From Candidatus Stoquefichus sp. (GTDB lineage Bacteria > Bacillota_I > Bacilli_A > Erysipelotrichales > Coprobacillaceae): DNA of 64,000 nucleotides. The notes under the pieces are model-generated. The model did no database searches. It was not told the DNA's origin and saw only the letters and a list, made by a program, of their open reading frames with translations. Numbering within the stretch: the stretch's first letter is position 1; each line of letters starts with the position of its first letter. Location of the stretch: positions 62,001 through 126,000 of the forward strand of contig JAETUM010000003.1 in the NCBI GenBank assembly GCA_021768625.1, in the 5' to 3' direction. A program made the position numbers and the translations under genes. Positions 1 through 64,000 of this stretch are shown in pieces.

Positions 1-368
1 TCACTAATTTTTCTTCTTGAATCAATCGGAAGTGTAAGAAACTCACTTTGCAAAAAACTCCATGATGCGTCACCCAATCCTAAATCAGCATGAGAATCAA
101 CATGAACAACATCAAAAGGATCTGAAAGCTTTTTGCTATTAATAAGTTCTTCCCAGAAGAACAGTGCTTCATTATGCCCGCTCACAATTCTTCCTGGAAT
201 TTTGTGATTTTTTGATAATCCTAAATTTTTTTCAAAAAATTGACGAACTTCCTCTTCGGTCCATACTGAATCCCCATAGTACTCTTCATCAAGTCTTTCT
301 TCACAATAAAATGGAGTACTTGCTATTTCAGTCATAAAATAGTCCATATCTAAATCCAAGACTCTCAT
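1..368 (-). CDS. UPF0489 family protein (partial, cut by window edge)
   Basis: The gene starts with ATG at 368 behind a strong GGAGGTG ribosome site and runs off the left edge, so only the first ~122 residues are visible. The N-terminus reads MRVLDLDMDYFM and a later VHVDSHADLG segment gives the Asp/His-rich pattern of UPF0489, a family with an arginase/deacetylase-like fold and unknown substrate. It is the last visible gene of a leftward unit that begins with the XRE regulator at 2.8 kb and lies 36 bp downstream of the GIY-YIG gene. The family call rests on the two motifs; no function is known. Confidence 0.6.
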   Translation of the reverse strand, partial: MRVLDLDMDYFMTEIASTPFYCEERLDEEYYGDSVWTEEEVRQFFEKNLGLSKNHKIPGRIVSGHNEALFFWEELINSKKLSDPFDVVHVDSHADLGLGDASWSFLQSEFLTLPIDSRRKIS

Positions 369-404
369 GGCAACACCTCCTACAAATTCAGAAACAAAAA
401 TCAA

Positions 405-1256
405 TCAGTTATCATTATACCCGTTCTTTATAGTGTCAAAGCAACGTTTCCAATACTGTTCTCTTTCTAAAACCTTTGTCGGATCATACGAGAGGCCAAA
501 ATATTCAAGTAAGGTATATGTAAAATACTTTTCAAAATACTCTGCACCTTTCTGTTCATAAAGTGCAATAAGCTTTTTATTACCACCATGCTTTGAATCC
601 AAGTAATTACCCCATCGTTGAGCAACTCCCTCTTCGCCTGTAGCCGAACCAATATATAGTTTGCCAGTATGAGTATCCGTCAAACAATACACACCTGTAA
701 TCTTCTTTAATGCCTCATAATAAGTCGGAAGAATTCTACCAGCAAAGATATCTTCTAATCTGTGAAAAGGTAAATGTACCCTATCGTATCCTTCAAACTT
801 CTCACCACTATAAACACATGATAACACTTCTTTCACAACAGCCTGATTAATATACTTGCTTAAGTTAAATACATATCGAGAAAATGTATTACCCTTCTTG
901 CATTTAATGATGAGCCTACCAAACCAAGGAGCGTATTTATCAAGCACCTTTACACTTGCCCAATCATCTACAGGAGTATCAATTATCTGTGCCGCTGAAA
1001 TCAAAAGCCATTCATCTCCTGGCATTCTTGCAAAACTAAATACCCATTGTCCTGGATAGAAATTCCTCTGTTTTCCGTACCAACCCCAGTAGGAACAATC
1101 CTTACAAGTACCTGTATTTTTTTCTTCTTCCGTGTGCTTAAGCCATCTATCAAGGAAAGGTTGGCCGCCACTTCCAGCTTGCATATTAAATTCGATTTTA
1201 CTGTTTTCTATTTCCTCTCGTGTTAGATGCAACACATCATTCAATAATAAGTCCAT
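405..1256 (-). CDS. GIY-YIG domain protein
   Basis: This 283-residue protein has a C-terminal GIY-YIG nuclease-like domain from about residue 185, with GVYCLTDTHTGKLYIGSATG as the GIY/YIG signature, a following Arg (QRWGNYL) and a late Glu (LEREQYWK). The N-terminal ~180 residues contain a Cys-X2-Cys pair (CKDCSYWGWYG) and many aromatics, and I do not recognise them. Proteins of this shape occur in Firmicute mobile elements; whether they cut DNA is not known. It lies 12 bp downstream of the coiled-coil membrane protein. The start has an AGGA-type ribosome site. Confidence 0.7.
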   Translation of the reverse strand: MDLLLNDVLHLTREEIENSKIEFNMQAGSGGQPFLDRWLKHTEEEKNTGTCKDCSYWGWYGKQRNFYPGQWVFSFARMPGDEWLLISAAQIIDTPVDDWASVKVLDKYAPWFGRLIIKCKKGNTFSRYVFNLSKYINQAVVKEVLSCVYSGEKFEGYDRVHLPFHRLEDIFAGRILPTYYEALKKITGVYCLTDTHTGKLYIGSATGEEGVAQRWGNYLDSKHGGNKKLIALYEQKGAEYFEKYFTYTLLEYFGLSYDPTKVLEREQYWKRCFDTIKNGYNDN

Positions 1257-1268
1257 AATATTTTCCTA

Positions 1269-1874
1269 TTAGCTTTTCTTTGGAAGTTTAAAATCGATTT
1301 TTCCCCCAAGAATGCCTGCACTAATTCCGGCTACAGTCATCAAAGCAAAGCTGATACCTCCGACAAGTTTCCAATTGAACTCTCTCTTTTCTGAGTCCTT
1401 TTTATTTACCTTGTCCTCGATTTCTTTTTCTTGCTGACGAATCTCTGTGTCCTTTTCATTCGCCATTTTAACAAGTTCAGTTTCTCTATTTAAAATCTCC
1501 ATCATCATTTCAGGTGGAAGATTAGGATTATCAAGAAGTTTACTACAATCAGATTGTACTTGCTTTACAAAATCATAAAACTGCTTTCTACTATCTGCTG
1601 CCTGATCCATCTCTTTATTAGCAACACCATAATATTCTTTTATACTAGCATCATCACTGCTTACAATGGTATCAAGCATCCCTTTGTATTCAGTTAACGC
1701 GGATTTCATTAATCCAACAAACTCTGGGAACTGTGCAAGAACTTCTTTAGCCACTTCAGGACGAAGTTCTCCTATCTTTGATGCAAAACTAATCACATCA
1801 CCTTTTGATAAATTCTTAAAATCCGTTCTTTGCATCATAGCAAGAACATCTTTTTCCATTGGTGTATATTCCAT
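1269..1874 (-). CDS. Coiled-coil protein with C-terminal membrane anchor, unknown function
   Basis: This is a 201-residue protein of unknown family. Residues ~60-165 are charged and helical, with Glu/Lys-rich stretches likely to form a coiled coil. Residues ~170-190 (LVGGISFALMTVAGISAGIL) form one hydrophobic segment, followed by a short basic tail ending in KLPKKS. It therefore looks like a tail-anchored or single-pass protein with a cytoplasmic coiled coil. The start follows AGGAGGT. It sits 11 bp after the 234-residue unknown gene and 12 bp before the GIY-YIG gene, so the three are very likely cotranscribed. Confidence 0.55.
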   Translation of the reverse strand: MEYTPMEKDVLAMMQRTDFKNLSKGDVISFASKIGELRPEVAKEVLAQFPEFVGLMKSALTEYKGMLDTIVSSDDASIKEYYGVANKEMDQAADSRKQFYDFVKQVQSDCSKLLDNPNLPPEMMMEILNRETELVKMANEKDTEIRQQEKEIEDKVNKKDSEKREFNWKLVGGISFALMTVAGISAGILGGKIDFKLPKKS

Positions 1875-1885
1875 TCTTTTACCTC

Positions 1886-2590
1886 CTAGTGGGCATTCTG
1901 TATTCCCTTATTTGTATCCAAATCAAAACCGACCTGCCAAAATCCCATATCAATCATCTTCATCTGTGGGTATGGCATACCTTCAACTTCCATTTTTTCT
2001 CTGATAGGTTCGAGTCGGTCAGCATTTTTCTCGTAAAAGTTGACAAGCTGCATTATAGACCTAATGTTGTAATTTCCAGTTGCCACTTTCTGATTTTTTA
2101 TTCCTGCAATAAAATATCTATCATATGCCGGAACACAGCCAAGTGTTCCCATAAGTATTTTCGTGATGAGTGTAAAAGATAACTGATTCTTAAGTTCTTG
2201 TTCTTTTACTTCGTGTCTGATTTTATCGTAATACTGCTCCAAAAACGAATTTATATCCTGTAGTAACTTTTGGTTGTTTTCGTCTTTGAAACCGATACAG
2301 TCAATTCCAGCCAAGGCATCATATTTTTCGCTTAGCAGTTCTTTTACTACTGGAATATGTACTTTATAATCCTTTTGTAATAAAAATGATGAGCCGCGGT
2401 ACATTCCCCAACTTGCTAAATAAAATGCAAGCTGCAGACTCAAATAATCATAATCGACATCATTTCTGCCTCGTGCATTCATAAAATGTGAATAGCAGTG
2501 TTCCCATGAACGATATCGACCATTTTCATCAGACTTCAAATCGTTATAAAATTCTGTTGACGATTTAATTATCAAATCCACTGTATCCAT
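1886..2590 (-). CDS. Unknown protein in the XRE/GIY-YIG operon
   Basis: The 234-residue protein starts at MDTVDLIIK behind an AGGTGG ribosome site; a GTG 12 bp upstream is possible but less likely. It is soluble and helix-rich, with an HCYSHFMNARG segment near residue 35 and a conserved-looking MGTLGCVPAYDRYF stretch near residue 150. I cannot assign a family with confidence. It begins 12 bp after the XRE regulator ends, which points to translational coupling and a shared role with the downstream membrane and GIY-YIG proteins. Confidence 0.5.
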   Translation of the reverse strand: MDTVDLIIKSSTEFYNDLKSDENGRYRSWEHCYSHFMNARGRNDVDYDYLSLQLAFYLASWGMYRGSSFLLQKDYKVHIPVVKELLSEKYDALAGIDCIGFKDENNQKLLQDINSFLEQYYDKIRHEVKEQELKNQLSFTLITKILMGTLGCVPAYDRYFIAGIKNQKVATGNYNIRSIMQLVNFYEKNADRLEPIREKMEVEGMPYPQMKMIDMGFWQVGFDLDTNKGIQNAH

Positions 2591-2602
2591 GTTTCTCACC
2601 AC

Positions 2603-2827
2603 CTATTCGTTACTCGTTTTTATCTGCTCTCCATCCGGGAAGATAAACGACTGCTCAAAGGTTACCCCCATGACATCAGCTATCAGCTTTAATTCTTCCA
2701 AGGTCACAGTATCTCGTTTCAGTTTCTTACCAAAGTTCTGTGGAGTCTGACCTATCCGTCTGGCAAGTTCTGAAAGACTTATATTCTTTTTATTACATAA
2801 TTCTTTAATCATATCGGATGTCTTCAT
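2603..2827 (-). CDS. XRE-family transcriptional regulator
   Basis: This small (~74 residues) Cro/CI-type helix-turn-helix protein carries ISLSELARRIGQTPQNFGKK as the DNA-binding helices at about residues 16-36 and has a short acidic tail. Two adjacent ATG codons are available; the second is better spaced from GGAGG. It is the first gene of the leftward five-gene unit. The promoter upstream carries the imperfect palindrome AACCAAATGGTT between -35 and -10, so self-repression is likely (inference). It lies outside the recombinase-bounded prophage, so it need not be the phage repressor. Confidence 0.75.
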   Translation of the reverse strand: MKTSDMIKELCNKKNISLSELARRIGQTPQNFGKKLKRDTVTLEELKLIADVMGVTFEQSFIFPDGEQIKTSNE

Positions 2828-2866
2828 CATAATCCTCCATGTCTAAAACGCACCTCAACTTATTAT

Positions 2867-2895
2867 ATTATAAACCAAATGGTTGATATTTTCAA
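2867..2895 (-). promoter_or_regulatory. Promoter and likely operator of the XRE operon
   Basis: On the minus strand TTGAAA (2890-2895) and TATAAT (2867-2872) are 17 bp apart. The spacer holds AACCA-TT-TGGTT (2873-2884), a short inverted repeat well placed for an XRE repressor. Confidence 0.6.
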
Positions 2896-2914
2896 TCCTG
2901 GCATAGTTACTCTT

Positions 2915-2962
2915 TGTAAATTTTCTATGAACGGCAAAAACACCCTGCATTGCTGCAAGGTG
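2915..2962 (-). terminator. Terminator after arsC; copy 1 of the direct repeat
   Basis: The minus strand folds into a 9-bp stem (CACCTTGCA/TGCAGGGTG) followed by five T residues, a good intrinsic terminator 8 bp after arsC. The same stem and the flanking 18 bp TGTAAATTTTCTATGAAC recur at 6318-6363, so this is also one arm of a long direct repeat around the ars operon. Confidence 0.75.
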
Positions 2963-2969
2963 CTAATGA

Positions 2970-3371
2970 TTATAAACTATTCTTCAATTTAATAATTCTT
3001 TCTTCAATTTCACGGATCACTTTAATAAAATCCACATCATCGTTTCCTGTAGGGTCATCTAGTTCCCAGTTATCATCAAAAGATCTGCCGATAAAAGGAC
3101 ATCCAACATTACATCCCATTGAAATTGCAATGTCTACGTCCGGAATATCTGTAATTAACTTGCTGTATTGACCATTTGTTTCCATATCAATTCCATAGAG
3201 TTTTTTCATTATACGAACAGCATCCTGATTGATTTGTGGCTTTGTTTCTGTCCCGGCAGAATAGCTTTCAAACACATCGGATGCTAGATGTTTTCCAAGT
3301 GCCTCGGCAATCTGACTTCTACAGGAATTGTGAACACAGATAAATGCTACCTTTTTTCTTCCATCTGTCAT
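2970..3371 (-). CDS. arsC: Arsenate reductase, thioredoxin-coupled type
   Basis: This 133-residue enzyme reduces As(V) to As(III) in the cytoplasm. It has the low-molecular-weight phosphatase-type P-loop C12-X5-R18 (CVHNSCRS), the resolving pair C87 and C91 (MGCNVGCPF) and the LDDPTGN loop with the expected Asp, so all three catalytic cysteines are present. The start ATG overlaps the acr3 stop in ATGA, indicating translational coupling. Length is normal for the family. It is the last gene of the arsR-permease-thioredoxin-acr3-arsC operon, and its product feeds arsenite to the Acr3 pump next door. Confidence 0.93.
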   Translation of the reverse strand: MTDGRKKVAFICVHNSCRSQIAEALGKHLASDVFESYSAGTETKPQINQDAVRIMKKLYGIDMETNGQYSKLITDIPDVDIAISMGCNVGCPFIGRSFDDNWELDDPTGNDDVDFIKVIREIEERIIKLKNSL

Positions 3372-4414
3372 TTCTTAAACCATCCTCTTGTACTATTGGT
3401 CACCTTTACAAGCGCAAGCATAACCGGAACTTCTGTTAATACACCTACTGTTGTTGCAAGTGCAGCCGGACTCGTTGTACCAAATAATGCAATAGCTACG
3501 GCTACAGCTAACTCAAAGAAGTTTGATGCCCCTATCATTCCTGCCGGTGCTGCTATGTCATGTGACATTCCAAATATCTTTGACGCTGAATAAGCAATAA
3601 AGAAAATAAGAACAGTCTGAACCGTGAGCGGCACTGCTATCAACACTATGTGCAAAGGATTTGATAAGATAACTTCTGTTTGTGATGCAAATATTAAAAC
3701 CAAAGTAAGAAGCAAGCCAACTGTAGTTGCGTTATCAAACTTATGGACAAAAGTGTTTTCAAAATACTCTATTCCTTTATTTTTAACTACAACTATTCTT
3801 GTTAATACACCCCCAACAAGTGGAATCACCACAAACAGAATCACACTGAAAAACAATGTTCCGTAGGGTACTGATACATTTGATACGCCAAGCAAAAACT
3901 TTACAATTGGCACAAATGCAATCAGTATGATTAAATCGTTTGTTGCTACCTGTACCACAGTATAAGCAGGATTTCCTTTTGTAAGAGTACTCCATACAAA
4001 TACCATTGCTGTACATGGTGCTGCTCCAAGAAGCACTGCTCCTGCAAGATACTGAGTAGCAAGTTCTGGTGCAATAAATCCTTTAAATACTGTAAACAAG
4101 AACAATGATGCAATTCCATACATGGTAAATGGTTTTATTAGCCAATTTGTAATCCATGTAATGAAAAGCCCTTTGGGATTCTTTCCCACTTGTTTAATAC
4201 TCTGAAAATCCACTTTAAGCATCATTGGATAAATCATAATCCAGATAAGTATTGCAATCGGAATAGAAATCCCAGATATTTCAAGATTACCGAGTGCGTT
4301 AGGTATGGCCGGTAATAACTTACCAATGATTACTCCTACTACCATACATATAAATACCCAGATTGTAAGATACTTTTGAAAAAAATTAATTCCTTCACTC
4401 TTTTTCTTTGCCAT
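3368..4414 (-). CDS. acr3: Arsenite efflux permease, ACR3 family
   Basis: This 348-residue membrane protein has about ten hydrophobic segments. The signature GAAPCTAMVFVWS holds the conserved Cys of ACR3 pumps, and the N-terminal YPMMLKVDF segment also fits the family. It expels arsenite and possibly antimonite across the plasma membrane. The start codon overlaps the stop of the thioredoxin-like gene (TAATG), and its own stop overlaps the arsC start. The tight coupling to a reductase and an ArsR repressor makes the function secure. Confidence 0.93.
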   Translation of the reverse strand: MAKKKSEGINFFQKYLTIWVFICMVVGVIIGKLLPAIPNALGNLEISGISIPIAILIWIMIYPMMLKVDFQSIKQVGKNPKGLFITWITNWLIKPFTMYGIASLFLFTVFKGFIAPELATQYLAGAVLLGAAPCTAMVFVWSTLTKGNPAYTVVQVATNDLIILIAFVPIVKFLLGVSNVSVPYGTLFFSVILFVVIPLVGGVLTRIVVVKNKGIEYFENTFVHKFDNATTVGLLLTLVLIFASQTEVILSNPLHIVLIAVPLTVQTVLIFFIAYSASKIFGMSHDIAAPAGMIGASNFFELAVAVAIALFGTTSPAALATTVGVLTEVPVMLALVKVTNSTRGWFKK

Positions 4415-4806
4415 TAAAATCCCATCTTTCCAAGCAGCTTAATTACTTCAGAGCTCTTTAATACCTTACCCATTGAAGCAACTGTTTCATTCACAACAAT
4501 GGCAGGCATACTCATAACACCGTAAGCCATAACCTTTTCCATATCTGTGATATATTCTACTTCAATACTCAACCCTAGTTCTTCAATGGCCTTTTTAACA
4601 TTTTCATACTGCTCATGACAGCTTTTACACCCAGCACCAAGCACCTTAATGCTTGCAAGCTTGTTATCTCCACCACAACAGTTTTCTACTTGTTGACCGC
4701 CACAGCAACATGATGATGCTTCATAAGTAGCTACTTTTCCATTGCAGGCACAAGCAGGCTCTACCTTAACTTCTTCTTTTTTCTTTCCTAATCCAAATAA
4801 TGACAT
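4414..4806 (-). CDS. Thioredoxin/glutaredoxin-like protein with Cys-rich N-terminal tail
   Basis: The C-terminal ~78 residues (from LASIKVLGAGCKSC) match the small TM0996/MTH895-type redox domains found next to CSCSS permeases, with a CKSC active-site pair and a cis-Pro motif (SMPAIVV). The first ~50 residues are unusual: CACNGK, SSCCCGG and NCCGG give about eight further cysteines. They may bind arsenite or another soft metal, or relay thiols to the permease or ArsC; this is inference. The gene lies between the permease and acr3. Confidence 0.8.
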   Translation of the reverse strand: MSLFGLGKKKEEVKVEPACACNGKVATYEASSCCCGGQQVENCCGGDNKLASIKVLGAGCKSCHEQYENVKKAIEELGLSIEVEYITDMEKVMAYGVMSMPAIVVNETVASMGKVLKSSEVIKLLGKMGF

Positions 4807-4821
4807 AATCTTTTCCTCCTG

Positions 4822-5835
4822 TTAAATAAGTAAATATTGAAATGCATTAAATGCATAACCAACAATAATAATTCCTACGGTACAGATTCCAATGAACAGA
4901 CCTAAGAGTTTTGGTTTGATTGCCTTTTTCAGCATAATCATGGATGGAAGAGACAGTGTGGTTACTCCCATCATAAATGACAACACAACGCCCAATCTTG
5001 CACCTTTAGCAAGCAGTGCTTCTGCAATAGGAATACATCCAAAGATATCTGCATACATCGGAACCCCCACAATTGTGGCAATAATGACACCAAATGGATT
5101 ACCAGTACCAAGAAATCTCACTATAATATCTTCTGGTATCCAGTTGTGAATAAAGGCTCCTATTCCAACACCAACAAGAATATATGGGAAGACTTTTTTA
5201 AATGTTTCAACAACCTGCTCCCACGCATATTTTATTCTGTCTTTAACCGCTAGTTCTTCCTGTGGAATATCGATTTGCTTTGCATTTCTTATAAATTCTT
5301 CTACCTGATTTTCAAGGTGAAGTTTTTCGATAAGTGTTCCTCCTGCAACTGCAATAACTAAACCTAGTACCACATAAATCACTGCTACTTTTGCTCCAAA
5401 GATACTCATCAATAAGACTAACGACCCAAGATCAACCATTGGAGAAGAAATTAAGAAACTGAATGTAACACCCAATGGCAATCCAGCACTCGTAAATCCA
5501 ATGAATAGTGGGATGGATGAACAAGAGCAAAACGGTGTAACGGTTCCTAATAATGCAGCTATGATGTTTGCACCGATTCCATGAAATCTTCCAAGTATCT
5601 TCTTAGTTCTTTCTGGTGGAAAGAAACTCTGGATGTAACTGATGATAAAAATCAGTACACAAAGCAAGAAAACAATTTTTATCACATCATAGATAAAAAA
5701 CTGAACACTGCCTCCAATCTTCCCGGATGTATCAAGACCAATAGCGTATAAGAACTTACCAATCAATGAACTAAGCCATTTCATTCCTAAAATTTGATCT
5801 TGTATGAATATCCAAATTGTACTCAAAAATTGCAT
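4822..5835 (-). CDS. Permease of the DUF318/ArsP-like family
   Basis: This is a 337-residue protein with roughly eight to ten membrane segments and the hallmark TPFCSCSSIPLFIG motif, plus a second half with GVPMYADIFGCIPIAEALL. Members of this family include ArsP, which exports trivalent organoarsenicals; others have unknown cargo. The ars setting makes an arsenical or metalloid the likely substrate. The start follows AGGAGG. It is the second gene of the operon, 16 bp upstream of the redox protein that often accompanies this family. Confidence 0.85.
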   Translation of the reverse strand: MQFLSTIWIFIQDQILGMKWLSSLIGKFLYAIGLDTSGKIGGSVQFFIYDVIKIVFLLCVLIFIISYIQSFFPPERTKKILGRFHGIGANIIAALLGTVTPFCSCSSIPLFIGFTSAGLPLGVTFSFLISSPMVDLGSLVLLMSIFGAKVAVIYVVLGLVIAVAGGTLIEKLHLENQVEEFIRNAKQIDIPQEELAVKDRIKYAWEQVVETFKKVFPYILVGVGIGAFIHNWIPEDIIVRFLGTGNPFGVIIATIVGVPMYADIFGCIPIAEALLAKGARLGVVLSFMMGVTTLSLPSMIMLKKAIKPKLLGLFIGICTVGIIIVGYAFNAFQYLLI

Positions 5836-5893
5836 ATTTAACCTCCTGATAGTTTTATAGATTTACACATATCAATGTATGCATTTAAGAGAA

Positions 5894-5915
5894 AGGCAAT
5901 CTTACCTGATTGCCT
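5894..5915 (-). terminator. Hairpin between arsR and the permease (possible attenuator)
   Basis: An 8-bp perfect stem (AGGCAATC/GATTGCCT) with a 6-nt loop is followed on the minus strand by TTCTCTT. The weak U-tract suggests partial termination or mRNA end protection, which would give more ArsR than pump; this is inference. Confidence 0.45.
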
Positions 5916-5925
5916 AATTTATATA

Positions 5926-6237
5926 TTATTCGCACTTATCGCAGCTGCATCCACCATCTGAATCAATAGTTTCAAGATAATGAGAAAACATATCCTTAAA
6001 ACGGTTTTTCCCTTCCTCTGAAATTGAGTAGTGCATCCATCTCCCATCTTTTCTAGAATCGACAAGCCCACAGTCGCAAAGCAATTTCATATGATGGGAA
6101 AGAGTTGATTGGGTAATGGATAACTCTTCAAGTATAACGCAGGCACATTTTTCTCCATGATGCAAACATTCCAAAATACGAAGTCTGTTTTCATCTGCCA
6201 AAGCCTTAATCATACGAACATCTTCTTTATAACTCAT
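5926..6237 (-). CDS. arsR: ArsR/SmtB-family arsenic-responsive repressor
   Basis: I place the start at MSYKEDVRM (6237) because GGAAGGAG lies 8 nt upstream; an in-frame upstream ATG would put the promoter inside the gene. The 103-residue winged-helix protein has ITQSTLSHHMKLL as its recognition helix. A CAC pair (GEKCACVILEEL) stands where classical ArsR has ELCVCDL, and a second thiol cluster CSCDKC lies at the C-terminus; together they are probably the arsenite sensor. It is the first gene of the ars operon and should repress the promoter directly upstream. Confidence 0.92.
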   Translation of the reverse strand: MSYKEDVRMIKALADENRLRILECLHHGEKCACVILEELSITQSTLSHHMKLLCDCGLVDSRKDGRWMHYSISEEGKNRFKDMFSHYLETIDSDGGCSCDKCE

Positions 6238-6268
6238 AGTATCCACTCCTTCCTGTAAATCTACACTT

Positions 6269-6297
6269 ATTCTATCAGATGTATTCATACTTGTCAA
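6269..6297 (-). promoter_or_regulatory. ars operon promoter
   Basis: On the minus strand a perfect -35 TTGACA (6292-6297) and -10 TAGAAT (6269-6274) are 17 bp apart, with an extended -10 TG. It lies about 30 bp upstream of the arsR start, where an ArsR operator is expected. Confidence 0.8.
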
Positions 6298-6317
6298 TAT
6301 ATCGAACTAATTATTAA

Positions 6318-6363
6318 TGTAAATTTTCTATGAACAAAAAACACCCTGCATTGCTGCAAGGTG
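6318..6363 (-). terminator. Terminator after the recombinases; copy 2 of the direct repeat
   Basis: The sequence shares 18 bp (TGTAAATTTTCTATGAAC) and the 22-bp hairpin with 2915-2962; only the short A-rich link differs. On the minus strand it is a stem followed by six T residues, 23 bp after the last recombinase. It may also mark the left edge of the prophage. Confidence 0.75.
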
Positions 6364-6386
6364 TCCGTATCATATTCCATATTCAA

Positions 6387-7961
6387 TTATCTCTTAAGTT
6401 CGAGTGTCATGCCGGATTTGAATTCAAAGATAAGCTTGTCATCAAAGACGATAATCTTCTCGATAAGCCTTCTGACCATCTGCTCATCATACTCCGTAAC
6501 ACGGTTTGTCTGTGACTGCAGGAACTGTCGCATCTCATCGATTCGTTTTCTTAACATTTCCTGTTCAGCATCCCTGGTTACAACTGCTGCCTTCTTTTCC
6601 CTTAAGGCATCAATCTCGTTAGCAATGACATCGTACTCGGCATTCTTGTTCACGCACATTACAAGCTTTTCCTGAAGTTCTTCCATTCTTTGGTCGATGT
6701 ACTCAAGTGTTGCTGTTGAGTCACCATTCAATACATCTTCGATGTTATGCTGCAACTGTACCAGAAACTGTTCTCGTCCGCCAAGGGTCTTATTGATGGC
6801 TCTTACCACTGCATTTTGAAGTTCAACTTCGCTTATGGCATCGGCATCGCATCCTTCCTTTGGTCCCTTTTCAATTCGGCTGGCACATCTCCATTTGTTG
6901 TAAGATGCACCCCTGGCCTTCCAAGCCACTCTTCTGAAAAGATCTCCGCATTTGCCACAGTAGACAATGCTCGATAAAGCATACTTGCTGCTGTAGACTC
7001 TCTTGGTCTTTCCGTTTTCTGTTTTAAGATGTGCCCTGCGAAGTAGTTCTTCCTGGACCTGCATGAATAACTGCCTTGGAATGATTGCTTCATGGTTATT
7101 TTCAACATAGTACTGAGGAACAATTCCATTATTAGCAACTCTCTTCTTTGTAAGAACATCAACCGTATATGTCTTCTGCAAAAGGGCATCACCCATGTAC
7201 TTCTCGTTGGTAAGTATCTTTCTGATGCCGTCACCACGCCATTTCTTGTTCCCGGTTGCTGTAGGTATGCCGTCTGCCATAAGTCCGTCTGCAATTGCCT
7301 TAAGGCTTGCTCCCTGCAGATACTCTCGAAATATTCTTCTTACTACCACAGCCTGGTCTTCATCAATGATAAGGTGTCCGTTCTCATCTTTGGTGTATCC
7401 CAAGAACCAGTTGTGATTGACCTGTACCTCGCCATTCTGATATCTGAACTGAATACCCATCTTAACATTCTTTGATAGCGACTCCGATTCCTGCTGTGCA
7501 AGGGAGGCCATAATCGTAAGCAACACCTCACCTTTAGAGTCCATCGTATTGATGTTTTCCTTTTCGAAGAATACTGGCACGTTCTTTTCCTTCAGCTGTC
7601 TGATGTACTTAAGACAATCTAGGGTATTTCTTGCAAATCGGCTAATTGACTTTGTAATAATCATATCAATCTTGCCTGCCATCGTATCTTCAATCATTCG
7701 ATTGAACTCTTCTCGCTTTTTGGTGTTTGTTCCGCTGATACCGTCATCAGCATAAATCCCGGCAAATTCCCATTCAGGATTCTTTCTAATGAATTCTGTG
7801 TAATGCTCAACCTGTGCATCGTAGCTTGTAGCCTGTTCTTCGCTGTCAGTACTTACTCTACAGTACGCTGCGACCTTTAGCTTTGGCTTATCTTCTGCGG
7901 TTACTGTATTACCTACACGTTTTCTTGCCGGAATAACTGTTATGTTCTTTGCTCCTGCCAT
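6387..7961 (-). CDS. Large serine recombinase (third gene of the trio)
   Basis: This 524-residue protein has an N-terminal resolvase domain with catalytic Ser37 in [11 protein letters not shown] and the Arg-rich SISRFARNT motif, a central recombinase domain, a zinc-ribbon (CGKCG and a later WRC), and a C-terminal coiled coil (~residues 420-500). It should integrate and/or excise the prophage by cutting att sites with 2-bp overhangs. The start follows GAGGAA. It lies 3 bp after the small recombinase-like gene, in one transcript with it and the 520-residue paralogue. Which of the two large enzymes is the integrase cannot be told from sequence. Confidence 0.92.
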
Positions 7962-7964
7962 GCG

Positions 7965-8378
7965 TTATTCCTCGCTTTCTATCAAACTATAAATATATTC
8001 TGCCTGCTCGAATGGATCAGGAAATGTTAAATCGGCTGGCTTGAAATGAAATGCTGTAGGAACTGTCTTATTGTGTTCCTTGCATCTTCTGTCGAGCCTT
8101 CCAAGGTTTCCTGCCCTTCGTGTCAGTTCCTCCAGAAATCTTGTCTGGGTTTCTTCGTCAATTATCTGTGGGTAATAGTCTGTTCCCAGATACTTCTTGT
8201 TAGAAAGCATTCTCTTTACTGATGCATGGTTCATCTTAAAACCAGCTTCTTTAGCTGCATTAATAAGTGACTTGCCTTCAAAATAGTATCTGTAGGTTGC
8301 CCTTATTTGTTCTGCAGCCGTTTCATCAACTACAGCACAACCGTCAACTATTTTGTACCCTACTGGTATGTGTGCCAT
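7965..8378 (-). CDS. Small recombinase-domain protein without catalytic domain
   Basis: The start is MAHIPVGYKIVDG at 8378 behind AAGGA; the 137-residue product matches the central recombinase domain (GKSLINAAKEAG, NKKYLGTDYYP) but lacks the N-terminal resolvase domain and its serine. It lies between two full-length serine recombinases with almost no gaps. Such small partners recur in three-gene recombinase sets of gut Clostridia elements. I infer a directionality or accessory DNA-binding role. It is intact and has its own ribosome site, so it is unlikely to be simple decay. Confidence 0.75.
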   Translation of the reverse strand: MAHIPVGYKIVDGCAVVDETAAEQIRATYRYYFEGKSLINAAKEAGFKMNHASVKRMLSNKKYLGTDYYPQIIDEETQTRFLEELTRRAGNLGRLDRRCKEHNKTVPTAFHFKPADLTFPDPFEQAEYIYSLIESEE

Positions 8379-8379
8379 T

Positions 8380-9942
8380 TCAATCAATCCTTTCTTTTAG
8401 CTTTAAGCCACACTTAAATTCAAATTCAACTTTATCCCTTGACAGCACTTTTACCTTTTCTATAAATCTTTCAAATATGGATTCTTCCCATTCAGTAAAA
8501 GGTTTTGCATCGTTAAGGAAATCAACTAATTCTTTTAAAGCCTGCTCCATGGTATATCCGGCATCATCCATTCTGAATAATAAATCTCTTTTGGCTACCA
8601 GATGATCATATTCCATAATCAGTTTATTATGAGCCTCGGCAAATACAGGTCTTTCGAGATACCCATTGGTCAGCAGCGTATTCAGCTGCTTTTTCTGTTC
8701 TTCATTGCTCTTCATTTCATTTTCGATATCTTCCACACTGTTTGCGTTCTTTTTAGAATTATTTGTTGTAATGGAAATAAGGAGCGGTTTCAAGATCAGG
8801 TCGTTTCCAAATACCAGCTTGTTCATCATGGTAAGGAAGGTTCTCTTTAAATCATCATCACGAATGAACTTCATGGAGCAGGAACTCGAATCTTCAATAT
8901 GTCCGCCACAGCACCAAGCATTGTAGCTTTTGCCGTGTGAAGTATAGTGGTATCTTCTCTTAAATGTTCTTCCGCACTCGCCACACTTGATTTTACCGGA
9001 CATGGCATATCTGTTCTGATACTTTGATGTATCTTCGGTGCAGTTGCCTTTTTCAAGTCCTCGCTGCCTAATTGCTTCCTTAGCTTTCTCAAAGGTTTCA
9101 CGGTCAATGATAGGCTCATGATGATTTTCACAATAGTACTGTTCTTCTTCGCCATAGTTCCTTTTTCTCTTGAAATTTGCATCTGTAATGGTCTTCTGAA
9201 AAAGGGCATCTCCTATATACTTCTCATTTGTAAGAATGCCGTTGATTGTACTACCTGTCCACTTAGCACCTTTCTTGGTAGGAATTTCTTTTTCATTCAG
9301 TTCTTTTGCAATGATGTTGGTGCTCTTTCCGGCAAGGCACCCCGCAAAAATCTCTTTTACAATTTCTGCCTGTTCAGGAATAATCACCATCTCACCATCA
9401 ACGTTGGCATAACCATAAGGCGGGTAAGAAATCACATAAGTACCGTTCTGGAACCTTTTCTTGATGCTCCACTTTTCATTTTCTGAAATGGAACGTGACT
9501 CGCTTTCTGCTATGCTGGCCAATACAGCAAGCATTAACTCGCTTTCCATAGAGCCTGTGTGGATATTCTCTTTTTCAAAAATAATGTAAACATCGTAGTT
9601 GAGAAGTTTTCTTACAAGTGCCAGGCAATCGGTAGTGTTTCTGCTGAATCTGCTGATGGATTTTGTAATGACAAGATCAATAAGACCTTTTTCACAGTCT
9701 TCCATAAGTCTTAACAAGCCATCTCGTTTTGCAGTCTTTGTACCGCTGATACCTTCATCATAATAGACACCTGCATATTCCCATTCGCTGTTTGCTTTGA
9801 TGTAACTCTCATAATGATTTTTTTGTGTATCAAGGCTGAGTTCCTGTTCATCACTATCAGTGGAAACTCTGCAGTATGCAGCCACCCTTGTCTTCTTAAA
9901 AATGGAGAAATCAACCTGATTGATTTTCGTTACATTCTTCAC
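8380..9942 (-). CDS. Large serine recombinase (first gene of the trio)
   Basis: The start is GTG at 9942 after GAGGTG; the 520-residue protein has catalytic Ser27 in [20 protein letters not shown], a recombinase domain, a zinc-ribbon (KCGECG and CCGGH) and a C-terminal coiled coil near residues 400-470. Its architecture is the same as the 524-residue paralogue but the sequence is clearly divergent, so the two probably act as a pair rather than as a recent duplication. A promoter with TTGATA and GAATAT lies about 30 bp upstream. Confidence 0.92.
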   Translation of the reverse strand: MKNVTKINQVDFSIFKKTRVAAYCRVSTDSDEQELSLDTQKNHYESYIKANSEWEYAGVYYDEGISGTKTAKRDGLLRLMEDCEKGLIDLVITKSISRFSRNTTDCLALVRKLLNYDVYIIFEKENIHTGSMESELMLAVLASIAESESRSISENEKWSIKKRFQNGTYVISYPPYGYANVDGEMVIIPEQAEIVKEIFAGCLAGKSTNIIAKELNEKEIPTKKGAKWTGSTINGILTNEKYIGDALFQKTITDANFKRKRNYGEEEQYYCENHHEPIIDRETFEKAKEAIRQRGLEKGNCTEDTSKYQNRYAMSGKIKCGECGRTFKRRYHYTSHGKSYNAWCCGGHIEDSSSCSMKFIRDDDLKRTFLTMMNKLVFGNDLILKPLLISITTNNSKKNANSVEDIENEMKSNEEQKKQLNTLLTNGYLERPVFAEAHNKLIMEYDHLVAKRDLLFRMDDAGYTMEQALKELVDFLNDAKPFTEWEESIFERFIEKVKVLSRDKVEFEFKCGLKLKERID

Positions 9943-9969
9943 TTATATCACCTCGCTTTATCGTATGAC

Positions 9970-9998
9970 ATATTCCCGTAGAAACCGTTATATATCAA
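9970..9998 (-). promoter_or_regulatory. Promoter of the recombinase operon
   Basis: On the minus strand TTGATA (9993-9998) and GAATAT (9970-9975) are 17 bp apart. The -35 region ACTTGATATATA closely matches the promoter at 33795-33823, suggesting a phage-wide promoter type. Confidence 0.5.
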
Positions 9999-10006
9999 GT
10001 CAATTA

Positions 10007-10222
10007 CTAATAAATCTCGCATAAATAGGGAGAGAAAATACGTCGATTTTTCTCGGAGATTTTGTGTAATTCATCATCAGAAATAAGACCCTTTTCTGCC
10101 ATCTTACGAACTATCCTTTCAGCGAGAATGAAGTCAAATTCCTTCTGCAATTCTTCCTGTGTGAACACCTTTGTGTCAGGCTTTGGTACTGTTGCACCGT
10201 CTTCTAATTTTGTAATCTGCAT
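10007..10222 (-). CDS. Small SHOCT-like phage protein
   Basis: The start MQITKLEDG at 10222 is chosen because AGGAGGTG precedes it; a longer frame would begin inside the repeated RNA motif (10233-10273). The 71-residue protein ends with a helix rich in Lys/Arg/Glu and GLISDDELHKI, which resembles the SHOCT oligomerisation motif (short C-terminal 'K.L.d.G.It.eEfe..K'). It lies between DNA polymerase and the recombinases, a place where excision-control factors often sit, but no role can be assigned. Confidence 0.6.
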   Translation of the reverse strand: MQITKLEDGATVPKPDTKVFTQEELQKEFDFILAERIVRKMAEKGLISDDELHKISEKNRRIFSPYLCEIY

Positions 10223-10232
10223 AAAAAAAGCA

Positions 10233-10273
10233 CCTCCTACCATGTAGCCTTGGCAGGAGGTTAAAAAGGACGT
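10233..10273 (-). ncRNA. Repeated structured RNA motif, copy A
   Basis: The minus strand reads ACGTCCTTTT, a short link, then a 9-bp stem CCTCCTGCC/GGTAGGAGG around the loop AAGGCTACAT. The 3' arm of the stem carries the AGGAGG ribosome site of the 71-residue gene, so the hairpin could hide that site. CCUU of the leader can pair with AAGG of the loop to make a pseudoknot. Three further copies exist (14831-14871, 14911-14951, 44860-44897). Confidence 0.6.
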
Positions 10274-10278
10274 TTTCA

Positions 10279-12231
10279 TTAATCTTTTTTATAAAACTGA
10301 CATTCATAGCCGTCAGCACGAAGAAGCAGACCCTCCGCCCAAGGTGGAGTTCTTCCCATCTGCTCACACACGGCATCAAGGGACATATCCTTTCTGCACT
10401 CAATGATGACTTCATCATGCACATGAGCAACGATATTACAGTTTCTTAAAGTCTGCATTGCATACATGAGAATATCCCTGGCAATTGCCTGTGTGATGTT
10501 TTCACAAAACTTGGGACCATAGCTTTCAAGCCTTTCCCATTTCTTCGTGCCACCAACACCCTCATAGGTAACAGACTCACCACCGAACTGATTCACACCC
10601 ATCTTGGGTTTTACATATGCAAGTCTTCTGCCGGAAGGAAGAACGAAAAAAAGAAATCCACTCTCATACATAAATCGTATGCCGTGAGTTTCGGTTGTGA
10701 TTCTCTTCTTCACTGTTTCCTTTACACAGCTATCAATATCCCACCACAGCATCGTAATAGCAGGATTTGAATTTCTCCACGCATAAACAAGTGGCTGGAG
10801 TTCTTCCTCGGCAAGACCCATTTCAATAGCACCCATAGCTTTTAATGCTCCAACAGATCCGCCATAGCCAAGTGCGAGTTCCGCTATCTTACCTTTCTGC
10901 CTTAGGTGGCCATTAATGCCGTGCTTTTCAACAGGAACGCCAAACATCTGTGATGCACTGCTGCAATAAATATCCTTGCCTTCTTCAAATACCTTGATTC
11001 TCCACTTTTCACCTGCAAGCCAGGCAAGGACTCGTGCTTCTATGGCAGAAAAGTCAGCAACGATGAATTTGTTATCTCCCTGTGGCACAAAGGCTGTACG
11101 GATAAGCTGTGACAAGGTATCTGGGATATCATCATATAAAAGTTCAAGTGCATCAAAGTTGCCTGTACGAACTAACCCTCTAGCTTCGGCAAGATCTGTC
11201 ATATGGTTCTGAGGGAGGTTTTGTAGCTGCACCAGTCTCCCGGCAAACCTACCCGTTCTGTTGGCACCGTAAAACTGAAACATTCCTCTTACTCTGTTAT
11301 CTTCGCACACGGCATTTTCCATAGCCGTATATTTCTTAACACTGCTTTTTGCAAGCTGCTGACGAAGAGACAAGACTTCTGCCAAATCTTCCGGCGCATC
11401 CTTAATCATCTCTGCCACCACCTTCTTACCAAGGCTATCTGTTTCAAGTCCATTCTCTGAAAGCCAGTTCTTCATCTGCTGTACAGAATTCGGATTCTCA
11501 AGACCAGTAAATTCCTGCATCTGTTTTGTAAGGGCAGCCTTGCTCTTTTCATCAAAGGTAATAGCATTCTTAACAAAATCCATATCAACACCAATACCTC
11601 GATCATTGATTTCCTGGTCAAGATGGTACTCATCCCACATTTCATCAGACACTGGAAATCTAGTAAGCTTATCCTTGATGCCCATTTCCGTTTCAACATC
11701 ACGGATATTATAGGCTTTGAACTGCTGCCATTTTTCCATATCGTGATAAGGCATATTTCTTGTTCTGCCACCGTTTACCTTGGTTGGGGAACAGGGAGCA
11801 CAGAAGTATTTGATGAGATTCTTGCCTTCCGATAGTTTCTGCTTTTCAAGTCCAAGAACGGCACCTACTCCTTCAAGAGATAACGGAAGTCCGAGTGTAG
11901 CTGACCATATCATGGTGCAACGCCATGACACAGGATCAAGACAATATCCCTTAAGAGATACACCATTATCACGAAGATACCTGGATAAGCAGACTCTTTC
12001 AAACTGTGCATTGAACGCCCACTTTATTACTCCATCATCCGTTAAGGCATCAATAATATCGGCTGGTATCATTTCTCCCATTGCCAGGTCAACAACCTTA
12101 ACTTCACCACCATCGACTGAATAACCGAATAAAAGGATTTCAAAATCATCACTCTCTGTGTACTTGTAAACACCGGATTTCTGCAGACTTATGCTGGAGT
12201 AGGTTTCTATATCAATACTGATTGATTTCAT
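10279..12231 (-). CDS. Phage DNA polymerase, family A with 3'-5' exonuclease domain
   Basis: The start MKSISIDIETYSS (12231) follows GGAAGGAAG. The 650-residue enzyme has an exonuclease domain with Exo I residues D7 and E9 (DIETYSS), and a family A polymerase domain with motif A VADFSAIEARVLAWLAGE and motif C VAHVHDEVIIE. It lacks the 5'-3' nuclease domain of bacterial Pol I, as usual for phage enzymes. It follows DUF2815 and DUF2800, its usual partners. Unusually, this block lies after the lysis genes rather than next to the primase at 41-43 kb. Confidence 0.93.
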   Translation of the reverse strand: MKSISIDIETYSSISLQKSGVYKYTESDDFEILLFGYSVDGGEVKVVDLAMGEMIPADIIDALTDDGVIKWAFNAQFERVCLSRYLRDNGVSLKGYCLDPVSWRCTMIWSATLGLPLSLEGVGAVLGLEKQKLSEGKNLIKYFCAPCSPTKVNGGRTRNMPYHDMEKWQQFKAYNIRDVETEMGIKDKLTRFPVSDEMWDEYHLDQEINDRGIGVDMDFVKNAITFDEKSKAALTKQMQEFTGLENPNSVQQMKNWLSENGLETDSLGKKVVAEMIKDAPEDLAEVLSLRQQLAKSSVKKYTAMENAVCEDNRVRGMFQFYGANRTGRFAGRLVQLQNLPQNHMTDLAEARGLVRTGNFDALELLYDDIPDTLSQLIRTAFVPQGDNKFIVADFSAIEARVLAWLAGEKWRIKVFEEGKDIYCSSASQMFGVPVEKHGINGHLRQKGKIAELALGYGGSVGALKAMGAIEMGLAEEELQPLVYAWRNSNPAITMLWWDIDSCVKETVKKRITTETHGIRFMYESGFLFFVLPSGRRLAYVKPKMGVNQFGGESVTYEGVGGTKKWERLESYGPKFCENITQAIARDILMYAMQTLRNCNIVAHVHDEVIIECRKDMSLDAVCEQMGRTPPWAEGLLLRADGYECQFYKKD

Positions 12232-12258
12232 TATTTCACTTCCTTCCAAAGCAAAATA

Positions 12259-12284
12259 GACGGCAGAGGATAACCTCCACCGCC
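12259..12284 (-). other. Strong intergenic hairpin before the polymerase gene
   Basis: An 11-bp stem with several G-U pairs (GGCGGTGGAGG/CCTCTGCCGTC) and a 4-nt loop lies between the 59-residue membrane gene and the polymerase ribosome site. It has no real U-tract, so it may be an mRNA processing or coupling structure. Confidence 0.5.
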
Positions 12285-12291
12285 CATATGC

Positions 12292-12471
12292 TTATTCTTC
12301 AGTTGATTCTTTCTTTTCACTTTTCTTGGCTCTGTGTTTCTTGATGCTGTCACGCACAAGCCAGATACCATCCATGATTGTACTTACAATACCGTAGATT
12401 GCAGCACCCATTAAAAAGCAGAAAATGATAAGTACGTCAACCTGCTTTGCTAATTCATATAATTCGTTCAT
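12292..12471 (-). CDS. Small membrane protein (59 residues)
   Basis: This short ORF starts with ATG at 12471 after GAGGTAA. It reads MNELYELAKQVD, then a hydrophobic segment of about 20 residues (LIIFCFLMGAAIYGIVSTIM), then a Lys/Glu-rich tail (KKHRAKKSEKKE). It is thus a single-pass membrane peptide with a charged cytoplasmic tail. Hairpins lie on both sides (12259-12284 and 12510-12533). It sits between DUF2815 and the DNA polymerase. It could tether replication to the membrane or act in superinfection control; neither is shown by sequence. Confidence 0.65.
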   Translation of the reverse strand: MNELYELAKQVDVLIIFCFLMGAAIYGIVSTIMDGIWLVRDSIKKHRAKKSEKKESTEE

Positions 12472-12509
12472 ATCGTTTACCTCGTATATTCGTAATATCG
12501 TTTATAATG

Positions 12510-12533
12510 GGACGGTGGTATTTCACACCGTCC
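12510..12533 (-). other. Intergenic hairpin after DUF2815
   Basis: A perfect 8-bp stem GGACGGTG/CACCGTCC with an 8-nt loop lies about 27 bp downstream of the DUF2815 stop. No U-tract follows, so it is not a clear terminator. Confidence 0.45.
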
Positions 12534-12559
12534 ACAGGAAATAATAAGGTCAGGTCAGA

Positions 12560-13108
12560 TTAAGATAAGAAATCGTCATCCTCTTCAATTGTGAAGTCAT
12601 CTACTGCTGATGTTCTTCCTCCAAGTGACTCACCATCTCTGATCTTCTGAATGTTGCCAAGACCACAGGCAATGCCCTTATTACCATTAGAATTGAACGC
12701 ATAGAAGTTAAGAGAAACTCTTGCATAGCAGCCACTGTACACTTCATCACGGTCAAGGATAGGCTTTACGGACTTATCAACAATCTGTGGTGCTGTCTTA
12801 CTGTTGGCATTGATGAACCAATGTCCGGCATAAGCCTCGTCCTCACGCTCTGTGTCACCGTCACGAAGAGGAAGCTTGATTGCTGCCTTGTTAGGCTTTT
12901 TGCCACCGAACTTTGCGATGCCTTCCTCAATAGCTGCATCAATCGCATCATTGATTGCCTTTACTGTTTCCTTATCATCCTTTGGAATAAGAACAGATAC
13001 ACTGTATCTTTCAGGACCTCCATTGATTGATACTGGCTCCCATCCGTGGAAATAAGAAAGTCTTGTGTTTTTACCTGTAATAACTTTAGTTCTGTTTACA
13101 TTAGCCAT
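12560..13108 (-). CDS. DUF2815 phage protein (probable ssDNA-binding protein)
   Basis: The 182-residue product begins MANVNRTKVITGKNTRLSY. It has the typical N-terminal strand-rich region with GGPERYSVSVLIPK, the GYARVSLNFYAFN-like segment, and an acidic tail (FTIEEDDDFLS) like those of single-strand DNA-binding proteins. DUF2815 proteins are encoded with phage DNA polymerases and DUF2800 in Firmicute phages, where an SSB-like role is inferred. The start overlaps the DUF2800 stop region (TAATG), indicating coupled translation. Confidence 0.85.
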   Translation of the reverse strand: MANVNRTKVITGKNTRLSYFHGWEPVSINGGPERYSVSVLIPKDDKETVKAINDAIDAAIEEGIAKFGGKKPNKAAIKLPLRDGDTEREDEAYAGHWFINANSKTAPQIVDKSVKPILDRDEVYSGCYARVSLNFYAFNSNGNKGIACGLGNIQKIRDGESLGGRTSAVDDFTIEEDDDFLS

Positions 13109-13113
13109 AATCA

Positions 13114-14244
13114 TTAATCCTCCATTTTAAATTCGTTTTTAGCGTTTGTAACATTGATTGCTTGTCTCTTGTCCGAGTCTGGTACAAGAGTTGGCTTTCC
13201 GGGTGGTTTGATAATGAGGTCACCCAATATTTCCTCAAAGTTTGCTTTCCCCATCAGTTTCTGCATCTCTGTAAGAGTAATAAGTGACTGACGGTAAATG
13301 TCCTTATAGCCTGCTTCCTTGGCTGCCTCTGCCACTGCTGATTCGTCCTTATATTTACGAACCGAGCGACCTTCAACAACCTTGAATCCGTTCCACTGCT
13401 TGCCGTGGCTCACAGCTGATTCGGTAGCATAAGCCATAATCTCGTTTGCCCACTTTGTAAGATCAGGAATGACCGATAAGATTTCTTCGATTTCCTCATC
13501 TGTAAGAAGTGGAGGAAGTTTGAATTCTTCCTGTGCAAGTTTCAGCTTTTCTTCTGCTCTTGCTCTGCATCTGACTGCTGCCCTGCAGAAGGTACACCAT
13601 TCACCAGGACAGTATTCGCCCTCGCCATTCATGGCCATTTCAGCCTTTGGCTTTAAAACTTCTTCTGCCCAGGTCTTGAGTTCATCAACTGTGATTGTCC
13701 AGGTACTCACATTCTCCCTGCGTGGCTGGAAGATGGACATTGATACTTCCTTGATGTCATATAAGCTGTCATAGATAGCAAGCGCACCAAGTGCATAGCA
13801 TTTCATCTGTGGATTGTCTGTTGCATCAACAAGAACTCCCATTCCATATTTGAAATCGATGATATGTAATCTGTCATCAGATACAATCACACAGTCTGCT
13901 GTGCCATAGCCGTCCGGCACATAATCAGAAAAGTCTACGTGTTGCTCTATCAGCACCAATGGATCCTTGCAATTCTGTTTTGCAATATCAAGCTGTTCCA
14001 AGACGAAGTCCACATATGCATCTGTGTGTTCCTGCATTTCATCACTGTCATAGGATGATACAGGTCTTTTACTTCTCATGCGGAGTGCCTTCTTAAGCTT
14101 GTGTTCACATTGAGCATGAGCAGCTGTTCCTTCTTCTGCTGCCTGGCTTGTTTTGTTCTCGAACTCTGACTCAAGGCTTGCACTAGGTGTACAGTTGAGC
14201 CATCTGTGAGAACTCGAAGGTGAAAGGAATGCGTGTTTACTCAT
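13114..14244 (-). CDS. DUF2800 protein, RecB/Cas4-like nuclease
   Basis: The start is MSKHAFLSPSSSHRWLNC (14244), overlapping the upstream stop and preceded by GAGGTG; the longer frame starts inside the preceding gene. The 376-residue protein has a PD-(D/E)XK-like core with HIIDFKYGMG and QMKCYALGA, and a C-terminal cysteine cluster (CPGEWCTFC and a later C) as in Fe-S Cas4/AddB-type nucleases. It probably processes DNA ends during phage replication or recombination, together with DUF2815 and the polymerase. Confidence 0.88.
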   Translation of the reverse strand: MSKHAFLSPSSSHRWLNCTPSASLESEFENKTSQAAEEGTAAHAQCEHKLKKALRMRSKRPVSSYDSDEMQEHTDAYVDFVLEQLDIAKQNCKDPLVLIEQHVDFSDYVPDGYGTADCVIVSDDRLHIIDFKYGMGVLVDATDNPQMKCYALGALAIYDSLYDIKEVSMSIFQPRRENVSTWTITVDELKTWAEEVLKPKAEMAMNGEGEYCPGEWCTFCRAAVRCRARAEEKLKLAQEEFKLPPLLTDEEIEEILSVIPDLTKWANEIMAYATESAVSHGKQWNGFKVVEGRSVRKYKDESAVAEAAKEAGYKDIYRQSLITLTEMQKLMGKANFEEILGDLIIKPPGKPTLVPDSDKRQAINVTNAKNEFKMED

Positions 14245-14605
14245 CTCCAAGCACCTCCGCCTCTTTGATGATATCTGCATAATTCTTAGGATCGATATCG
14301 GATAACTTGCTGCCACCGTATTTAGCAATCAATCCCTTTACTTCTGCAGTAAGTCCGTTCTGGCTCTTTTCGGCTAGAACTCCTCTGACATCTTCTAATG
14401 TGTATACCTTGGCTTTTTCCTTCTTAGGTTTTTCTACCTTTTCAGGAATCTGTGCTACAGGTTCTTCTTTTACTTCAATTGCTTGAACATCGATTGCTTT
14501 AATCTCTGTCAATGCATCTGCAAATACCTGCAAGCTGTCAGCCAAAGCACGAACATTTGAAATAACATCAATAAGTGCATCAAGTACTACGGTTACTTTG
14601 CTCAT
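14237..14605 (-). CDS. Hypothetical phage protein (122 residues)
   Basis: The gene starts at ATG 14605 after GGAGG and ends overlapping the DUF2800 start. Residues 1-40 are a hydrophobic helix repeat (heptad-like, possible oligomerisation), residues 45-65 are Lys/Glu/Pro-rich and probably disordered, and residues 70-120 form a helical domain (GLTAEVKGLIAKYGGSKLSD). The C-terminal part resembles small DNA-associated folds, but I cannot name a family with confidence. It begins the DUF2800-DUF2815-polymerase operon with the small gene upstream. Confidence 0.6.
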   Translation of the reverse strand: MSKVTVVLDALIDVISNVRALADSLQVFADALTEIKAIDVQAIEVKEEPVAQIPEKVEKPKKEKAKVYTLEDVRGVLAEKSQNGLTAEVKGLIAKYGGSKLSDIDPKNYADIIKEAEVLGDE

Positions 14606-14796
14606 GGTCTACCTCCTTCCGTAATCTTTGTTATGGCAAGTTCCTGGATGCAGTCACCCGGCACAAGAATTGTGATCTTCTGCTTTTTGCCAAACAGCAT
14701 TCGCAGAAATCGTTCTCTTAAGGTGATGCTTTTGCAGGAAACCATACCGTTTCTCTGTGGCTTGTCAGAAACACTGATGTGCAGATTGTGTTTCAT
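14602..14796 (-). CDS. Small hypothetical phage protein (64 residues)
   Basis: The start is MKHNLHISVSDKPQRNG at 14796 after GGAGGTG. It is short and basic, with an RERFLRMLFGKKQK patch followed by VPGDCIQELAI. No family is recognised. The stop overlaps the next start. It is the first gene after two tandem copies of the repeated RNA motif (14831-14951), so it would be the first target if that motif controls translation or transcription. Confidence 0.55.
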   Translation of the reverse strand: MKHNLHISVSDKPQRNGMVSCKSITLRERFLRMLFGKKQKITILVPGDCIQELAITKITEGGRP

Positions 14797-14830
14797 CGTT
14801 AACACCTCCATTTCCAAGAGTTTTTTGTTA

Positions 14831-14871
14831 CCCTCTAGCTATTAGCCTTGGGAAGATAGGGAAAAGGACGT
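14831..14871 (-). ncRNA. Repeated structured RNA motif, copy B
   Basis: The minus strand reads ACGTCCTTTT, CCCTATCTTCC, CAAGGCTAATAGCTAG, AGGG. The primary motif is kept, but the stem is weaker than in copies A and D, suggesting a degenerate copy or a different fold. Confidence 0.45.
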
Positions 14872-14910
14872 TTTTCAAAAAATCTTTTTTTTTTCGTTCT
14901 TTCAATTGCT

Positions 14911-14951
14911 CTTCCTATCTAGTAGCCTTGAACGAACTGTCAAAAGGACGT
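14911..14951 (-). ncRNA. Repeated structured RNA motif, copy C
   Basis: The minus strand has ACGTCCTTTT, a link, TTCAAGGCTACTAGATAGGAAG. The local stem is poor, but TTCGTTC just before the loop is complementary to GAACGAA further downstream (7 bp). It lies about 40 bp upstream of copy B in the same transcript. Confidence 0.45.
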
Positions 14952-14964
14952 AAAAATAAAAAAA

Positions 14965-15000
14965 GACCTGCCAACATTCAAAAAAGAATGCAAGCAGGTC
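14965..15000 (-). terminator. Intrinsic terminator after the lysis genes
   Basis: The minus strand folds GACCTGC...GCAGGTC with an inner CATTC/GAATG stem and a T6 loop, followed by seven T residues. It ends the late (structural and lysis) transcript 23 bp after the amidase stop. Confidence 0.9.
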
Positions 15001-15023
15001 AAAGCCTTGTTAGTTATTCCGTT

Positions 15024-15884
15024 TTAAGATAAGATTTCATTTACTCTTTTCTGTACAGCATAGTAATCATAGCCAGCATTTGTAAGTCTGTTCTTACGTT
15101 CTGTTCCGTTGCCCCATTTACCATTGATGACTTCTCTTGCAAGCTCATCTACCGTTTTGGTACTTGAGGTAGTAGAGCCTACGATTCTTCCGCTTTCATC
15201 AAAGACAAAGTATCCTGGATTTGATGCAGCACATCTCTTTGCATTATCAAGGGACTTGAATGCACCTTTCTGTGATTTTGCATCATTCCAAGATTTTCTG
15301 ACTCTATATAATCCACTTGCAGTTGTTCCGCCAGAAGAAGAACCACCAAGCTGTGCAGTGACCTTTGATGCAAGATCACCAAGTCTTGAGTAAAGCCAAT
15401 CTCCCGGACAGGACTTATTGGCAAACCATCTGTGAACTGTAAGTACCATCTCATCAGATTTTGGTGAGTAATTCAGAGTCTTATTTTTATCCCCAAGCCA
15501 GATAAGTTTCTTTTTTCCATTACGTTTACAGATATCTACGCAAAGTTTAATAAGAGTTGCGTACACGGTGCTGTTCATAATATATGGATGTTTAGTATCG
15601 GATGCACATTCAATCGTGACGGCTCTCTGATCATTCGCATTAGATGAAGAACACCAAGAACGATTCTTTTCTTCCACATACATTCCGACTCTTCCATCGG
15701 AGCCGATGCCATAATTGCAGCTTGCTTGTCTGGAAGTCGATGCAAAGATATTTCCTAAAGTTTCTACAGAACACTGTCCCACCACGCAGTGGGGTGTGAT
15801 TCTGTCGATGGAATGTGTTCTATGTCCTGAATGATTTGGACTGAGTTTTGTGTAAAATACTAATTTTGAATTTGTATAAGTCAT
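15024..15884 (-). CDS. Endolysin: N-acetylmuramoyl-L-alanine amidase with CPL-7-type repeat
   Basis: The start MTYTNSKLVFYTK (15884) follows GGGAGG; the 286-residue enzyme has an amidase_2/PGRP domain (~1-165) with zinc-ligand motifs ITPHCVVGQ and VHRWFANKSCPGDW (H and C). A Ser/Gly/Thr linker precedes a short middle domain (GLYRVRKSWNDAKSQKGAF). The C-terminus (DELAREVINGKWGNGTERKN) is a CPL-7-type cell-wall-binding repeat. It cleaves peptidoglycan at the end of the lytic cycle after holin action. It lies directly after the holin gene and before the late terminator. Confidence 0.93.
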   Translation of the reverse strand: MTYTNSKLVFYTKLSPNHSGHRTHSIDRITPHCVVGQCSVETLGNIFASTSRQASCNYGIGSDGRVGMYVEEKNRSWCSSSNANDQRAVTIECASDTKHPYIMNSTVYATLIKLCVDICKRNGKKKLIWLGDKNKTLNYSPKSDEMVLTVHRWFANKSCPGDWLYSRLGDLASKVTAQLGGSSSGGTTASGLYRVRKSWNDAKSQKGAFKSLDNAKRCAASNPGYFVFDESGRIVGSTTSSTKTVDELAREVINGKWGNGTERKNRLTNAGYDYYAVQKRVNEILS

Positions 15885-15885
15885 A

Positions 15886-16299
15886 TTATTTTTCCTCCCT
15901 TTCTGCTCTGTCATGGAGCTGCTCTAAGACTGTTTTAATCTTTTCTGGAATAGGAAGCCCTAAATATCCTGCATTTTCTAGAAGTGATATACCTTCATTA
16001 GAAATATAGAAAAAGATAATTGCAGTCCTAAGAACGCTTCCCGTACCAATTACCTGGACATCGAGAATGTTTGCAATGCCCACAAGCAAGAAAATCAGTA
16101 CCTTTCTGCAGATACCTTTGAAACCAACTGAACTGGATAACTTCTTATCTGCAATGGCACACATGACTCCTGTAATGTAGTCGATGACTACGAACGCAAT
16201 CAGTGCCAAGATAAGACCATCACATCCGCCTAAGAAGTAGCCAAGCCATCCTCCGATACCAGCAAATGCAAGCTGGATCATATTCCAAAATTCCTTCAT
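15886..16299 (-). CDS. Phage holin, toxin-secretion/lysis holin family
   Basis: The start MKEFWNMIQLAFAG (16299) is chosen because GGAGG lies 8 nt upstream. The 137-residue protein has three to four hydrophobic segments (near residues 10-45, 65-85 and 90-105), the family-typical VIDYITGVMCAIADKKLSS motif, and a charged C-terminal helix. It would form the membrane lesion that releases the endolysin. It fits the Phage_holin_4 family in length and layout and lies 1 bp upstream of the amidase gene. Confidence 0.9.
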   Translation of the reverse strand: MKEFWNMIQLAFAGIGGWLGYFLGGCDGLILALIAFVVIDYITGVMCAIADKKLSSSVGFKGICRKVLIFLLVGIANILDVQVIGTGSVLRTAIIFFYISNEGISLLENAGYLGLPIPEKIKTVLEQLHDRAEREEK

Positions 16300-16343
16300 T
16301 GATAAATCCTCCATTTCTATGAAAAAAGCTGATGCAAAATGTA

Positions 16344-16634
16344 TCAGCTCTCGTCATCTATTTTTTCTTTTTCTGCCTTATAAGTAAGCAGCTCGTCACT
16401 TACTTCCTCAATCCTATCTTCGTAGTACTTTTTGTTCTCATCGGCAAAACTCTGCTCCTCTGCGATAGACTCCGCAATCGTTGCCGAACGAATATCCGAT
16501 AAAATACTCGCCACAATCCCCTCAATCATGTAAGAAGGAAGTGGGTATTCCTTTTGCAGATTGATAATCGTGCCATTTAAACTACTTCGAAATCTCTGAT
16601 ATGCCACTGCATAATTCATCGTTGGCTTTTCCAT
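16344..16634 (-). CDS. Hypothetical phage protein before the holin
   Basis: This 96-residue, helix-rich protein starts with MEKPTMNYAVAYQRFRSS after GGAGGAG. The middle (YPLPSYMIEGIVASILSDI) is amphipathic and the C-terminus is a Glu/Lys-rich helix, probably coiled coil. It occupies the usual position of short tail- or lysis-associated proteins between the tail fibre and the holin. No family is recognised. Confidence 0.6.
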   Translation of the reverse strand: MEKPTMNYAVAYQRFRSSLNGTIINLQKEYPLPSYMIEGIVASILSDIRSATIAESIAEEQSFADENKKYYEDRIEEVSDELLTYKAEKEKIDDES

Positions 16635-16698
16635 TATGATTCTCCTCCTTCAATAGAAAGGAGCAGGCCGGAGTGAAGAGTTTTAGTTCTTTTGCCAT
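16582..16698 (-). CDS. Possible 38-residue peptide overlapping the next gene
   Basis: An ATG at 16698 has an excellent AAGGAGGAGG site right after the tail-protein stop. It opens a frame of 38 codons (MAKELKLFTPACSFLLKEEN...) that overlaps the start of the 96-residue gene in another frame. The strong ribosome site argues for translation, perhaps to couple the two genes; the peptide itself looks unremarkable. Confidence 0.3.
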   Translation of the reverse strand: MAKELKLFTPACSFLLKEENHNGKANDELCSGISEISK

Positions 16699-16708
16699 GG
16701 CCTCCTCC

Positions 16709-19700
16709 TTATTGTGAATAGTAGGTAAGATCCATTAGAATCCCATTCTTAAAGACCATCCTTCCGTTTGGTCCCCATTTCGTAACCTTACCGGACGAAT
16801 CAACGCTTAATACCTGCACATAATTTATGGTTGCCGTTGTACCAGAGCCACCATCCCATTGAGGACCTATGAGTTTGAAACCATGACAGTAGAGATTGGC
16901 TCCAAGGTGTAAGCCATATTCTGAATAGATGCTGCTTGCTCTTGAGAAACAAAGCATGGTGGTATAACTCGTTGCACTCGATGATGCCTTCTGAGAAAAG
17001 GCCATATATTTACCTTGGACGTCTAGGTCAAAGACCAGACCTTTATGTGCTTTATTCCCACTGTATTCATTTGTACCTATCTTACCGACATAGTAGTTGT
17101 CCCTATAAAAATGGAATCCACTCTCATTCATCACGGCTCGTTTTCCGGTGTTACTTACCGTTCCGTTATAAAGACCAATCTCTCCAGCTTTGATTTGCAC
17201 ATACTTACTTGCAGCATTGAATCCAAGAAGGAAACTGTTATAGTTCTGTTGCATATAGGTTCCAAAATCACCCTTCTTAACCATTGTGGTGATGTTTCCT
17301 TCTGCAACAGTAACACGAGAGATTGCTTCTTCTGCCTTAGTCTTAGCAACAGCAATATCCTGGTCCTGCACTCGAAACCAGTTGCCACTTCTTGAAGTAG
17401 ATAGTGTTTCAGACGATGTGTACTTCCAAAGTTTACGAACATTATCTCCATAAGGTATATGGTCGGATTCCGGATAGTTTGTTCCACTGACTTCAATAAC
17501 TTCTCCCCCATCAGTTGGGAATGCTGTGACTGTTCCCTTCACTTCCTGATAAGTTGACACCTTCTCAACCTTCGTAATGGCAAATCCGTAATAATTGCTG
17601 TTTGAGTTATCGCTTCTCCAGTATACATGGAAATTTATCGCAGGAACATAAACAACTGCATCCTTGATATCCGATCCGCCAAGTTTAGGAAGTGCATAGG
17701 TCTTACCATCTAGTTCATAGAAAATCTGCACCCAGTCATAATTTGCACTCTCTGTCTTTGAATCGGATGAGAAGGTAACCTTCAAGCACTGCATCGTGAC
17801 AGCATATCGATACGCATAACCTGTTGCGGTGTTATAAAACATATCTCCGATATGCTGCTCTTTCTTGGAATTGGTATTCCAGTTCTTCGCAGGCTCGTTG
17901 CTTGTGTTCGGCACGTAAGTTCCGTAGAAATTACCGCTTTTATCTTGGAGTGCAGAATTTACACTATCTACTGCTCCATCGATATCTGAATCCTTTACTC
18001 TGATCCATGACGAAGAAATGGATGTACTAAGTGTCTGACCACTTGCATACTTCCAAAGTTTTCTCACATTATCCGTATATGGCGAATGCTCTGATTCCGG
18101 ATAGTTTGTTCCACTGATATCCACAGCACCTCCTGCATCGGTTGGAAGGCTTGCTATGTTATCACTTGGGATTGTTCCTTTTACTTTCTCAACGAACTTG
18201 ATTCGAAATCCATAATAGTCATGCTGCGAACCATCTGTTCTCCAGTAAACCCAAAAGGTACTAACTGGGATGTACACAACAGCATTTGCAATCGTTGTTC
18301 CACCAAAGTTCTGACTGCAGTATGTCTTGCCATTCAGTTCATAGTAAAACCTTACATAATCATAATTTGCACCTTCCGTTCTGCTGTTACTTGAAAAAGT
18401 GACCTTTAATACATCCTGCTGCACTGCATAGTGATAAGCATATCCAGTAGATGTATCAAAGAAGAAATCTCCGTCATGCAGCTGTTTTAGCGCATTTGTG
18501 TTCCAGGTATTTGCTGGAGCATTACTTGTGATTGGCGTATACGCACCGTAGTAATTTCCATTCTTCTGCAATAGGTTCTGATTGATAGATTCCACACTTG
18601 CTTCAATCTTACCATCTGTAACAGACAACTTCGTATCAATCTGACTTGCCGTGTAGTAGCTTTTCAGCTTGTTATCCATAGCCGTATTTGCGGAACTGAT
18701 TGCGGCTGATTTTGCTGTAGCAATTTCATCTCGAAGTGTAGACTGTGTAGAAGAAATGCTTGCTTCTATCTTTCCATCGGTCACAGTAAGCTTTGTGTCC
18801 ACTTCCTTGATCGTGTAGTAGTTCTCCAGCTTCTTTTCCGTATTTGCATTTGCCGTACTTACTGCTCCGGCCGCTGCATTTGTGATATTCTGCTCGACCT
18901 GGGATGTATAGGATACAGCAAGCTTTTCGGATGTGATAGAGTTTGCAACAATACGTTCACCTAAAATCTGACCGTCAAGCGTCATACCCACATTATAGGG
19001 ACCGGCATATCCGTTCTTACTTCCACCGATACCATTCAGATTGACCTGCAGGACTTTTGTAGCCGTATCCTTATCCATCGTATCCATATAAAGGTCACGG
19101 ATCCATCTTCCCTGCTCGTCATACTCGGTCAGCTTATAGCCGCCCGTACCCGCATGCATCTGCTCGGTCAGATTATCAACAGCATCCTTTATCCTTGCAT
19201 TGGTAATCTTTCGATTGGTTTCTGTCTCTTCTGCAAGTTCCTGATATGACTTTGAAATCTGCTCAATGTAACCCTTCGCTTTTGTCTCTCCAAGTTCAAT
19301 CTTTGCACTTGACGGATTATCAAGAGGAATGGATAACTTCAAAACAGGAAATAGCCTATTCATTCCATATGGCTCTGCAATGCAACGAATCTTATCTCCA
19401 AGAGAGAAAACTTCATAATTGCTGTTCAAAAGAGATAGATCCATTGCTGTCAGTTTAAGGACTACTTGTTCGAACTGATTGTCCGTTAGCCATGCTCTTC
19501 CCTTTATCATAAGATTTGCAGGAACATGCACATCATTCCAGTGTTCTACTGCACATACCCATCCAAACTGCTTATATGCTTCATCAGATACGATATAGTT
19601 CTTACCGTTATTGACGTCCTTGATATTTACATACTGCTTTAAGACTTCCTGATTTCCATCTTCGTTTTCAATCTCTGCTCCAAGTGGAATAAGGGCTGTT

Positions 19701-20341
19701 GCAACATCATCTGAAGATAAATTCTCTGTGTAATCAAGAAGATTTAATCCAAATAAAATCGGCTGCGTACTTGTCACACCGATATCTTCAATATTTAGCC
19801 AATCAAGATAGAGCTTATTGCCTTCATGTCTTACAACGAGATATCCTCCAAGGCGGTCTACCAGCTTATCCTTTATGCAGCCGAGCGAAGTTTCAAAATT
19901 GGAATAACGATAAAGTGAGTCATTGGCATCCGTTACTGTAACTCTTCCTACTGTAAATTTCTTTCTATCTTCTACCTGATTATTGTGTTCTGTAATAAAA
20001 GCAGAAAGTATCTGTCTTGGCGTTTGATCATGGTACTCCTTCTGTGGTTGGATGCTGTCAGCAAGGTATCCTAAAACGCCAACACAGCCGATTTTCTTAT
20101 TTCCCATGAAGTCCTTTTCCTGGTTTCTGACTTCACCATAAAAGATTTCTATTCCATCACGAAACACACTCACCATACTGCTTCGATTGCCAATCTTGTC
20201 GTACTTTGGATTACTCCTTGGTACGATACAAGTAAAACTACCACTGCCGCCGAGTTCCAAATTAAGGGTTGGTGATGTTACAGCAAAAGCCTGATCTCCG
20301 GGGAGATACAAATATTCATCATCGATTTTTACTTGATACAT
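16709..20341 (-). CDS. Tail-associated endopeptidase-like / receptor-binding tail protein
   Basis: This is a 1210-residue structural protein. The first ~370 residues match the prophage tail (Tal/gp18-like) N-terminal domain that caps the tail tip (GGSGSFTCIVPR, FYGEVRNQEKDF, LGDKIRCIAEPYG). Residues ~380-590 are helical, with repeated TKLSVTDGKIEAS/TAKSAA motifs. Two tandem repeats of about 209 residues follow (YYGAYTPITSNAPANTWN and FYGTYVPNTSNEPAKNWN), probably carbohydrate- or receptor-binding modules. The C-terminus is strand-rich. It should contact the host surface. The gene directly follows the distal tail gene. Confidence 0.85.
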   Translation of the reverse strand: MYQVKIDDEYLYLPGDQAFAVTSPTLNLELGGSGSFTCIVPRSNPKYDKIGNRSSMVSVFRDGIEIFYGEVRNQEKDFMGNKKIGCVGVLGYLADSIQPQKEYHDQTPRQILSAFITEHNNQVEDRKKFTVGRVTVTDANDSLYRYSNFETSLGCIKDKLVDRLGGYLVVRHEGNKLYLDWLNIEDIGVTSTQPILFGLNLLDYTENLSSDDVATALIPLGAEIENEDGNQEVLKQYVNIKDVNNGKNYIVSDEAYKQFGWVCAVEHWNDVHVPANLMIKGRAWLTDNQFEQVVLKLTAMDLSLLNSNYEVFSLGDKIRCIAEPYGMNRLFPVLKLSIPLDNPSSAKIELGETKAKGYIEQISKSYQELAEETETNRKITNARIKDAVDNLTEQMHAGTGGYKLTEYDEQGRWIRDLYMDTMDKDTATKVLQVNLNGIGGSKNGYAGPYNVGMTLDGQILGERIVANSITSEKLAVSYTSQVEQNITNAAAGAVSTANANTEKKLENYYTIKEVDTKLTVTDGKIEASISSTQSTLRDEIATAKSAAISSANTAMDNKLKSYYTASQIDTKLSVTDGKIEASVESINQNLLQKNGNYYGAYTPITSNAPANTWNTNALKQLHDGDFFFDTSTGYAYHYAVQQDVLKVTFSSNSRTEGANYDYVRFYYELNGKTYCSQNFGGTTIANAVVYIPVSTFWVYWRTDGSQHDYYGFRIKFVEKVKGTIPSDNIASLPTDAGGAVDISGTNYPESEHSPYTDNVRKLWKYASGQTLSTSISSSWIRVKDSDIDGAVDSVNSALQDKSGNFYGTYVPNTSNEPAKNWNTNSKKEQHIGDMFYNTATGYAYRYAVTMQCLKVTFSSDSKTESANYDWVQIFYELDGKTYALPKLGGSDIKDAVVYVPAINFHVYWRSDNSNSNYYGFAITKVEKVSTYQEVKGTVTAFPTDGGEVIEVSGTNYPESDHIPYGDNVRKLWKYTSSETLSTSRSGNWFRVQDQDIAVAKTKAEEAISRVTVAEGNITTMVKKGDFGTYMQQNYNSFLLGFNAASKYVQIKAGEIGLYNGTVSNTGKRAVMNESGFHFYRDNYYVGKIGTNEYSGNKAHKGLVFDLDVQGKYMAFSQKASSSATSYTTMLCFSRASSIYSEYGLHLGANLYCHGFKLIGPQWDGGSGTTATINYVQVLSVDSSGKVTKWGPNGRMVFKNGILMDLTYYSQ

Positions 20342-21007
20342 TTATAATCTCCCCTTTCGATAGTTCCAGTCGATAGTTCCATATCCACTAATCCGAAGTG
20401 ACTGTCCTGCATAGACATTCGGAAGGATGTTTATTCCTTCCACAAGTGTCATCGACATATTGCCAAAAGTAGCCTTTAGTCCAGAAGATGTTAATCCTGC
20501 ACAAGTCACCGTTCCTTCTAAAATTTTCTCATTTGTATCTACAGACACTGTCTGTGAACCGCCTGTTAATAACTTTTCTATTTTCTGATATCCAGCATTA
20601 CTGCTTGTGACCTCATACTTAAATGGTGCAAGGTCATATTCAATAACGATGTTGGAATGATTTTTACTTGATTTCCATTCACTCAGGTATAATCTTCCCT
20701 CATAGTAGAATTCCGGCTCATCTTCTAAGATGACCTGTGCACGGATACCCTGTAAAAAAGAAAGAAGCTTTGAGTAAGTATCTGTCCAATATTTCTTATC
20801 AGAAACTAAAAACTCAAAACTTCCCGTTCTATTTTCATACGCAATACTTCCGGTTAGAACTTCAGAAATATCAATATTTCCGCTTCGTCCCGGAACTTCC
20901 ACATAGGAAAGGCGTGGCTCCGGCGGATTTATTACAGGCCTTGATGTAGGTATGAGCCCGAATTCATCAAATGTATTTTTTCCATCGATGATCAAACCAT
21001 GATACAT
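20342..21007 (-). CDS. Distal tail protein (Dit-like)
   Basis: The ATG at 21007 (MYHGLIIDGKNTFDEFG) is preferred over an upstream GTG because GGGGTGG lies upstream at suitable spacing. The 221-residue protein has the Dit N-terminal pattern (VEVPGRSGNIDISEVLTG, FEFLV) and a strand-rich C-terminus with INILPNVYAGQSLRISG. Dit forms the hexameric hub at the tail tip and links the tail tube to the receptor-binding complex. The gene overlaps the tape-measure gap and abuts the tail-tip gene, as is standard. Confidence 0.88.
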   Translation of the reverse strand: MYHGLIIDGKNTFDEFGLIPTSRPVINPPEPRLSYVEVPGRSGNIDISEVLTGSIAYENRTGSFEFLVSDKKYWTDTYSKLLSFLQGIRAQVILEDEPEFYYEGRLYLSEWKSSKNHSNIVIEYDLAPFKYEVTSSNAGYQKIEKLLTGGSQTVSVDTNEKILEGTVTCAGLTSSGLKATFGNMSMTLVEGINILPNVYAGQSLRISGYGTIDWNYRKGRL

Positions 21008-21009
21008 CC

Positions 21010-24000
21010 TTACCACCCCTTTCCTTTTTGATTTGCAATTTTTCCAAGTGCTGTATTTATCTGTGGTGCCATCGCACCAACCATCGTACCGGAATCAAGT
21101 GTGACAGATGCCGATGCAAATTGTGGAAAGTACTCCATCATAAGATTCATCATCATGGTCATCTGTCCTGCCAAGTTCTGATTAGATCCTTCTGCCATGC
21201 TCTGCAAGGTATCCAGTCCCATAATGACTTCAGGTCCCGCCTCACCACCACCAAGAAGTGTATTTCCTCTTTGTCCAAAAATGGTCGCTCCATTTAAAAG
21301 CATCGGTTTATCCATCGCCTTCTTATACCAGTCAATTGACAAATGCGGTACAGATGGTGGTGCAAGTGAAAAGCTACCTTTGATGCTAAAGTGTGGCAAC
21401 TTTATATGCGGAAGGCTAATCTTAAGTCCCGAAAAGAACCCCTTAATCTTATCGACAATGCCTTTGATGATGTCTCTTGCTTTTTCAATCGGTGATGTGA
21501 TTGACGTTTTGATTCCATTCCAAATGGATGTCGTTACGGACTTGATACTGTTGAACACCGAAGATACAGTATTTTTCACTGAATTAAACACGGTCGATAT
21601 GGTACTCTTCGCAGCATTGATTGGTGTTGTGATTGCTGTTTTAATCGCATTCCACACCGTTGTCGCTGTATTTTTGATTGCGTTGAATACTGTAGTAATC
21701 ACTGTATTGATAGCATTTACAACCGTAGTAACTACCGTTTTTATCGCATTCCATACAGTTGTGAATACGGTTTTAATAGCATTTAGCACTGTTTTTATCA
21801 CGGTAGCTACAACATTGATGACCGTAGTAACCTTTGACTTGATTGCATCCCAAACTGCAATAATGATTTCCTTACAGTTCTCCCAAATGAATTGGAACGG
21901 CAAAGTAAGGATATCAAAAGCTGCCTCAAATAGTGCTGCTATGAACATAATCGCAGTCTGTACTGTATTCTTAATCCCCTCCCACAGATTTGTGAAGAAG
22001 GTTGTGATGCCTGTCCACAGATTTACGAAGAAATCTTTAATTCCAGTCCACACTTCATTCCATGATGTACCAAACCATCCAAGAACTATATTTGCCACAT
22101 TCTGAATCACGTGCATATAGTTGGTAAAGGTATTCTTGATAAAATCCCATACCGAACCAAAGATTCCTTTAACACCTTCCCATACCTGTGACCAATTTCC
22201 GGTAAAGATACCGATAAACACATCAAGGATTCCTGTGATAACTCCCAATGTTCCTTCTAAGATATTCGCAATCTGTGTGAACACCCCTTCAAATACTGGA
22301 GCAAGGAAATCACATAATGCATTCCAAGCGGCAGATACCACTTCCTTAAAGTTCTGAAAATCGAAGCCAAGTGCGTTCAGTATTTCCGTAATACCCTGTG
22401 CAAATCCGCTGAAAATCTCTTTGATTCGAGTCCAAATCGCAATAATGTTATCTCTAAATTCCTCATTGGTTCTCCATAAATGCACAAAGGCTGCAACCAA
22501 TACGGCAATCACAGCTACTACTGCAACCACGGGAGCAGAGATACCTCCAATAGCAGCACCAACTTTTCCCATGATACCAGATACTCCTCCGGCATTACTC
22601 ACAAGACTTGTCAGTTTCAGTCCCAGCTTGCTAAATGCCTGCATAGTCACACCAACTTTGGATATGACCGTGCCAAGAATCACAAGAAAAGGACCTAAAG
22701 CTGCAACAAAAAGTCCGACTTTTACAATGACCTGTCTTGTACCCTCATCAAGATTATTCAGCCAATCCACGAAGGACTGAATCTTTGCTACGATGTTTTT
22801 AATCATTGGCATAAGTGCATCACCAATGGAAATTGCAAAGCCTTCTACTGCAGACTTTAAGATCGTAAGCTGACCAGACAAGTTATCAAGCTGAGTATCC
22901 GCCATCTGCTGTGCTGCTCCACCACTGTTTTCAATGGCAGTCTGCAAATCTATCCAGGTATCACCTGTGTTTGCGAGCAGAGCATTTACGGAAGAAAGGT
23001 CTGTTTTATTAAAGATTTTACTGACGATATTTGCCTTTTCCTCTGCTGTCATACCGTCCATGCTCTTATTCAGATCACCTAAAATGTCGTTCAGACTTCT
23101 CATGTTTCCTTCAGAGTCAAAAACAGATACACCCAAGGCCTTCATCTGCTGGGCTGCCTTATCTGTAGGATTCTGCAATGACAGAATGACGTTACGAAGA
23201 TGCGTACCGCCTTCCGCTCCCTTGATACCATTATTCGCCAAGATACCAAGTGCTGTATTTAATTCTGCAGTTCCACCTTTGACTGTCTTTGCTGTTGCAC
23301 CAATAGTTAAGATTCCTTCACCAAGCTGTCCTACCGATGTATTTGTGCTTGATGCGGTCTTCGCCATTTGATCCACCATCTTGTTTGCATCAGAGGTTTT
23401 CATTCCAAGGGCAGACATCGCGTCAGTGACCATGTCGGATGCTGATGCAAGATCAAGTCCTCCGGCTGCCGCAAGGTTAAGTACAGTCTGGAGTGTATCA
23501 GCCATCTCTTGCGTATCATATCCGGCAAGAGCAAGGTAGTTTAGAGCCTCCGCACATTCGCTAGCAGAAAACGCAGTTTTAGCTCCCATCTCTTTTGCAA
23601 GATTGGACAGTGCATCCATTGTATTTACGGACTGTCCATCAAGTTTTGACATGGAATCTTTTGTAATTCCCATAGTAGCCTGAACTTGGCTCATGGAACT
23701 TTCAAAGTCTGCTGCTGTCTTTACAGAAGCAACACCTAAACCCGTTACCGCAGCAGATGCTACAGATACTTTCTTTCCTGCATTCGTAATACCATTACCA
23801 AAGGATTCTACTTTTGATCCCGCTTCTCCGATTTTTGTAAGTGTCTGATTGGTCTTGGATGCCTGTGACTCCAGCTTTTTAAGTTCTACTTCCGTCTCGG
23901 CAATCTCACGTTGAAGAGCATCATACTGCTCCTTTGAAATCTCACCCTTCTGCAATTGTTCATTTGCCTGTTGTGCTGCTGTCTTAAGGCTTGCTAATTT

Positions 24001-24210
24001 TTCCTTGGTTTCTCCAATTGCCTGTGTCAGAAGTTTCTGCTTCTGTGCAAGAAGTGTTGTATTAGTCGGATCAAGTTTTAACAGCTTTTCTACATCTTTT
24101 AATGCAGATTGCGTATTTTTAATCTGACCGTTAACTCCTTTAAGAGCTGTCTGTAGCTTGGTAGTATCACCGCCAATTTCGACAGTGATACCCTTGATTC
24201 TGTTTGCCAT
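21010..24210 (-). CDS. Tail tape measure protein
   Basis: This 1066-residue protein sets tail length. It has an N-terminal coiled coil (~1-125), a PhageMin_Tail core (~165-500; AADFESSMSQVQATMG, LGILANNGIKGAEGG), hydrophobic membrane-active stretches (~505-580), and a long series of 11-residue repeats (VWNAIKTVVTT, VFNAIKNTATT) from about 780 to 930. A C-terminal GGGEAGPEVIMG motif precedes the end. The gene-length rule of thumb (about 1.5 A per residue) suggests a tail of about 150 nm. Start MANRIKGITVEIGGD; it follows the chaperone frameshift region. Confidence 0.95.
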   Translation of the reverse strand: MANRIKGITVEIGGDTTKLQTALKGVNGQIKNTQSALKDVEKLLKLDPTNTTLLAQKQKLLTQAIGETKEKLASLKTAAQQANEQLQKGEISKEQYDALQREIAETEVELKKLESQASKTNQTLTKIGEAGSKVESFGNGITNAGKKVSVASAAVTGLGVASVKTAADFESSMSQVQATMGITKDSMSKLDGQSVNTMDALSNLAKEMGAKTAFSASECAEALNYLALAGYDTQEMADTLQTVLNLAAAGGLDLASASDMVTDAMSALGMKTSDANKMVDQMAKTASSTNTSVGQLGEGILTIGATAKTVKGGTAELNTALGILANNGIKGAEGGTHLRNVILSLQNPTDKAAQQMKALGVSVFDSEGNMRSLNDILGDLNKSMDGMTAEEKANIVSKIFNKTDLSSVNALLANTGDTWIDLQTAIENSGGAAQQMADTQLDNLSGQLTILKSAVEGFAISIGDALMPMIKNIVAKIQSFVDWLNNLDEGTRQVIVKVGLFVAALGPFLVILGTVISKVGVTMQAFSKLGLKLTSLVSNAGGVSGIMGKVGAAIGGISAPVVAVVAVIAVLVAAFVHLWRTNEEFRDNIIAIWTRIKEIFSGFAQGITEILNALGFDFQNFKEVVSAAWNALCDFLAPVFEGVFTQIANILEGTLGVITGILDVFIGIFTGNWSQVWEGVKGIFGSVWDFIKNTFTNYMHVIQNVANIVLGWFGTSWNEVWTGIKDFFVNLWTGITTFFTNLWEGIKNTVQTAIMFIAALFEAAFDILTLPFQFIWENCKEIIIAVWDAIKSKVTTVINVVATVIKTVLNAIKTVFTTVWNAIKTVVTTVVNAINTVITTVFNAIKNTATTVWNAIKTAITTPINAAKSTISTVFNSVKNTVSSVFNSIKSVTTSIWNGIKTSITSPIEKARDIIKGIVDKIKGFFSGLKISLPHIKLPHFSIKGSFSLAPPSVPHLSIDWYKKAMDKPMLLNGATIFGQRGNTLLGGGEAGPEVIMGLDTLQSMAEGSNQNLAGQMTMMMNLMMEYFPQFASASVTLDSGTMVGAMAPQINTALGKIANQKGKGW

Positions 24211-24265
24211 TGGCGTCTACCTCCTTCAAAAATTGCATAAGAAAAGCTCGGTATCTTCCGAGCCA

Positions 24266-24451
24266 TTAAAACTTATCAAAATCCTCCTGCGTTGCAAGAT
24301 TATCATATTTTAGAGAATCGTTTCCTTTCTCTGTCCAAATATCCATTACCATACCAATGGTCAGATAATCCAAGTCTTGGATGGAAAGACCGATTTCTAA
24401 GCAACGCAAAAGGAACAAGGGTGTTGTCATCTCCCTGCTACTTTTTTTAAG
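24266..24451 (-). CDS. Tail assembly chaperone, -1 frameshift extension (gpT-like)
   Basis: The minus strand carries the slippery heptamer A AAA AAC (24451-24457) in the zero frame of the upstream gene. A -1 shift there gives a 178-residue fusion: 117 residues of the gpG-like protein plus 61 more, ending at 24266. The extension reads LRCLEIGLSIQDLDYLTIG and QEDFDKF, the typical 'D..T.G...D' style of gpT tails. A second A-run follows 6 bp later. This is the classic gpG/gpGT arrangement directly before the tape measure. An internal ATG at 24430 exists but has no good ribosome site. Confidence 0.85.
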   Translation of the reverse strand, partial: LKKSSREMTTPLFLLRCLEIGLSIQDLDYLTIGMVMDIWTEKGNDSLKYDNLATQEDFDKF

Positions 24452-24801
24452 TTTTTTTTAGAGTCAATGTCCGTGATAAGGTTCGTTCCCCAAAGAGCAA
24501 GAATCTCTGGCAGTACTTCATAAATAGAAAACATCTCAAACTGGTCAAGCCAATCATCGATATTATCCGGGATAGTGTTATCCGCATGATATGCCATGAT
24601 ATATGCAACATTCTCGAAGATTTCCAAATCATCAATAGCAAACTCTTCTCCCTCTTCCTTACTACCTTTATAGGAACTTTCCAACTTTGCTAAGTCTTTG
24701 AAGATATCTCGTTTGAACTTTGCACGATATAATCTTGGAACAGTGGCAGAGGAACGGAATGCAACTTCTTTACCACCAACATTAATTACTTTCTTCAGCA
24801 T
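24427..24801 (-). CDS. Tail assembly chaperone (gpG-like)
   Basis: This 124-residue protein is encoded between the major tail protein and the tape measure, where long-tailed phages encode their tape-measure chaperone. It starts MLKKVINVGGKEVAFRSS, carries TVPRLYRAKFKRDIF, and has an acidic middle. Near its end the AAAAAAC slippery site allows a -1 shift into the gpT-like extension, so two products in fixed ratio are expected. The chaperone coats the tape measure during tail assembly and is absent from the virion. Confidence 0.88.
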   Translation of the reverse strand: MLKKVINVGGKEVAFRSSATVPRLYRAKFKRDIFKDLAKLESSYKGSKEEGEEFAIDDLEIFENVAYIMAYHADNTIPDNIDDWLDQFEMFSIYEVLPEILALWGTNLITDIDSKKNLKKVAGR

Positions 24802-24803
24802 AA

Positions 24804-25406
24804 TTATTTACCTCCTGTCGAAGCAGATGATGCAGAAGCGGTCTTTGCTACTGGAACATATACTGCCTTGTACCAATCGTTATAGGTTGCATCCGTAGTT
24901 GTATCCCCAGTTCTACTTTTTACAAGACCGTCTTCTCTTGGATCCGCAGTCAGTGAAAGTTTCTCTGTTCCCGGTTCAATTGTATCTTCTTTAGTTTCAG
25001 ATTCAATGGATGGACGAGATGCTGTGCAGTTATACATGACATGACGGATGCACTTCGCATCACCATCAAATTCAAATAACAAAGCAAACTTCTCCATCTC
25101 AGCAATCTTAGAATTTTCTACAAGAACACCATTCTTATCAAGTTCTTCCTTAAGGATTTCAGTTCTAAACCATTCAGGAATAAGAGCAATCTCTAAATCC
25201 CCGCTATAACCGTTGTTAGATACAGAACGGAAATATACAATACCATCTGCATAGAACGGAGAAGTATCACCTTCTGCATCCAAGCTGATACTTACTGCAC
25301 CGGGAATTGCTCTTGGTGTTTCATAGGAATACCCACCCTCTTCTGTCCTTGTCAGCTTTGCTGCATGGACATTTTTAAGGTTATATTTTACTTTATTGCT
25401 ACCCAT
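24804..25406 (-). CDS. Major tail protein (phi13 family type)
   Basis: The start MGSNKVKYNLKNVHAAKL (25406) follows GGAGG; the longer frame would run back into the preceding gene. The 200-residue protein has the tail-tube signature RAIPGAVSISLDAEGD and FALLFEFDGDAKCIRHVMYNC, common to the phi13-type major tail proteins. It polymerises into the tail tube. It sits between the tail-completion gene and the chaperone pair in standard order. The C-terminus is Ala/Ser-rich and flexible. Confidence 0.9.
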   Translation of the reverse strand: MGSNKVKYNLKNVHAAKLTRTEEGGYSYETPRAIPGAVSISLDAEGDTSPFYADGIVYFRSVSNNGYSGDLEIALIPEWFRTEILKEELDKNGVLVENSKIAEMEKFALLFEFDGDAKCIRHVMYNCTASRPSIESETKEDTIEPGTEKLSLTADPREDGLVKSRTGDTTTDATYNDWYKAVYVPVAKTASASSASTGGK

Positions 25407-25410
25407 AACT

Positions 25411-25728
25411 TTATACCTCCATTTGAAATGAATATAGGACTTCATACATCTTTTCACTTTCAATCCATGTTTCCAAACGGTCATAAAAAATGCCGTGACT
25501 GTCAAGCACGGATTCAACTTTCTGTTCTACCGACAAGTCCTTCAAATCGGTATACAATTCTATATGAACTTCTTTTACCTTCAAATACACTCTTCCGTCA
25601 GCTGCAAAGTTATCACTGCTGGGCAAGAGATAGCAGATAAACGGTGGTTCTGGACTTTCTCCATCTGCAAAGTGATCATATGCAAAAGGGATGTTCATTT
25701 CTTTAATAATCAGTAACAGTTCTTCCAT
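25411..25728 (-). CDS. Tail completion / tail terminator protein (probable)
   Basis: The start ATG at 25728 overlaps the stop of the HK97 gp10-type gene (ATGTGATG). The 105-residue protein has the alpha/beta layout of tail terminators, with PPFICYLLPSSDNFAADG and VEQKVESVLDSHGI. Position between gp10-like and major tail protein matches the tail terminator in HK97-like gene order. The sequence identity to named families is not obvious to me, so the role is from position and fold pattern. Confidence 0.7.
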   Translation of the reverse strand: MEELLLIIKEMNIPFAYDHFADGESPEPPFICYLLPSSDNFAADGRVYLKVKEVHIELYTDLKDLSVEQKVESVLDSHGIFYDRLETWIESEKMYEVLYSFQMEV

Positions 25729-26108
25729 CACATACCTCCAAGTGCTCTTGCGATTTCTGTTTCCAATATTTCAATCGCATTCTCTTCTGCCTGCGCAATG
25801 TGCGGTCTTGCCGCTACTCTTCCGCCTCCACGCTTTGCATGACCGTGTTCGAGAAGATGGGCAAGCTGATATCTATTTTTGGAATGTACCGTCAGTTCAA
25901 GTGAATTTGAAGTTTCCTTCGTTTTCTTGACTGACCAGCTCTTTGCATAGGCTCCCGTATCCTTTGGAGCAGATGCAGCGATATCTTTTCTTACTGTATT
26001 TCCTGCCTTCCTTACAGACTTCTTTAAATCATCTGTAGCTAAATCAGCATACTCCTTTAGACCGTTCATGATTTCATCTGCAAGGTTATCAATCTTTACA
26101 TTTGCCAT
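25728..26108 (-). CDS. HK97 gp10-type head-tail protein
   Basis: The 126-residue product starts MANVKIDNLADEIM after AGGAG. It contains the family's VRKDIAASAPKDTGAYAKSW motif and the His/Gly-rich HLLEHGHAKRGGGRVAARPH segment, which is diagnostic of HK97 gp10-like proteins. It acts at the head-tail joint, probably in tail attachment or completion. It is overlapped by the following gene and lies 3 bp after the head closure gene. Confidence 0.92.
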   Translation of the reverse strand: MANVKIDNLADEIMNGLKEYADLATDDLKKSVRKAGNTVRKDIAASAPKDTGAYAKSWSVKKTKETSNSLELTVHSKNRYQLAHLLEHGHAKRGGGRVAARPHIAQAEENAIEILETEIARALGGM

Positions 26109-26110
26109 CA

Positions 26111-26443
26111 CTATCTCCTCACTTTCTCACATTTCAGTTTCAGGCATTTCTTCTTATAGTTCATATGGTCAATAGAAACGATGTTATAAAGGGAGCCTTC
26201 AAATATAACTCTGTGTTTTGTAACATCAAGGTCTACAAGAGCCTTACAGTATCTGACCGTAAAAGAAATATCCGAATCATCTACAATAAGACCTGCCACA
26301 CTCTTTTCAGAACCACCTTCGCCACTTACCGTTGCAAAGCAGGTGTGATAGTCTATCCAGGTATTCTTATGATTGCCAATGGCATCTACAACAGTGTCAT
26401 TTTTCTGCACTGTGATTTTCACATTCAAAAGAGCAATATCCAT
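26111..26443 (-). CDS. Head closure / head-tail adaptor protein
   Basis: This 110-residue, strand-rich protein has the pattern of SPP1 gp16/HK97-type head closure proteins (KNTWIDYHTCFATVSGEGG, LYNIVSIDHMNYKKKCLKL). It would seal the connector after DNA packaging and receive the tail. The start codon overlaps the stop of the connector gene, and the gene order connector, closure, gp10, terminator is the standard one. Confidence 0.85.
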   Translation of the reverse strand: MDIALLNVKITVQKNDTVVDAIGNHKNTWIDYHTCFATVSGEGGSEKSVAGLIVDDSDISFTVRYCKALVDLDVTKHRVIFEGSLYNIVSIDHMNYKKKCLKLKCEKVRR

Positions 26444-26727
26444 CAGAACACACTCCTTCTTACGCCTTCAAGCAGTGAGCGAAGGGAAATGGTAAGCTGA
26501 TGGTGGTCTGCATCTTCTCGATGTTCATATAGATAGGCAACTGCGTACATGACAGCAATCTTTGATGATGGAATCGCACCAAGTTCATCAACTGATAACC
26601 TGGCTATGTCTGCACAGAGATTCTGCCCGGTTGTGATGAAGCTCTCGATAAGTGCATCGTCATCATCAAAATCCACACGAAGGTAACCTTTCATTTCATC
26701 AAGATTTACAATCACTTTTATCACCAC
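26443..26727 (-). CDS. Head-tail connector (gp6-like)
   Basis: This is a ~94-residue helical protein with the connector motif MKGYLRVDFDDDDALIESFI and a later AVAYLYEHREDADHH. It forms the ring below the portal. The start is a GTG, either at 26727 or at 26718; an AGGTGG site precedes both. The 99-bp palindromic element (copy a) lies between this gene and the capsid gene upstream. Confidence 0.88.
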   Translation of the reverse strand: MVIKVIVNLDEMKGYLRVDFDDDDALIESFITTGQNLCADIARLSVDELGAIPSSKIAVMYAVAYLYEHREDADHHQLTISLRSLLEGVRRSVF

Positions 26728-26736
26728 CTAATAATC

Positions 26737-26835
26737 TGTGACACCTTATGACTGGCATTCCCTATATACTATATATAGGTTTAAATTTTTATCTCTATAG
26801 AAAAGGATAGTAGATAGCCGTCATAGGGTGTCACA
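26737..26835 (-). repeat. 99-bp palindromic element, copy a
   Basis: Begins TGTGACACC and ends GGTGTCACA on the plus strand: inverted ends of about 19 bp with one mismatch, plus an inner CCTATATA/TATATAGG-type hairpin and a conserved core CTATAGAAAAGGATAG. It is 11 bp downstream of the capsid stop. Copies b and c (38568-38666, 41244-41342) have the same length exactly. Confidence 0.85.
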
Positions 26836-26846
26836 CTTAATTATTC

Positions 26847-28037
26847 TTAACCCTTAGCACTTGCAGTTTCTTCCTTAAGCTTTAAGATTTTTACTGCTTC
26901 AGGAAGGATAAGCTTACCATCAACTCTTTCCTTGGCTACATAACCGACCATGCCGTTACCAGCGAAAAGTTCGCGCAGTTCTGCAAAAGAACGAGAACCA
27001 CGATCACCAATGTTATAGTAACTATAATCACCAAATGCAATGGCATTAGCAGGTGCAAGAGAAGATGTATGGACAGCATATCCCAATACCCTGTCAGGCT
27101 CGCCTTCCTTGTAAGATGGCTGCCAGATATATGCTCCGTTGTTATCCTTAAGCTTTCTAAGAGAAGCAAGTGTTGCATCATTCATGATGAAAGAAGCTTT
27201 CTTACGATAAGGTCTTTTGAGACCATAAACGAGCTCAATAAGATCATCGGACTTGAGCGCAGCTGTAAGTGTTGCTGCAATCTGACCGCCGCCAGTCTTA
27301 GCAAAAATACCAGTCGGCTTGCCCTTACCATCACCGTTAAGAAAGGCCTCCTCTTCGGCATTCGCAAGTGCCTTACCAAACTGTGTGATGATGTAGTTTT
27401 CAAGACCGAAGGCGTTGTCATAAAGAAGCTCTTCTGTGACCTTGATTGCTACATGAAGCTTATAGGCATCAAGATAAATCTGGTCAAATGTAGCATCACC
27501 AAAAGATAATGCTCCACCTTCTTCAATCCATGCGGCCGCCGGCTTTGTGGCTGCAATATTTATCTTATGCTGACCCGCAGTTGTAATTTTTGTAGCAAGG
27601 CCGCGCATAATATTTTCTTCTTCAAGTACATCAATCAGTCTCTTATCATATTCTTCCGGCACGAGATAACCGCCATCCGAATCAACTCCTTCCTGCAAAA
27701 CATTCGATACCTGTCTAAAGTTGGAACGCATAGCAGTAAGCATAGCCTTTCTATACTCATCAGATGCACGGCCGGTTTTTTCTTCTTTTGCCTTATCAGC
27801 TGCAGGCTTTGTTACAATCGGAACAGTTATAGGCTTAGAGAGTTCGTTCTCAAGCGCCTCCATCTGCTCCATTCTTTCAATCTCTGTGCTATAGTTTTTG
27901 ATTTTCTTTTCCATATCAGCATAGGTCTTGGCATCTTCTTCCGAAAGCAGTCCGTCCTTATCACGCTTGCTTTCTACAAATGCTTTTGCACCCTCCCATG
28001 TCTTGTTTCTTGCTTCTCTTAATTCCTGAATCGTCAT
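26847..28037 (-). CDS. Major capsid protein, HK97 fold
   Basis: This 396-residue protein has an N-terminal coiled-coil scaffold domain (~1-100; MTIQELREARNKTWEGAK and a long charged helix) that the ClpP-like protease would remove. It is followed by the HK97 capsid domain (SDGGYLVPEEYDKRLIDVLE, AAWIEEGGALSFGD, NGDGKGKPTGIF). It builds the capsid shell. The start follows GGAGGTAACAG. It lies 6 bp after the protease gene and is followed by the 99-bp element, so late transcripts could be trimmed there. Confidence 0.95.
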   Translation of the reverse strand: MTIQELREARNKTWEGAKAFVESKRDKDGLLSEEDAKTYADMEKKIKNYSTEIERMEQMEALENELSKPITVPIVTKPAADKAKEEKTGRASDEYRKAMLTAMRSNFRQVSNVLQEGVDSDGGYLVPEEYDKRLIDVLEEENIMRGLATKITTAGQHKINIAATKPAAAWIEEGGALSFGDATFDQIYLDAYKLHVAIKVTEELLYDNAFGLENYIITQFGKALANAEEEAFLNGDGKGKPTGIFAKTGGGQIAATLTAALKSDDLIELVYGLKRPYRKKASFIMNDATLASLRKLKDNNGAYIWQPSYKEGEPDRVLGYAVHTSSLAPANAIAFGDYSYYNIGDRGSRSFAELRELFAGNGMVGYVAKERVDGKLILPEAVKILKLKEETASAKG

Positions 28038-28043
28038 GTTCTG

Positions 28044-28787
28044 TTACCTCCAATTTTTCAATAAATTAAGCCGATCCATGAGGGAGTCGGCTTTCGTTTT
28101 TACTTCTTCAGTTTTTGGTTTGATTTTGCATTTCTCCGCGATCTTATCCATAAGTGAATTAGTAACTGCAGCCTGTGAATACACCATGCTGACCTGCGGG
28201 ATTTCTATTTCATCTGTTACACTTCTTTGCAAAACTTCATCTGCAAATCCCATCTCAACTGCACTGTTTGCATCCATCCATGTCTCTGCATCCATAAGAT
28301 GAGAAATCTTGGCACGGCTTAATCCTGTCTTGATTTCATAGGCATTCATAATGGATTCCTTTACTTCATCAAGCATGGCAATCGCCTTTTGCATTTCATC
28401 CGTATTTCCCATTGCCACGGTCATCGGATTGTGGATCATCATCATGGATACCGGAGATACACATACCTTTGTGCCGGCCATCGCAATGACTGAGGCTGCA
28501 CTTGCTGCAATGCCGTCAATCTTGACTGTGACATTTCCTTTGTATTCCATCAGCATGTTGTAAATCTGTGCTGCTGCGATGCAGTCCCCACCGGGAGAAT
28601 TGATCCATACCGTGATGTCACCGTTTCCGGCATTTAATTCATCTCGGAAAAGCTGTGGAGTCACATCGTCATCAAACCAGCTTTCTTCTGCGATGGTCCC
28701 GTTTAGAAAAAGTGTCCTCTCCGGTGTTTGCTCCATCGTCTCCTGATTCGTCACCATCTTGTTCTTCCACTTCCAGAACTTCTTCAT
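28044..28787 (-). CDS. Head maturation protease, ClpP-like
   Basis: The start MKKFWKWKNKMVTNQE (28787) follows AAAGGAGA; the 5' end overlaps the portal gene by 116 bp. The 247-residue serine protease has the ClpP fold with INSPGGDCIAAAQIYN, catalytic Ser in GIAASAASVIAMAG and His in MMMIHNPMTV. It cleaves the scaffold domain from the capsid protein during prohead maturation. Residues after ~195 are a phage-specific tail. Confidence 0.92.
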   Translation of the reverse strand: MKKFWKWKNKMVTNQETMEQTPERTLFLNGTIAEESWFDDDVTPQLFRDELNAGNGDITVWINSPGGDCIAAAQIYNMLMEYKGNVTVKIDGIAASAASVIAMAGTKVCVSPVSMMMIHNPMTVAMGNTDEMQKAIAMLDEVKESIMNAYEIKTGLSRAKISHLMDAETWMDANSAVEMGFADEVLQRSVTDEIEIPQVSMVYSQAAVTNSLMDKIAEKCKIKPKTEEVKTKADSLMDRLNLLKNWR

Positions 28788-30033
28788 CTGCATTCTCCTT
28801 TCCGCCGTTTGCAAAGATTCCTGCATCGGCAAGTTTTGTCATATTTCCATTGATGAGGTATAAATCCCCACCTTTCTCTTCCGGTATAAGGTCGAGGTTT
28901 TCAAGTTCACGAATATCATTGGCTGACATCCAGCCATTCTGTCTTGCAGTGGCATAACCGTTCATACGGCTCTGATAATCTCCACGCAAAAGTCCGTCTA
29001 CATTAAACTTGATAAAATAATTCTGTTTTTCCTCTGCAGATAACAGAGAGCGAGCCATATTCTGCTCCCACCTTGAAACCCAGGGGTCAAGAGTGTATTT
29101 CACAAATTCAAGTGACTGCTGCTCAATATTAGAAAAGCTCGACTTCTCAAGGTCTCCTACCATATGTGGAGGCACTCTGAAAATTCGAGCAATCTCATCT
29201 ATCTGAAATTTTCTTGTTTCTAAAAACTGTGCTTCGTTTGGAGAAATAGAAATCGGTGTGTATTTCATTCCTTCTTCCAGAACGGCAACCTTATGTGAAT
29301 TTGCACTACCGCCAAATGTCTGTGACCAGCTGTCCCTTACCTTTGATGGGTCTTTTAATGTTCCTGGATGTTCAAGCACTCCACTTGGTGCAGCACCATT
29401 GGCATAAAACTTACTTCCATACTCTTCAGCTGCAATTGCAAGACCGATAGCATTCTTGGCCATTGCAATAGGCGAGTAACCTACAAGACCGTCAAAGCCA
29501 AGTCCCGGAATATGCATGACCTCATCAGGAGCAAGCTTAACAGAAGATCCTTTATTGGTTGGGGCATCATCTGAATTTACCTGGTACTCATAATAAAGAC
29601 GTCCGTGTTCATCTCTGTCCACTTTCATCCTGTCCGGCATGAGCGGATACAGTGCGATAATCTCTCCCTTGCCATTCCTGATAATCTGTGCGTAGGCATT
29701 TCCCCACAACAGAAGATGCGTCATAAGGGTTTCCCTAAAAACAAAGCTTGTCATTTCAGGATTCGGCTCATCATGGAGCAATATATAAAGTGGATGCTCT
29801 GTAGCTTTTACCTTACTTCCGTTCTCATCATATTTATAAAAATGTAATGGCAGGCTTGCCACTGCTTCTGACAAGATACGGACACAACTGTAAACGGCAG
29901 TCATCTGCATGGCAGAGCGTTCATTTACTCTTTTTCCACTCGTGCTATTGCCCATAAAAAAGCTATATGCACTACCACTTGTTCTGTTTGTGGGAGCATC
30001 TCTTGTCCTTAACAAGCCTTTGAGAATTCCCAT
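28672..30033 (-). CDS. Portal protein, HK97 type
   Basis: The ATG at 30033 (MGILKGLLRTRDAP) is taken rather than a GTG 9 bp upstream. The 453-residue protein has the portal pattern AVYSCVRILSEAVASLPLHFY, LLLWGNAYAQIIRN, SPNEAQFLETRKFQIDEIAR and FSNIEQQSLEFVKYTL. It forms the dodecameric DNA entry channel. Its acidic C-terminus overlaps the protease gene in another frame, as in many HK97-like phages. Confidence 0.95.
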   Translation of the reverse strand: MGILKGLLRTRDAPTNRTSGSAYSFFMGNSTSGKRVNERSAMQMTAVYSCVRILSEAVASLPLHFYKYDENGSKVKATEHPLYILLHDEPNPEMTSFVFRETLMTHLLLWGNAYAQIIRNGKGEIIALYPLMPDRMKVDRDEHGRLYYEYQVNSDDAPTNKGSSVKLAPDEVMHIPGLGFDGLVGYSPIAMAKNAIGLAIAAEEYGSKFYANGAAPSGVLEHPGTLKDPSKVRDSWSQTFGGSANSHKVAVLEEGMKYTPISISPNEAQFLETRKFQIDEIARIFRVPPHMVGDLEKSSFSNIEQQSLEFVKYTLDPWVSRWEQNMARSLLSAEEKQNYFIKFNVDGLLRGDYQSRMNGYATARQNGWMSANDIRELENLDLIPEEKGGDLYLINGNMTKLADAGIFANGGKENADEEVLEVEEQDGDESGDDGANTGEDTFSKRDHRRRKLV

Positions 30034-30056
30034 TCTAGTCACCTTACCTTTCTAAA

Positions 30057-31658
30057 TTAAAAGACTAATAAGCCTCGTGTATCGTAGACCGATTCAGTCA
30101 CTTCATTACCACATCTGATTGCTCTGTCAAGTGCCATGATTGTTGCAATGGCACCGTCAATCTTTTCAGTTGATTTTTCCTTATCTGCCTTGATGTTACC
30201 TGCGGGATCAGTACGGATAAAGATGTTATCCATATTCCACCTTAAAACCGGATGACCACCGTGTGCGATTCTTTGCTCAAGCACAAGTTTCATCAGTTCC
30301 TTGGTTGGTGGACTCATATCCTTGAATCCCTGTCCGAAAGGCACAACGGTAAATCCCATGCCTTCCAGATTCTGAACCATCTGTACTGCTCCCCAACGGT
30401 CAAAGGCAATCTCTCTGATGTTGAATCTCTCACCAAGACTTTCTATGAAATTCTCGATGTAACCATAGTGAACAACATTACCTTCGGTTGTCTGCAGATA
30501 ACCTTTTCGCTCCCACAGGTCATAGGGAACGTGGTCTCTTCGCACTCGAAGATCAAGGGTGTCTTCCGGCACCCAGAAATACGGAAGTACAACATACTTG
30601 TCATCCTCATCAAGTGGCGGAAACACAAGCACGAATGCCGTAATATCCGTTGTACTGGATAAGTCCAGTCCTCCGTAACATACACGACCTTCCAGGTCAT
30701 CTTCATTCACGGCAGAATCGCAGGCATCCCACTTTTCCATCGGCATCCATCGTACCGACTGTTTTACCCACTGATTAAGTCTTAGCTGTCTGAAGGAGTT
30801 TTCTTCTCCGGGATTCTGCTTTGCAGAGTCACAGGCAGCTTTTACCTTTTCTATGGCAACGGTAATACCAAGTGATGGATTTGCCTTTTTCCACACTTTA
30901 GGGTCTGTCCAGTCTTCAGACTCGTCTGCTCCGTAGATAACGGAATAAAAGGTAGGGTCAATTTTTCGCCCTGCCTCAATATCGAGTGCTTTCTGATGGA
31001 TTTCATAACAGATAGAGTTGGTATCATTTCCGGCAGTGGTGATCAGAAAATACAGTGGCTGCATTCTGGCATCACCGGAACCTTGTGTCATAACATCATA
31101 GAGTTTTCGATTTGGCTGGGTGTGCAACTCATCGAAAATTACTCCGTGTGTATTAAAGCCATGCTTATTTGCAACATCCGCCGACAAAACTTGATAAAAG
31201 CTGTTGGTTGGCTTATATATAATTTTTTTCTGCGACTCCAGTATCTTCACTCTTTTCATAAGAGCCGGACAGAACCTTATCATGTCAACGGCAACATCAA
31301 ATACAATTTTTGCCTGATTTCTGTCTGCTGCACATCCGTACACTTCCGCTCTTTCTTCTCCATCACCACATAAAAGAAGAAGTGCAACGGCAGCCGCAAG
31401 TTCTGATTTCCCCTGTTTCTTGGGTATTTCAATATAAGCTGTGTTGAATTGTCTGTATCCGTTTGGCTTTAATACTCCAAACAGATCTCTAATAATCTGT
31501 TCCTGCCAGTCTATCAATTCAAATTTCTTTCCTGCCCACGTTCCTTTGGTATGGCATAGTTCCTCAATAAAGCTGACAGCATAATCTGCCATCTGTTCAT
31601 CGTAATGAGAAGACTTCGCCATAAGCTTTGTGGGTTTATACTTTTTCAGTTTTCTCAT
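30057..31658 (-). CDS. Terminase large subunit
   Basis: This 533-residue packaging motor has an ATPase domain with Walker A-like IPKKQGKSELAAAVA, Walker B-like GVIFDELHTQP, and a coupling motif LITTAGND. A C-terminal nuclease domain has GGLDLSSTTDITAF and FDRWGAVQMV with acidic residues. It translocates and cuts phage DNA. It is separated from the small subunit (37.7 kb) by nine genes, including two methyltransferases, instead of being adjacent. Confidence 0.95.
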   Translation of the reverse strand: MRKLKKYKPTKLMAKSSHYDEQMADYAVSFIEELCHTKGTWAGKKFELIDWQEQIIRDLFGVLKPNGYRQFNTAYIEIPKKQGKSELAAAVALLLLCGDGEERAEVYGCAADRNQAKIVFDVAVDMIRFCPALMKRVKILESQKKIIYKPTNSFYQVLSADVANKHGFNTHGVIFDELHTQPNRKLYDVMTQGSGDARMQPLYFLITTAGNDTNSICYEIHQKALDIEAGRKIDPTFYSVIYGADESEDWTDPKVWKKANPSLGITVAIEKVKAACDSAKQNPGEENSFRQLRLNQWVKQSVRWMPMEKWDACDSAVNEDDLEGRVCYGGLDLSSTTDITAFVLVFPPLDEDDKYVVLPYFWVPEDTLDLRVRRDHVPYDLWERKGYLQTTEGNVVHYGYIENFIESLGERFNIREIAFDRWGAVQMVQNLEGMGFTVVPFGQGFKDMSPPTKELMKLVLEQRIAHGGHPVLRWNMDNIFIRTDPAGNIKADKEKSTEKIDGAIATIMALDRAIRCGNEVTESVYDTRGLLVF

Positions 31659-31775
31659 TCGCCATCACCTCCACAAATAAAAATAGCCACCATCATCGGT
31701 GACACCAATAAATATTTCTATACGAGATACAGAAGCCTTTCAGCTTCCGTTCCCGATAACATTTCGTTATTCAGT

Positions 31776-32018
31776 CTAGTTAAAATCATTTAAAAGGATG
31801 CAAAGAGCAAGTTCCGCCTCTTCGCAGGTCGGCTCAATATCCCATCCTCTGTCGTAGTTGGCAATCCATTCTCCATCCATCTTAAGGCTCAGTTTGGAAA
31901 TCTTACCGTCATTGATGCCGTAATCCTCGCTGGGTTCTTCAAAATGTTTCACCCAGTATTTTACGTTCTTGTATCCGCCATCCTTCTTAGGAATTCCGAT
32001 TGTTCCTTCTGACCACAT
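31776..32018 (-). CDS. Small hypothetical phage protein (80 residues)
   Basis: The start MWSEGTIGIPKKDGGYKN (32018) follows GGAAGTGAG; the longer frame overlaps the gene upstream. The acidic protein has KYWVKHFEEPSEDYG and DRGWDIEPTCEEAELALCIL, features that recur in a small conserved phage family of unknown function. It is the last gene before the large terminase in a run of small early genes. Confidence 0.65.
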   Translation of the reverse strand: MWSEGTIGIPKKDGGYKNVKYWVKHFEEPSEDYGINDGKISKLSLKMDGEWIANYDRGWDIEPTCEEAELALCILLNDFN

Positions 32019-32020
32019 GC

Positions 32021-32386
32021 TTATCTCACTTCCATCTTGATTGCTGGAATTCTTGCATGCTCTCCAGTCTTCCAGTCGGTGTGTCTTGCGTTGACTGTTG
32101 TAAGTCCGTTCATGCAAATGCCTTCTTTCTCAAATGCTGCGAGGGTTTCGATAAGGCTTGAAAATGTTGAACTGATGGTAAACTCTGTAATGCCTTCTGC
32201 TCTTAAGCAGTCTGCAATCTCTTTGATGTCGTAATCCCAAATGACCTCGTTAAAATCAATAAGGTCGTTGCCAGATTCTTCTTTGGAAGTTTTGTATGCC
32301 CAGAAAAGTGTAGGATTGATTCTTGCGTCCTTAAGGTTTCTTGCCTTCTCTTCGATTGCCTTTTCAAATGTTCTGATTTCCTTCAT
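32021..32386 (-). CDS. Hypothetical phage protein (121 residues)
   Basis: The gene starts at MKEIRTFEKAIEEKAR after AGGAGG and ends 2 bp before the next gene. It has INPTLFWAYKTSKE and a C-terminal segment GLTTVNARHTDWKTGEH that suggests a conserved core. The product is soluble, alpha/beta, with no recognised motif. A promoter (32430-32458) lies directly upstream, so this gene leads the short transcript with the 80-residue gene and probably the terminase. Confidence 0.65.
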   Translation of the reverse strand: MKEIRTFEKAIEEKARNLKDARINPTLFWAYKTSKEESGNDLIDFNEVIWDYDIKEIADCLRAEGITEFTISSTFSSLIETLAAFEKEGICMNGLTTVNARHTDWKTGEHARIPAIKMEVR

Positions 32387-32429
32387 TGTGATGTCCTCCT
32401 AAGTGTTTTCTTTTCCTTTCGGTACACTA

Positions 32430-32458
32430 TATATCACTCTAAAAGCACATAATAGCAA
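32430..32458 (-). promoter_or_regulatory. Predicted phage promoter
   Basis: On the minus strand TTGCTA (32453-32458) and GATATA (32430-32435) are 17 bp apart. The stretch TTTAGAGTGATATAT is shared with the promoter at 33795-33823, suggesting co-regulation of the two gene sets. Confidence 0.5.
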
Positions 32459-32509
32459 GTTAATTACTGGCATAAATGTAACAATTATTTCAGTAGATAA
32501 CTGTGTATT

Positions 32510-32686
32510 TTATGTCTCTCCATAAAGGATGAAATGGACATAATCTGCTCGATTTTCCTCTAGGAAAATCACAAGTTCGTAGAAACCATATTCATTGGCA
32601 AGCCTCTGAACCATCGTTACATCAAACATATTGGTAAGACCTGAGACTCTGATATATAAAATCTGTTCTTTTATCTTCTCATCCAT
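32510..32686 (-). CDS. DUF5049 protein
   Basis: The start MDEKIKEQILYIRVSGLTNM (32686) follows GAGGAG. The 58-residue product matches the small DUF5049 family seen in Firmicute phages (MFDVTMVQRLANEYGFYELV and EENRADYVHFIL). Function is unknown. The frame extends upstream without a start that would have a ribosome site. It lies between DUF4314 and the 121-residue gene, a common neighbourhood for these small proteins. Confidence 0.8.
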   Translation of the reverse strand: MDEKIKEQILYIRVSGLTNMFDVTMVQRLANEYGFYELVIFLEENRADYVHFILYGET

Positions 32687-32690
32687 AATC

Positions 32691-33080
32691 TTACTCCTCG
32701 TCTGTACAATCCGGCAGTCCCATTGCAAGTTCTGTATACACCTTTGTGTATCTGCTTTGTTCACTGCCTTCGGATGATGCCATTGCTCGAAGGTAAAATT
32801 CCATCGCATCTTTTCTGCTGTCCCAAGTTTCAGTACTTCCGTAGCAAGTCACCTTTACGCTGTCCAGTTTTCTGCAACTGTCCTCTCCATATACTACATT
32901 TAATCCGGAACCATTATCCCAAGCAACCATAATGCTTGCTGTATCATCCACACCCATGACCGTGCCTTTCGTTCCAATCGGTGGTGCCTGCAAATCGTCC
33001 ATTCTCACAAGTTCTACTCTGCATCCGATAGGATACTGTCTGCGTACCCTTTCCACAATCTCTTTACTTGGAAATCTCAT
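32691..33080 (-). CDS. DUF4314 domain protein
   Basis: The first ~70 residues match DUF4314 (VRRQYPIGCRVELVRMDD, IGTKGTVMGVDDTASIMVAW, NGSGLNVVYGED), a small strand-rich fold found in phages. The C-terminal ~55 residues are unrelated and charged. The gene overlaps the upstream gene end by 17 bp. It may be a regulatory or DNA-protecting protein; no role is established. Confidence 0.82.
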   Translation of the reverse strand: MRFPSKEIVERVRRQYPIGCRVELVRMDDLQAPPIGTKGTVMGVDDTASIMVAWDNGSGLNVVYGEDSCRKLDSVKVTCYGSTETWDSRKDAMEFYLRAMASSEGSEQSRYTKVYTELAMGLPDCTDEE

Positions 33081-33762
33081 CGTCTGACATCTCCTTCTTT
33101 GCTACATTTTTGAAAGCAGATGAGCCACTGAGATTCTTTAGCAGAATCTTTCTGTCGGCTTTGTATTCCTCACCGATAAACCCAAGTCTTAAAAGGAAAC
33201 ATCTGAATGCGTATTTCTCATTGCTGACTTTCTTTTCTGTTGAGTTGATGCGTTTCTGTTCTTTACTCATCTTGCAGAGTGCTGCAATGAAATTCTGGTA
33301 AGCTTGACAGGTTTCTGCATCCGGCAGTTCTGAAAACCAAGGAAATGAAACTTTTTCCTCACCAATTTCAATTCGGATATCATCCACTCCCAAGGCTTTC
33401 TTGATTAACTCTCCCTTTGCATCAAGTAGGTTTGTAAGGTTACCAACTCCAACATTCTCAATTGGAATCGCCACCGTAAACGCCACATCTTCGCCCTGTG
33501 GCGTTTCTTCCTGTTCTTCGGATACTTCCTTGCCTTCTGCAACAAAGCCTCTATCAGCAAGCTGGTCAAGAATATTTTCGATTTCTTCACTGTCTGCTCT
33601 GTCATCAAATTCCAAGGCTCCGTCTTTAGTCACCGTAAAATAATCAATCTCATATGCGCAACTTGGCATAAATTTGTAAACTGCATCTGCTCCAGTGATT
33701 TCAGAAATTGCCTTGACTAATGCTTTTCTCTCTGCACCTGTTCTGTTAAATTCTACTCTCAT
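33064..33762 (-). CDS. Phage 'virulence-related' family protein
   Basis: The start is MRVEFNRTGAERKALVKAI after GGAGG. The 232-residue protein matches a common family in Firmicute phages annotated as virulence-related (EITGADAVYKFMPSCAYEID, VAFTVAIPIENVGVG, ILLKNLSGSSAFKN). No virulence role is known; the name is historic. It is the first gene after the promoter at 33795-33823 and is followed by DUF4314 and DUF5049. Confidence 0.78.
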   Translation of the reverse strand: MRVEFNRTGAERKALVKAISEITGADAVYKFMPSCAYEIDYFTVTKDGALEFDDRADSEEIENILDQLADRGFVAEGKEVSEEQEETPQGEDVAFTVAIPIENVGVGNLTNLLDAKGELIKKALGVDDIRIEIGEEKVSFPWFSELPDAETCQAYQNFIAALCKMSKEQKRINSTEKKVSNEKYAFRCFLLRLGFIGEEYKADRKILLKNLSGSSAFKNVAKKEMSDDEISK

Positions 33763-33794
33763 ATATGAGTACCTCCTTTATTTTAGGTACTACA

Positions 33795-33823
33795 TATATC
33801 ACTCTAAACCACATATATATCAA
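33795..33823 (-). promoter_or_regulatory. Predicted phage promoter
   Basis: On the minus strand TTGATA (33818-33823) and GATATA (33795-33800) are 17 bp apart. It leads the virulence-related/DUF4314/DUF5049 group. Confidence 0.55.
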
Positions 33824-33861
33824 GTAATATCTGTGAATATCGAAGTAGAATATATACCGAT

Positions 33862-35607
33862 TTATTCTGCATGATTTTGTGCATAATAGGCTATCCAACA
33901 AAGCACAAATACAACATTAGGAAGTGCCACACCATTGCCCCACATCTTATATTCCGCTGAGTCCGAATGTGGGTTCTGTAACCATTTTCTGATTTGGTTA
34001 TCTGACTTAGGCTTTGTCTTTTTTCCAAGTGCATCAGCGTGAGTCTGAAAGATTTCTCTCCATAAAGAAAGATCCTCATCTGTAGGATTTTCTGTTTCAA
34101 GACCGGCACACCACCAATCCGGAAATCCCTGCAATCTTGCACATTCCGTAGGCGTGAGTCTTCTTACGATGTACTTAGGAACACTCACAATCGGAGGATC
34201 TTTGTAATCTGTGGCAACAAGAGTATTTGCCATTTCTTCTTCAGCTGATGTAAAAAACGATGCCTTGGAAGAACTGTACACAGGATATGCGACACCACTT
34301 GCACCTGCGGCAACAATGGTTGGTTCAACTTCCTCTTCAATCTGAAAACTAAACTTTGCATTGTAGCCTTGGTTAATTGCAGGTCTGCCAATACCATAGG
34401 CAACTGCGTGTTGTTCTGTAGCATTTAGCGTATACATGATATCTGATTCCTTGTATCCGTCACCCTTATGTGAAGGACGGGTACCATTGCCTTCGATTAC
34501 AGCAATGCCACCTTGGTTGCAGCTAGGATTTCCGCCATTACCGTCAATCGTTCTGCTTGTATCAGCTTTGTAAAATCCGCTGTTTGGATTTGCCGATTTC
34601 ATGGAGTTGCTGTCCTTGGAACAGATGCCATAAGCAACTACTGCCACACCACCTTGATTGGAATCTGGAGAATTACCGCCAGTATCAATAGTTCTTGATG
34701 TATCAGTTTCATATACATTATTTCTTGCATTTCTTGTCCCTTCGGAGGTTAGTCTTACATCAAAACTTTTTACATCTTCCACGATAAACGGCTGATTGTT
34801 TCCGCCTGTTCCATAAGTGGAAAGTACCGTCTGCGATACTTTAAGAGGTCCCTTGTACCTGCAGTCTTGTCCGTGGTTTTCAAACATTAAGCCAATGCCT
34901 GCATCACAAGTGCCTTCTCTAGAAGCGGCGGCAAAACTTTGCCACGAAGAGATGCTCTGCGGAGAATACCCAGACAAGCCTTCTGACTCAAATAATATTT
35001 TTCCGGCACACCAATCTGCAAAATCTGCGACAAGGTAGATACGTTTTCTTCTCTGGGGTACTCCCCAAAACTGAGCATCAAACTGTCTCCAGGCAACGGA
35101 GAAACCATCTCCCACGATTTTTCCTGCATTGTTCCACTTTGTAGGTTTAGGCACTGACACTGATTCGTCTTTGATTTTACAGACCTCTTCGAGCACCGCA
35201 CGGAAGTCTTCGCCTTTGTTGGAACTGAATGCTCCTGGGACATTTTCCCAGACGATAAATCTTGGTTTTCTGCCATCTGTCTTACACCTCATTTCTTTTA
35301 TGATTCTGACTGCCTCATAAAACAGGGAAGAACGTGAACCGGATAAGCCATCTCGCTTTCCTGCAATACTCATATCCTGGCATGGACTGCCAAAGGTTAT
35401 GATGTCGACAGGTTCAAGGTCTGCTCCGTTCATCTTAGAAATATCTCCATAGTGTTTTACCTGCGGAAGTCTCCTTGTTGTTACACGAATAGGAAAAGGC
35501 TCAATCTCCGATGCCCACACAGGGGTAATACCGGAAATCAAGCCTCCTAAAGGAAATCCACCCGAACCATCAAACAGACTTCCAAGTGTTAAACTGTTAT
35601 TCTCCAT
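33862..35607 (-). CDS. C5-cytosine DNA methyltransferase with multi-repeat target region
   Basis: This 581-residue enzyme has the C5 motifs FDGSGGFPLGG (I), GSPCQDMS (IV, catalytic Cys near 75), WENVPGAF (VI), QRRKRIYLV (VIII) and a C-terminal RRLTPTECARLQGFPDWW plus GNGVALPNVV (IX-X). The target region (~255-475) is unusually long and holds about six repeated units ending in TVLSTYG, RTIDTGG, RTIDGNGG, YTLNATE, PTIVAAG or NTLVATDYKDP. Such arrays occur in multispecific phage methylases. No cognate endonuclease is next to it, so it probably protects phage DNA from host restriction. Confidence 0.9.
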   Translation of the reverse strand: MENNSLTLGSLFDGSGGFPLGGLISGITPVWASEIEPFPIRVTTRRLPQVKHYGDISKMNGADLEPVDIITFGSPCQDMSIAGKRDGLSGSRSSLFYEAVRIIKEMRCKTDGRKPRFIVWENVPGAFSSNKGEDFRAVLEEVCKIKDESVSVPKPTKWNNAGKIVGDGFSVAWRQFDAQFWGVPQRRKRIYLVADFADWCAGKILFESEGLSGYSPQSISSWQSFAAASREGTCDAGIGLMFENHGQDCRYKGPLKVSQTVLSTYGTGGNNQPFIVEDVKSFDVRLTSEGTRNARNNVYETDTSRTIDTGGNSPDSNQGGVAVVAYGICSKDSNSMKSANPNSGFYKADTSRTIDGNGGNPSCNQGGIAVIEGNGTRPSHKGDGYKESDIMYTLNATEQHAVAYGIGRPAINQGYNAKFSFQIEEEVEPTIVAAGASGVAYPVYSSSKASFFTSAEEEMANTLVATDYKDPPIVSVPKYIVRRLTPTECARLQGFPDWWCAGLETENPTDEDLSLWREIFQTHADALGKKTKPKSDNQIRKWLQNPHSDSAEYKMWGNGVALPNVVFVLCWIAYYAQNHAE

Positions 35608-36865
35608 CTGCTCCCTCCACCTCTTTTACAAGGTCGGAGTAAGCAAGTTTTTCTCCGTTTCTAATAACGAATACATTCTCTACATCACCTGTATCTTCCA
35701 CATATCTTCGTAAGATAACCGATGCGTACTTTTCATCAAGTTCCATCGTATAACAGATACGGTTTGTTTTTTCACATGTCATAAGGGTTGAACCACTACC
35801 TCCAAAGGTATCAATGACGACGGCATTTTCACGACTTGAATTTCCCATAGGATAGGCAAGTAAATCTAATGGTTTAGAAGTCGGATGGTTCTTATTCTTT
35901 TTCGGCTTATCAAAATTCCAAATCGTAGTCTGACTTCTGCCAGCCGCCTTGCTCCAGTAATGTTTACCGGGCAAGAATCCATACAGCACCGGCTCATGCT
36001 GCCACTGATAATCACTTCTTCCAAGAACAAGCGAATTCTTTACCCAAATACAGCAGCCACTTAAATGAAACCCTGCATCAATAAAGGCTCTTCTGAAATT
36101 CAAGCCTTCTGTATCGGCATGAAATACATAAGCAGAGCCACCGCTTTCAAGATGGTTTGCCATATTCTTAAATGCAGACAGCAAAAACTCATAGAACTTA
36201 TCATTTGCCATTTTATCGTTCTTGATGGAAAGACCGTCCGAGCTTTCAAAGGCAACATTATATGGTGGATCAGTAATTACAAGATTAGCTTTCTTTCCAT
36301 CCATAAGTGCATCTACATCTTCACTTGATGTAGCATCTCCGCACATCAGTCTGTGCCTGCCGACTGTCCAAATGTCTCCCTTTTCTACAAAAGCAGCTTT
36401 TTCAAGTGCAGCTGACAAATCATACTCATCATCTTTCACATCGGATGTATCATCATTTCCGAATAAATCAGCAAGATCATTTTCATCAAACCCTGTGAGT
36501 CCGATATCAAAATCAGCACCCTGCAGTGCTTCAATTTCAACTCTTAACAGTTCTTCATCCCATCCTGCATCCATTGCCATTCGGTTGTCTGCAAGAATAT
36601 AGGCCTTCTTTTGTGCCTCGGTAAGGTAATCAACAAATACACAAGGTACTTCTTTAATACCTTCTTCCTTTGCCGCCATGATTCTGCCGTGTCCTGCAAT
36701 CACGTTATAATCTCTGTCAATAATGACCGGATTGATAAAACCGAACTCACGAAAAGAGGAGCGAAGTTTCATAATTTGTTCTGCAGAATGGGTTCTTGCA
36801 TTATTTACATATGGGATAAGTTTTGCTACAGCCACAAGCTGCATTTCTGTTGTTGTCTTGCTCAT
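35597..36865 (-). CDS. DNA methyltransferase with N-terminal ParB-like domain
   Basis: This 422-residue protein has a ParB/sulfiredoxin-like N-terminal domain (~1-100; NNARTHSAEQIMKL and VIAGHGRIMAAKE) fused to a beta-class N6-adenine/N4-cytosine methylase. The latter has DPPYNVAFE (motif IV) and DTFGGSGSTLMTCEKT (motif I). Such fusions are standard in Firmicute phages and are used for DNA protection. The gene overlaps the C5 methylase by 11 bp and follows the SAM synthetase. Confidence 0.93.
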   Translation of the reverse strand: MSKTTTEMQLVAVAKLIPYVNNARTHSAEQIMKLRSSFREFGFINPVIIDRDYNVIAGHGRIMAAKEEGIKEVPCVFVDYLTEAQKKAYILADNRMAMDAGWDEELLRVEIEALQGADFDIGLTGFDENDLADLFGNDDTSDVKDDEYDLSAALEKAAFVEKGDIWTVGRHRLMCGDATSSEDVDALMDGKKANLVITDPPYNVAFESSDGLSIKNDKMANDKFYEFLLSAFKNMANHLESGGSAYVFHADTEGLNFRRAFIDAGFHLSGCCIWVKNSLVLGRSDYQWQHEPVLYGFLPGKHYWSKAAGRSQTTIWNFDKPKKNKNHPTSKPLDLLAYPMGNSSRENAVVIDTFGGSGSTLMTCEKTNRICYTMELDEKYASVILRRYVEDTGDVENVFVIRNGEKLAYSDLVKEVEGADGE

Positions 36866-36874
36866 AGCCGCCTC

Positions 36875-37666
36875 CTAAAACAATCCCCACCCAGCGAACT
36901 TTTCAAAGCCACCGATGGAATGAATGTAATCTCTTGCAATTCCTACGATTTCCGAATATGGTCTGCCGTCAACAAACTCATCGCCAATTGCGCATGCAAG
37001 CTGCACAGGTTTACCTGTAATCTTTGCTTTTAAGAAAGCATAGATATTAACGGACACATCAGCCTTGGATAGGTCTTTCCCATGAAGGCCACCGCCTGTA
37101 ACTGAATCAGCCATATCAGAACCAAGTTTTCTGTTTGTTGCTCCGGTATCTACATTTGTGCCGCCAGTCCAATCACCAAGCGGATTTACTTCAGCGTTTG
37201 GATATGTGTTTTTCAAATCTATAGTTTTTGCATTGCTTTGGCAGATGATAAGACGGTCACCGTCAAGAATGTACTTTCCATCAAAAGGATAAGAAGTGTA
37301 GATTTCTCTTGCAATCTTAGACAATTCTTTCTGTTCATCAGTAAGCGGCATTCCTTTAAAGATACCATTATCTCCACAGCGGATTTTATCTTCTTGATTT
37401 TTTGAAAGATAAACATCCTGCGGATAAACTCGTATATCACAGCGAATTTCATTCTTACCGCCTGCGATACGCTCAAAAATCATTGCAATATCTTCTTTAT
37501 CAAAGTCTACATTTGTTTCAATAATAATGTGTCCGTACTCATGTCCGATGAGCACCTCTACGGCAATCTTCGGATTTTCCTGTAACTTATATGCAAGGTC
37601 AACAATCGCACCTGCAATTCTATCTGCAACTTTATCTGGGTGGCTTGGATTTACTTTTTCTATCAT
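36875..37666 (-). CDS. Phage S-adenosylmethionine synthetase
   Basis: This 263-residue protein is a shortened MetK-like enzyme. It keeps NPSHPDKVADRIAGAIVD (ATP/Met site), CGDNGIF (replacing GDQG) and the GGTNVDTGATNRKLGSDM, GGGLHGKDLSKADVS glycine and Lys region; length is about two-thirds of the cellular enzyme (~390). It would make SAM for the two adjacent methyltransferases, whose genes follow in the same transcript. The start follows GGAAGG. Whether it is fully active is unproven. Confidence 0.9.
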   Translation of the reverse strand: MIEKVNPSHPDKVADRIAGAIVDLAYKLQENPKIAVEVLIGHEYGHIIIETNVDFDKEDIAMIFERIAGGKNEIRCDIRVYPQDVYLSKNQEDKIRCGDNGIFKGMPLTDEQKELSKIAREIYTSYPFDGKYILDGDRLIICQSNAKTIDLKNTYPNAEVNPLGDWTGGTNVDTGATNRKLGSDMADSVTGGGLHGKDLSKADVSVNIYAFLKAKITGKPVQLACAIGDEFVDGRPYSEIVGIARDYIHSIGGFEKFAGWGLF

Positions 37667-37668
37667 CT

Positions 37669-38220
37669 TTACCTTCCTTCCCTTGCTCTAAGCAAGCGTT
37701 CCATCAAATCGTCTTGTGGTGCAGCATCGTCATAATCGGTACTGCAGTTCTCTTTGACAATCTGAAATATTTCATTCCATAGTCTTACGGCCTGGTTCAT
37801 ATAGTTAATGCCAATATTGATAAACGGAGATGGGATTGGTTTCTGTGTAGTTGGGTGTTTGGAAAGAAAACCAAGCTTATTGGTCATTTCCTCACACTGA
37901 ATCCAACGAGCAGAACACATCGCATATCGCTCAATCAGCTGTGTCGACACTTTGCTTGCACATCCTATCTTCTTCAGCCATTTCCATGTTTCTTCATAAA
38001 TTTCGGATGCCTGCAATTCACTGCCATCCCTCTGTTCTGCCGACAGGAAATCATGTGGCTTTGGCATCTCCACACCTTCTACTTCTGGGATATCCAGAAC
38101 TTCTAATTTTCTTCCGCCCGGATTTCCGTTATTTGCTTTTTCTTTGACAGCCGATTTCTTACGTCCAGCACCAGGTCTGGCACCGCCACGGCCGCCTATG
38201 TTATTTGATTTTGTAGGCAC
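37669..38220 (-). CDS. Terminase small subunit, P27 family
   Basis: The start is GTG at 38220 after GGAGG. The 183-residue protein has a basic Gly/Arg-rich N-terminus (GGRGGARPGAGRKKS) typical of the P27 family and a helical body with YEETWKWLKKIG and CSARWIQCEEM. It recognises the packaging site and recruits the large subunit. It lies next to the GC-rich probable cos region and the HNH gene, but far from the large subunit. Confidence 0.92.
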   Translation of the reverse strand: MPTKSNNIGGRGGARPGAGRKKSAVKEKANNGNPGGRKLEVLDIPEVEGVEMPKPHDFLSAEQRDGSELQASEIYEETWKWLKKIGCASKVSTQLIERYAMCSARWIQCEEMTNKLGFLSKHPTTQKPIPSPFINIGINYMNQAVRLWNEIFQIVKENCSTDYDDAAPQDDLMERLLRAREGR

Positions 38221-38235
38221 GTCTCGTCATCCTCC

Positions 38236-38403
38236 TTATTCATTTTTCTCAAAGACGAGCAGAAAACATAAAATATCATTAAAATACTGGGCTGACTTAA
38301 ATTCCCAACCTTTTTCTGAATATGTATTTGCTATATCTTCTAGTTCTTGAGCTGCTTCTTTTATTACACTTGTGCGAATTAATTTGAACTTATATTTTTT
38401 CAT
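38236..38403 (-). CDS. Small DUF4177-like protein (55 residues)
   Basis: This short ORF starts at ATG 38403 after AGAAGGG. The product, MKKYKFKLIRTSVIKE to LLVFEKNE, has the small alpha/beta plan of DUF4177 proteins (start strand, helix with LEDIANTYSEKGWEF, C-terminal strand). Its function is unknown. It lies between small terminase and the cos candidate, and its stop is 15 bp before the terminase start. Confidence 0.55.
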   Translation of the reverse strand: MKKYKFKLIRTSVIKEAAQELEDIANTYSEKGWEFKSAQYFNDILCFLLVFEKNE

Positions 38404-38470
38404 CTGAAATACCCTTCTGAATATCTAAAAATTGTTATGAGCGTTCAGGGTTATATACCCTTTTGATTTC

Positions 38471-38550
38471 GCCTTTTTTACACGCAAGACCCCACGCCGT
38501 TCCACGGTGGTCCCGGTGTTAGAGATTTTGACCGCCCCTGGGTACTTTTT
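38471..38550. other. Probable cos / packaging region
   Basis: A short GC-rich stretch in otherwise AT-rich intergenic DNA includes the near-inverted CCACGCCGTTCCACGGTGG and ACCGCCCCTGGGTAC. It lies between the HNH gene and the small terminase, the place where many HNH-carrying siphoviruses are cut. This is inferred from position and composition; the cut site is not defined. Confidence 0.4.
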
Positions 38551-38567
38551 CATTCATCAATTCGCAG

Positions 38568-38666
38568 TGTGACACCCTATGACCAGCATTTCCTATATTA
38601 TATATATAGGATAAAATTTTTATCTCTATAGAAAAGGATAGTAAATAGCCGTCATAGACCGACACA
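38568..38666 (-). repeat. 99-bp palindromic element, copy b
   Basis: The same element as at 26737 and 41244, with the identical core CTATAGAAAAGGATAGTA and TAGCCGTCAT. One terminal arm has drifted (GACCGACACA), so end pairing is weaker than in copy a. It starts 1 bp after the HNH stop and runs toward the cos candidate. Confidence 0.85.
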
Positions 38667-38667
38667 C

Positions 38668-39048
38668 TTAATACTTATACACATGATGTTTTTTACTTCC
38701 GTGATAATCACCGCGTGCGGCATGGATCTTGGCATGACAGCTTTTGCAAAGAGAAATCAGATTGCTTCTGTGGTGGGTACCACCTTCTGACAATGGTTTC
38801 TTATGATGAACCTCATCCACCGGAACAATGATTCCTTTCTCAAAGCACTGTTCACAGAATGGATGTTGCTTAACATAGCTATCACGAATTCGTTTCCACG
38901 CTCTTCCGTACCTGCGGCGTACAGCTTTGTCTCTGCCATACTTCTCGTAGGATTGGTTCATTTGTTTTTCATGTTCCTTGCAGTATCTACCTTCTGTTAA
39001 ATTAGGACAGCCAGGATAACCACACGGTTTCTTTGGTTTTCTTGGCAT
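38668..39048 (-). CDS. HNH endonuclease
   Basis: The start MPRKPKKPCGYPGCPN (39048) follows GGAGGTG. The 126-residue protein has an N-terminal zinc-binding region (CGYPGCPN and CKEH) and the HNH core DEVHHKKPLSEGG, HRSNLISLCKSCHAKIH. It is encoded next to the small terminase and the probable cos site. In HK97-type phages such nucleases help the terminase to make specific cuts, so this one probably acts in packaging, not in homing. Confidence 0.93.
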   Translation of the reverse strand: MPRKPKKPCGYPGCPNLTEGRYCKEHEKQMNQSYEKYGRDKAVRRRYGRAWKRIRDSYVKQHPFCEQCFEKGIIVPVDEVHHKKPLSEGGTHHRSNLISLCKSCHAKIHAARGDYHGSKKHHVYKY

Positions 39049-39077
39049 CTTTTTCACCTCCATCTGGACATAACAAA

Positions 39078-39107
39078 AGCCTCTGTGGGATTGCTCCTAC
39101 AAAGGCT
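39078..39107 (-). terminator. Hairpin upstream of the HNH gene (possible terminator)
   Basis: The minus strand has an 11-bp stem AGCCTTTGTAGG/CCCACAGAGGCT with one mismatch, followed by TTTGTT. It may end the early transcript coming from the helicase genes or separate it from the packaging genes. Confidence 0.5.
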
Positions 39108-39183
39108 CTGTTGTATTTATATATTTTTCTACAATACCATTTTACATCATTTCGGTATGAATGGGGAGTGGCCTAGGGGTGAT

Positions 39184-39597
39184 CTAGGGGTGTCCTCTTT
39201 CAAAACTGTCCAATGCACGTCTATGTAGTTTCTTTGTCCAACGCAGTGAGTAATGCATTCGAACAGAAATATCTGGCATTGATAAAAATTCCAAGTACCT
39301 ATATCTTAGAATCATCTGTTCCATTGGATCTTCCACAACATCAATTGCATTGTCCACTTCGGTTTTAATCTCATCAAGCTTTTTATAATCTTCAGCAATC
39401 TCTCGCTCTAGATCATCTATCTTTTCTAAGTAGCGAACAAAGGGAGCTTTTGTATTTTGATTGCTTGAAAAATGCTCCTCGAATCCCGGTGATGATGGAC
39501 TACACGATAATTCTCTGTAAAATCCGAGCTTAATTTTCTTATCGTTAATCTTGTTATTTAGAATGAACGGTCTGTTCAGATAATCTTTAGCCGTCAT
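39184..39597 (-). CDS. DUF1492-type sigma-like late activator
   Basis: The ATG at 39597 (MTAKDYLNRPFILNN) follows GGAGG; a GTG 9 bp upstream is less likely. The 137-residue protein has a coiled-coil middle (RYLEKIDDLEREIAE) and a C-terminal sigma-70 region 4-like helix-turn-helix (MILRYRYLEFLSMPDI). These ArpU/DUF1492 proteins are thought to switch on late genes. It lies between the replication genes and the packaging module, as expected for a late activator. Confidence 0.8.
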   Translation of the reverse strand: MTAKDYLNRPFILNNKINDKKIKLGFYRELSCSPSSPGFEEHFSSNQNTKAPFVRYLEKIDDLEREIAEDYKKLDEIKTEVDNAIDVVEDPMEQMILRYRYLEFLSMPDISVRMHYSLRWTKKLHRRALDSFERGHP

Positions 39598-40948
39598 AAG
39601 CACCACCTCCTATTCTCGCCTTAACCGCATCAATAAGATCTGTCTGTGTTTTCTCTTTGAGCCTTAATGCCTTCATCACATCTTCATCAATGGTATCCTT
39701 TGAAATAATGTGGTGTATGACAACCGTGTATTTCTGCCCCTGTCTCCATAACCTTGCATTGGTCTGCTGATAGAGTTCCAATGACCAGGTAAGACCGAAC
39801 CATATAAGGGTCGACCCACCACTTTGCAAATTCAAGCCATGTCCAGCACTCGCAGGATGGATAACAGCAATCGGTATCTCGCCATTATTCCAATCCCTGA
39901 TATCCTTTGAAGTCTTGATTTCACGAACCTTGAATCTTTCTCTGATTCGCTCCAAATCGTGGTTATACCAATAAGCCACAAGTACAGGCTTGCCATTTGC
40001 ACCTTCAATCAAGTCCTCAAGCGCATCCAGCTTACGGTCATGAATATGAAAGACCTCTTTTTCTTCGTTATAGATAGCACCATTGGCCATCTGCAGAAGT
40101 TTGCCTGAAAGAGTAGCTGCATTTGCAGCATCAATCTCTTCATCTTCCAAAGACACAACCATTTCCTGCCTTAATTCGTCATATACAGACCATTCCTTTT
40201 CTGAAAGCTTTACTTCCACTTCGTTCATAATGCATTCAGGCATTTTAAGAAAATCTGCCGACTTCATAGAAATCGTTATATCCGATATCAGTCTGTAGAT
40301 GGCATCTTCCGCACCTAGTCTTGGTTTGTAGGAAAATATTATCTGCTGATTTCGTTTATCCGGCACAAAGAAATTCATACGATAATGTGTGATATATCTT
40401 CCGAGCCTTTCTCCCATGTCAAGGATTCTGAACTCTGCCCATAAATCCATAAGTCCATTACTGCTTGGAGTTCCTGTAAGACCCACGATTCTTTTTACCT
40501 TTGGTCTTACTTTAAGAAGGCTCTTGAATCGTTTAGCCGATGCAGACTTGAATGACGATAATTCATCAATGACAACCATATCGAAATCGAATGGAAATCC
40601 ACTCTTATTGATAAGCCAGTCCACATTTTCTCTGTTGATCAGATAGATACCTGCACTTTTTCTTAATGCCTCTTTTCGCTCCGACTCTGTACCTATGACC
40701 ACCGAATAGGTCAGTCCTTTTAAGTGATCCCACTTTTCTATTTCAGCAGGCCATGTATCTCTTGCTACTCGAAGGGGTGCAATGACCAGAACCTTTCCTA
40801 CTTCAAATCTGCTATAGAGAAGTTCAAAGATTGCCGTTAAGGTAATCACACTCTTTCCGAGTCCCATTTCTAAAAGAACTGCTGCCACAGGATGTTCCAG
40901 CACAAAGTTTGTTGCATAAGTCTGATAATCATGAGGATTGTATTTCAT
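39587..40948 (-). CDS. SNF2-family DEAD/DEAH helicase
   Basis: The start MKYNPHDYQTYATNFVL (40948) follows GGGGGTG. The 453-residue SF2 helicase has Walker A in LLEMGLGKSVITL, a DEAH-type VIDELSSFK, motif III GLTGTPSSNG and motif VI QTNARLWRQGQK. It acts in phage replication, probably unwinding or remodelling DNA with the primase. It overlaps the VRR-NUC gene by 20 bp, which fits a nuclease-helicase partnership seen in many phages. Confidence 0.93.
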   Translation of the reverse strand: MKYNPHDYQTYATNFVLEHPVAAVLLEMGLGKSVITLTAIFELLYSRFEVGKVLVIAPLRVARDTWPAEIEKWDHLKGLTYSVVIGTESERKEALRKSAGIYLINRENVDWLINKSGFPFDFDMVVIDELSSFKSASAKRFKSLLKVRPKVKRIVGLTGTPSSNGLMDLWAEFRILDMGERLGRYITHYRMNFFVPDKRNQQIIFSYKPRLGAEDAIYRLISDITISMKSADFLKMPECIMNEVEVKLSEKEWSVYDELRQEMVVSLEDEEIDAANAATLSGKLLQMANGAIYNEEKEVFHIHDRKLDALEDLIEGANGKPVLVAYWYNHDLERIRERFKVREIKTSKDIRDWNNGEIPIAVIHPASAGHGLNLQSGGSTLIWFGLTWSLELYQQTNARLWRQGQKYTVVIHHIISKDTIDEDVMKALRLKEKTQTDLIDAVKARIGGGAYDG

Positions 40949-41210
40949 CAATGACACCCCCAATCACATCAGTGTTATCAACCACATAGCAGGGAAAACC
41001 CAAAGCTGATAACTGTTTCATTCTTCTTTTCTGTAAGGCTCTTGGTTTCTTACCGGGAGCCTTGAGTTCTATAAAAGCCATTCTCCCTTTTGGAAGAAGA
41101 ACCAGTCTGTCCGGCACTCCGTCAAATCCGGGAGATGTAAATTTGATGCAGAAACCACCTGCAAGCTTTACAGCCTTTACAAGTTTCTGCTCTACTTCTT
41201 TTTCACGCAT
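40929..41210 (-). CDS. VRR-NUC domain nuclease
   Basis: The start MREKEVEQKLVKAV (41210) is placed because GGAGGTG precedes it. The 93-residue protein is a stand-alone VRR-NUC (PD-(D/E)XK) with PGFDGVPDRLVLL and FIELKAPGKKPRA as active-site motifs. Stand-alone viral forms act as structure-specific nucleases. It lies next to the SNF2 helicase and the primase, all in the replication module. Confidence 0.92.
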   Translation of the reverse strand: MREKEVEQKLVKAVKLAGGFCIKFTSPGFDGVPDRLVLLPKGRMAFIELKAPGKKPRALQKRRMKQLSALGFPCYVVDNTDVIGGVIDEIQSS

Positions 41211-41243
41211 TCGTGCCACCTCCATCAATGCTGAATTTGATGG

Positions 41244-41342
41244 TGTGACAGGGTAAGACTGTCATTTCCTATACTTTATATATAGACTTAATTTTTTTAC
41301 TCTATAGAAAAGGATAGTAAATAGCCGTCATTAACTGTCACA
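41244..41342 (-). repeat. 99-bp palindromic element, copy c
   Basis: The third equal-length copy, 10 bp after the primase stop. The outer ends TGTGACAG and CTGTCACA pair perfectly, although their sequence differs from copy a, which suggests pairing is under selection. The core CTATAGAAAAGGATAGTA is unchanged. Confidence 0.85.
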
Positions 41343-41352
41343 CCTACTGTCA

Positions 41353-43608
41353 TTACTCTTCTTCCATAAAGTCCGTCTTGAGTCTTAAGCCTTTAATGTA
41401 TCTGCCTTTACGGTCACGGTATCTTTCAAATCCGACTGTTTCCAAAGCTGTGTAGAAATCTGTTGTACTTCTTGTAAACTCACCCACCTGGGTACAGAAG
41501 ATTCGATACTCGTTATATACCTCGCTCGACTTTGCCACATAGGCAGGATCAAGTTCGCAGCGTTCACTTAAGAAGTAGGAAAGACAGTCATTACTCTCCT
41601 TATAATGCTCAATCGCATCACGCACCTTCTGTGGAGGGTCGATCTTGTAATTGTCTGCGATTACTTTTCTTGCACCCTCGATAACCCATGTAAGGATTGC
41701 ACCACCTGCCTTTTCAAACAGATAGTCTGCATAGTTCTTGATATCAGCACTTCCTTCAATCTTGGCATCAAACGGAATAACGATAAGTCTTCTCCAGGTA
41801 CCCTTATCAATCGCACCGACCTTTGGCAGATGGTTGGTATAAAGCACAAGTGTATGTGTCGGAGTATATGAGAACGGATCTTTATACTTCTTCTCAGCAT
41901 AGATCTCATCGGTAGAACAAAGCTGTTTAACATTTGCAGTATTCAATCTCATGCCTTCTTCCAGCTCTGCTGCAATAAGCATTCTCTTACCCTTTGCCTC
42001 GGCAAGTTCCGGCTTGACATTTCTTCTGCATCCAACGGTCAGCATATCCGCAGAAATGTTTCCTGAATATGTACCAAGGACTCTTGCGATAACATTCCAG
42101 AAGGTAGACTTACCATTGCGACCTTCTCCATATGCAATAATGAGTGCCTCCACATACACCTTGCCGATTGCTGACAAGCCAACCATTCTCTGAATATAAT
42201 CGATAAGGTCGGTATCCTTTAAAAAGAAGGTATCAAGTGCAGCTGCCCAGATATCTGCACCATCACTTGATGGGTCAACGGTTGTCTGCTTTGTGATGAA
42301 ATGCTCTGGTCTGTGTTCCATCGGAAACTTGGTGCCCTGTCTTAGATCATAGGTAAGAGTCGGTGTGTTCAGCATGAACTCATCAGCATCAAGGTTTCTC
42401 TGTTCCACTTCAAGCATCGGACGAGCCTCTTTTAATGTGGCTGCTATGTTCTTTGTATCTCTTCGCTTAATGGCATATTTCTTATAAGCCACAGCATCTT
42501 CATACATCTCGTAGGCATGAACCTGCTGCTTGTTAAACATCTGAACAGCTTTCTTCGGACCCACGGATACAAGAATCTCCATGCCACCATTCTTTACAAG
42601 TTCATCCATAGCCTTCTTCATTTCAGTTTCAGCCTCTGCAAGCTGTCTTTCTGTCAAGTCCTGGGAAACACCCTGGGACTTTGGTTTTGACTCTTCCCAG
42701 AAACTGCCGTTGTAGACCATGTAATCAGTCGATGGAGAATAGCGAAGAATGTCCTTATACTCGGTTGCAAGAACCGTAGCCTGTCCCACATCGGAGAAGT
42801 CTTCCGGCTTTAATCTGCAGTCGGAGTTGTACTGTTCAGGTGGAATGTATCCTTCCTGGTTCGATACCTTGTTACCGAACTTTGATGCACTTCTCCATAT
42901 CACCTTGAGTTCGCTTTCAGGAAGTGGTGGATTACAGAGTTCTGCCTTCTTAAGGAATATCTGATAAGCCTCTTCTGTATTTCCGTATCTCTTGATAATC
43001 TTTCCTGAAATATGACTCATGGTGCTGTTACGCTGACCCTCCGGCACCTGCTCAAGACTTGCATCGAAATCTGCAAAATCATCCTCTTCCAGATAATCAA
43101 GAATGGTTTTATCACCTTCATAGAACTCCACTTCATCAGAGTCATTACCATAAAGGAATCTTGCAGAGTCTAATGCGTTGGTATCGTAATAAGGGAAAGC
43201 ATCAGCTATCTTTCGTTTCATGGCTGCATACTTTTCTCCGTCCGTTACCTTTGGTATAGGGAAGAACACATGAAATCTTGGTCTTGCCGATTTGTCACCC
43301 TTTGGAAGGTTGTGGTGTCTGCTGTAAGATGCAGCGAAAACAACTCCCGGAATTGAAAGTGCAATATCAAAAGGAGTAAGCCAGTCTTCCGGGTTCTCTG
43401 AATGGTCATTGTCACAGTCAAGAGGAATACAGTCGGAGGATTCAAAGTTATCCTTACTGCGATAGTTTCCTTTATACTTTGCAGTGACATGATCCATCTT
43501 GGTTGCTGCAATAAAGGACTCTTTATCCGTTACAATATTCTTATTGGGATACAGACAGTTACCGCTGTTGCCGACACAGTCTGCTGAATAAACAGTAAAA
43601 TTAATCAT
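41353..43608 (-). CDS. P4-type phage/plasmid primase-helicase
   Basis: This 751-residue protein has an N-terminal primase-like half (CIPLDCDNDHSENPEDW, YSRHHNLPKGDKS, ARFLYG) and a C-terminal SF3 helicase with Walker A YGEGRNGKSTFW and sensor segment LVLYTNHLPKV. It opens and primes phage DNA. The start follows AAGGAGG. It overlaps the DUF4406 gene by 8 bp. The 99-bp element follows its stop. Its polymerase partner is at 10-12 kb, an unusual separation. Confidence 0.93.
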   Translation of the reverse strand: MINFTVYSADCVGNSGNCLYPNKNIVTDKESFIAATKMDHVTAKYKGNYRSKDNFESSDCIPLDCDNDHSENPEDWLTPFDIALSIPGVVFAASYSRHHNLPKGDKSARPRFHVFFPIPKVTDGEKYAAMKRKIADAFPYYDTNALDSARFLYGNDSDEVEFYEGDKTILDYLEEDDFADFDASLEQVPEGQRNSTMSHISGKIIKRYGNTEEAYQIFLKKAELCNPPLPESELKVIWRSASKFGNKVSNQEGYIPPEQYNSDCRLKPEDFSDVGQATVLATEYKDILRYSPSTDYMVYNGSFWEESKPKSQGVSQDLTERQLAEAETEMKKAMDELVKNGGMEILVSVGPKKAVQMFNKQQVHAYEMYEDAVAYKKYAIKRRDTKNIAATLKEARPMLEVEQRNLDADEFMLNTPTLTYDLRQGTKFPMEHRPEHFITKQTTVDPSSDGADIWAAALDTFFLKDTDLIDYIQRMVGLSAIGKVYVEALIIAYGEGRNGKSTFWNVIARVLGTYSGNISADMLTVGCRRNVKPELAEAKGKRMLIAAELEEGMRLNTANVKQLCSTDEIYAEKKYKDPFSYTPTHTLVLYTNHLPKVGAIDKGTWRRLIVIPFDAKIEGSADIKNYADYLFEKAGGAILTWVIEGARKVIADNYKIDPPQKVRDAIEHYKESNDCLSYFLSERCELDPAYVAKSSEVYNEYRIFCTQVGEFTRSTTDFYTALETVGFERYRDRKGRYIKGLRLKTDFMEEE

Positions 43609-44041
43609 ATTCTCCGACCTCCTTCAAATCCTGGGTAAACCATCTGATCTTCATTCTTCTTTTCTTGGCAACACCAATCTCACGAGCCATACCTCGGCTA
43701 ATCACACCACCGAAAACCCAGACCTCTGTGCATTTGCCAAGAAGTACATAATTGAAATGCATAGCTATCTCTCTTTCAGCCTCATTACAATCATTCATGA
43801 ACTGGGGATATAAAAGATGAGGTGTTACCGGGATAGCATTTTCATCAACAGCGAATCTGCTGTATCGTTTTGCGTTCATAACATTGGTTTCAACATCACC
43901 TGCATATGGACTGCATACATACACCAAAGGAAGATAGGCAGCCTTTTTATCAGCTGCCACTTCCTCACGGTGGATGTTGGTAAGAGCCTCATATGTAGTC
44001 GGGTCGGAATAACCCTCATGATTAAACTTATCAATGCCCAT
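43601..44041 (-). CDS. DUF4406-type nucleoside deoxyribosyltransferase-like protein
   Basis: The 146-residue protein has a small Rossmann-like fold with PLVYVCSPYAGDVETNV near residue 38 and CTEVWVFGGVISRGMAREI near residue 105. These are the signatures of DUF4406 and related nucleoside 2-deoxyribosyltransferase-like enzymes. It may act on nucleotides or other small ligands in phage DNA metabolism. It starts after AGGAGG and precedes the primase. Confidence 0.82.
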   Translation of the reverse strand: MGIDKFNHEGYSDPTTYEALTNIHREEVAADKKAAYLPLVYVCSPYAGDVETNVMNAKRYSRFAVDENAIPVTPHLLYPQFMNDCNEAEREIAMHFNYVLLGKCTEVWVFGGVISRGMAREIGVAKKRRMKIRWFTQDLKEVGEYD

Positions 44042-44046
44042 ATCTT

Positions 44047-44814
44047 TTAATCCTCCTGTTCAATGACTGGTAAGATGCCCTCGCTCTTCAGAAGGTCATA
44101 AAGGAAAAGTCTACCCTTCTGTGTCCAATAGGTATGCATCACACTTCTGCTCTCATCAATTGCATAGGTACGTGATTGTGTGTATCCGCATTCTGCATAC
44201 TGCTGATATAAAAGCCATGTCTTTCTGAACTTGTACTGAACCCCAAGTTCATGAAGAAGTTCATTGAACTTGCGACCGCTCATACCGTAGTCCTTTGCAA
44301 TCTGTGTAATAGGAACTGTGTTCTTGTTCTGTAAAATAAGGTCATAGTAGCTTGCCTTTGGCTGCATCTCTGCAATCTGCTGACGCTGAATAAGCGTCTG
44401 ACATTCAAGCTGTTTTCTTCTCTCACGCTCTTCTTTAAGCTGTGTAAGTGCTGCAATCGCAAGATCAGGATTTTCCAAAATCTCATCGATAGCATACATT
44501 CCATGCTTACGGATAGCCGGAAGAACCTCTGCCGTTACCCAATGTTTGAACTTCTTCGCATTAGGCATCTTGCTTGAAAGGATAAGACTGTAAAGACCTG
44601 ACTCATTGATAATGATGGTTTCCTTATCCTGGTTACCATCAAAAAGCATGACCTTATGTCTGTCCTCTTCATCTACATGGCGGTTGATATCTCGACTACC
44701 GTTCTGGTACCCGAGAATGTCTGCTACATCCTTGCCGACAAACATAATCTCACCGTTTACAGTTGCTGTTCTTACAGAGCCAAACTCTGTGCTGTTAAAT
44801 ACTTGTAATTCCAT
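44047..44814 (-). CDS. Phage antirepressor (Bro-N and KilA-C domains)
   Basis: The ATG at 44814 (MELQVFNSTEFGSVRTAT) follows GAAGGAGG. The 255-residue protein has an N-terminal Bro-N domain (FVGKDVADILGYQN, LYSLILSSKMPNAKKFKHW) and a C-terminal KilA-C/ANT domain (VPITQIAKDYGMSGRKFNELL). Such proteins bind DNA and can relieve repression. It is the gene directly after the repeated RNA motif copy D, hence a good candidate for translational control by it. Confidence 0.92.
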   Translation of the reverse strand: MELQVFNSTEFGSVRTATVNGEIMFVGKDVADILGYQNGSRDINRHVDEEDRHKVMLFDGNQDKETIIINESGLYSLILSSKMPNAKKFKHWVTAEVLPAIRKHGMYAIDEILENPDLAIAALTQLKEERERRKQLECQTLIQRQQIAEMQPKASYYDLILQNKNTVPITQIAKDYGMSGRKFNELLHELGVQYKFRKTWLLYQQYAECGYTQSRTYAIDESRSVMHTYWTQKGRLFLYDLLKSEGILPVIEQED

Positions 44815-44859
44815 ACGAATTACCTCCTTCAAAATAGAATTTCCTTGGAGGTGTCACCC

Positions 44860-44897
44860 TCCTACCTGGTAGCCTTGGGAGAAGGGTTAAAAGGACG
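44860..44897 (-). ncRNA. Repeated structured RNA motif, copy D
   Basis: The minus strand has ACGTCCTTTT, then an 11-nt arm ACCCTTCTCCC, loop AAGGCTACCA and return arm GGTAGGAGGGT (10 pairs, one mismatch). It overlaps the last codons of the sigma-like gene (Thr-Ser-Phe-stop) and lies upstream of the antirepressor. The arms differ in sequence from copy A but still pair, which supports a conserved structure. Confidence 0.6.
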
Positions 44898-45402
44898 TTT
44901 TTGAAAAAACTTTTTTTAATTTGTTGATTGCACGTCTATAACGATGACTGACATTGTTGGCATCCTCATCGATTGAGGCTGCATACTCGCCAACGGTGTA
45001 TCCGTCTAGTGCAATGGCAATAACCATATCTGCCACTGCAGGTTTAAGAAGACTTCTCAAAGTTTCACAGCATTCTTCGTATTCAAGCTGGTTATGTACT
45101 CCGTCAATAGAACTGTTAAAGGCTGACTTATCAGCTGCTCTGTACATAATTGCTTCTTCTGTATTGACCTCAACTGTTCCGTCCTTGCTTTTCATATAAG
45201 CGTTGCCAGTATGACGGTCATGCTTGTGCCAGCTGTTGTAATCGGGTCTGTTGAACCTTTCCTCGATTACATCCTGGATTCTCTGTTCGTAATCTTCCTG
45301 ACTCTCTTCTTCTGTGATGGAGATGTTTAACCACTTTTCAATCTCCTTTGTTTCAACCTCTAAGGTTTGGTATGCATCCTCATAACGCATCTTGATTTTC
45401 AT
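44887..45402 (-). CDS. Sigma-70-like phage regulator
   Basis: This 171-residue protein ends with a region 4-type helix-turn-helix (MVIAIALDGYTVGEYAASID, NVSHRYRRAINKLKKVF) typical of small phage sigma-like activators. The N-terminal half is acidic, with HKHDRHTGNAYMKSKDG. The last codons (KTSF, stop) belong to the repeated RNA motif copy D. Its 5' region is the structured RNA at 45450-45600. It may control early or middle genes; this is inference. Confidence 0.75.
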   Translation of the reverse strand: MKIKMRYEDAYQTLEVETKEIEKWLNISITEEESQEDYEQRIQDVIEERFNRPDYNSWHKHDRHTGNAYMKSKDGTVEVNTEEAIMYRAADKSAFNSSIDGVHNQLEYEECCETLRSLLKPAVADMVIAIALDGYTVGEYAASIDEDANNVSHRYRRAINKLKKVFSKTSF

Positions 45403-45449
45403 AAAGTTCCTGCCTTTCTGCCTGATTCTCAGCAGTTAGGCAATGGGAA

Positions 45450-45600
45450 CAAATAAAGGCCGGTGCTTGTAGAAGTACCGACCCGAAAAAAGCCTGAAAA
45501 GGGCATAAGGAAATAAGGGTACTTCTATCGCACCTTTCACAGGTTGTCCTGTAGATGGTGCCGATATCTGTATCCCAATGCCCTTATAGCTAATCAGGCC
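45450..45600 (-). ncRNA. Pseudoknot-capable structured leader RNA with two U-tailed hairpins
   Basis: In minus-strand order: an outer stem GCCTGA/TCAGGC and inner stem AAGGGCAT/ATGCCCTT enclose a GCACC/GGTGC hairpin with ACAGG/CCTGT on top and the single strand TAGAAGTACC. Six T residues follow the outer stem. A second hairpin (GGTCGGT/ACCGGCC) has GGTACTTCTA overlapping its 5' arm and loop, which pairs perfectly (10 bp) with the TAGAAGTACC above, and is followed by TTTATTT. This looks like a switch with mutually exclusive pairings ahead of the sigma-like gene. Confidence 0.6.
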
Positions 45601-45674
45601 TTGTGATATTAATTACTGAGTGATGTTCTCACCTTATATAACGATTCTTGATTTCGTTAACTGGGGTCACATCG

Positions 45675-45691
45675 GAGTTATTGCTTAACTC
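45675..45691. promoter_or_regulatory. Inverted repeat, candidate operator between divergent genes
   Basis: GAGTTA-TTGCT-TAACTC is a perfect 6-bp inverted repeat in the space between the leftward early transcript and the rightward DUF6076-type gene. It could bind the lysogeny regulator, which is not identified. Confidence 0.4.
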
Positions 45692-45775
45692 TGTAATAAG
45701 TATAATTAACTGCAAAAAGTAATTGAAGATAGCAAGTTTTCACATAACTTTTACAGATTAGTAATGTTAGAAGTG

Positions 45776-45804
45776 TTGTATTTTAGGTCGCAAACGAGTA
45801 TAAT
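45776..45804 (+). promoter_or_regulatory. Promoter of the DUF6076-type gene
   Basis: TTGTAT (45776-45781) and TATAAT (45799-45804) are 17 bp apart, about 100 bp upstream of the gene start at 45903. Confidence 0.65.
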
Positions 45805-45902
45805 TAGTACAATAGATATAATTTGCCATTACTATTTTTAGGCAAAAAAAAATAAAACCATGACATATGCCATGACTTTTCAACCATAGAAAGGAGCCAA
45901 AA

Positions 45903-47048
45903 ATGCCCCAGATTAAAGAAAATTTTTTTGAAAATATTTTATTTAAGTTCGAAAGTTGCAGCTGTGATTGCGTTGAAGATATAGAACACGTTGCTCCCGG
46001 AGAAGAACCTATCAGCAAATTCAAATTGCAGGCTATGCCGGAACACCCTATTCTTTTTGGCTACGCAGCTAAAGATGGCTTGGTTCGTATTGCACCCAAT
46101 GGAACAATCGAAGAAAGAAACATTCTCGGTACTCTGATGTCTCTTGCAAATAAACCCACCAAGGAACTCGTATCATTTTTGAAAGACAATGGTTTTCTAT
46201 TTCCGGTTTGCGCAGACACCTATGAAGTATTTGATGAGATATCTTTATACGGAATAATCAACAGACTGAAAATGACAGTTGAGTTAATGACTGCTGCCAA
46301 TGAAATAAGAAAGAATTATAAGAAGATTTGCGACTTGACGATTTCTTTACTGTTCTCTGAGGATCTTGCTATAAAAACCGACTCAATGAAAAACAGCTAC
46401 TCCAGCTGTCATCATAAATATGTAGATACACTTATGAGTCCACCTGTTCAGTTGTCTTACAGCAGACAGCAACAAGCATTCGATGGAGACACTTATAACA
46501 TAATTGATTGTGTATACGGTTCTTATGCTCTGAACATCCAGGATTACAATAATATTATTGGTGGCTACTCTTCTGTTCCGGGATATCAGAACGGATTCTA
46601 TCAAAATATTACTTCGATGTTTGTTAATTATGAAAAGCAGGATATGACCAAGAAAATCTCTGACTTCCTGTTCCATTTCCTTTATGAAATGCACGGAGAC
46701 AGTTCCCAGGAATTCTCTGATGAAATGAAGTCGGTACTGATTGAAATTGCAAAGTACATAATTGGAGAAGAAATCAACGCTAATCTTGATGGCATCCATC
46801 CTGTTTATAATTCAGAAACAATGACACCATCATGGAAAGTAGATTCACTTCTTTGTGCAGCTTACTTCTCCATCTTCTATTTGAAACCAGACCTTGAATT
46901 ATATCGTCCTTGCGATAATCCTAGATGTGGCCGTTACTTCCTTGTAAAGACTACTTCAACAAGAAATCGTTTCTGCAGCCAGGAATGCTGCAACAGAGTC
47001 ACACAAGACCGTTACCGAAAAAGGAAAAGAGAAAAAGAAGGCTTATAA
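45903..47048 (+). CDS. DUF6076-like protein with C-terminal CGNR-type zinc finger
   Basis: This 381-residue protein is the only complete rightward gene within the prophage. The first ~320 residues are not recognised in detail (MPQIKENFFENILFKF start; acidic helical body). The C-terminus has RPCDNPRCGRYF, then NRFCSQECCNRVTQDRYRKR, a four-Cys CGNR-like zinc finger with a basic tail, as in many DNA-binding regulators. It has its own promoter and a terminator, so it is expressed apart from the lytic genes. It may be the lysogeny regulator or a lysogenic conversion gene; neither is proven. The ribosome site is AAAGGAG. Confidence 0.6.
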   Translation: MPQIKENFFENILFKFESCSCDCVEDIEHVAPGEEPISKFKLQAMPEHPILFGYAAKDGLVRIAPNGTIEERNILGTLMSLANKPTKELVSFLKDNGFLFPVCADTYEVFDEISLYGIINRLKMTVELMTAANEIRKNYKKICDLTISLLFSEDLAIKTDSMKNSYSSCHHKYVDTLMSPPVQLSYSRQQQAFDGDTYNIIDCVYGSYALNIQDYNNIIGGYSSVPGYQNGFYQNITSMFVNYEKQDMTKKISDFLFHFLYEMHGDSSQEFSDEMKSVLIEIAKYIIGEEINANLDGIHPVYNSETMTPSWKVDSLLCAAYFSIFYLKPDLELYRPCDNPRCGRYFLVKTTSTRNRFCSQECCNRVTQDRYRKRKREKEGL

Positions 47049-47055
47049 GAAAAGA

Positions 47056-47087
47056 ACCTCTGTCTGCAATCATCTGCAAACAGAGGT
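47056..47087 (+). terminator. Terminator between convergent genes
   Basis: ACCTCTGT/ACAGAGGT forms an 8-bp stem with a long loop and TTTTAT after it on the plus strand. It ends the DUF6076-type gene; the reverse strand has TTCTTTTC and could also stop the leftward restriction operon. Confidence 0.75.
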
Positions 47088-47113
47088 TTTATAATATTGT
47101 GCTATTTTTATAT

Positions 47114-48493
47114 TTATTCTACACCATATGAGTCACTGTCTTCTGCAACCATTGAATTAACAGGCTTTATGCCCACATAAGATACTGGTTTCGGAACAGG
47201 TGCCTGTCCTGTAGATTTAATTTCATCTCTTCCAAGAACTGCTTCGATACATTCGGCCAGGGCTACTTTTTCCTTTGTCGGTTTACCGGAATAATGATAC
47301 ATAAGATATCTCGTATCCATAACGATTCCCTGGATTCGTTCATAGTACTTCTTATTGTATCTCCAGTCACCAACTGCCTCACCAATGTTGCCGACAACAG
47401 ATGTCAGTTTGAAATGGTTCTTTGCCATATTGTATGGCATAATGAAAGCATTGAATAATGAGTTCGTATCTACACCTTTATATTTTTCCAGGTACTCACC
47501 ATATGTAATCTGCTTATTGATTGATGAACCATTAGGCAGATGATCTGGAATGCCTGTCCAACCATACTTATAACACTTGGCATCAAGAATGTAATACTTG
47601 CCATTGTAAATCATAATGGTATCCGGCATCAAAGGTCTCTTTTCCTTGTACTTGCCGTAATCAAGTAGCCATCTTGAACGAGGGAAATATTTGTCCTTAT
47701 CCTTTTCTCCGAATGCTCTATCAACAAGTTTCTCCCACACATGGTCGAAATCATCAGTGCCAAAGTAGAACTGCTTATCAGATGTCTGCTCATCTATGTA
47801 CTCAAGCATATCTTTCATACCACGAAATAGTGACTTCTTCTTATCATCGTTTGTGTTAGCAAGCTTACTCTGAACAATTCTGATTGAAGTTTTCACATCT
47901 GGGTGTGGTCCCGGTTCTTCCGGCATATATGGAACATATAGCCATCCCAGTCTTTTGAAAGCCTCATACACACAAAATCTGTTAATCTGAGTTATTTCCT
48001 TTGTATCATTAGGTGTTGAAGAACGAACCTCAAACTGTGTAAACACAAAAGAACTTACACCATTTCTGCTTTGAACTAGAGGCATCTGTTTTCTTGCGGT
48101 TCTCGCCCAGTCCTGTTTTCCAGTGGGTGCTGTGATATACACTTGCTCCTTCTCAACATAATATGTGCCACCAATCGAAAAATAGTATTCAATGACACTC
48201 TTATACGCATTGATAGGAAAATCAACTGTCTGTGGTGCTGCAAACTTATTGATAGCAAGCAATCGGTCATCCTTTGTTGTAAATTCAGACAGCACTTGTA
48301 TCAAATGCTTAATGTCTGTTCTGATTTCAGCATCGGTTTCCGGCAGTTCATATCCGATAGGGAAATAGACCATAGCATTATCGGAATCAGCCTTGATACC
48401 AACAAAACGGTCACCATCTTCATTTGTATTAACATGGCAGTGCTTTTTGATATCAAATTCCATTATTGAATTTAAAGCTGAGCCTAAATCCAT
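47114..48493 (-). CDS. LlaJI-type restriction endonuclease subunit (R2)
   Basis: This 459-residue protein fits the LlaJI restriction subunit family. The nuclease core has LMPDTIMIYNGKYYILDAKCYKYGW, with Asp and DAK as a PD-(D/E)XK site. The N-terminal half probably binds the partner or DNA (KFAAPQTVDFPINAY, KMPLVQSRNGVSSFVF-like segment). It is encoded after the McrB-like subunit, in the order M-M-R1-R2 of LlaJI. Together with R1 it should cleave DNA with unmethylated sites in a GTP-dependent way. It starts after GGTGAGG. Confidence 0.85.
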   Translation of the reverse strand: MDLGSALNSIMEFDIKKHCHVNTNEDGDRFVGIKADSDNAMVYFPIGYELPETDAEIRTDIKHLIQVLSEFTTKDDRLLAINKFAAPQTVDFPINAYKSVIEYYFSIGGTYYVEKEQVYITAPTGKQDWARTARKQMPLVQSRNGVSSFVFTQFEVRSSTPNDTKEITQINRFCVYEAFKRLGWLYVPYMPEEPGPHPDVKTSIRIVQSKLANTNDDKKKSLFRGMKDMLEYIDEQTSDKQFYFGTDDFDHVWEKLVDRAFGEKDKDKYFPRSRWLLDYGKYKEKRPLMPDTIMIYNGKYYILDAKCYKYGWTGIPDHLPNGSSINKQITYGEYLEKYKGVDTNSLFNAFIMPYNMAKNHFKLTSVVGNIGEAVGDWRYNKKYYERIQGIVMDTRYLMYHYSGKPTKEKVALAECIEAVLGRDEIKSTGQAPVPKPVSYVGIKPVNSMVAEDSDSYGVE

Positions 48494-48507
48494 CTATCCT
48501 CACCACC

Positions 48508-50694
48508 TTACTCTTCTTCTGCTCCAGTAAACGCACTCTGCACATTATCTTTGAAAACCTTAAATCGATCTAATCCCTTGGCATACATAAATGCACGGAT
48601 TACCTGCTCAAGGCTCTGATATTCGGTAACCTCAAAGATTACTTCACGGTTAAACTTGAATGCGTCATCCCAGAGATACTTGATTACCTTTTCAGGGAAC
48701 TTTCTGTTCTGTCTCATAGCATCACGGATAACGGCAATCTGTGTCTTTTCTTCTGGTGTAAGAGTACCTTTGCTTTCCTTTTTACGAAGTGCATCGTATT
48801 CTTTTAAATCACCCATCGCATCATTAAACTTAAGGTCACGAAGATGAACGAAGTATGCACCAAGTCTCTTATCTTCTGCAGAAGTCATTCTTGCACTGTT
48901 TCCAACAACAATTCTATTAATCTCAACGCAGAAATTTCTCCATGTTACTGTAGTATCAAGAATTTCTGCATTTGCAAGTGTCGGGTCAACATTTTCAAAA
49001 TCATTTTCGATAAGACGCATATCCCATCTCCGCTGGAATGCTGTATCTAATGTGAAAACATTCTGATCTGATGTATTCATTGTTCCAATGATAGAAAGAT
49101 TTGAAGGAATACGAACCTTATCTGTCTTTCTTTCCTTACCATACATTTCTTCAGCAATATTCATATTTGTGATGCCGTACTCACTTGTTCCAACAGGGAA
49201 ACCATCATCATCTATATCACGGATCTCAACCTTACGGTCAAGCAGCTGGAATACCTCACCGAAAATAGCCGGAGCATTACCACGGTTGATTTCCTCGATA
49301 ATAAGGATATATTCAGTACCTGGATTATTATATGACTCACGAAGAATGTTTGTAAAAGGACCAGGTGTAAACTTATAGCTTACCTGTCCGTCTTCCGCTA
49401 CTGCAGGGAGAATCTGACCAATAAAGTCTGAATACGTGTAGTCAGGATGAAATACAAGTCTTTCTACAACACTTCCTGGCTTGCAATACTCATGCTCAAT
49501 AGTCCAGCTCTTACCAGAACCCGGAACACCGTAAAGAAGAACATTTTCTCCAGAAGACAATCTTATTGCTTCTAAATCAATTTCTTCCTTTTCATTCTGC
49601 TCCCCGGATTCTACACTAGAAATATCCTGCAGCATTTCGTTAAGGAATTTCTCGTACCACTTTAAGCCAGTGCTTAAAAATCTGTTGTTACAAGCTTTAT
49701 TCACTTCTTCGTAATCAGGATGGCTTTGAATGATATTCTTTACTTCAACAAAAACATCCATGTCCACGATTTCAAAAATACTTTCTAAATCTGGATACTC
49801 AGCAATTTCCATCAAAGAGCAAACTTTCTTCAATGCACTACAGTTATTGCTTATCATACTGGCAGTACAAGGAGTTCCGTTTACGGTTACCTGCTTAGCC
49901 ATCCATGCACGAAATTTCTTTTCATTGTCATCTTCATTATTATCATTTTCAAAATCAAACGATGAAGCATCGATAATATCTTTATCAATATTATAAATCT
50001 TTAGATTTCTGAGTCTTGACTGATACTTCTTTAGCACCTCATCTGCAATTACAATATGTTTACCATTACTTGCATTTGCAGACTCGTCTTCAGCTAAAAA
50101 GCCCCATCTAACGAGTATCATAATTGGTTTACAATCTGCATATTTATTCGCTTCATCACCTAGCTGAATTGGGCCCTGGCTACGCAATTTGCGAAGTTCC
50201 TGAAGAGAATCTGTATAATTTGCTCCAAGGTCTTCCAGTTTCCATAACAGCCAAGCAAATTCTCTATAGGTCAAATACCCTAAATCAAGAATTGCTCTTA
50301 TGAATAAAGTAGGCGGTTCGATATCTGTATTGCTATCTGGACATCCATAATTATCTCTACCAAACTTCACCTGTTCCAAAGCTTCCAACAGTACTTCTTG
50401 CACCTTTTCTGTATCGTTTTTTTGCAAAGCTTCATACATTTGCTTTCCCGAAGGTGTAATTCTTCTAAATGACTGAGGATTACGAATATCCTGCCATACA
50501 GTAAATCCAAAATATGATGTGATTTGTGCTTTTTTTGTATATGACGAAGAGTACTGATCATCTCCTATCAAAGCTTTCAATCTTGTTTTATATGAATCAT
50601 TTGGAATCCAATCATTTGCTTCGTAATATATCTTTAGAACAGATTCTATCTCATTTAATAGCGCACTGTTCTTTGGCATAACTATTTTTCCCAT
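48508..50694 (-). CDS. McrB-like GTPase subunit of the LlaJI-type system (R1)
   Basis: This 728-residue protein has an N-terminal ~380-residue DNA-binding/regulatory part and a C-terminal McrB-type AAA+ GTPase. The latter has Walker A LLYGVPGSGKSWT (~residue 390), Walker B YILIIEEINRGN, and the McrB signature IGTMNTSDQ (~540). It would translocate DNA and drive cleavage by the downstream nuclease subunit. It lies 15 bp after the second methylase and 14 bp before R2. GTPase subunit plus PD-(D/E)XK subunit plus two C5 methylases is the LlaJI set. Confidence 0.9.
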   Translation of the reverse strand: MGKIVMPKNSALLNEIESVLKIYYEANDWIPNDSYKTRLKALIGDDQYSSSYTKKAQITSYFGFTVWQDIRNPQSFRRITPSGKQMYEALQKNDTEKVQEVLLEALEQVKFGRDNYGCPDSNTDIEPPTLFIRAILDLGYLTYREFAWLLWKLEDLGANYTDSLQELRKLRSQGPIQLGDEANKYADCKPIMILVRWGFLAEDESANASNGKHIVIADEVLKKYQSRLRNLKIYNIDKDIIDASSFDFENDNNEDDNEKKFRAWMAKQVTVNGTPCTASMISNNCSALKKVCSLMEIAEYPDLESIFEIVDMDVFVEVKNIIQSHPDYEEVNKACNNRFLSTGLKWYEKFLNEMLQDISSVESGEQNEKEEIDLEAIRLSSGENVLLYGVPGSGKSWTIEHEYCKPGSVVERLVFHPDYTYSDFIGQILPAVAEDGQVSYKFTPGPFTNILRESYNNPGTEYILIIEEINRGNAPAIFGEVFQLLDRKVEIRDIDDDGFPVGTSEYGITNMNIAEEMYGKERKTDKVRIPSNLSIIGTMNTSDQNVFTLDTAFQRRWDMRLIENDFENVDPTLANAEILDTTVTWRNFCVEINRIVVGNSARMTSAEDKRLGAYFVHLRDLKFNDAMGDLKEYDALRKKESKGTLTPEEKTQIAVIRDAMRQNRKFPEKVIKYLWDDAFKFNREVIFEVTEYQSLEQVIRAFMYAKGLDRFKVFKDNVQSAFTGAEEE

Positions 50695-50709
50695 AGTAAC
50701 TCTACTCCT

Positions 50710-51855
50710 TTACTTTAGCTGCGCTAATAAAGCCAGCATTATTTCTCTTACTAATTTCGAAGGAATACCTTCTCCAAATACTTTCCTAATAAGCGTATCA
50801 CTTGCCCATTCAGGAATAGGCCAATCGAGGGGCAAGGACATCACTATCAATAATTCATAAATGGACAGCACTCTCGGATCTGAATATAAAGTCTCTCCTG
50901 TATCAGATTGATAAGCATTTCCTGGATGAACGCAGGCTAATGACGAAATCACTCCATTATTTTGTGTAATTGTTCTGCACGGCATATCCCACTTCAATCG
51001 TCTGTAATGATTATGATGTGCCTTAACGGGTGTTCCATCAGCTTTTTGTGGATAATAAACTTCGTTATATATTGCTGATTTACCACTTGGAGTATGCATC
51101 ATCCATTCAACCTGTTTCCATGAATGGGTAGGAGGATAATGCCATTTTGAAACTGCTAGCCCTGCCGCCTTTTTCTTTTCAAAATCAGGGAATTTCTCCA
51201 AAGTTTTCTTAATTCCATCTCTCAGATACGGATCTAAGGATGGCAAACCTCCTATAGCTTCTCTAAGTGTTATTTCCCTTTGCTTTTCAGGAAATTCCCA
51301 AGTTACTCCCTGAATATCTTTTCTAACCAATAGAAATATATTACGTTCTCTTAGTTGTGGCACACCATAATCCTTTGCCATTACCAAAGTTTCTTTATTA
51401 AATTTATAGTTTTCTCCAAGTTCTCTTTTTATGTACTCTGGAATTAAAACAATTTCATTTTCACATTTTATCTTTGTGGTTAATTGTTTTGGTACATTTT
51501 CCATAAACACAAATTTAGGTTTAATTCTTTTAATCACATCAATAGCGTAAGATATCAATTGATTTCTCGGATCCAATTCCAAACGAAGACCTGCCTCACT
51601 CATACCTTGACACGGTGGTGTCGCTATTACAAAATCAACATTTTTTTGTATCGCTTCATTCACAATACCTTCTCTGACCTCATCATCTGTTATGTCTCCA
51701 CAAACCATATGTGTACCTTTGTAAACATCTTGATAAAAATGCGCTCTATCTTTATCGATTTCATTAGCGAGTATGATGTCTACACCAATATCTTTCATAT
51801 ATGCCTCTGCTATTCCTACATTTGCAAACAAAGACAAGCCTCTCAAATTCGACAT
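50710..51855 (-). CDS. C5-cytosine methyltransferase M2 of the LlaJI-type system
   Basis: This 381-residue enzyme starts MSNLRGLSLFANVGIAEAYM (motif I) and has ATPPCQGMSEAG (motif IV, catalytic Cys), FVFMENVP (VI) and RERNIFLLV (VIII). It probably methylates one strand of an asymmetric site; LlaJI-type enzymes recognise GACGC. The paralogous M1 lies 11 bp upstream. The start follows AGGAG. It should protect the host and prophage from the R1/R2 nuclease. Confidence 0.92.
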   Translation of the reverse strand: MSNLRGLSLFANVGIAEAYMKDIGVDIILANEIDKDRAHFYQDVYKGTHMVCGDITDDEVREGIVNEAIQKNVDFVIATPPCQGMSEAGLRLELDPRNQLISYAIDVIKRIKPKFVFMENVPKQLTTKIKCENEIVLIPEYIKRELGENYKFNKETLVMAKDYGVPQLRERNIFLLVRKDIQGVTWEFPEKQREITLREAIGGLPSLDPYLRDGIKKTLEKFPDFEKKKAAGLAVSKWHYPPTHSWKQVEWMMHTPSGKSAIYNEVYYPQKADGTPVKAHHNHYRRLKWDMPCRTITQNNGVISSLACVHPGNAYQSDTGETLYSDPRVLSIYELLIVMSLPLDWPIPEWASDTLIRKVFGEGIPSKLVREIMLALLAQLK

Positions 51856-51866
51856 TTTTAATGCTC

Positions 51867-53264
51867 CTATTTCAAGTTTTCAAAAACTTTTTTAACAAAT
51901 AATGGCGGAATTCCCTCGCCGATTATTCTTCTTAAAAAAGCCTCTGATGTATCATCCGGTACAGGCCAGTTGTCTGGAATGCTCATAATTTTCATAAGCT
52001 CATACAAAGTCAAAGCCCTTGCATCCGAATAAATATCATCACCATTTTCATCAACATATTCCTTAACTCCAGGATGCACATTATTTTGTGATGAAATTTT
52101 CCGATTATCCATTGTAACTGTATAAGCGGGAGTATCCCAATTTTGACGCTTATAAGTATTCCTAAATCCTTTGACAGGCTTTCCATCAGCTTTTATTGGA
52201 TAATAAACCTCATTATCAAAAGCAGTTTGCCCGGTCGGTGTATGTTGCATCACAATGACTTGACGTTTAATGTGATGCGGTGGAATGTGCCATTTTGAGA
52301 TTTTTTCAGCCTGTTTTGCTCGTTCATAATAGTGAGGAACAATCTCAAGCAACTCTTTTTCGTCAACATCGGTAATAAACGGATCCAATTTTGGTAAATT
52401 ACCAATTGCATCTCTCATAGTAATCACAACATCATCTTTCAAGGGAACTAGCCATTCTAATTCTTGGTCTTTTCTTGTCATCAAAACGATAGCTCGCTCT
52501 CTAGTTTGTGGTACTGAATAGTCTTTAGTGTCGATTACTGCCTTGTGTATAATATAGTCTTTACCAAGTTCTTCATTTAAAAGGTCAGGAATTAAGATTT
52601 TTCTATCTCCAGCCCATATTTCAGTATTAAAGAAGGCTGGAACATTTTCGATCATTACATACTTAGGTCTAACTTCCTTGACAGCCTCAATAACCTGACA
52701 CACTAATCTATTTCTTACATCATCCGCCAATTGTTGACCAACGGTACTCATACCTTGGCAAGGTGGTGTAGCCATTATAATATTGACGCCTGCATCAATA
52801 GATTCTTTTACAATTTTTTCAAATATTTTCTTATTTGTAATATCTCCACATATCATATGCGTATCTGGGTAAATCTTTGAATAGAGAATTGCTCTTCTCT
52901 CAATTAATTCGTTAGCCACAACAACATCAAACCCTATTTCTTTCAAATAGGCTTCAGCAACCCCAATATTGGAAAACAAGGATAATACCTTCATATTGTT
53001 TTTCCTTTCGCTACGAACTTGTATTTCTTGTGCATTAGCAAACTCGAAATATAGCTTTACTGCTTTTTTTATCTGCGAGCGAACTGTTGTTGACAAAGCT
53101 TGATATTCATCAACTTGTTCCAGCTGGTATTGATACATAGTGTCATTAAACCAAGTCAACATACCATCTGCCCTTCTAAATCTTGAAACAGTGTTGCTAA
53201 TCACTTTGTTTGAATAGTTTTTATTCTCAGTAAGCCATAGCTTAAAATTGCTTAAATCATTCAT
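51867..53264 (-). CDS. C5-cytosine methyltransferase M1 of the LlaJI-type system
   Basis: The start MNDLSNFKLWLTENKNYSN (53264) follows GGAGGAG. The 465-residue protein has an extra N-terminal domain of ~90 residues (TVSRFRRADGM, SQIKKAVKLYFEFANAQE) ahead of the C5 methylase core, which has LSLFSNIGVAEAYL (I), ATPPCQGMST (IV) and MIENVPAF (VI). The extension is helical and may bind DNA, fitting the M1-type role of regulating its own operon. First gene of the operon, with GACGC in its promoter. Confidence 0.92.
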   Translation of the reverse strand: MNDLSNFKLWLTENKNYSNKVISNTVSRFRRADGMLTWFNDTMYQYQLEQVDEYQALSTTVRSQIKKAVKLYFEFANAQEIQVRSERKNNMKVLSLFSNIGVAEAYLKEIGFDVVVANELIERRAILYSKIYPDTHMICGDITNKKIFEKIVKESIDAGVNIIMATPPCQGMSTVGQQLADDVRNRLVCQVIEAVKEVRPKYVMIENVPAFFNTEIWAGDRKILIPDLLNEELGKDYIIHKAVIDTKDYSVPQTRERAIVLMTRKDQELEWLVPLKDDVVITMRDAIGNLPKLDPFITDVDEKELLEIVPHYYERAKQAEKISKWHIPPHHIKRQVIVMQHTPTGQTAFDNEVYYPIKADGKPVKGFRNTYKRQNWDTPAYTVTMDNRKISSQNNVHPGVKEYVDENGDDIYSDARALTLYELMKIMSIPDNWPVPDDTSEAFLRRIIGEGIPPLFVKKVFENLK

Positions 53265-53303
53265 AGAATCTCCTCCGCAAATACACAAAGATTGTTCTAT
53301 TGT

Positions 53304-53332
53304 ATTATATCATATCCCTTTTGTGGCGTCAA
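53304..53332 (-). promoter_or_regulatory. Promoter of the LlaJI-type operon
   Basis: On the minus strand TTGACG (53327-53332) and TATAAT (53304-53309) are 17 bp apart. The -35 box overlaps the right arm of the GACGC inverted repeat, so methylation or methylase binding there could control transcription. Confidence 0.85.
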
Positions 53333-53345
53333 GTATTTGACGCCA
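53324..53345. promoter_or_regulatory. GACGC-containing inverted repeat (methylation-sensing operator candidate)
   Basis: TGGCGTCAA and TTGACGCCA are perfect 9-bp arms around GTAT. Each arm carries a GACGC site (53326-53330 as GCGTC; 53339-53343), the LlaJI recognition sequence. One arm overlaps the -35 box. Confidence 0.8.
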
Positions 53346-53847
53346 TTTTTCGAATTGTATTAACGCCAATTTTAGGTTTGAAACTATATTTAATTTTATC
53401 AGTTATCACCAACTCTACCTACACAACCTATATTATTTCAATCCTGTCAACTTAACCATGAGGTTTACCGACCATGGATATGTTATGGCATAAAACAAAA
53501 AAATCCGAGAGCCGGGGTTTAAACCCCTACTCTCGAACCCAATTTATTCAAAATTTCCCCGTATATTACATTATTGGTATTACTTCGCCATTAACACGAC
53601 ATCCTCCACATACATCGCTGCACGGCTCAATATTTTATATGCTTAAATGAATTATTAGATATTTATCCTGAATACATTTCAAATCTCATAACTTCAATAT
53701 TTTAATCTGCTCAACCTTAAATCAACACTTCTGTCTATCCAACCATAAAATCACCTTGATTTTTCGGGCATTTACGAAACTTATTTTGTCTTGGAATTGC
53801 AATGCTGAAAATTGAAAAAAACCTTATTTTAAGCTATTTTTATACCC
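53346..53847. other. Prophage-chromosome junction region, no gene seen
   Basis: About 500 bp of AT-rich DNA without a convincing ORF. It holds a strong leftward terminator (53506-53535) and a possible stand-alone RNA in front of it. The right attachment site should lie here, but no clear core repeat with the left end is visible apart from an 11-bp match (see findings). Confidence 0.5.
53506..53535 (-). terminator. Strong intrinsic terminator in the junction region
   Basis: The minus strand folds CGAGAG..GGGG/CCCC..CTCTCG around a TTTAAA centre and is followed by seven T residues. It is over 300 bp past the rlmD-type gene, so it may terminate that transcript or an RNA gene in between. Confidence 0.85.
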
Positions 53848-54981
53848 TTACTTCTGTACCTTAGTCAACAATACTACCGTCTCCACATGTTGTGTATGTG
53901 GAAACATATCATATAAATAAACCTCTTTAAAAGAATAGCCAATCTTTCTAAACTCTTTTAAATCTCTCACTTGAGTATGAGGATCACAAGAAACATAAAC
54001 GACATGTTTAGGATTTAATATACGAATAGCCTGTATAAATTCTTGAGTACTTCCTGCTCTTGGTGGATCCATAATAACACAATCATATTTCATGTCCAAT
54101 GATGCTTGTTTTTTCATAAATTCAGTTGCATCCTGATTATAAAAACGAATATTTTGAATATGATTCATTTTAGCATTATTAATCGCATCTTTATAGGCTT
54201 GTGAATTGAGTTCTACTCCTACTACACTTTTCACATATGATGCAAGAATCATACCAATTGTTCCTATTCCACAATATGTATCCAATACAATATCATTTTC
54301 TTTAGCATCTAAAAGTTGAATTACTTTTTGATATAACTTTGTACATTGTTGATGGTTGATTTGATAAAAAGATTGAGCAGATATTTTAAATGTTAAACCA
54401 CATAACTCATCAACAATAAATCCTTTTCCATACAAAACCTTTTCCTGTTGTGATAAAACAATACTTGTTTGTCTTTTATTAATGTTTAGCACAATTGATT
54501 TTACACTAGGACAAGCTTTGATTAATTCTTGACAAAAATGTTTAGATCCTTTAAAAAGAGAATCATTAACAACTAAAACAACAAGGGTTTGGTTTGTTTG
54601 AATAGCTCTACGAATAAGAACATGACGTAAAAAACCCTTTCTTTTTTTATTATCATAAATAGATATTCTATATTTTCTAAATAAATATTGCAATTGATCT
54701 AATACATGATGAGTTTCCTCATCATGTAATAAACATGTCTTTATAGGAACAATTTTATGACTTTCTTCTTCGTATAATCCATATTCATATTTCTGATTAA
54801 AGGCAACAATGACTTTATTTCGATATGCATATGGATTTTGCATTCCATTGATAGAATGGACTTGTACATGAAAATCCTTATATAATTTTTGATAATAATC
54901 ATATTTTTTTTGAAGTTGTTTTTGATAGTCAATATCTATATATTGACAACTTCCACATTGATGACTCACTTTACATTTCAT
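53848..54981 (-). CDS. TrmA/RlmC/RlmD-family RNA (uracil-5-)-methyltransferase
   Basis: This 377-residue enzyme has the N-terminal Fe-S cysteines (CGSCQY and upstream Cys), SAM motifs DTYCGIGTIGMI and VGVELN, DPPRAGST, and the catalytic YVSCDPHTQ cysteine. It methylates U in 23S rRNA or tRNA; the exact target cannot be set from sequence. The AT-rich codon use and start after AAGGAG mark it as the first clear chromosomal gene right of the prophage. A TRAM domain is not evident. Confidence 0.9.
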   Translation of the reverse strand: MKCKVSHQCGSCQYIDIDYQKQLQKKYDYYQKLYKDFHVQVHSINGMQNPYAYRNKVIVAFNQKYEYGLYEEESHKIVPIKTCLLHDEETHHVLDQLQYLFRKYRISIYDNKKRKGFLRHVLIRRAIQTNQTLVVLVVNDSLFKGSKHFCQELIKACPSVKSIVLNINKRQTSIVLSQQEKVLYGKGFIVDELCGLTFKISAQSFYQINHQQCTKLYQKVIQLLDAKENDIVLDTYCGIGTIGMILASYVKSVVGVELNSQAYKDAINNAKMNHIQNIRFYNQDATEFMKKQASLDMKYDCVIMDPPRAGSTQEFIQAIRILNPKHVVYVSCDPHTQVRDLKEFRKIGYSFKEVYLYDMFPHTQHVETVVLLTKVQK

Positions 54982-55020
54982 AAAATGCTCCTTTCTATAT
55001 AAAGAAAAGTTTATGAAACT

Positions 55021-56454
55021 TTATAAAGTTTCAATAAACTTAACAAGTAATTCAAAGGTATTCTCAAAAGATTGAATATCTAATCTTTCATCAGGAGTAT
55101 GAATATCTGCCATATTTGGACCTATTGTCACTATATCTAGTTCTGGAATCTTTCCCTTTAATACACCAGTTTCTAAACCTCCATGAGTTGCTACTTCTTC
55201 TAACTCTTGATGTGCATATTCTTCATAAAACTCTTTCAATTGTTTTCTTAAAAGAGAATGTGGGTCGTAGTCCCATCCTGGATAATCACCAGATTTTTCT
55301 GTATATCCATTAAATAATGATGCAACTGCATCTAATTGCATAGCAATTTCATCTCTTGCACTTTTTATTGGTGAACGAATTGAATAATCAATTGTTATAG
55401 AATCATCATAAGTACGTACAACTCCCATATTTAATGAAAGTGTTGTAAGTCCAGGAATAACTTGAGATTGTTCTATCATCCCATTAATTGCTAGATACAT
55501 AATAGATATAACTGCCTCACTATCTTTAGCGTTTATACAAAAATCGCATTCTGTTTCATATACAGAAATATCAACATTTGGGTCACTTATTTCAAGTTCA
55601 TTTTTTATATCTTGATAACAAGAATATATAATAGTTTCTATTTCAGCTTTACTATTTTGGCTAGCAAATACTACAGAACATTCTCTAGGAATAGCATTAT
55701 TCTTTAATCCACCTATTATTTCAATCAAACGAATATCAATACTTTTTTTTAACATATGATAAAGAACTCTTGCAGCTAATTTGTTTGCATTTCCTCTTGC
55801 CTTATGGATACAATCTCCCGAATGACCACCTAATAATCCTTTAACTTCTAAAATATAAACTGGTGAACTATTTTCTTGTTTATGGATAGGTTTTGTCATC
55901 ATGACATCAACTCCACCAGATGATGATGTACATGTAACACCTTCTTTTTCACTATCTAACCCAATCATTCTTTTTGCTTTTAAATAACTTTCATCTATTC
56001 CAAAAGCACCAAATAATCCCACTTCTTCTTGAACTGTAAAAACACATTCTAATGGTGGATGCTTTATATTTTCTTGAGTTAAAATAGCTAACATATAACT
56101 AACACCATACCCATCATCAGCGCCTAATGTTGTTCCACGAGCATGTAAAAATCCATCTTCTATATATAGATCTAAAGGATCATTATCAAAATCATGTTCA
56201 CTATCATTATTCTTCTCGTTAACCATATCCATATGTGCTTCTAACATTAATGGTTCGTGATCCTCATACCCTTTTGTTGCTTCTTTAAAAACAATAACAT
56301 TATTCATTTCATCTCTTTGATACTCCAAATGATACTGCTTAGCAATACTTACCACATAATCTGCTATTCCTTCCTCATTATATGATCCTCTTGGTATCTT
56401 AGAAATTTCTTCAAAATAATAATTAATTAAAATATTTGTATCTAAAATTGCCAT
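55021..56454 (-). CDS. pepD: Aminoacyl-histidine dipeptidase / cytosolic non-specific dipeptidase
   Basis: The start MAILDTNILINYYFEEISK (56454) follows AAGGAG. The 477-residue M20-family zinc peptidase has the metal-binding LEAHMDMVNEKN, GTTLGADDGYGV and VQEEVGLFGAFG motifs and a C-terminal THGGLETGVLKG. It cleaves dipeptides such as Xaa-His and aids amino-acid recovery in the cytoplasm. Length is normal for PepD. It forms a leftward cluster with the MATE and pseudouridine synthase genes. Confidence 0.92.
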   Translation of the reverse strand: MAILDTNILINYYFEEISKIPRGSYNEEGIADYVVSIAKQYHLEYQRDEMNNVIVFKEATKGYEDHEPLMLEAHMDMVNEKNNDSEHDFDNDPLDLYIEDGFLHARGTTLGADDGYGVSYMLAILTQENIKHPPLECVFTVQEEVGLFGAFGIDESYLKAKRMIGLDSEKEGVTCTSSSGGVDVMMTKPIHKQENSSPVYILEVKGLLGGHSGDCIHKARGNANKLAARVLYHMLKKSIDIRLIEIIGGLKNNAIPRECSVVFASQNSKAEIETIIYSCYQDIKNELEISDPNVDISVYETECDFCINAKDSEAVISIMYLAINGMIEQSQVIPGLTTLSLNMGVVRTYDDSITIDYSIRSPIKSARDEIAMQLDAVASLFNGYTEKSGDYPGWDYDPHSLLRKQLKEFYEEYAHQELEEVATHGGLETGVLKGKIPELDIVTIGPNMADIHTPDERLDIQSFENTFELLVKFIETL

Positions 56455-56504
56455 AAATACACTCTCCTTATAAGAATTTATTGTCTTACTCATTATAACA
56501 ATTT

Positions 56505-57833
56505 TTATACCAGCTGTCTATTCATCCACTTACCACTAAAATATCTCCATACAAAAAGTATTGTACGTACAATCCAATCAATAAACATTGCAATCCAAAC
56601 CCCTAATAATCCTAATCCCATTATTTCAGCAATCACATAACTTAAAAGCAATCTAAAAGTTAACATTGAAGTTGCTGAAACAATCATTGTATATTTTGCA
56701 TCATTAGCAGCTCTTAATGCATTTGGAAAAGTAAATGCTGCTGGCCAAAAAAGAGCTGCTACTATACCATGGAAAAAGATACATTGATATGCCAAGTCAA
56801 TTGTTTCTTTTGATAAAGAATAAAAAGTAAGTATTGTTGGTGTAGCAAACAAAAGAATAACAATTAAAACAAACATTGATAAATAAGTGATTTTCATAAT
56901 TTTCTTTATATAATATTTTGCTTGTTTATAATCATTCGCTCCCACACATTGTCCAACAACCGTAACCATTGCCAATCCTAAAGCTGTACCTGGAATAATT
57001 TGCATTTGTGATAAATTGCTTGACACCGCATTAGCTGCAATAGAATATGTCCCAAATGTAGCTACCAATCCTTGTACCAATATTTTTCCCAATTGAAACA
57101 TACCATTCTCTAACCCTGAAGGAATACCTATTGTTAATATTTTTTTAATATAATTAAAATCAAATTTCCAATGATGATAATCTTCAATATATAATTCACT
57201 ATTTTTTCTTCTTAACATTACCAAAATAACAATACAAGCAATAGCTCTAGCAATTAAGGTTGCTAAAACTGCACCAAAAACACCCCAATGAAATGCAAAG
57301 ATAAAAATAGCATTTAAAACAATATTAATAACATTCATAATAGCACTATTAATCATAGAAATTTTGGAATTTCCAACTGCCCTAAAAAGTGCTGCTCCGC
57401 TATTATACAATGCTATAAATGGATATGATATTGCTGAATAGAAAAAGTATGTCTCAGCATTACTCATAACCTCTTTTTCAACTGTACCAAAAATCATATG
57501 CAACAAACTTGTATTAAACATAATCACAAGTAACATAAGAGCAACTGATAATAAAGCTGTAATAAGTAATAATTGTTTTGCAGAATATCTTGCTTTATCA
57601 AATGAACCTTGTCCTATAAATTGAGCCGCAACAACTGCTCCACCAGTTCCAAGAGCCGCAAAAACATTAATCAATAAAATATTAATTGTATCAACTAATG
57701 ATACTGCAGAAACGGCCATTTCGCCAACTGTTGATACCATTAAAGTATCAGCAAACCCCACTGTTATAGCAAGTAATTGTTCTATTATTAATGGTATAAT
57801 TAATTTTTTTAGATCTTTATTTGAAAATAACAC
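56505..57833 (-). CDS. MATE-family multidrug exporter
   Basis: This is a 442-residue membrane protein with 12 predicted helices in two pseudo-repeats (FADTLMVSTVGEMAVSAVSL, SNLSQMQIIPGTALGLAM). It starts with a GTG at 57833 after GAAGG. It would export cationic drugs or metabolites by Na+ or H+ antiport. The substrate is not predictable. It lies between pepD and the pseudouridine synthase. Confidence 0.9.
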   Translation of the reverse strand: MLFSNKDLKKLIIPLIIEQLLAITVGFADTLMVSTVGEMAVSAVSLVDTINILLINVFAALGTGGAVVAAQFIGQGSFDKARYSAKQLLLITALLSVALMLLVIMFNTSLLHMIFGTVEKEVMSNAETYFFYSAISYPFIALYNSGAALFRAVGNSKISMINSAIMNVINIVLNAIFIFAFHWGVFGAVLATLIARAIACIVILVMLRRKNSELYIEDYHHWKFDFNYIKKILTIGIPSGLENGMFQLGKILVQGLVATFGTYSIAANAVSSNLSQMQIIPGTALGLAMVTVVGQCVGANDYKQAKYYIKKIMKITYLSMFVLIVILLFATPTILTFYSLSKETIDLAYQCIFFHGIVAALFWPAAFTFPNALRAANDAKYTMIVSATSMLTFRLLLSYVIAEIMGLGLLGVWIAMFIDWIVRTILFVWRYFSGKWMNRQLV

Positions 57834-57857
57834 GATAATACCTTCTTTCCAAAAGCA

Positions 57858-58613
57858 TTATAAACCTTTTCTTTTGTGGAATAAAAGATTTTCCAATTTT
57901 TGAAATTCATCTTTTGTCAAAGAACGGTATTCTCCTTCTTTTAATTGTTCATCCAGTGATATATTCGCAAAGTTAGTTCTCTTCAATTCAATAACATGAT
58001 AACCACAAGACAAAAACATCTTTTTTACTTGATGATACTTGCCTTCTGATAAAGTCACATAACAATGAAAAGAATCAATAATCTCTAATCTTGCACTTTG
58101 ACATTTTATAGAAAAGTCAATCATAATTCCACTCAAAAAATCTTCAATTAAACTTTCTTTTAAAACAGAATCAACTGTAACAAAATAAGTTTTAAGAACA
58201 TGATTTTGAGGTAATAAAAGTTTCTTTGATAAATTGACATCATTTGTTATAAGTAATAAGCCTGTTGTATCTTTATCTAATCTTCCTAAACAATAACAAT
58301 CCTTTTCTTGAATTAAATCAATGACACAAGGCCATTGTTTATCATAATTAGCACAAATATACCTTTTTGGTTTATTCAACATATAATAAACAAAAGGCCA
58401 TCGAATATTTTGTTGATTTATTATGATATGATCATCATAACTCACTTGATATAACGGATCAACAATATACATATGATTAACCAAAACCATTTTCTTCTTA
58501 ATAAGATTTTTGCATTTCCTTGCATTCCCATATCCACATTTCATTAACACATAATAAAGATCTTTAATGACTATTCCTTCCTCTCCAACAATCATTTGAT
58601 CTTGTATTTCCAT
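57858..58613 (-). CDS. RsuA-family rRNA pseudouridine synthase
   Basis: This 251-residue enzyme has an S4-type N-terminal RNA-binding domain (MKCGYGNARKCKNLIKKKM) and the catalytic GRLDKDTTGLLLITND (Asp). The C-terminal YHQVKKMFLSCG fits. It modifies a uridine in rRNA, probably 16S. The start is uncertain: the ATG at 58613 has no ribosome site and overlaps the ParB-like gene by 50 bp. A GGAAGGA lies ~45 bp downstream in front of a non-AUG ATT codon, so the true start may be internal. Confidence 0.85.
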   Translation of the reverse strand: MEIQDQMIVGEEGIVIKDLYYVLMKCGYGNARKCKNLIKKKMVLVNHMYIVDPLYQVSYDDHIIINQQNIRWPFVYYMLNKPKRYICANYDKQWPCVIDLIQEKDCYCLGRLDKDTTGLLLITNDVNLSKKLLLPQNHVLKTYFVTVDSVLKESLIEDFLSGIMIDFSIKCQSARLEIIDSFHCYVTLSEGKYHQVKKMFLSCGYHVIELKRTNFANISLDEQLKEGEYRSLTKDEFQKLENLLFHKRKGL

Positions 58614-58848
58614 TATTTATAATAATCACACATACAAAATCACCTCTATGATATTGTGGATTTTCCTTAAGAATATCATATAATACTGATAATCTTTTAT
58701 GACCATCTATACATTGATAAATGTCATCATTAATCATCACTTTAATTGGAAAAGAAAATCCTATTCTCTTAACTGAATCATAAAGATTTTGTGTATAGGC
58801 TGTATATTGATATTGAATTTGTGATATTGGGACTTTAACAATACGCAT
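58564..58848 (-). CDS. Small ParB-like protein
   Basis: The start MRIVKVPISQIQYQ (58848) follows AAAGGAGG. The 94-residue protein has a ParB N-terminal domain pattern (SVKRIGFSFPIKVMIND, CIDGHKRLSVLYDIL), with GHKR replacing the usual GERR. It lacks the helix-turn-helix and dimer domains of chromosome ParB. Its last ~20 residues overlap the pseudouridine synthase frame and look non-homologous. A role as a small regulator or nuclease is conjecture. Confidence 0.65.
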   Translation of the reverse strand: MRIVKVPISQIQYQYTAYTQNLYDSVKRIGFSFPIKVMINDDIYQCIDGHKRLSVLYDILKENPQYHRGDFVCVIIINNGNTRSNDCWRGRNSH

Positions 58849-58949
58849 AAAAAACCTCCTTTTGTTATTATAACACTGTTCCAATAAAGATAAAGTATAT
58901 CTTTATATTAAAATAAATGTTATAATAGAAATATATAGGAGGTCAATTT

Positions 58950-59699
58950 ATGAACATTTTATTAAGTCGTATACTTACATATCTTAATGGGACATTATTC
59001 CATGATTATAATTATAAAATATGTACATTTATAATTTTTCATTATTTAGAAATGGAAGATATGAGTGAAGAAGAATTTTTAAAAAAAGGTTGTTTTAAAA
59101 GAGAAGAACTTTATTCTTTTATTGCTTTACTAGGATTTAATCAATATGATGAATTTAAAGAAACATTATATAATAATCATCAAACTCGATTAAATCAAAT
59201 TCGTGTGAGAATGCTTGGCGTTGATACAAGTGATTATATTGCAAATATGGATAAAGACTGTAGTGATGAAGAAATGAAAAAGATTATTTCTGATATATGT
59301 GCTAAACTTTATAAAGCTAAAAGAATTATTGTTTTTGGTGCTCTATATCCTATTTCTATTGCTATTGAATTACAAACTGATATGATAACGTTTGGTAAAC
59401 CTTTTATCCAATATCATAATTATGATCCTATTGTTATGGATGAAAATGATGTTGCTATTGTCATTAGTGCAACTGGTCGCTATCTAGAAGGATTTAAAAA
59501 ATCTAAAGAAGATGTTCATATTGAAAGATCACAACAAATTTTAATTACTCAAAATAAAAAATATTTACGAACAGAAACAAATGATAATTGTAAAGTCATC
59601 TATGTACCTGGTAAGTTTGATAGCATTAATTTTAATTATCAAATTATGACTATATGTGATTTAATAAGATTACATTACTTTCAACAATACTATTTATAG
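58950..59699 (+). CDS. MurR/RpiR-family-like transcriptional regulator
   Basis: This 249-residue protein has an N-terminal helical HTH-like region (~1-75; FKREELYSFIALLGFNQYDEF) and a SIS sugar-phosphate-binding domain (~115-235; AKRIIVFGALYPISIAI, DVAIVISATGRY). The HTH is poorly conserved. It may sense a sugar phosphate and control nearby genes. A TATAAT (58921-58926) lies upstream and AGGAGGT precedes the start. It is rightward, between divergent leftward units. Confidence 0.75.
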   Translation: MNILLSRILTYLNGTLFHDYNYKICTFIIFHYLEMEDMSEEEFLKKGCFKREELYSFIALLGFNQYDEFKETLYNNHQTRLNQIRVRMLGVDTSDYIANMDKDCSDEEMKKIISDICAKLYKAKRIIVFGALYPISIAIELQTDMITFGKPFIQYHNYDPIVMDENDVAIVISATGRYLEGFKKSKEDVHIERSQQILITQNKKYLRTETNDNCKVIYVPGKFDSINFNYQIMTICDLIRLHYFQQYYL

Positions 59700-59720
59700 G
59701 AACAAAAGTTCCTTTTTTTT
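59698..59720 (+). terminator. Terminator of the RpiR-type gene
   Basis: GGAAC/GTTCC with an AAAA loop overlaps the stop codon and is followed by eight T residues. Confidence 0.85.
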
Positions 59721-59732
59721 ATAAAGAAAAAA

Positions 59733-59751
59733 CAATAGAATTTCTCTATTG
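59733..59751 (-). terminator. Terminator of the ABC operon
   Basis: The minus strand has CAATAGA/TCTATTG with a 5-nt loop and six T residues. The stem includes the stop codon of the ATPase gene. Confidence 0.8.
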
Positions 59752-60534
59752 CTTTAATAAAATACGATCATTATACTCCTTAGTAGAAGATGAATATAAA
59801 TGAATCAATTCATCAACTGTCATCCTTTTTCTCTCTTCCCCTTCAATCATAGCAATAATTTGTCCATCTTTCATAATCATTGTTTTATTGCCATATTTAA
59901 GAGCATCTTCCATATTATGAGTAATCATTAAAGTTGTAATATTGTGTTCCTCAATTAAATGAGAACTCATTTCTAATACTTTTTGAGCTGTTTTAGGATC
60001 TAAAGCTGCAGTATGTTCATCTAATAAAAGAAGTTGAGGAGTAACGTATGTTGCCATCAAAAGTGTTAATGCTTGTCTTTGTCCTCCAGATAATGTTCCC
60101 ACCTTGGTTTCCAATCTATCTTCTAATCCTAAATCCAATTCTTTTAAAGCTTCTCTATACTGTTCTTTATGTTTATGAGAAAAAAGTGCTAAACTAAAAT
60201 GCTTTCCTCTTTGTGAAGCCAATGACAAATTTTCTTCAATTGTCATAGAAGGTGCTGTTCCCTTAAGTGGATCTTGAAACAATCGTCCAATATAACGAGA
60301 ACGTTGATATTCAGGATAAGAAGTAATGTCATCGCCATTTAAGATAACTTGTCCTTCAGTTAATTCTACAGCTCCAGAAATTGATTGAAATAATGTAGAC
60401 TTTCCAGCCCCATTACTTCCAATTATTGTTACAAAATCTCCTTTTTCTAAATGTAAATTCACATGCGAAAGAGCCACTTTTTCATTCACTGTTCCTTCAT
60501 TAAAAATAACAGTAACATTATTAAGTTCTAACAT
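59746..60534 (-). CDS. trpZ: ABC transporter ATPase, tryptophan-type uptake system
   Basis: This 262-residue ATPase has Walker A IIGSNGAGKSTLF, the ABC signature TLSGGQRQALTLLM, Walker B LLLLDEHTAAL and switch His in MITHNMEDALKYG. It powers the permease encoded just upstream (14-bp overlap). The T-box leader of the operon reads UGG, so the cargo is probably tryptophan or a precursor; the gene symbol follows the streptococcal trpXYZ naming and is inferred from that. It starts after GGAAAAAG. Confidence 0.8.
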   Translation of the reverse strand: MLELNNVTVIFNEGTVNEKVALSHVNLHLEKGDFVTIIGSNGAGKSTLFQSISGAVELTEGQVILNGDDITSYPEYQRSRYIGRLFQDPLKGTAPSMTIEENLSLASQRGKHFSLALFSHKHKEQYREALKELDLGLEDRLETKVGTLSGGQRQALTLLMATYVTPQLLLLDEHTAALDPKTAQKVLEMSSHLIEEHNITTLMITHNMEDALKYGNKTMIMKDGQIIAMIEGEERKRMTVDELIHLYSSSTKEYNDRILLKQ

Positions 60535-61393
60535 TTTTCTTTTTCCTCCTTTTTATAGTTGTTGATGCAATAGCAATCACAACCAATAAAGCAGATAATA
60601 ATTTCAAATCACCAGAAGGCAAACCTAATTGTAAAGCAATCGTTAAAACTCCCCTATAAAAAACTGAACCAATAACAACTGCTATAAGTTGAAAAATAAT
60701 TTTATCCTTTCTAATAAAAGTCATTCCAACAATAATACTAGCTAAACCAATAACCATCATACCAGTTCCACTTGATATATCTGAATATGTTTGGTGCTGT
60801 GCAAAAACTGCTCCACCCATTGCTACAAACCCATTAGCTAAAGCTAAACCTAATACTTTCATTTTATCTGTATCTATAGAACTTGCTCTTACCATATCCT
60901 CATTATCACCACAGGCACGCAATGCTAATCCTAATTGTGTTCTTAAAAAATAATGTAAAACAATACAAATAAGTAAAACAATAACAAAGATAACAATAAG
61001 TTTATGATATGTCCCTAGAAATTCAAATAAAGTAAAAATACTTGAACATTCAAATAAAGAAACATTGGGAGAATCTCCCATAATTCTTAAATTAATAGAA
61101 TACAAAGCTGTCATTGTTAAAATACCTGATAATAGTGGCATAATTTTTACTTTTGTAATTAATAATCCTGTTACCACTCCAGCTAAAGCACCTGCAATAA
61201 ATGATACACATAAGCCTAAGTAAGGTAATGAATGAATCGTAAACATTGCACTTACTGCACAACCTAATGTAAAACTTCCATCTACTGTTAAATCTGGCAA
61301 ATTTAAAATTTTATAGCTAATATAAAGTCCAAGGGACATAATAGCAAATATGCCCCCTAACTCCAATGCTCCTAAAACAACTGTTAAACTCAT
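60521..61393 (-). CDS. trpY: ABC transporter permease, tryptophan-type uptake system
   Basis: This 290-residue protein has about eight hydrophobic helices and matches the LivH/RbsC-like permease family (LYISYKILNLPDLTVDGSF, ANGFVAMGGAVFAQHQTYSD). It should form the membrane channel, with the downstream ATPase and upstream binding lipoprotein. The gene lies 9 bp after the binding protein gene and overlaps the ATPase gene. Cargo is assigned from the Trp T-box, not from the protein itself. Confidence 0.8.
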   Translation of the reverse strand: MSLTVVLGALELGGIFAIMSLGLYISYKILNLPDLTVDGSFTLGCAVSAMFTIHSLPYLGLCVSFIAGALAGVVTGLLITKVKIMPLLSGILTMTALYSINLRIMGDSPNVSLFECSSIFTLFEFLGTYHKLIVIFVIVLLICIVLHYFLRTQLGLALRACGDNEDMVRASSIDTDKMKVLGLALANGFVAMGGAVFAQHQTYSDISSGTGMMVIGLASIIVGMTFIRKDKIIFQLIAVVIGSVFYRGVLTIALQLGLPSGDLKLLSALLVVIAIASTTIKRRKKKNVRT

Positions 61394-61402
61394 AAAATCA
61401 CC

Positions 61403-62380
61403 TTATTTCATCATTGATAATGCTTTATCATTTTTTATACTTTCAGGTAAATTAATACCTAATTCTTTTAAAACTTTTTCATTAACATAAACATTTAAAT
61501 CCTCTTTAAATACTTTAACTGGAATATCAGATACAGATGTTCCTTTTAAAACTTTATCTACCATATCTGCTGTTTCTCTTCCTAAGTTTTCATAATTAAT
61601 TCCAACACTTAAGAAACCACCATCTTGAACCATAGAATCTGCTCCTACATATAAAGGAATTTTAGCTTTTGTACAAGCACTACTTACAACATTCATTGCA
61701 CTTGCAACAGTATTATCATTAGGAGCAAAAATAGCATCACACTTACTAGATAATACATCTACTGCTGATTGAATTTCATTAACATTTGTTACAGTTGCTT
61801 CTTCCATAACAATTCCTTTTCCATCACAATATACCTTTGCTTTATTAATATTTGTTATTGAATTAGCTTCACCTTTATTGTAGATAACTCCTAATTTTTT
61901 TAAATTTGGATTTACTTCTAACGCTTTATCTAAAATCAATTCAACTTGAATTTCATCACTTGTTCCTGTAATATTTTTATCTGGTTTATCTAATTGAAAA
62001 GTTAATTTTGCACCAATAGGATCACTAACTGCTGCAAAAACAACAGGTATATCTTTTGCTAAAGTTGCTGCTGATTGAGCAACTGGTGTTGCTATAGCCA
62101 TAATAACATCAGGATTCTCTCCTTTAAATTCTTGAATAATACTAGCTGCAGTATTATTATCACCTTGAGCATTTTTAAATATATATTGAACATTTTTACC
62201 ATCTTCATACCCTAATTCTGCCATTCTTTCATCAAAAGCAGATTTAATTGTATTTAATGATGTATGTTCAACTAATTGTATAACTGCAACCTTCTTCATT
62301 TCTGTATTTTTTTCACCACATCCAACTAATAATGCCATTGCAAGAACACTTGCTAATAATCCTTTAAATATCTTATTCAT
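61403..62380 (-). CDS. trpX: ABC substrate-binding lipoprotein, tryptophan-type
   Basis: This 325-residue protein has a signal peptide ending in the lipobox LLVGC (Cys near 21), then a two-lobed binding domain (VAVIQLVEHTSLNTIKSAFD, PVVFAAVSDPIGAKL, NDNTVASAMNVVSSAC). It matches the ABC_sub_bind family used in TrpX-type systems. It would capture tryptophan outside the membrane. It starts 108 bp downstream of the T-box terminator, after AAGGAG. Confidence 0.85.
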   Translation of the reverse strand: MNKIFKGLLASVLAMALLVGCGEKNTEMKKVAVIQLVEHTSLNTIKSAFDERMAELGYEDGKNVQYIFKNAQGDNNTAASIIQEFKGENPDVIMAIATPVAQSAATLAKDIPVVFAAVSDPIGAKLTFQLDKPDKNITGTSDEIQVELILDKALEVNPNLKKLGVIYNKGEANSITNINKAKVYCDGKGIVMEEATVTNVNEIQSAVDVLSSKCDAIFAPNDNTVASAMNVVSSACTKAKIPLYVGADSMVQDGGFLSVGINYENLGRETADMVDKVLKGTSVSDIPVKVFKEDLNVYVNEKVLKELGINLPESIKNDKALSMMK

Positions 62381-62481
62381 TTTTTATTTCTCCTTATTTC
62401 TTAATTTGTTTTTTTATAAAAATAAAGAGCTACACCATCGTTTCATATTTTTAAATCCCCCTTACTTGTTAGCAAATAAAC

Positions 62482-62738
62482 AAAAAACATCTATCCTATC
62501 AAAAGGACAGATGTATATATCTGCGGTGCCACCTTAATTGGTTATCTAAAAACCCACTCTGTAAAATGCTAACACATTTTTGCTTTATAACGTAAGCTCA
62601 CGTCTCAGGATACTCGATAAACTTTCCCCTTTGCCCTCATAGGTCCATTTACTTAACTGCCATTATCTAGCTTCCACCACCCTAGACTCTCTATAAATAC
62701 ATCTTTAAGTTTTATCTCCTACTCATTGGTTTTCTTTC
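62482..62738 (-). promoter_or_regulatory. T-box riboswitch with UGG (Trp) specifier
   Basis: The minus strand carries the T-box sequence AAGGTGGCACCGCAG (62521-62535) and a terminator (62488-62513) with six T residues. In stem I, ACTTAA pairs with TTAAGT, and the 3' side of the specifier loop reads AAATGGA, giving UGG (62645-62647), the Trp codon followed by A. Uncharged tRNA-Trp should prevent termination and turn on the downstream trpXYZ-type genes. Confidence 0.9.
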
Positions 62739-62743
62739 TTATA

Positions 62744-62771
62744 GACTATCATATATTTTTTTACATGTCAA
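62744..62771 (-). promoter_or_regulatory. Promoter of the T-box operon
   Basis: On the minus strand TTGACA (62766-62771) and TAGTCT (62744-62749) are 16 bp apart, directly after the prepilin peptidase stop. Confidence 0.6.
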
Positions 62772-63527
62772 CTAATATGTACAAAAATAAAGATAACAAT
62801 TTAATAATTGTTTTCCGTATAACAAAGCAATAAAAACTCCTATACTGATATATGGAGCAAATGCTATATAATCATGATTTCCTACTCTTTTCTTTATAAC
62901 CAAACAACTTGCATAAATGCCTGCTAAAATAATAGCAATAAACATACCTACTAATATCTTTTGCCATCCCAAGAAGAAACCACATACAGCAACAAGTTTT
63001 ATATCTCCTCCACCAAAACAATCAGGAATAAGCAAGTTCAGTATATATAAAGGACAGCTAATCACAAAAAAGCCAAAAATACGATCCAATAAAGATAAAT
63101 TCATAAATGGTATACTTATCATACCAATAACAAAACAACTCAATACTAAACAATCAGGAATAATCATAGTTTTTAAATCAATTAAACTAATTGTTAGTAA
63201 TAGCATTCCAAAACAAAATACAAATAAAGCCATTATATTTATTCCATAATGATATAAACAAAATAAACTCAATAGTCCTCCAAAAATTTCTAAACAGGTA
63301 TCATGTATGGAAATTTTAGTATGACAATACCTACATTTTCCTAAAAGAAAAATATAACTGACTATTGGTATTAAGTCATAAATATTGAGTTGATGATGAC
63401 AACATGGACAAAAACTTCTTCCTTTTGCAATACTTATACCTAATGGTAAACGAAAAATAATAACATTCATAAAACTTGCAATACAAGTTCCAAAAATAAA
63501 AACATAAATTAAAAATATAAATTTCAT
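62772..63527 (-). CDS. Type IV prepilin peptidase (A24 family)
   Basis: This 251-residue membrane protease has an N-terminal segment with MNVIIFRLP, a cytoplasmic zinc loop (CPCCHHQL and CRYCHTK), and the aspartates SLIDLKTMIIPD and FGGGDIKLVA needed for catalysis. It cleaves and N-methylates prepilins of type IV pili, competence pseudopili or related secretion systems. It lies alone here, before the T-box operon, so its pilin substrates are encoded elsewhere. The start follows GGGGAG. Confidence 0.92.
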   Translation of the reverse strand: MKFIFLIYVFIFGTCIASFMNVIIFRLPLGISIAKGRSFCPCCHHQLNIYDLIPIVSYIFLLGKCRYCHTKISIHDTCLEIFGGLLSLFCLYHYGINIMALFVFCFGMLLLTISLIDLKTMIIPDCLVLSCFVIGMISIPFMNLSLLDRIFGFFVISCPLYILNLLIPDCFGGGDIKLVAVCGFFLGWQKILVGMFIAIILAGIYASCLVIKKRVGNHDYIAFAPYISIGVFIALLYGKQLLNCYLYFCTY

Positions 63528-63630
63528 TGTTAGCTCCCCTTTTTGTTATTTTTATATTTTATTCATTTGATTTTCTTAGAGCTAACATTGAATATTGTAT
63601 CATTAATACATTATAAATACAATCCTTGAC

Positions 63631-63659
63631 TTGACAAATATAGACAATTTATATAGAAT
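63631..63659 (+). promoter_or_regulatory. Promoter of the second MATE gene
   Basis: TTGACA (63631-63636) and TAGAAT (63654-63659) are 17 bp apart. The transcript would have a leader of about 90 nt with a terminator-like hairpin. Confidence 0.75.
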
Positions 63660-63674
63660 AACTCTTGCAGTTTT

Positions 63675-63698
63675 ATGATTTATAAAAACAAGCTATAG
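63675..63698 (+). CDS. Possible 7-codon leader peptide
   Basis: A tiny frame MIYKNKL starts at ATG 63675 and stops inside the 5' arm of the following hairpin. It has no good ribosome site, so translation is doubtful. If it is translated, a stalled ribosome would disturb the hairpin. Confidence 0.2.
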   Translation: MIYKNKL

Positions 63699-63737
63699 AT
63701 TTCTCTATTTCTGATTATAAATAGAAAATCTATAGCT
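63691..63737 (+). terminator. Attenuator-like hairpin before the MATE gene
   Basis: AGCTATAGATTT/AAATCTATAGCT with an inner CTATTT/AAATAG stem gives a long, nearly perfect hairpin, followed by a run of T residues and then the AAAGGAG ribosome site of the MATE gene. It stands between the promoter and the gene, so it can only act on that gene. Confidence 0.75.
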
Positions 63738-63757
63738 TTTTTATGAAAGGAGATATT

Positions 63758-64000
63758 ATGGAAGATAAAAACATAATGAGTTATAAACCTATATTCCCAC
63801 TATTAATATCAATGGCATTACCACCTATGATTTCTATGCTTATTCAGTCATTATATAACATTATAGATAGTATTTTTGTAGCGAAAATAGGAGAAGAAGC
63901 TATTACTGCTATTTCACTTATTTATCCTTTACAAAATTTATCATTAGCCATATCTTGTGGTATTGGAATTGCTATGAATGCTTTAATAGCAAGATATTTA
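63758..64000 (+). CDS. MATE-family exporter (partial, cut by window edge)
   Basis: The start ATG at 63758 follows AAAGGAG. The visible 81 residues begin MEDKNIMSYKPIFPLLIS and contain ALPPMISMLIQSLYNIID and FVAKIGEEAITAISL, the typical first two helices of MATE transporters of the NorM/DinF type. The gene continues past the right edge. Its leader has an attenuator-like hairpin, suggesting inducible expression. It is a different subfamily from the MATE gene at 56.5 kb. Confidence 0.88.
   Translation, partial: MEDKNIMSYKPIFPLLISMALPPMISMLIQSLYNIIDSIFVAKIGEEAITAISLIYPLQNLSLAISCGIGIAMNALIARYL

What the first reader, a model, noticed from the sequence alone, without database searches (positions are those of the whole stretch)
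47114..53345. Prophage-borne LlaJI-type restriction system with a GACGC palindrome over its own -35 box
Seen: two C5 methylases, an McrB-type GTPase and a PD-(D/E)XK subunit in M-M-R1-R2 order, preceded by TTGACG/TATAAT. The -35 box overlaps an inverted repeat (53324-53345) in which each arm holds GACGC. Known: LlaJI recognises GACGC, and its expression is controlled by methylation of sites in its own promoter. Inferred: this system has the same self-sensing logic and serves as lysogenic conversion cargo.
Basis: partly seen in the sequence, partly recalled or inferred. Interest (0 to 1): 0.72.

Follow-up and report, generated by a model that had tools for sequence, protein, structure and literature searches.

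The report
LlaJI restriction cassette in a prophage
A bacterial virus integrated in this bacterium carries a complete DNA-cutting defence system of the known LlaJI type, and its on-switch contains two copies of the DNA word the system itself marks; the same switch is kept across nine diverged lineages, so it is very probably a real self-regulation device.

Summary
On the minus strand lie two C5 methylases, an McrB-type GTPase and the LlaJI nuclease, behind TTGACG-17-TATAAT. TGGCGTCAA-N4-TTGACGCCA (53324-53345) overlaps the -35. This is LlaJI: M1, M2, R1 (GTPase part) and R2 are 66, 77, 56 and 54% identical to pNP40 LlaJI, and pNP40 carries the same repeat at the same place. Across nine lineages (window and pNP40 included) the 20-bp repeat is 96% identical, the 56 bp upstream 33%. 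A search of viral contigs with the repeat alone gave 28 hits, three directly upstream of LlaJI M1 genes, two previously unseen. The full repeat occurs only where M1 has an 87-residue N-terminal domain (model resembles a recombinase DNA-binding domain); three close relatives lacking it have other regulators (RHH fused or separate, or HTH). So M1 autorepression through GACGC sites is well supported by comparison, but methylation sensing is inferred from published LlaJI work. The prophage, of the Phi1207.3/Phi-m46.1 type, ends in an rlmD-like gene; its RM-bearing arm is 99.6% identical to one in Anaerofustis. New member of a known kind; such cargo in such prophages was already described.

The parts
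53324..53345 (-). operator: inverted repeat TGGCGTCAA-ATAC-TTGACGCCA, one GACGC per arm
   Evidence: conserved in nine lineages
53304..53332 (-). sigma-70 type promoter TTGACG-17-TATAAT; -35 is part of the downstream arm of the operator
   Evidence: same arrangement in relatives
51867..53264 (-). M1, C5 cytosine methylase with N-terminal regulatory domain
   Evidence: 66% to M1.LlaJI over full length
53004..53264 (-). N-terminal domain of M1 (about residues 1-87), all-helical, resembles recombinase core-binding domains
   Evidence: pLDDT 84.7; 2a3v, TM 0.62, prob 0.89, E 1.3: suggestive only
50710..51855 (-). M2, C5 cytosine methylase
   Evidence: 77% to M2.LlaJI
48508..50694 (-). R1, McrB-type GTPase with N-terminal recognition region and an extra middle region (about residues 250-370)
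47114..48493 (-). R2, LlaJI-family PD-(D/E)XK nuclease subunit
   Evidence: PF09563; 54% to R2.LlaJI
47055..47088 (-). terminator-like hairpin after R2, between the convergent R2 and CGNR genes
45903..47048 (+). CGNR zinc-finger protein gene, convergent, travels with the cassette; role in the system not established
   Evidence: also in Phi1207.3 and Tn6164
6318..53886 (.). prophage (approximate ends); right end at the 3' end of a host rlmD-like gene (53848-54981)

Best explanation
It is a LlaJI restriction-modification cassette carried by a temperate phage. Shown: gene content and order, orthology to LlaJI, a promoter whose -35 box lies in one arm of an inverted GACGC repeat, and conservation of that repeat in relatives. 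Inferred: M1 and M2 each methylate one strand of GACGC/GCGTC. M1, held on the repeat by its N-terminal domain and by its recognition of GACGC, competes with RNA polymerase and represses the whole M1-M2-R1-R2 operon; the methylation state of the two sites, set by M1 and M2, tunes that binding. Early after entry the promoter is open and the methylases, first in the operon, are made first; once enough methylase is present and sites are methylated, expression settles at a low level, so restriction stays matched to protection. R1 binds unmethylated GACGC and R2 cuts, protecting the lysogen from other phages.
For: Full-length M1 66% identical to M1.LlaJI of pNP40 including the N-terminal domain; the same repeat over the same -35 in pNP40. 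In nine lineages GGCGTCAA-N4-TTGACGCC is invariant at all 16 specified positions and lies 68-91 bp before the M1 start, with -35 TTGACG and a 17-18 bp spacer; 96% identity in the repeat against 33% in the 56 bp upstream and 48% downstream. All keep G instead of the consensus A at the last -35 position, and all keep the upstream arm, which the promoter itself does not need. DNA-only search with the operator found two unseen LlaJI loci (L050, L063). Of 11 lineages with the M1 N-terminal domain, nine have the full repeat, one a half-site at the -35 (L068-L070) and one has its upstream DNA replaced (L005); relatives without the domain have none. The N-terminal slot is taken by other regulators in L072 (RHH fused to M1), L071 (separate RHH) and L073 (separate HTH), with TTGGCGTT-like repeats in the first two. 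M1.LlaJI is listed as a self-repressing methylase in PMC3978073 and as one with proven regulatory function in PMC3695355; control through recognition sites in the promoter is reported in PMC11779793.
Against: No methylome, binding or expression data for this organism. The R1 recognition region is only 39% identical to LlaJI R1, so GACGC specificity of cleavage is less secure than that of methylation. L005 keeps M1 at 89% identity without the operator, so the operator is not indispensable. Orthologues share ancestry, so the nine lineages are not fully independent. The 2005 paper with the LlaJI regulation experiments was not readable here.
Confidence: 0.83

Rival explanations
1. M1 represses through its N-terminal domain, which reads TTGACGCC as an ordinary operator; methylation of the sites has no regulatory role, and the overlap with GACGC reflects only shared recognition.
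For: The conserved half-site TTGACGCC is longer than GACGC and symmetric outside it; the N-terminal slot is occupied by RHH or HTH regulators in some relatives, as in M.SsoII and similar methylases that use a separate regulatory domain (PMC3978073).
Against: Both arms keep the exact methylation target; published LlaJI work reports control through recognition sites in the promoter (PMC11779793).
Confidence: 0.13
2. The palindrome is a chance overlap of a TTGACG -35 box with an inverted repeat and has no function.
For: GACGC is short and TTGACG is one base from the -35 consensus.
Against: Expected 0.01 per 64 kb; invariant in nine lineages with diverged flanks; the repeat alone finds M1 genes.
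Confidence: 0.01
3. The regulator is a separate protein, for example a control protein or the CGNR zinc-finger protein at 45903-47048, and the methylases play no direct part.
For: The CGNR gene accompanies many cassettes (window, L004, L006, L008, L011, L066, L068-L070).
Against: No C-protein gene in or just before the operon; pNP40 has the operator but no such gene next to R2; CGNR proteins are only about 30% identical between cassettes whose operators are the same.
Confidence: 0.03

Closest known systems
LlaJI of Lactococcus lactis plasmid pNP40 (NC_010901; PMC1459862)
   Same: gene order M1-M2-R1-R2, N-terminal domain on M1, GACGC inverted repeat over the -35, same spacing
   Different: R1 recognition region only 39% identical; extra middle region in R1 here (728 against 585 residues); prophage instead of plasmid; CGNR gene downstream here
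SpyI cassette of S. pyogenes prophage Phi1207.3 (PMC4260502)
   Same: LlaJI-type GTPase and nuclease followed by a CGNR gene, in the early region of a serine-recombinase prophage of the same kind
   Different: a single, different methylase (M.SpyI, inhibits SmaI restriction); R2 38% to LlaJI; operator not examined here
Tn6164 module in C. difficile (PMC3485107)
   Same: two methylases, AAA protein, LlaJI nuclease, convergent CGNR gene, then a sigma-like gene and phage genes
   Different: sequence not compared here; promoter not examined
Clocel_4008-4005 of Clostridium cellulovorans (PMC11779793)
   Same: two methylases and two restriction genes, likened to LlaJI by its authors
   Different: authors found no regulatory role of the recognition site there
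M.SsoII / M.Ecl18kI autoregulated methylases (PMC3978073, PMC3695355)
   Same: C5 methylase with an N-terminal regulatory domain that represses its own gene
   Different: HTH domain, and an operator that is not the methylation site
McrBC
   Same: GTPase plus nuclease architecture
   Different: cuts methylated DNA and has no methylases

Membership tests
LlaJI restriction-modification system | two C5 methylases, McrB-like GTPase and PF09563 nuclease in one operon, order M1-M2-R1-R2 | tested here: met
LlaJI restriction-modification system | orthology of all four subunits to pNP40 LlaJI | tested here: met
   66 (M1), 77 (M2), 39 and 56 (R1 N- and C-terminal parts), 54% (R2) identity
LlaJI restriction-modification system | promoter with two inversely placed GACGC sites over the -35 | tested here: met
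LlaJI restriction-modification system | methylation and cleavage at GACGC/GCGTC | not testable with these tools
   only indirect: methylase C-terminal blocks 44/50 and 45/50 identical to LlaJI; operator contains GACGC
LlaJI restriction-modification system | autorepression by M1, affected by methylation | not testable with these tools
   conserved operator; reported for M1.LlaJI
Phi1207.3/Phi-m46.1 type prophages | several serine recombinases, rum/rlmD-type integration site, PolA, primase, SNF2-type helicase, ParB-methylase, HK97-type head genes | tested here: met
   Phi1207.3 itself sits in comEC, Phi-m46.1 in rum
Type IV McrBC | no cognate methylase | tested here: not met
   two methylases in the operon

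The most novel reading that the evidence does not exclude
LlaJI systems are built of three exchangeable modules: a GACGC recognition core (M1, M2 and the R1 N-terminus), a cutting module that is swapped (LlaJI R1/R2 type, an McrC type in L007, a diverged type in L009), and a regulator slot at the M1 N-terminus (recombinase-like domain with inverted GACGC operator, RHH with TTGGCGTT repeats, or a separate HTH). Regulator and operator change together, and the operator of the first kind is made of the system's own methylation target.
Probability: 0.5. Interest if true: 0.55.

Novelty: new member of a known kind. Interest (0 to 1): 0.42.

Why it matters
Regulation by a system's own target sites was worked out for one plasmid system; the comparison here shows that the switch is conserved among prophage, ICE-like and plasmid copies in several groups of Firmicutes, and gives a simple predictor (M1 N-terminal domain plus repeat) for which LlaJI systems regulate themselves this way. 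It might explain why none was seen in C. cellulovorans (not tested). The 99.6% identical arm in a distant bacterium shows such cassettes moving recently between unlike hosts.

Tried and rejected
Common origin of the M1 N-terminal domain and the extra middle region of R1: suggested by eye, not supported (hmmsearch 2 bits, hhalign probability 0.6%). Depletion of GACGC in the prophage: 7 against 16.6 expected outside the cassette, but 19 of 506 5-mers are more depleted, and the shuffle comparison of 15 against 34 for the window keeps only dinucleotides; weak. Named phages with a close M1: none. Fold of the CGNR protein: decent model (pLDDT 80) but no meaningful match in the PDB. Direct repeat of the rlmD end elsewhere in the window: none of 14 bp or more, which fits serine recombinases with short cores. 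A second phylum sample of 398 genomes gave only Anaerofustis. 25 of the 28 operator hits in viral contigs are not next to LlaJI genes and are taken as chance; this was not examined further.

Full report
Observation. M1 starts at ATG 53264 behind a plausible ribosome-binding site. The repeat is the only GCGTC-N8-GACGC in the window, against 0.01 expected.

Identity. M1 matches M1.LlaJI of pNP40 at 66% over its full length, M2 at 77%, R2 at 54%; R1 matches at 56% in the GTPase part and 39% in the N-terminal part. R1 here is longer by a middle region of about 120 residues that LlaJI lacks. pNP40 has GGCGTCAAATTCTTGACGCC over its own TTGACG -35. The C-terminal blocks of M1 and M2, which by the general layout of C5 methylases should include most of the target recognition region, are the best conserved stretches, so the methylation target is very likely GACGC, the LlaJI target (PMC1459862).

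Operator as a conserved element. Relatives were collected by protein and, separately, by the operator sequence alone. Nine lineages (window, pNP40 and seven others) carry GGCGTCAA-N4-TTGACGCC at 68-91 bp before M1, with -35 TTGACG and spacing 17 or 18. The repeat is 96% identical, the DNA just upstream 33%. The operator-only search returned 28 loci, of which L050, L051 and L063 lie directly before LlaJI M1 genes; L050 and L063 had not been found before. L002, another Lactococcus plasmid, differs from pNP40 in the unconserved middle of the repeat and keeps both arms.

Who reads the operator. The full repeat was found only where M1 has the N-terminal domain. Exceptions among domain-bearing systems: L068-L070 (57% identical M1, diverged domain) keep only the arm at the -35, and L005 has other DNA upstream of its -10. 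Relatives whose M1 lacks the domain have no such repeat; many of these are distant, and the closest (L071-L073, 57-63% identical) have an RHH domain fused to M1 (L072), an RHH gene just before M1 (L071), or an HTH gene before M1 (L073). L071 and L072 have tandem TTGGCGTT-like repeats at the promoter (the RHH assignments rest on sub-threshold Pfam hits, E 0.009 and 1e-4). The structure model of the window domain is all-helical with good confidence and its best match is the core-binding part of an integron integrase, with lactococcal prophage and staphylococcal integrase N-terminal domains further down the list; the E-values are above 1, so this is a lead. These facts point to the N-terminal slot of M1 as the regulator.

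Cutting module. M1, M2 and the R1 N-terminus stay similar where the rest changes: L007 has the R1 N-terminus at 65% but an McrB-like remainder and a PF10117 McrC, and L009 has 74% at the N-terminus but 33% in the GTPase part and a diverged PF09563 nuclease.

Context. The prophage has terminase, portal, capsid, tail, endolysin, primase and helicase genes and tandem serine recombinases at 6387-9942. Its right end is the last codons of an rlmD-like gene. In Anaerofustis (G001, L004/L035) the same arm, window 53886 to 39538, is 99.6% identical and lies at the end of that host's own rlmD-like gene, while the rest of the prophage is 76-90% identical and the flanks differ: a recent exchange. That the hosts belong to different classes is inferred: genomes of the window's own class read TGA through, as Mycoplasma relatives do, whereas Anaerofustis is by general knowledge a clostridial genus. 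L008 also has its cassette next to an rlmD-like gene; L009 sits among relaxase and coupling-protein-like genes, hence ICE-like. The prophage resembles Phi1207.3 and Phi-m46.1 of S. pyogenes and Terrisporobacter phage TPDSL_ph1. In Phi1207.3 the corresponding cassette is SpyI, also followed by a CGNR gene; Tn6164 of C. difficile has the same order. So LlaJI-type cargo in such elements is not new.

Mechanism. Shown: anatomy, orthology, conserved operator. From the literature: M1.LlaJI represses its own gene; recognition sites in the promoter control the operon; R1 is the specificity subunit and R1 and R2 are both needed. Inferred for this system: GACGC methylation, M1 binding, effect of methylation, phage defence. 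The original 2005 regulation paper was not held.

Verdict. A real, well-preserved LlaJI system with a conserved operator built from its own target: a new member of a known kind. The comparative evidence and the exchange of regulator and cutter modules are the most useful new points.

Noticed in passing
window 39538-53886 and L035 681-15027: 14.35 kb prophage arm 99.6% identical to one in Anaerofustis stercorihominis, rest of the prophage 76-90%: recent exchange between distant hosts
   Followed up: partly
window 45903-47048: CGNR zinc-finger gene convergent with the cassette in most prophage copies, only about 30% identical among them; no PDB fold match
   Followed up: partly
window 6387-9942: two large serine recombinase genes with a short third recombinase-like ORF between them (7965-8387)
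   Followed up: partly
window 33862-36865: further methylases in the prophage: a 581-residue C5 methylase and a ParB-methylase fusion, as in Phi1207.3
   Followed up: no
L072 6911-8200; L071 upstream of 6028: RHH domain fused to, or encoded just before, LlaJI-type M1, with tandem TTGGCGTT-like repeats at the promoter
   Followed up: partly
L005 3360-3522: M1 89% identical but the operator is replaced by unrelated DNA up to the -10: a natural operator loss
   Followed up: no
window 49580-49950: extra middle region of R1, apparently shared with L005 (contig ends within it), different from the one in L050 and L007 and absent from LlaJI
   Followed up: partly
window 53493-53535: hairpin followed by a T-run between the host rlmD-like gene and the cassette (minus strand), possibly shielding it from host read-through
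   Followed up: no
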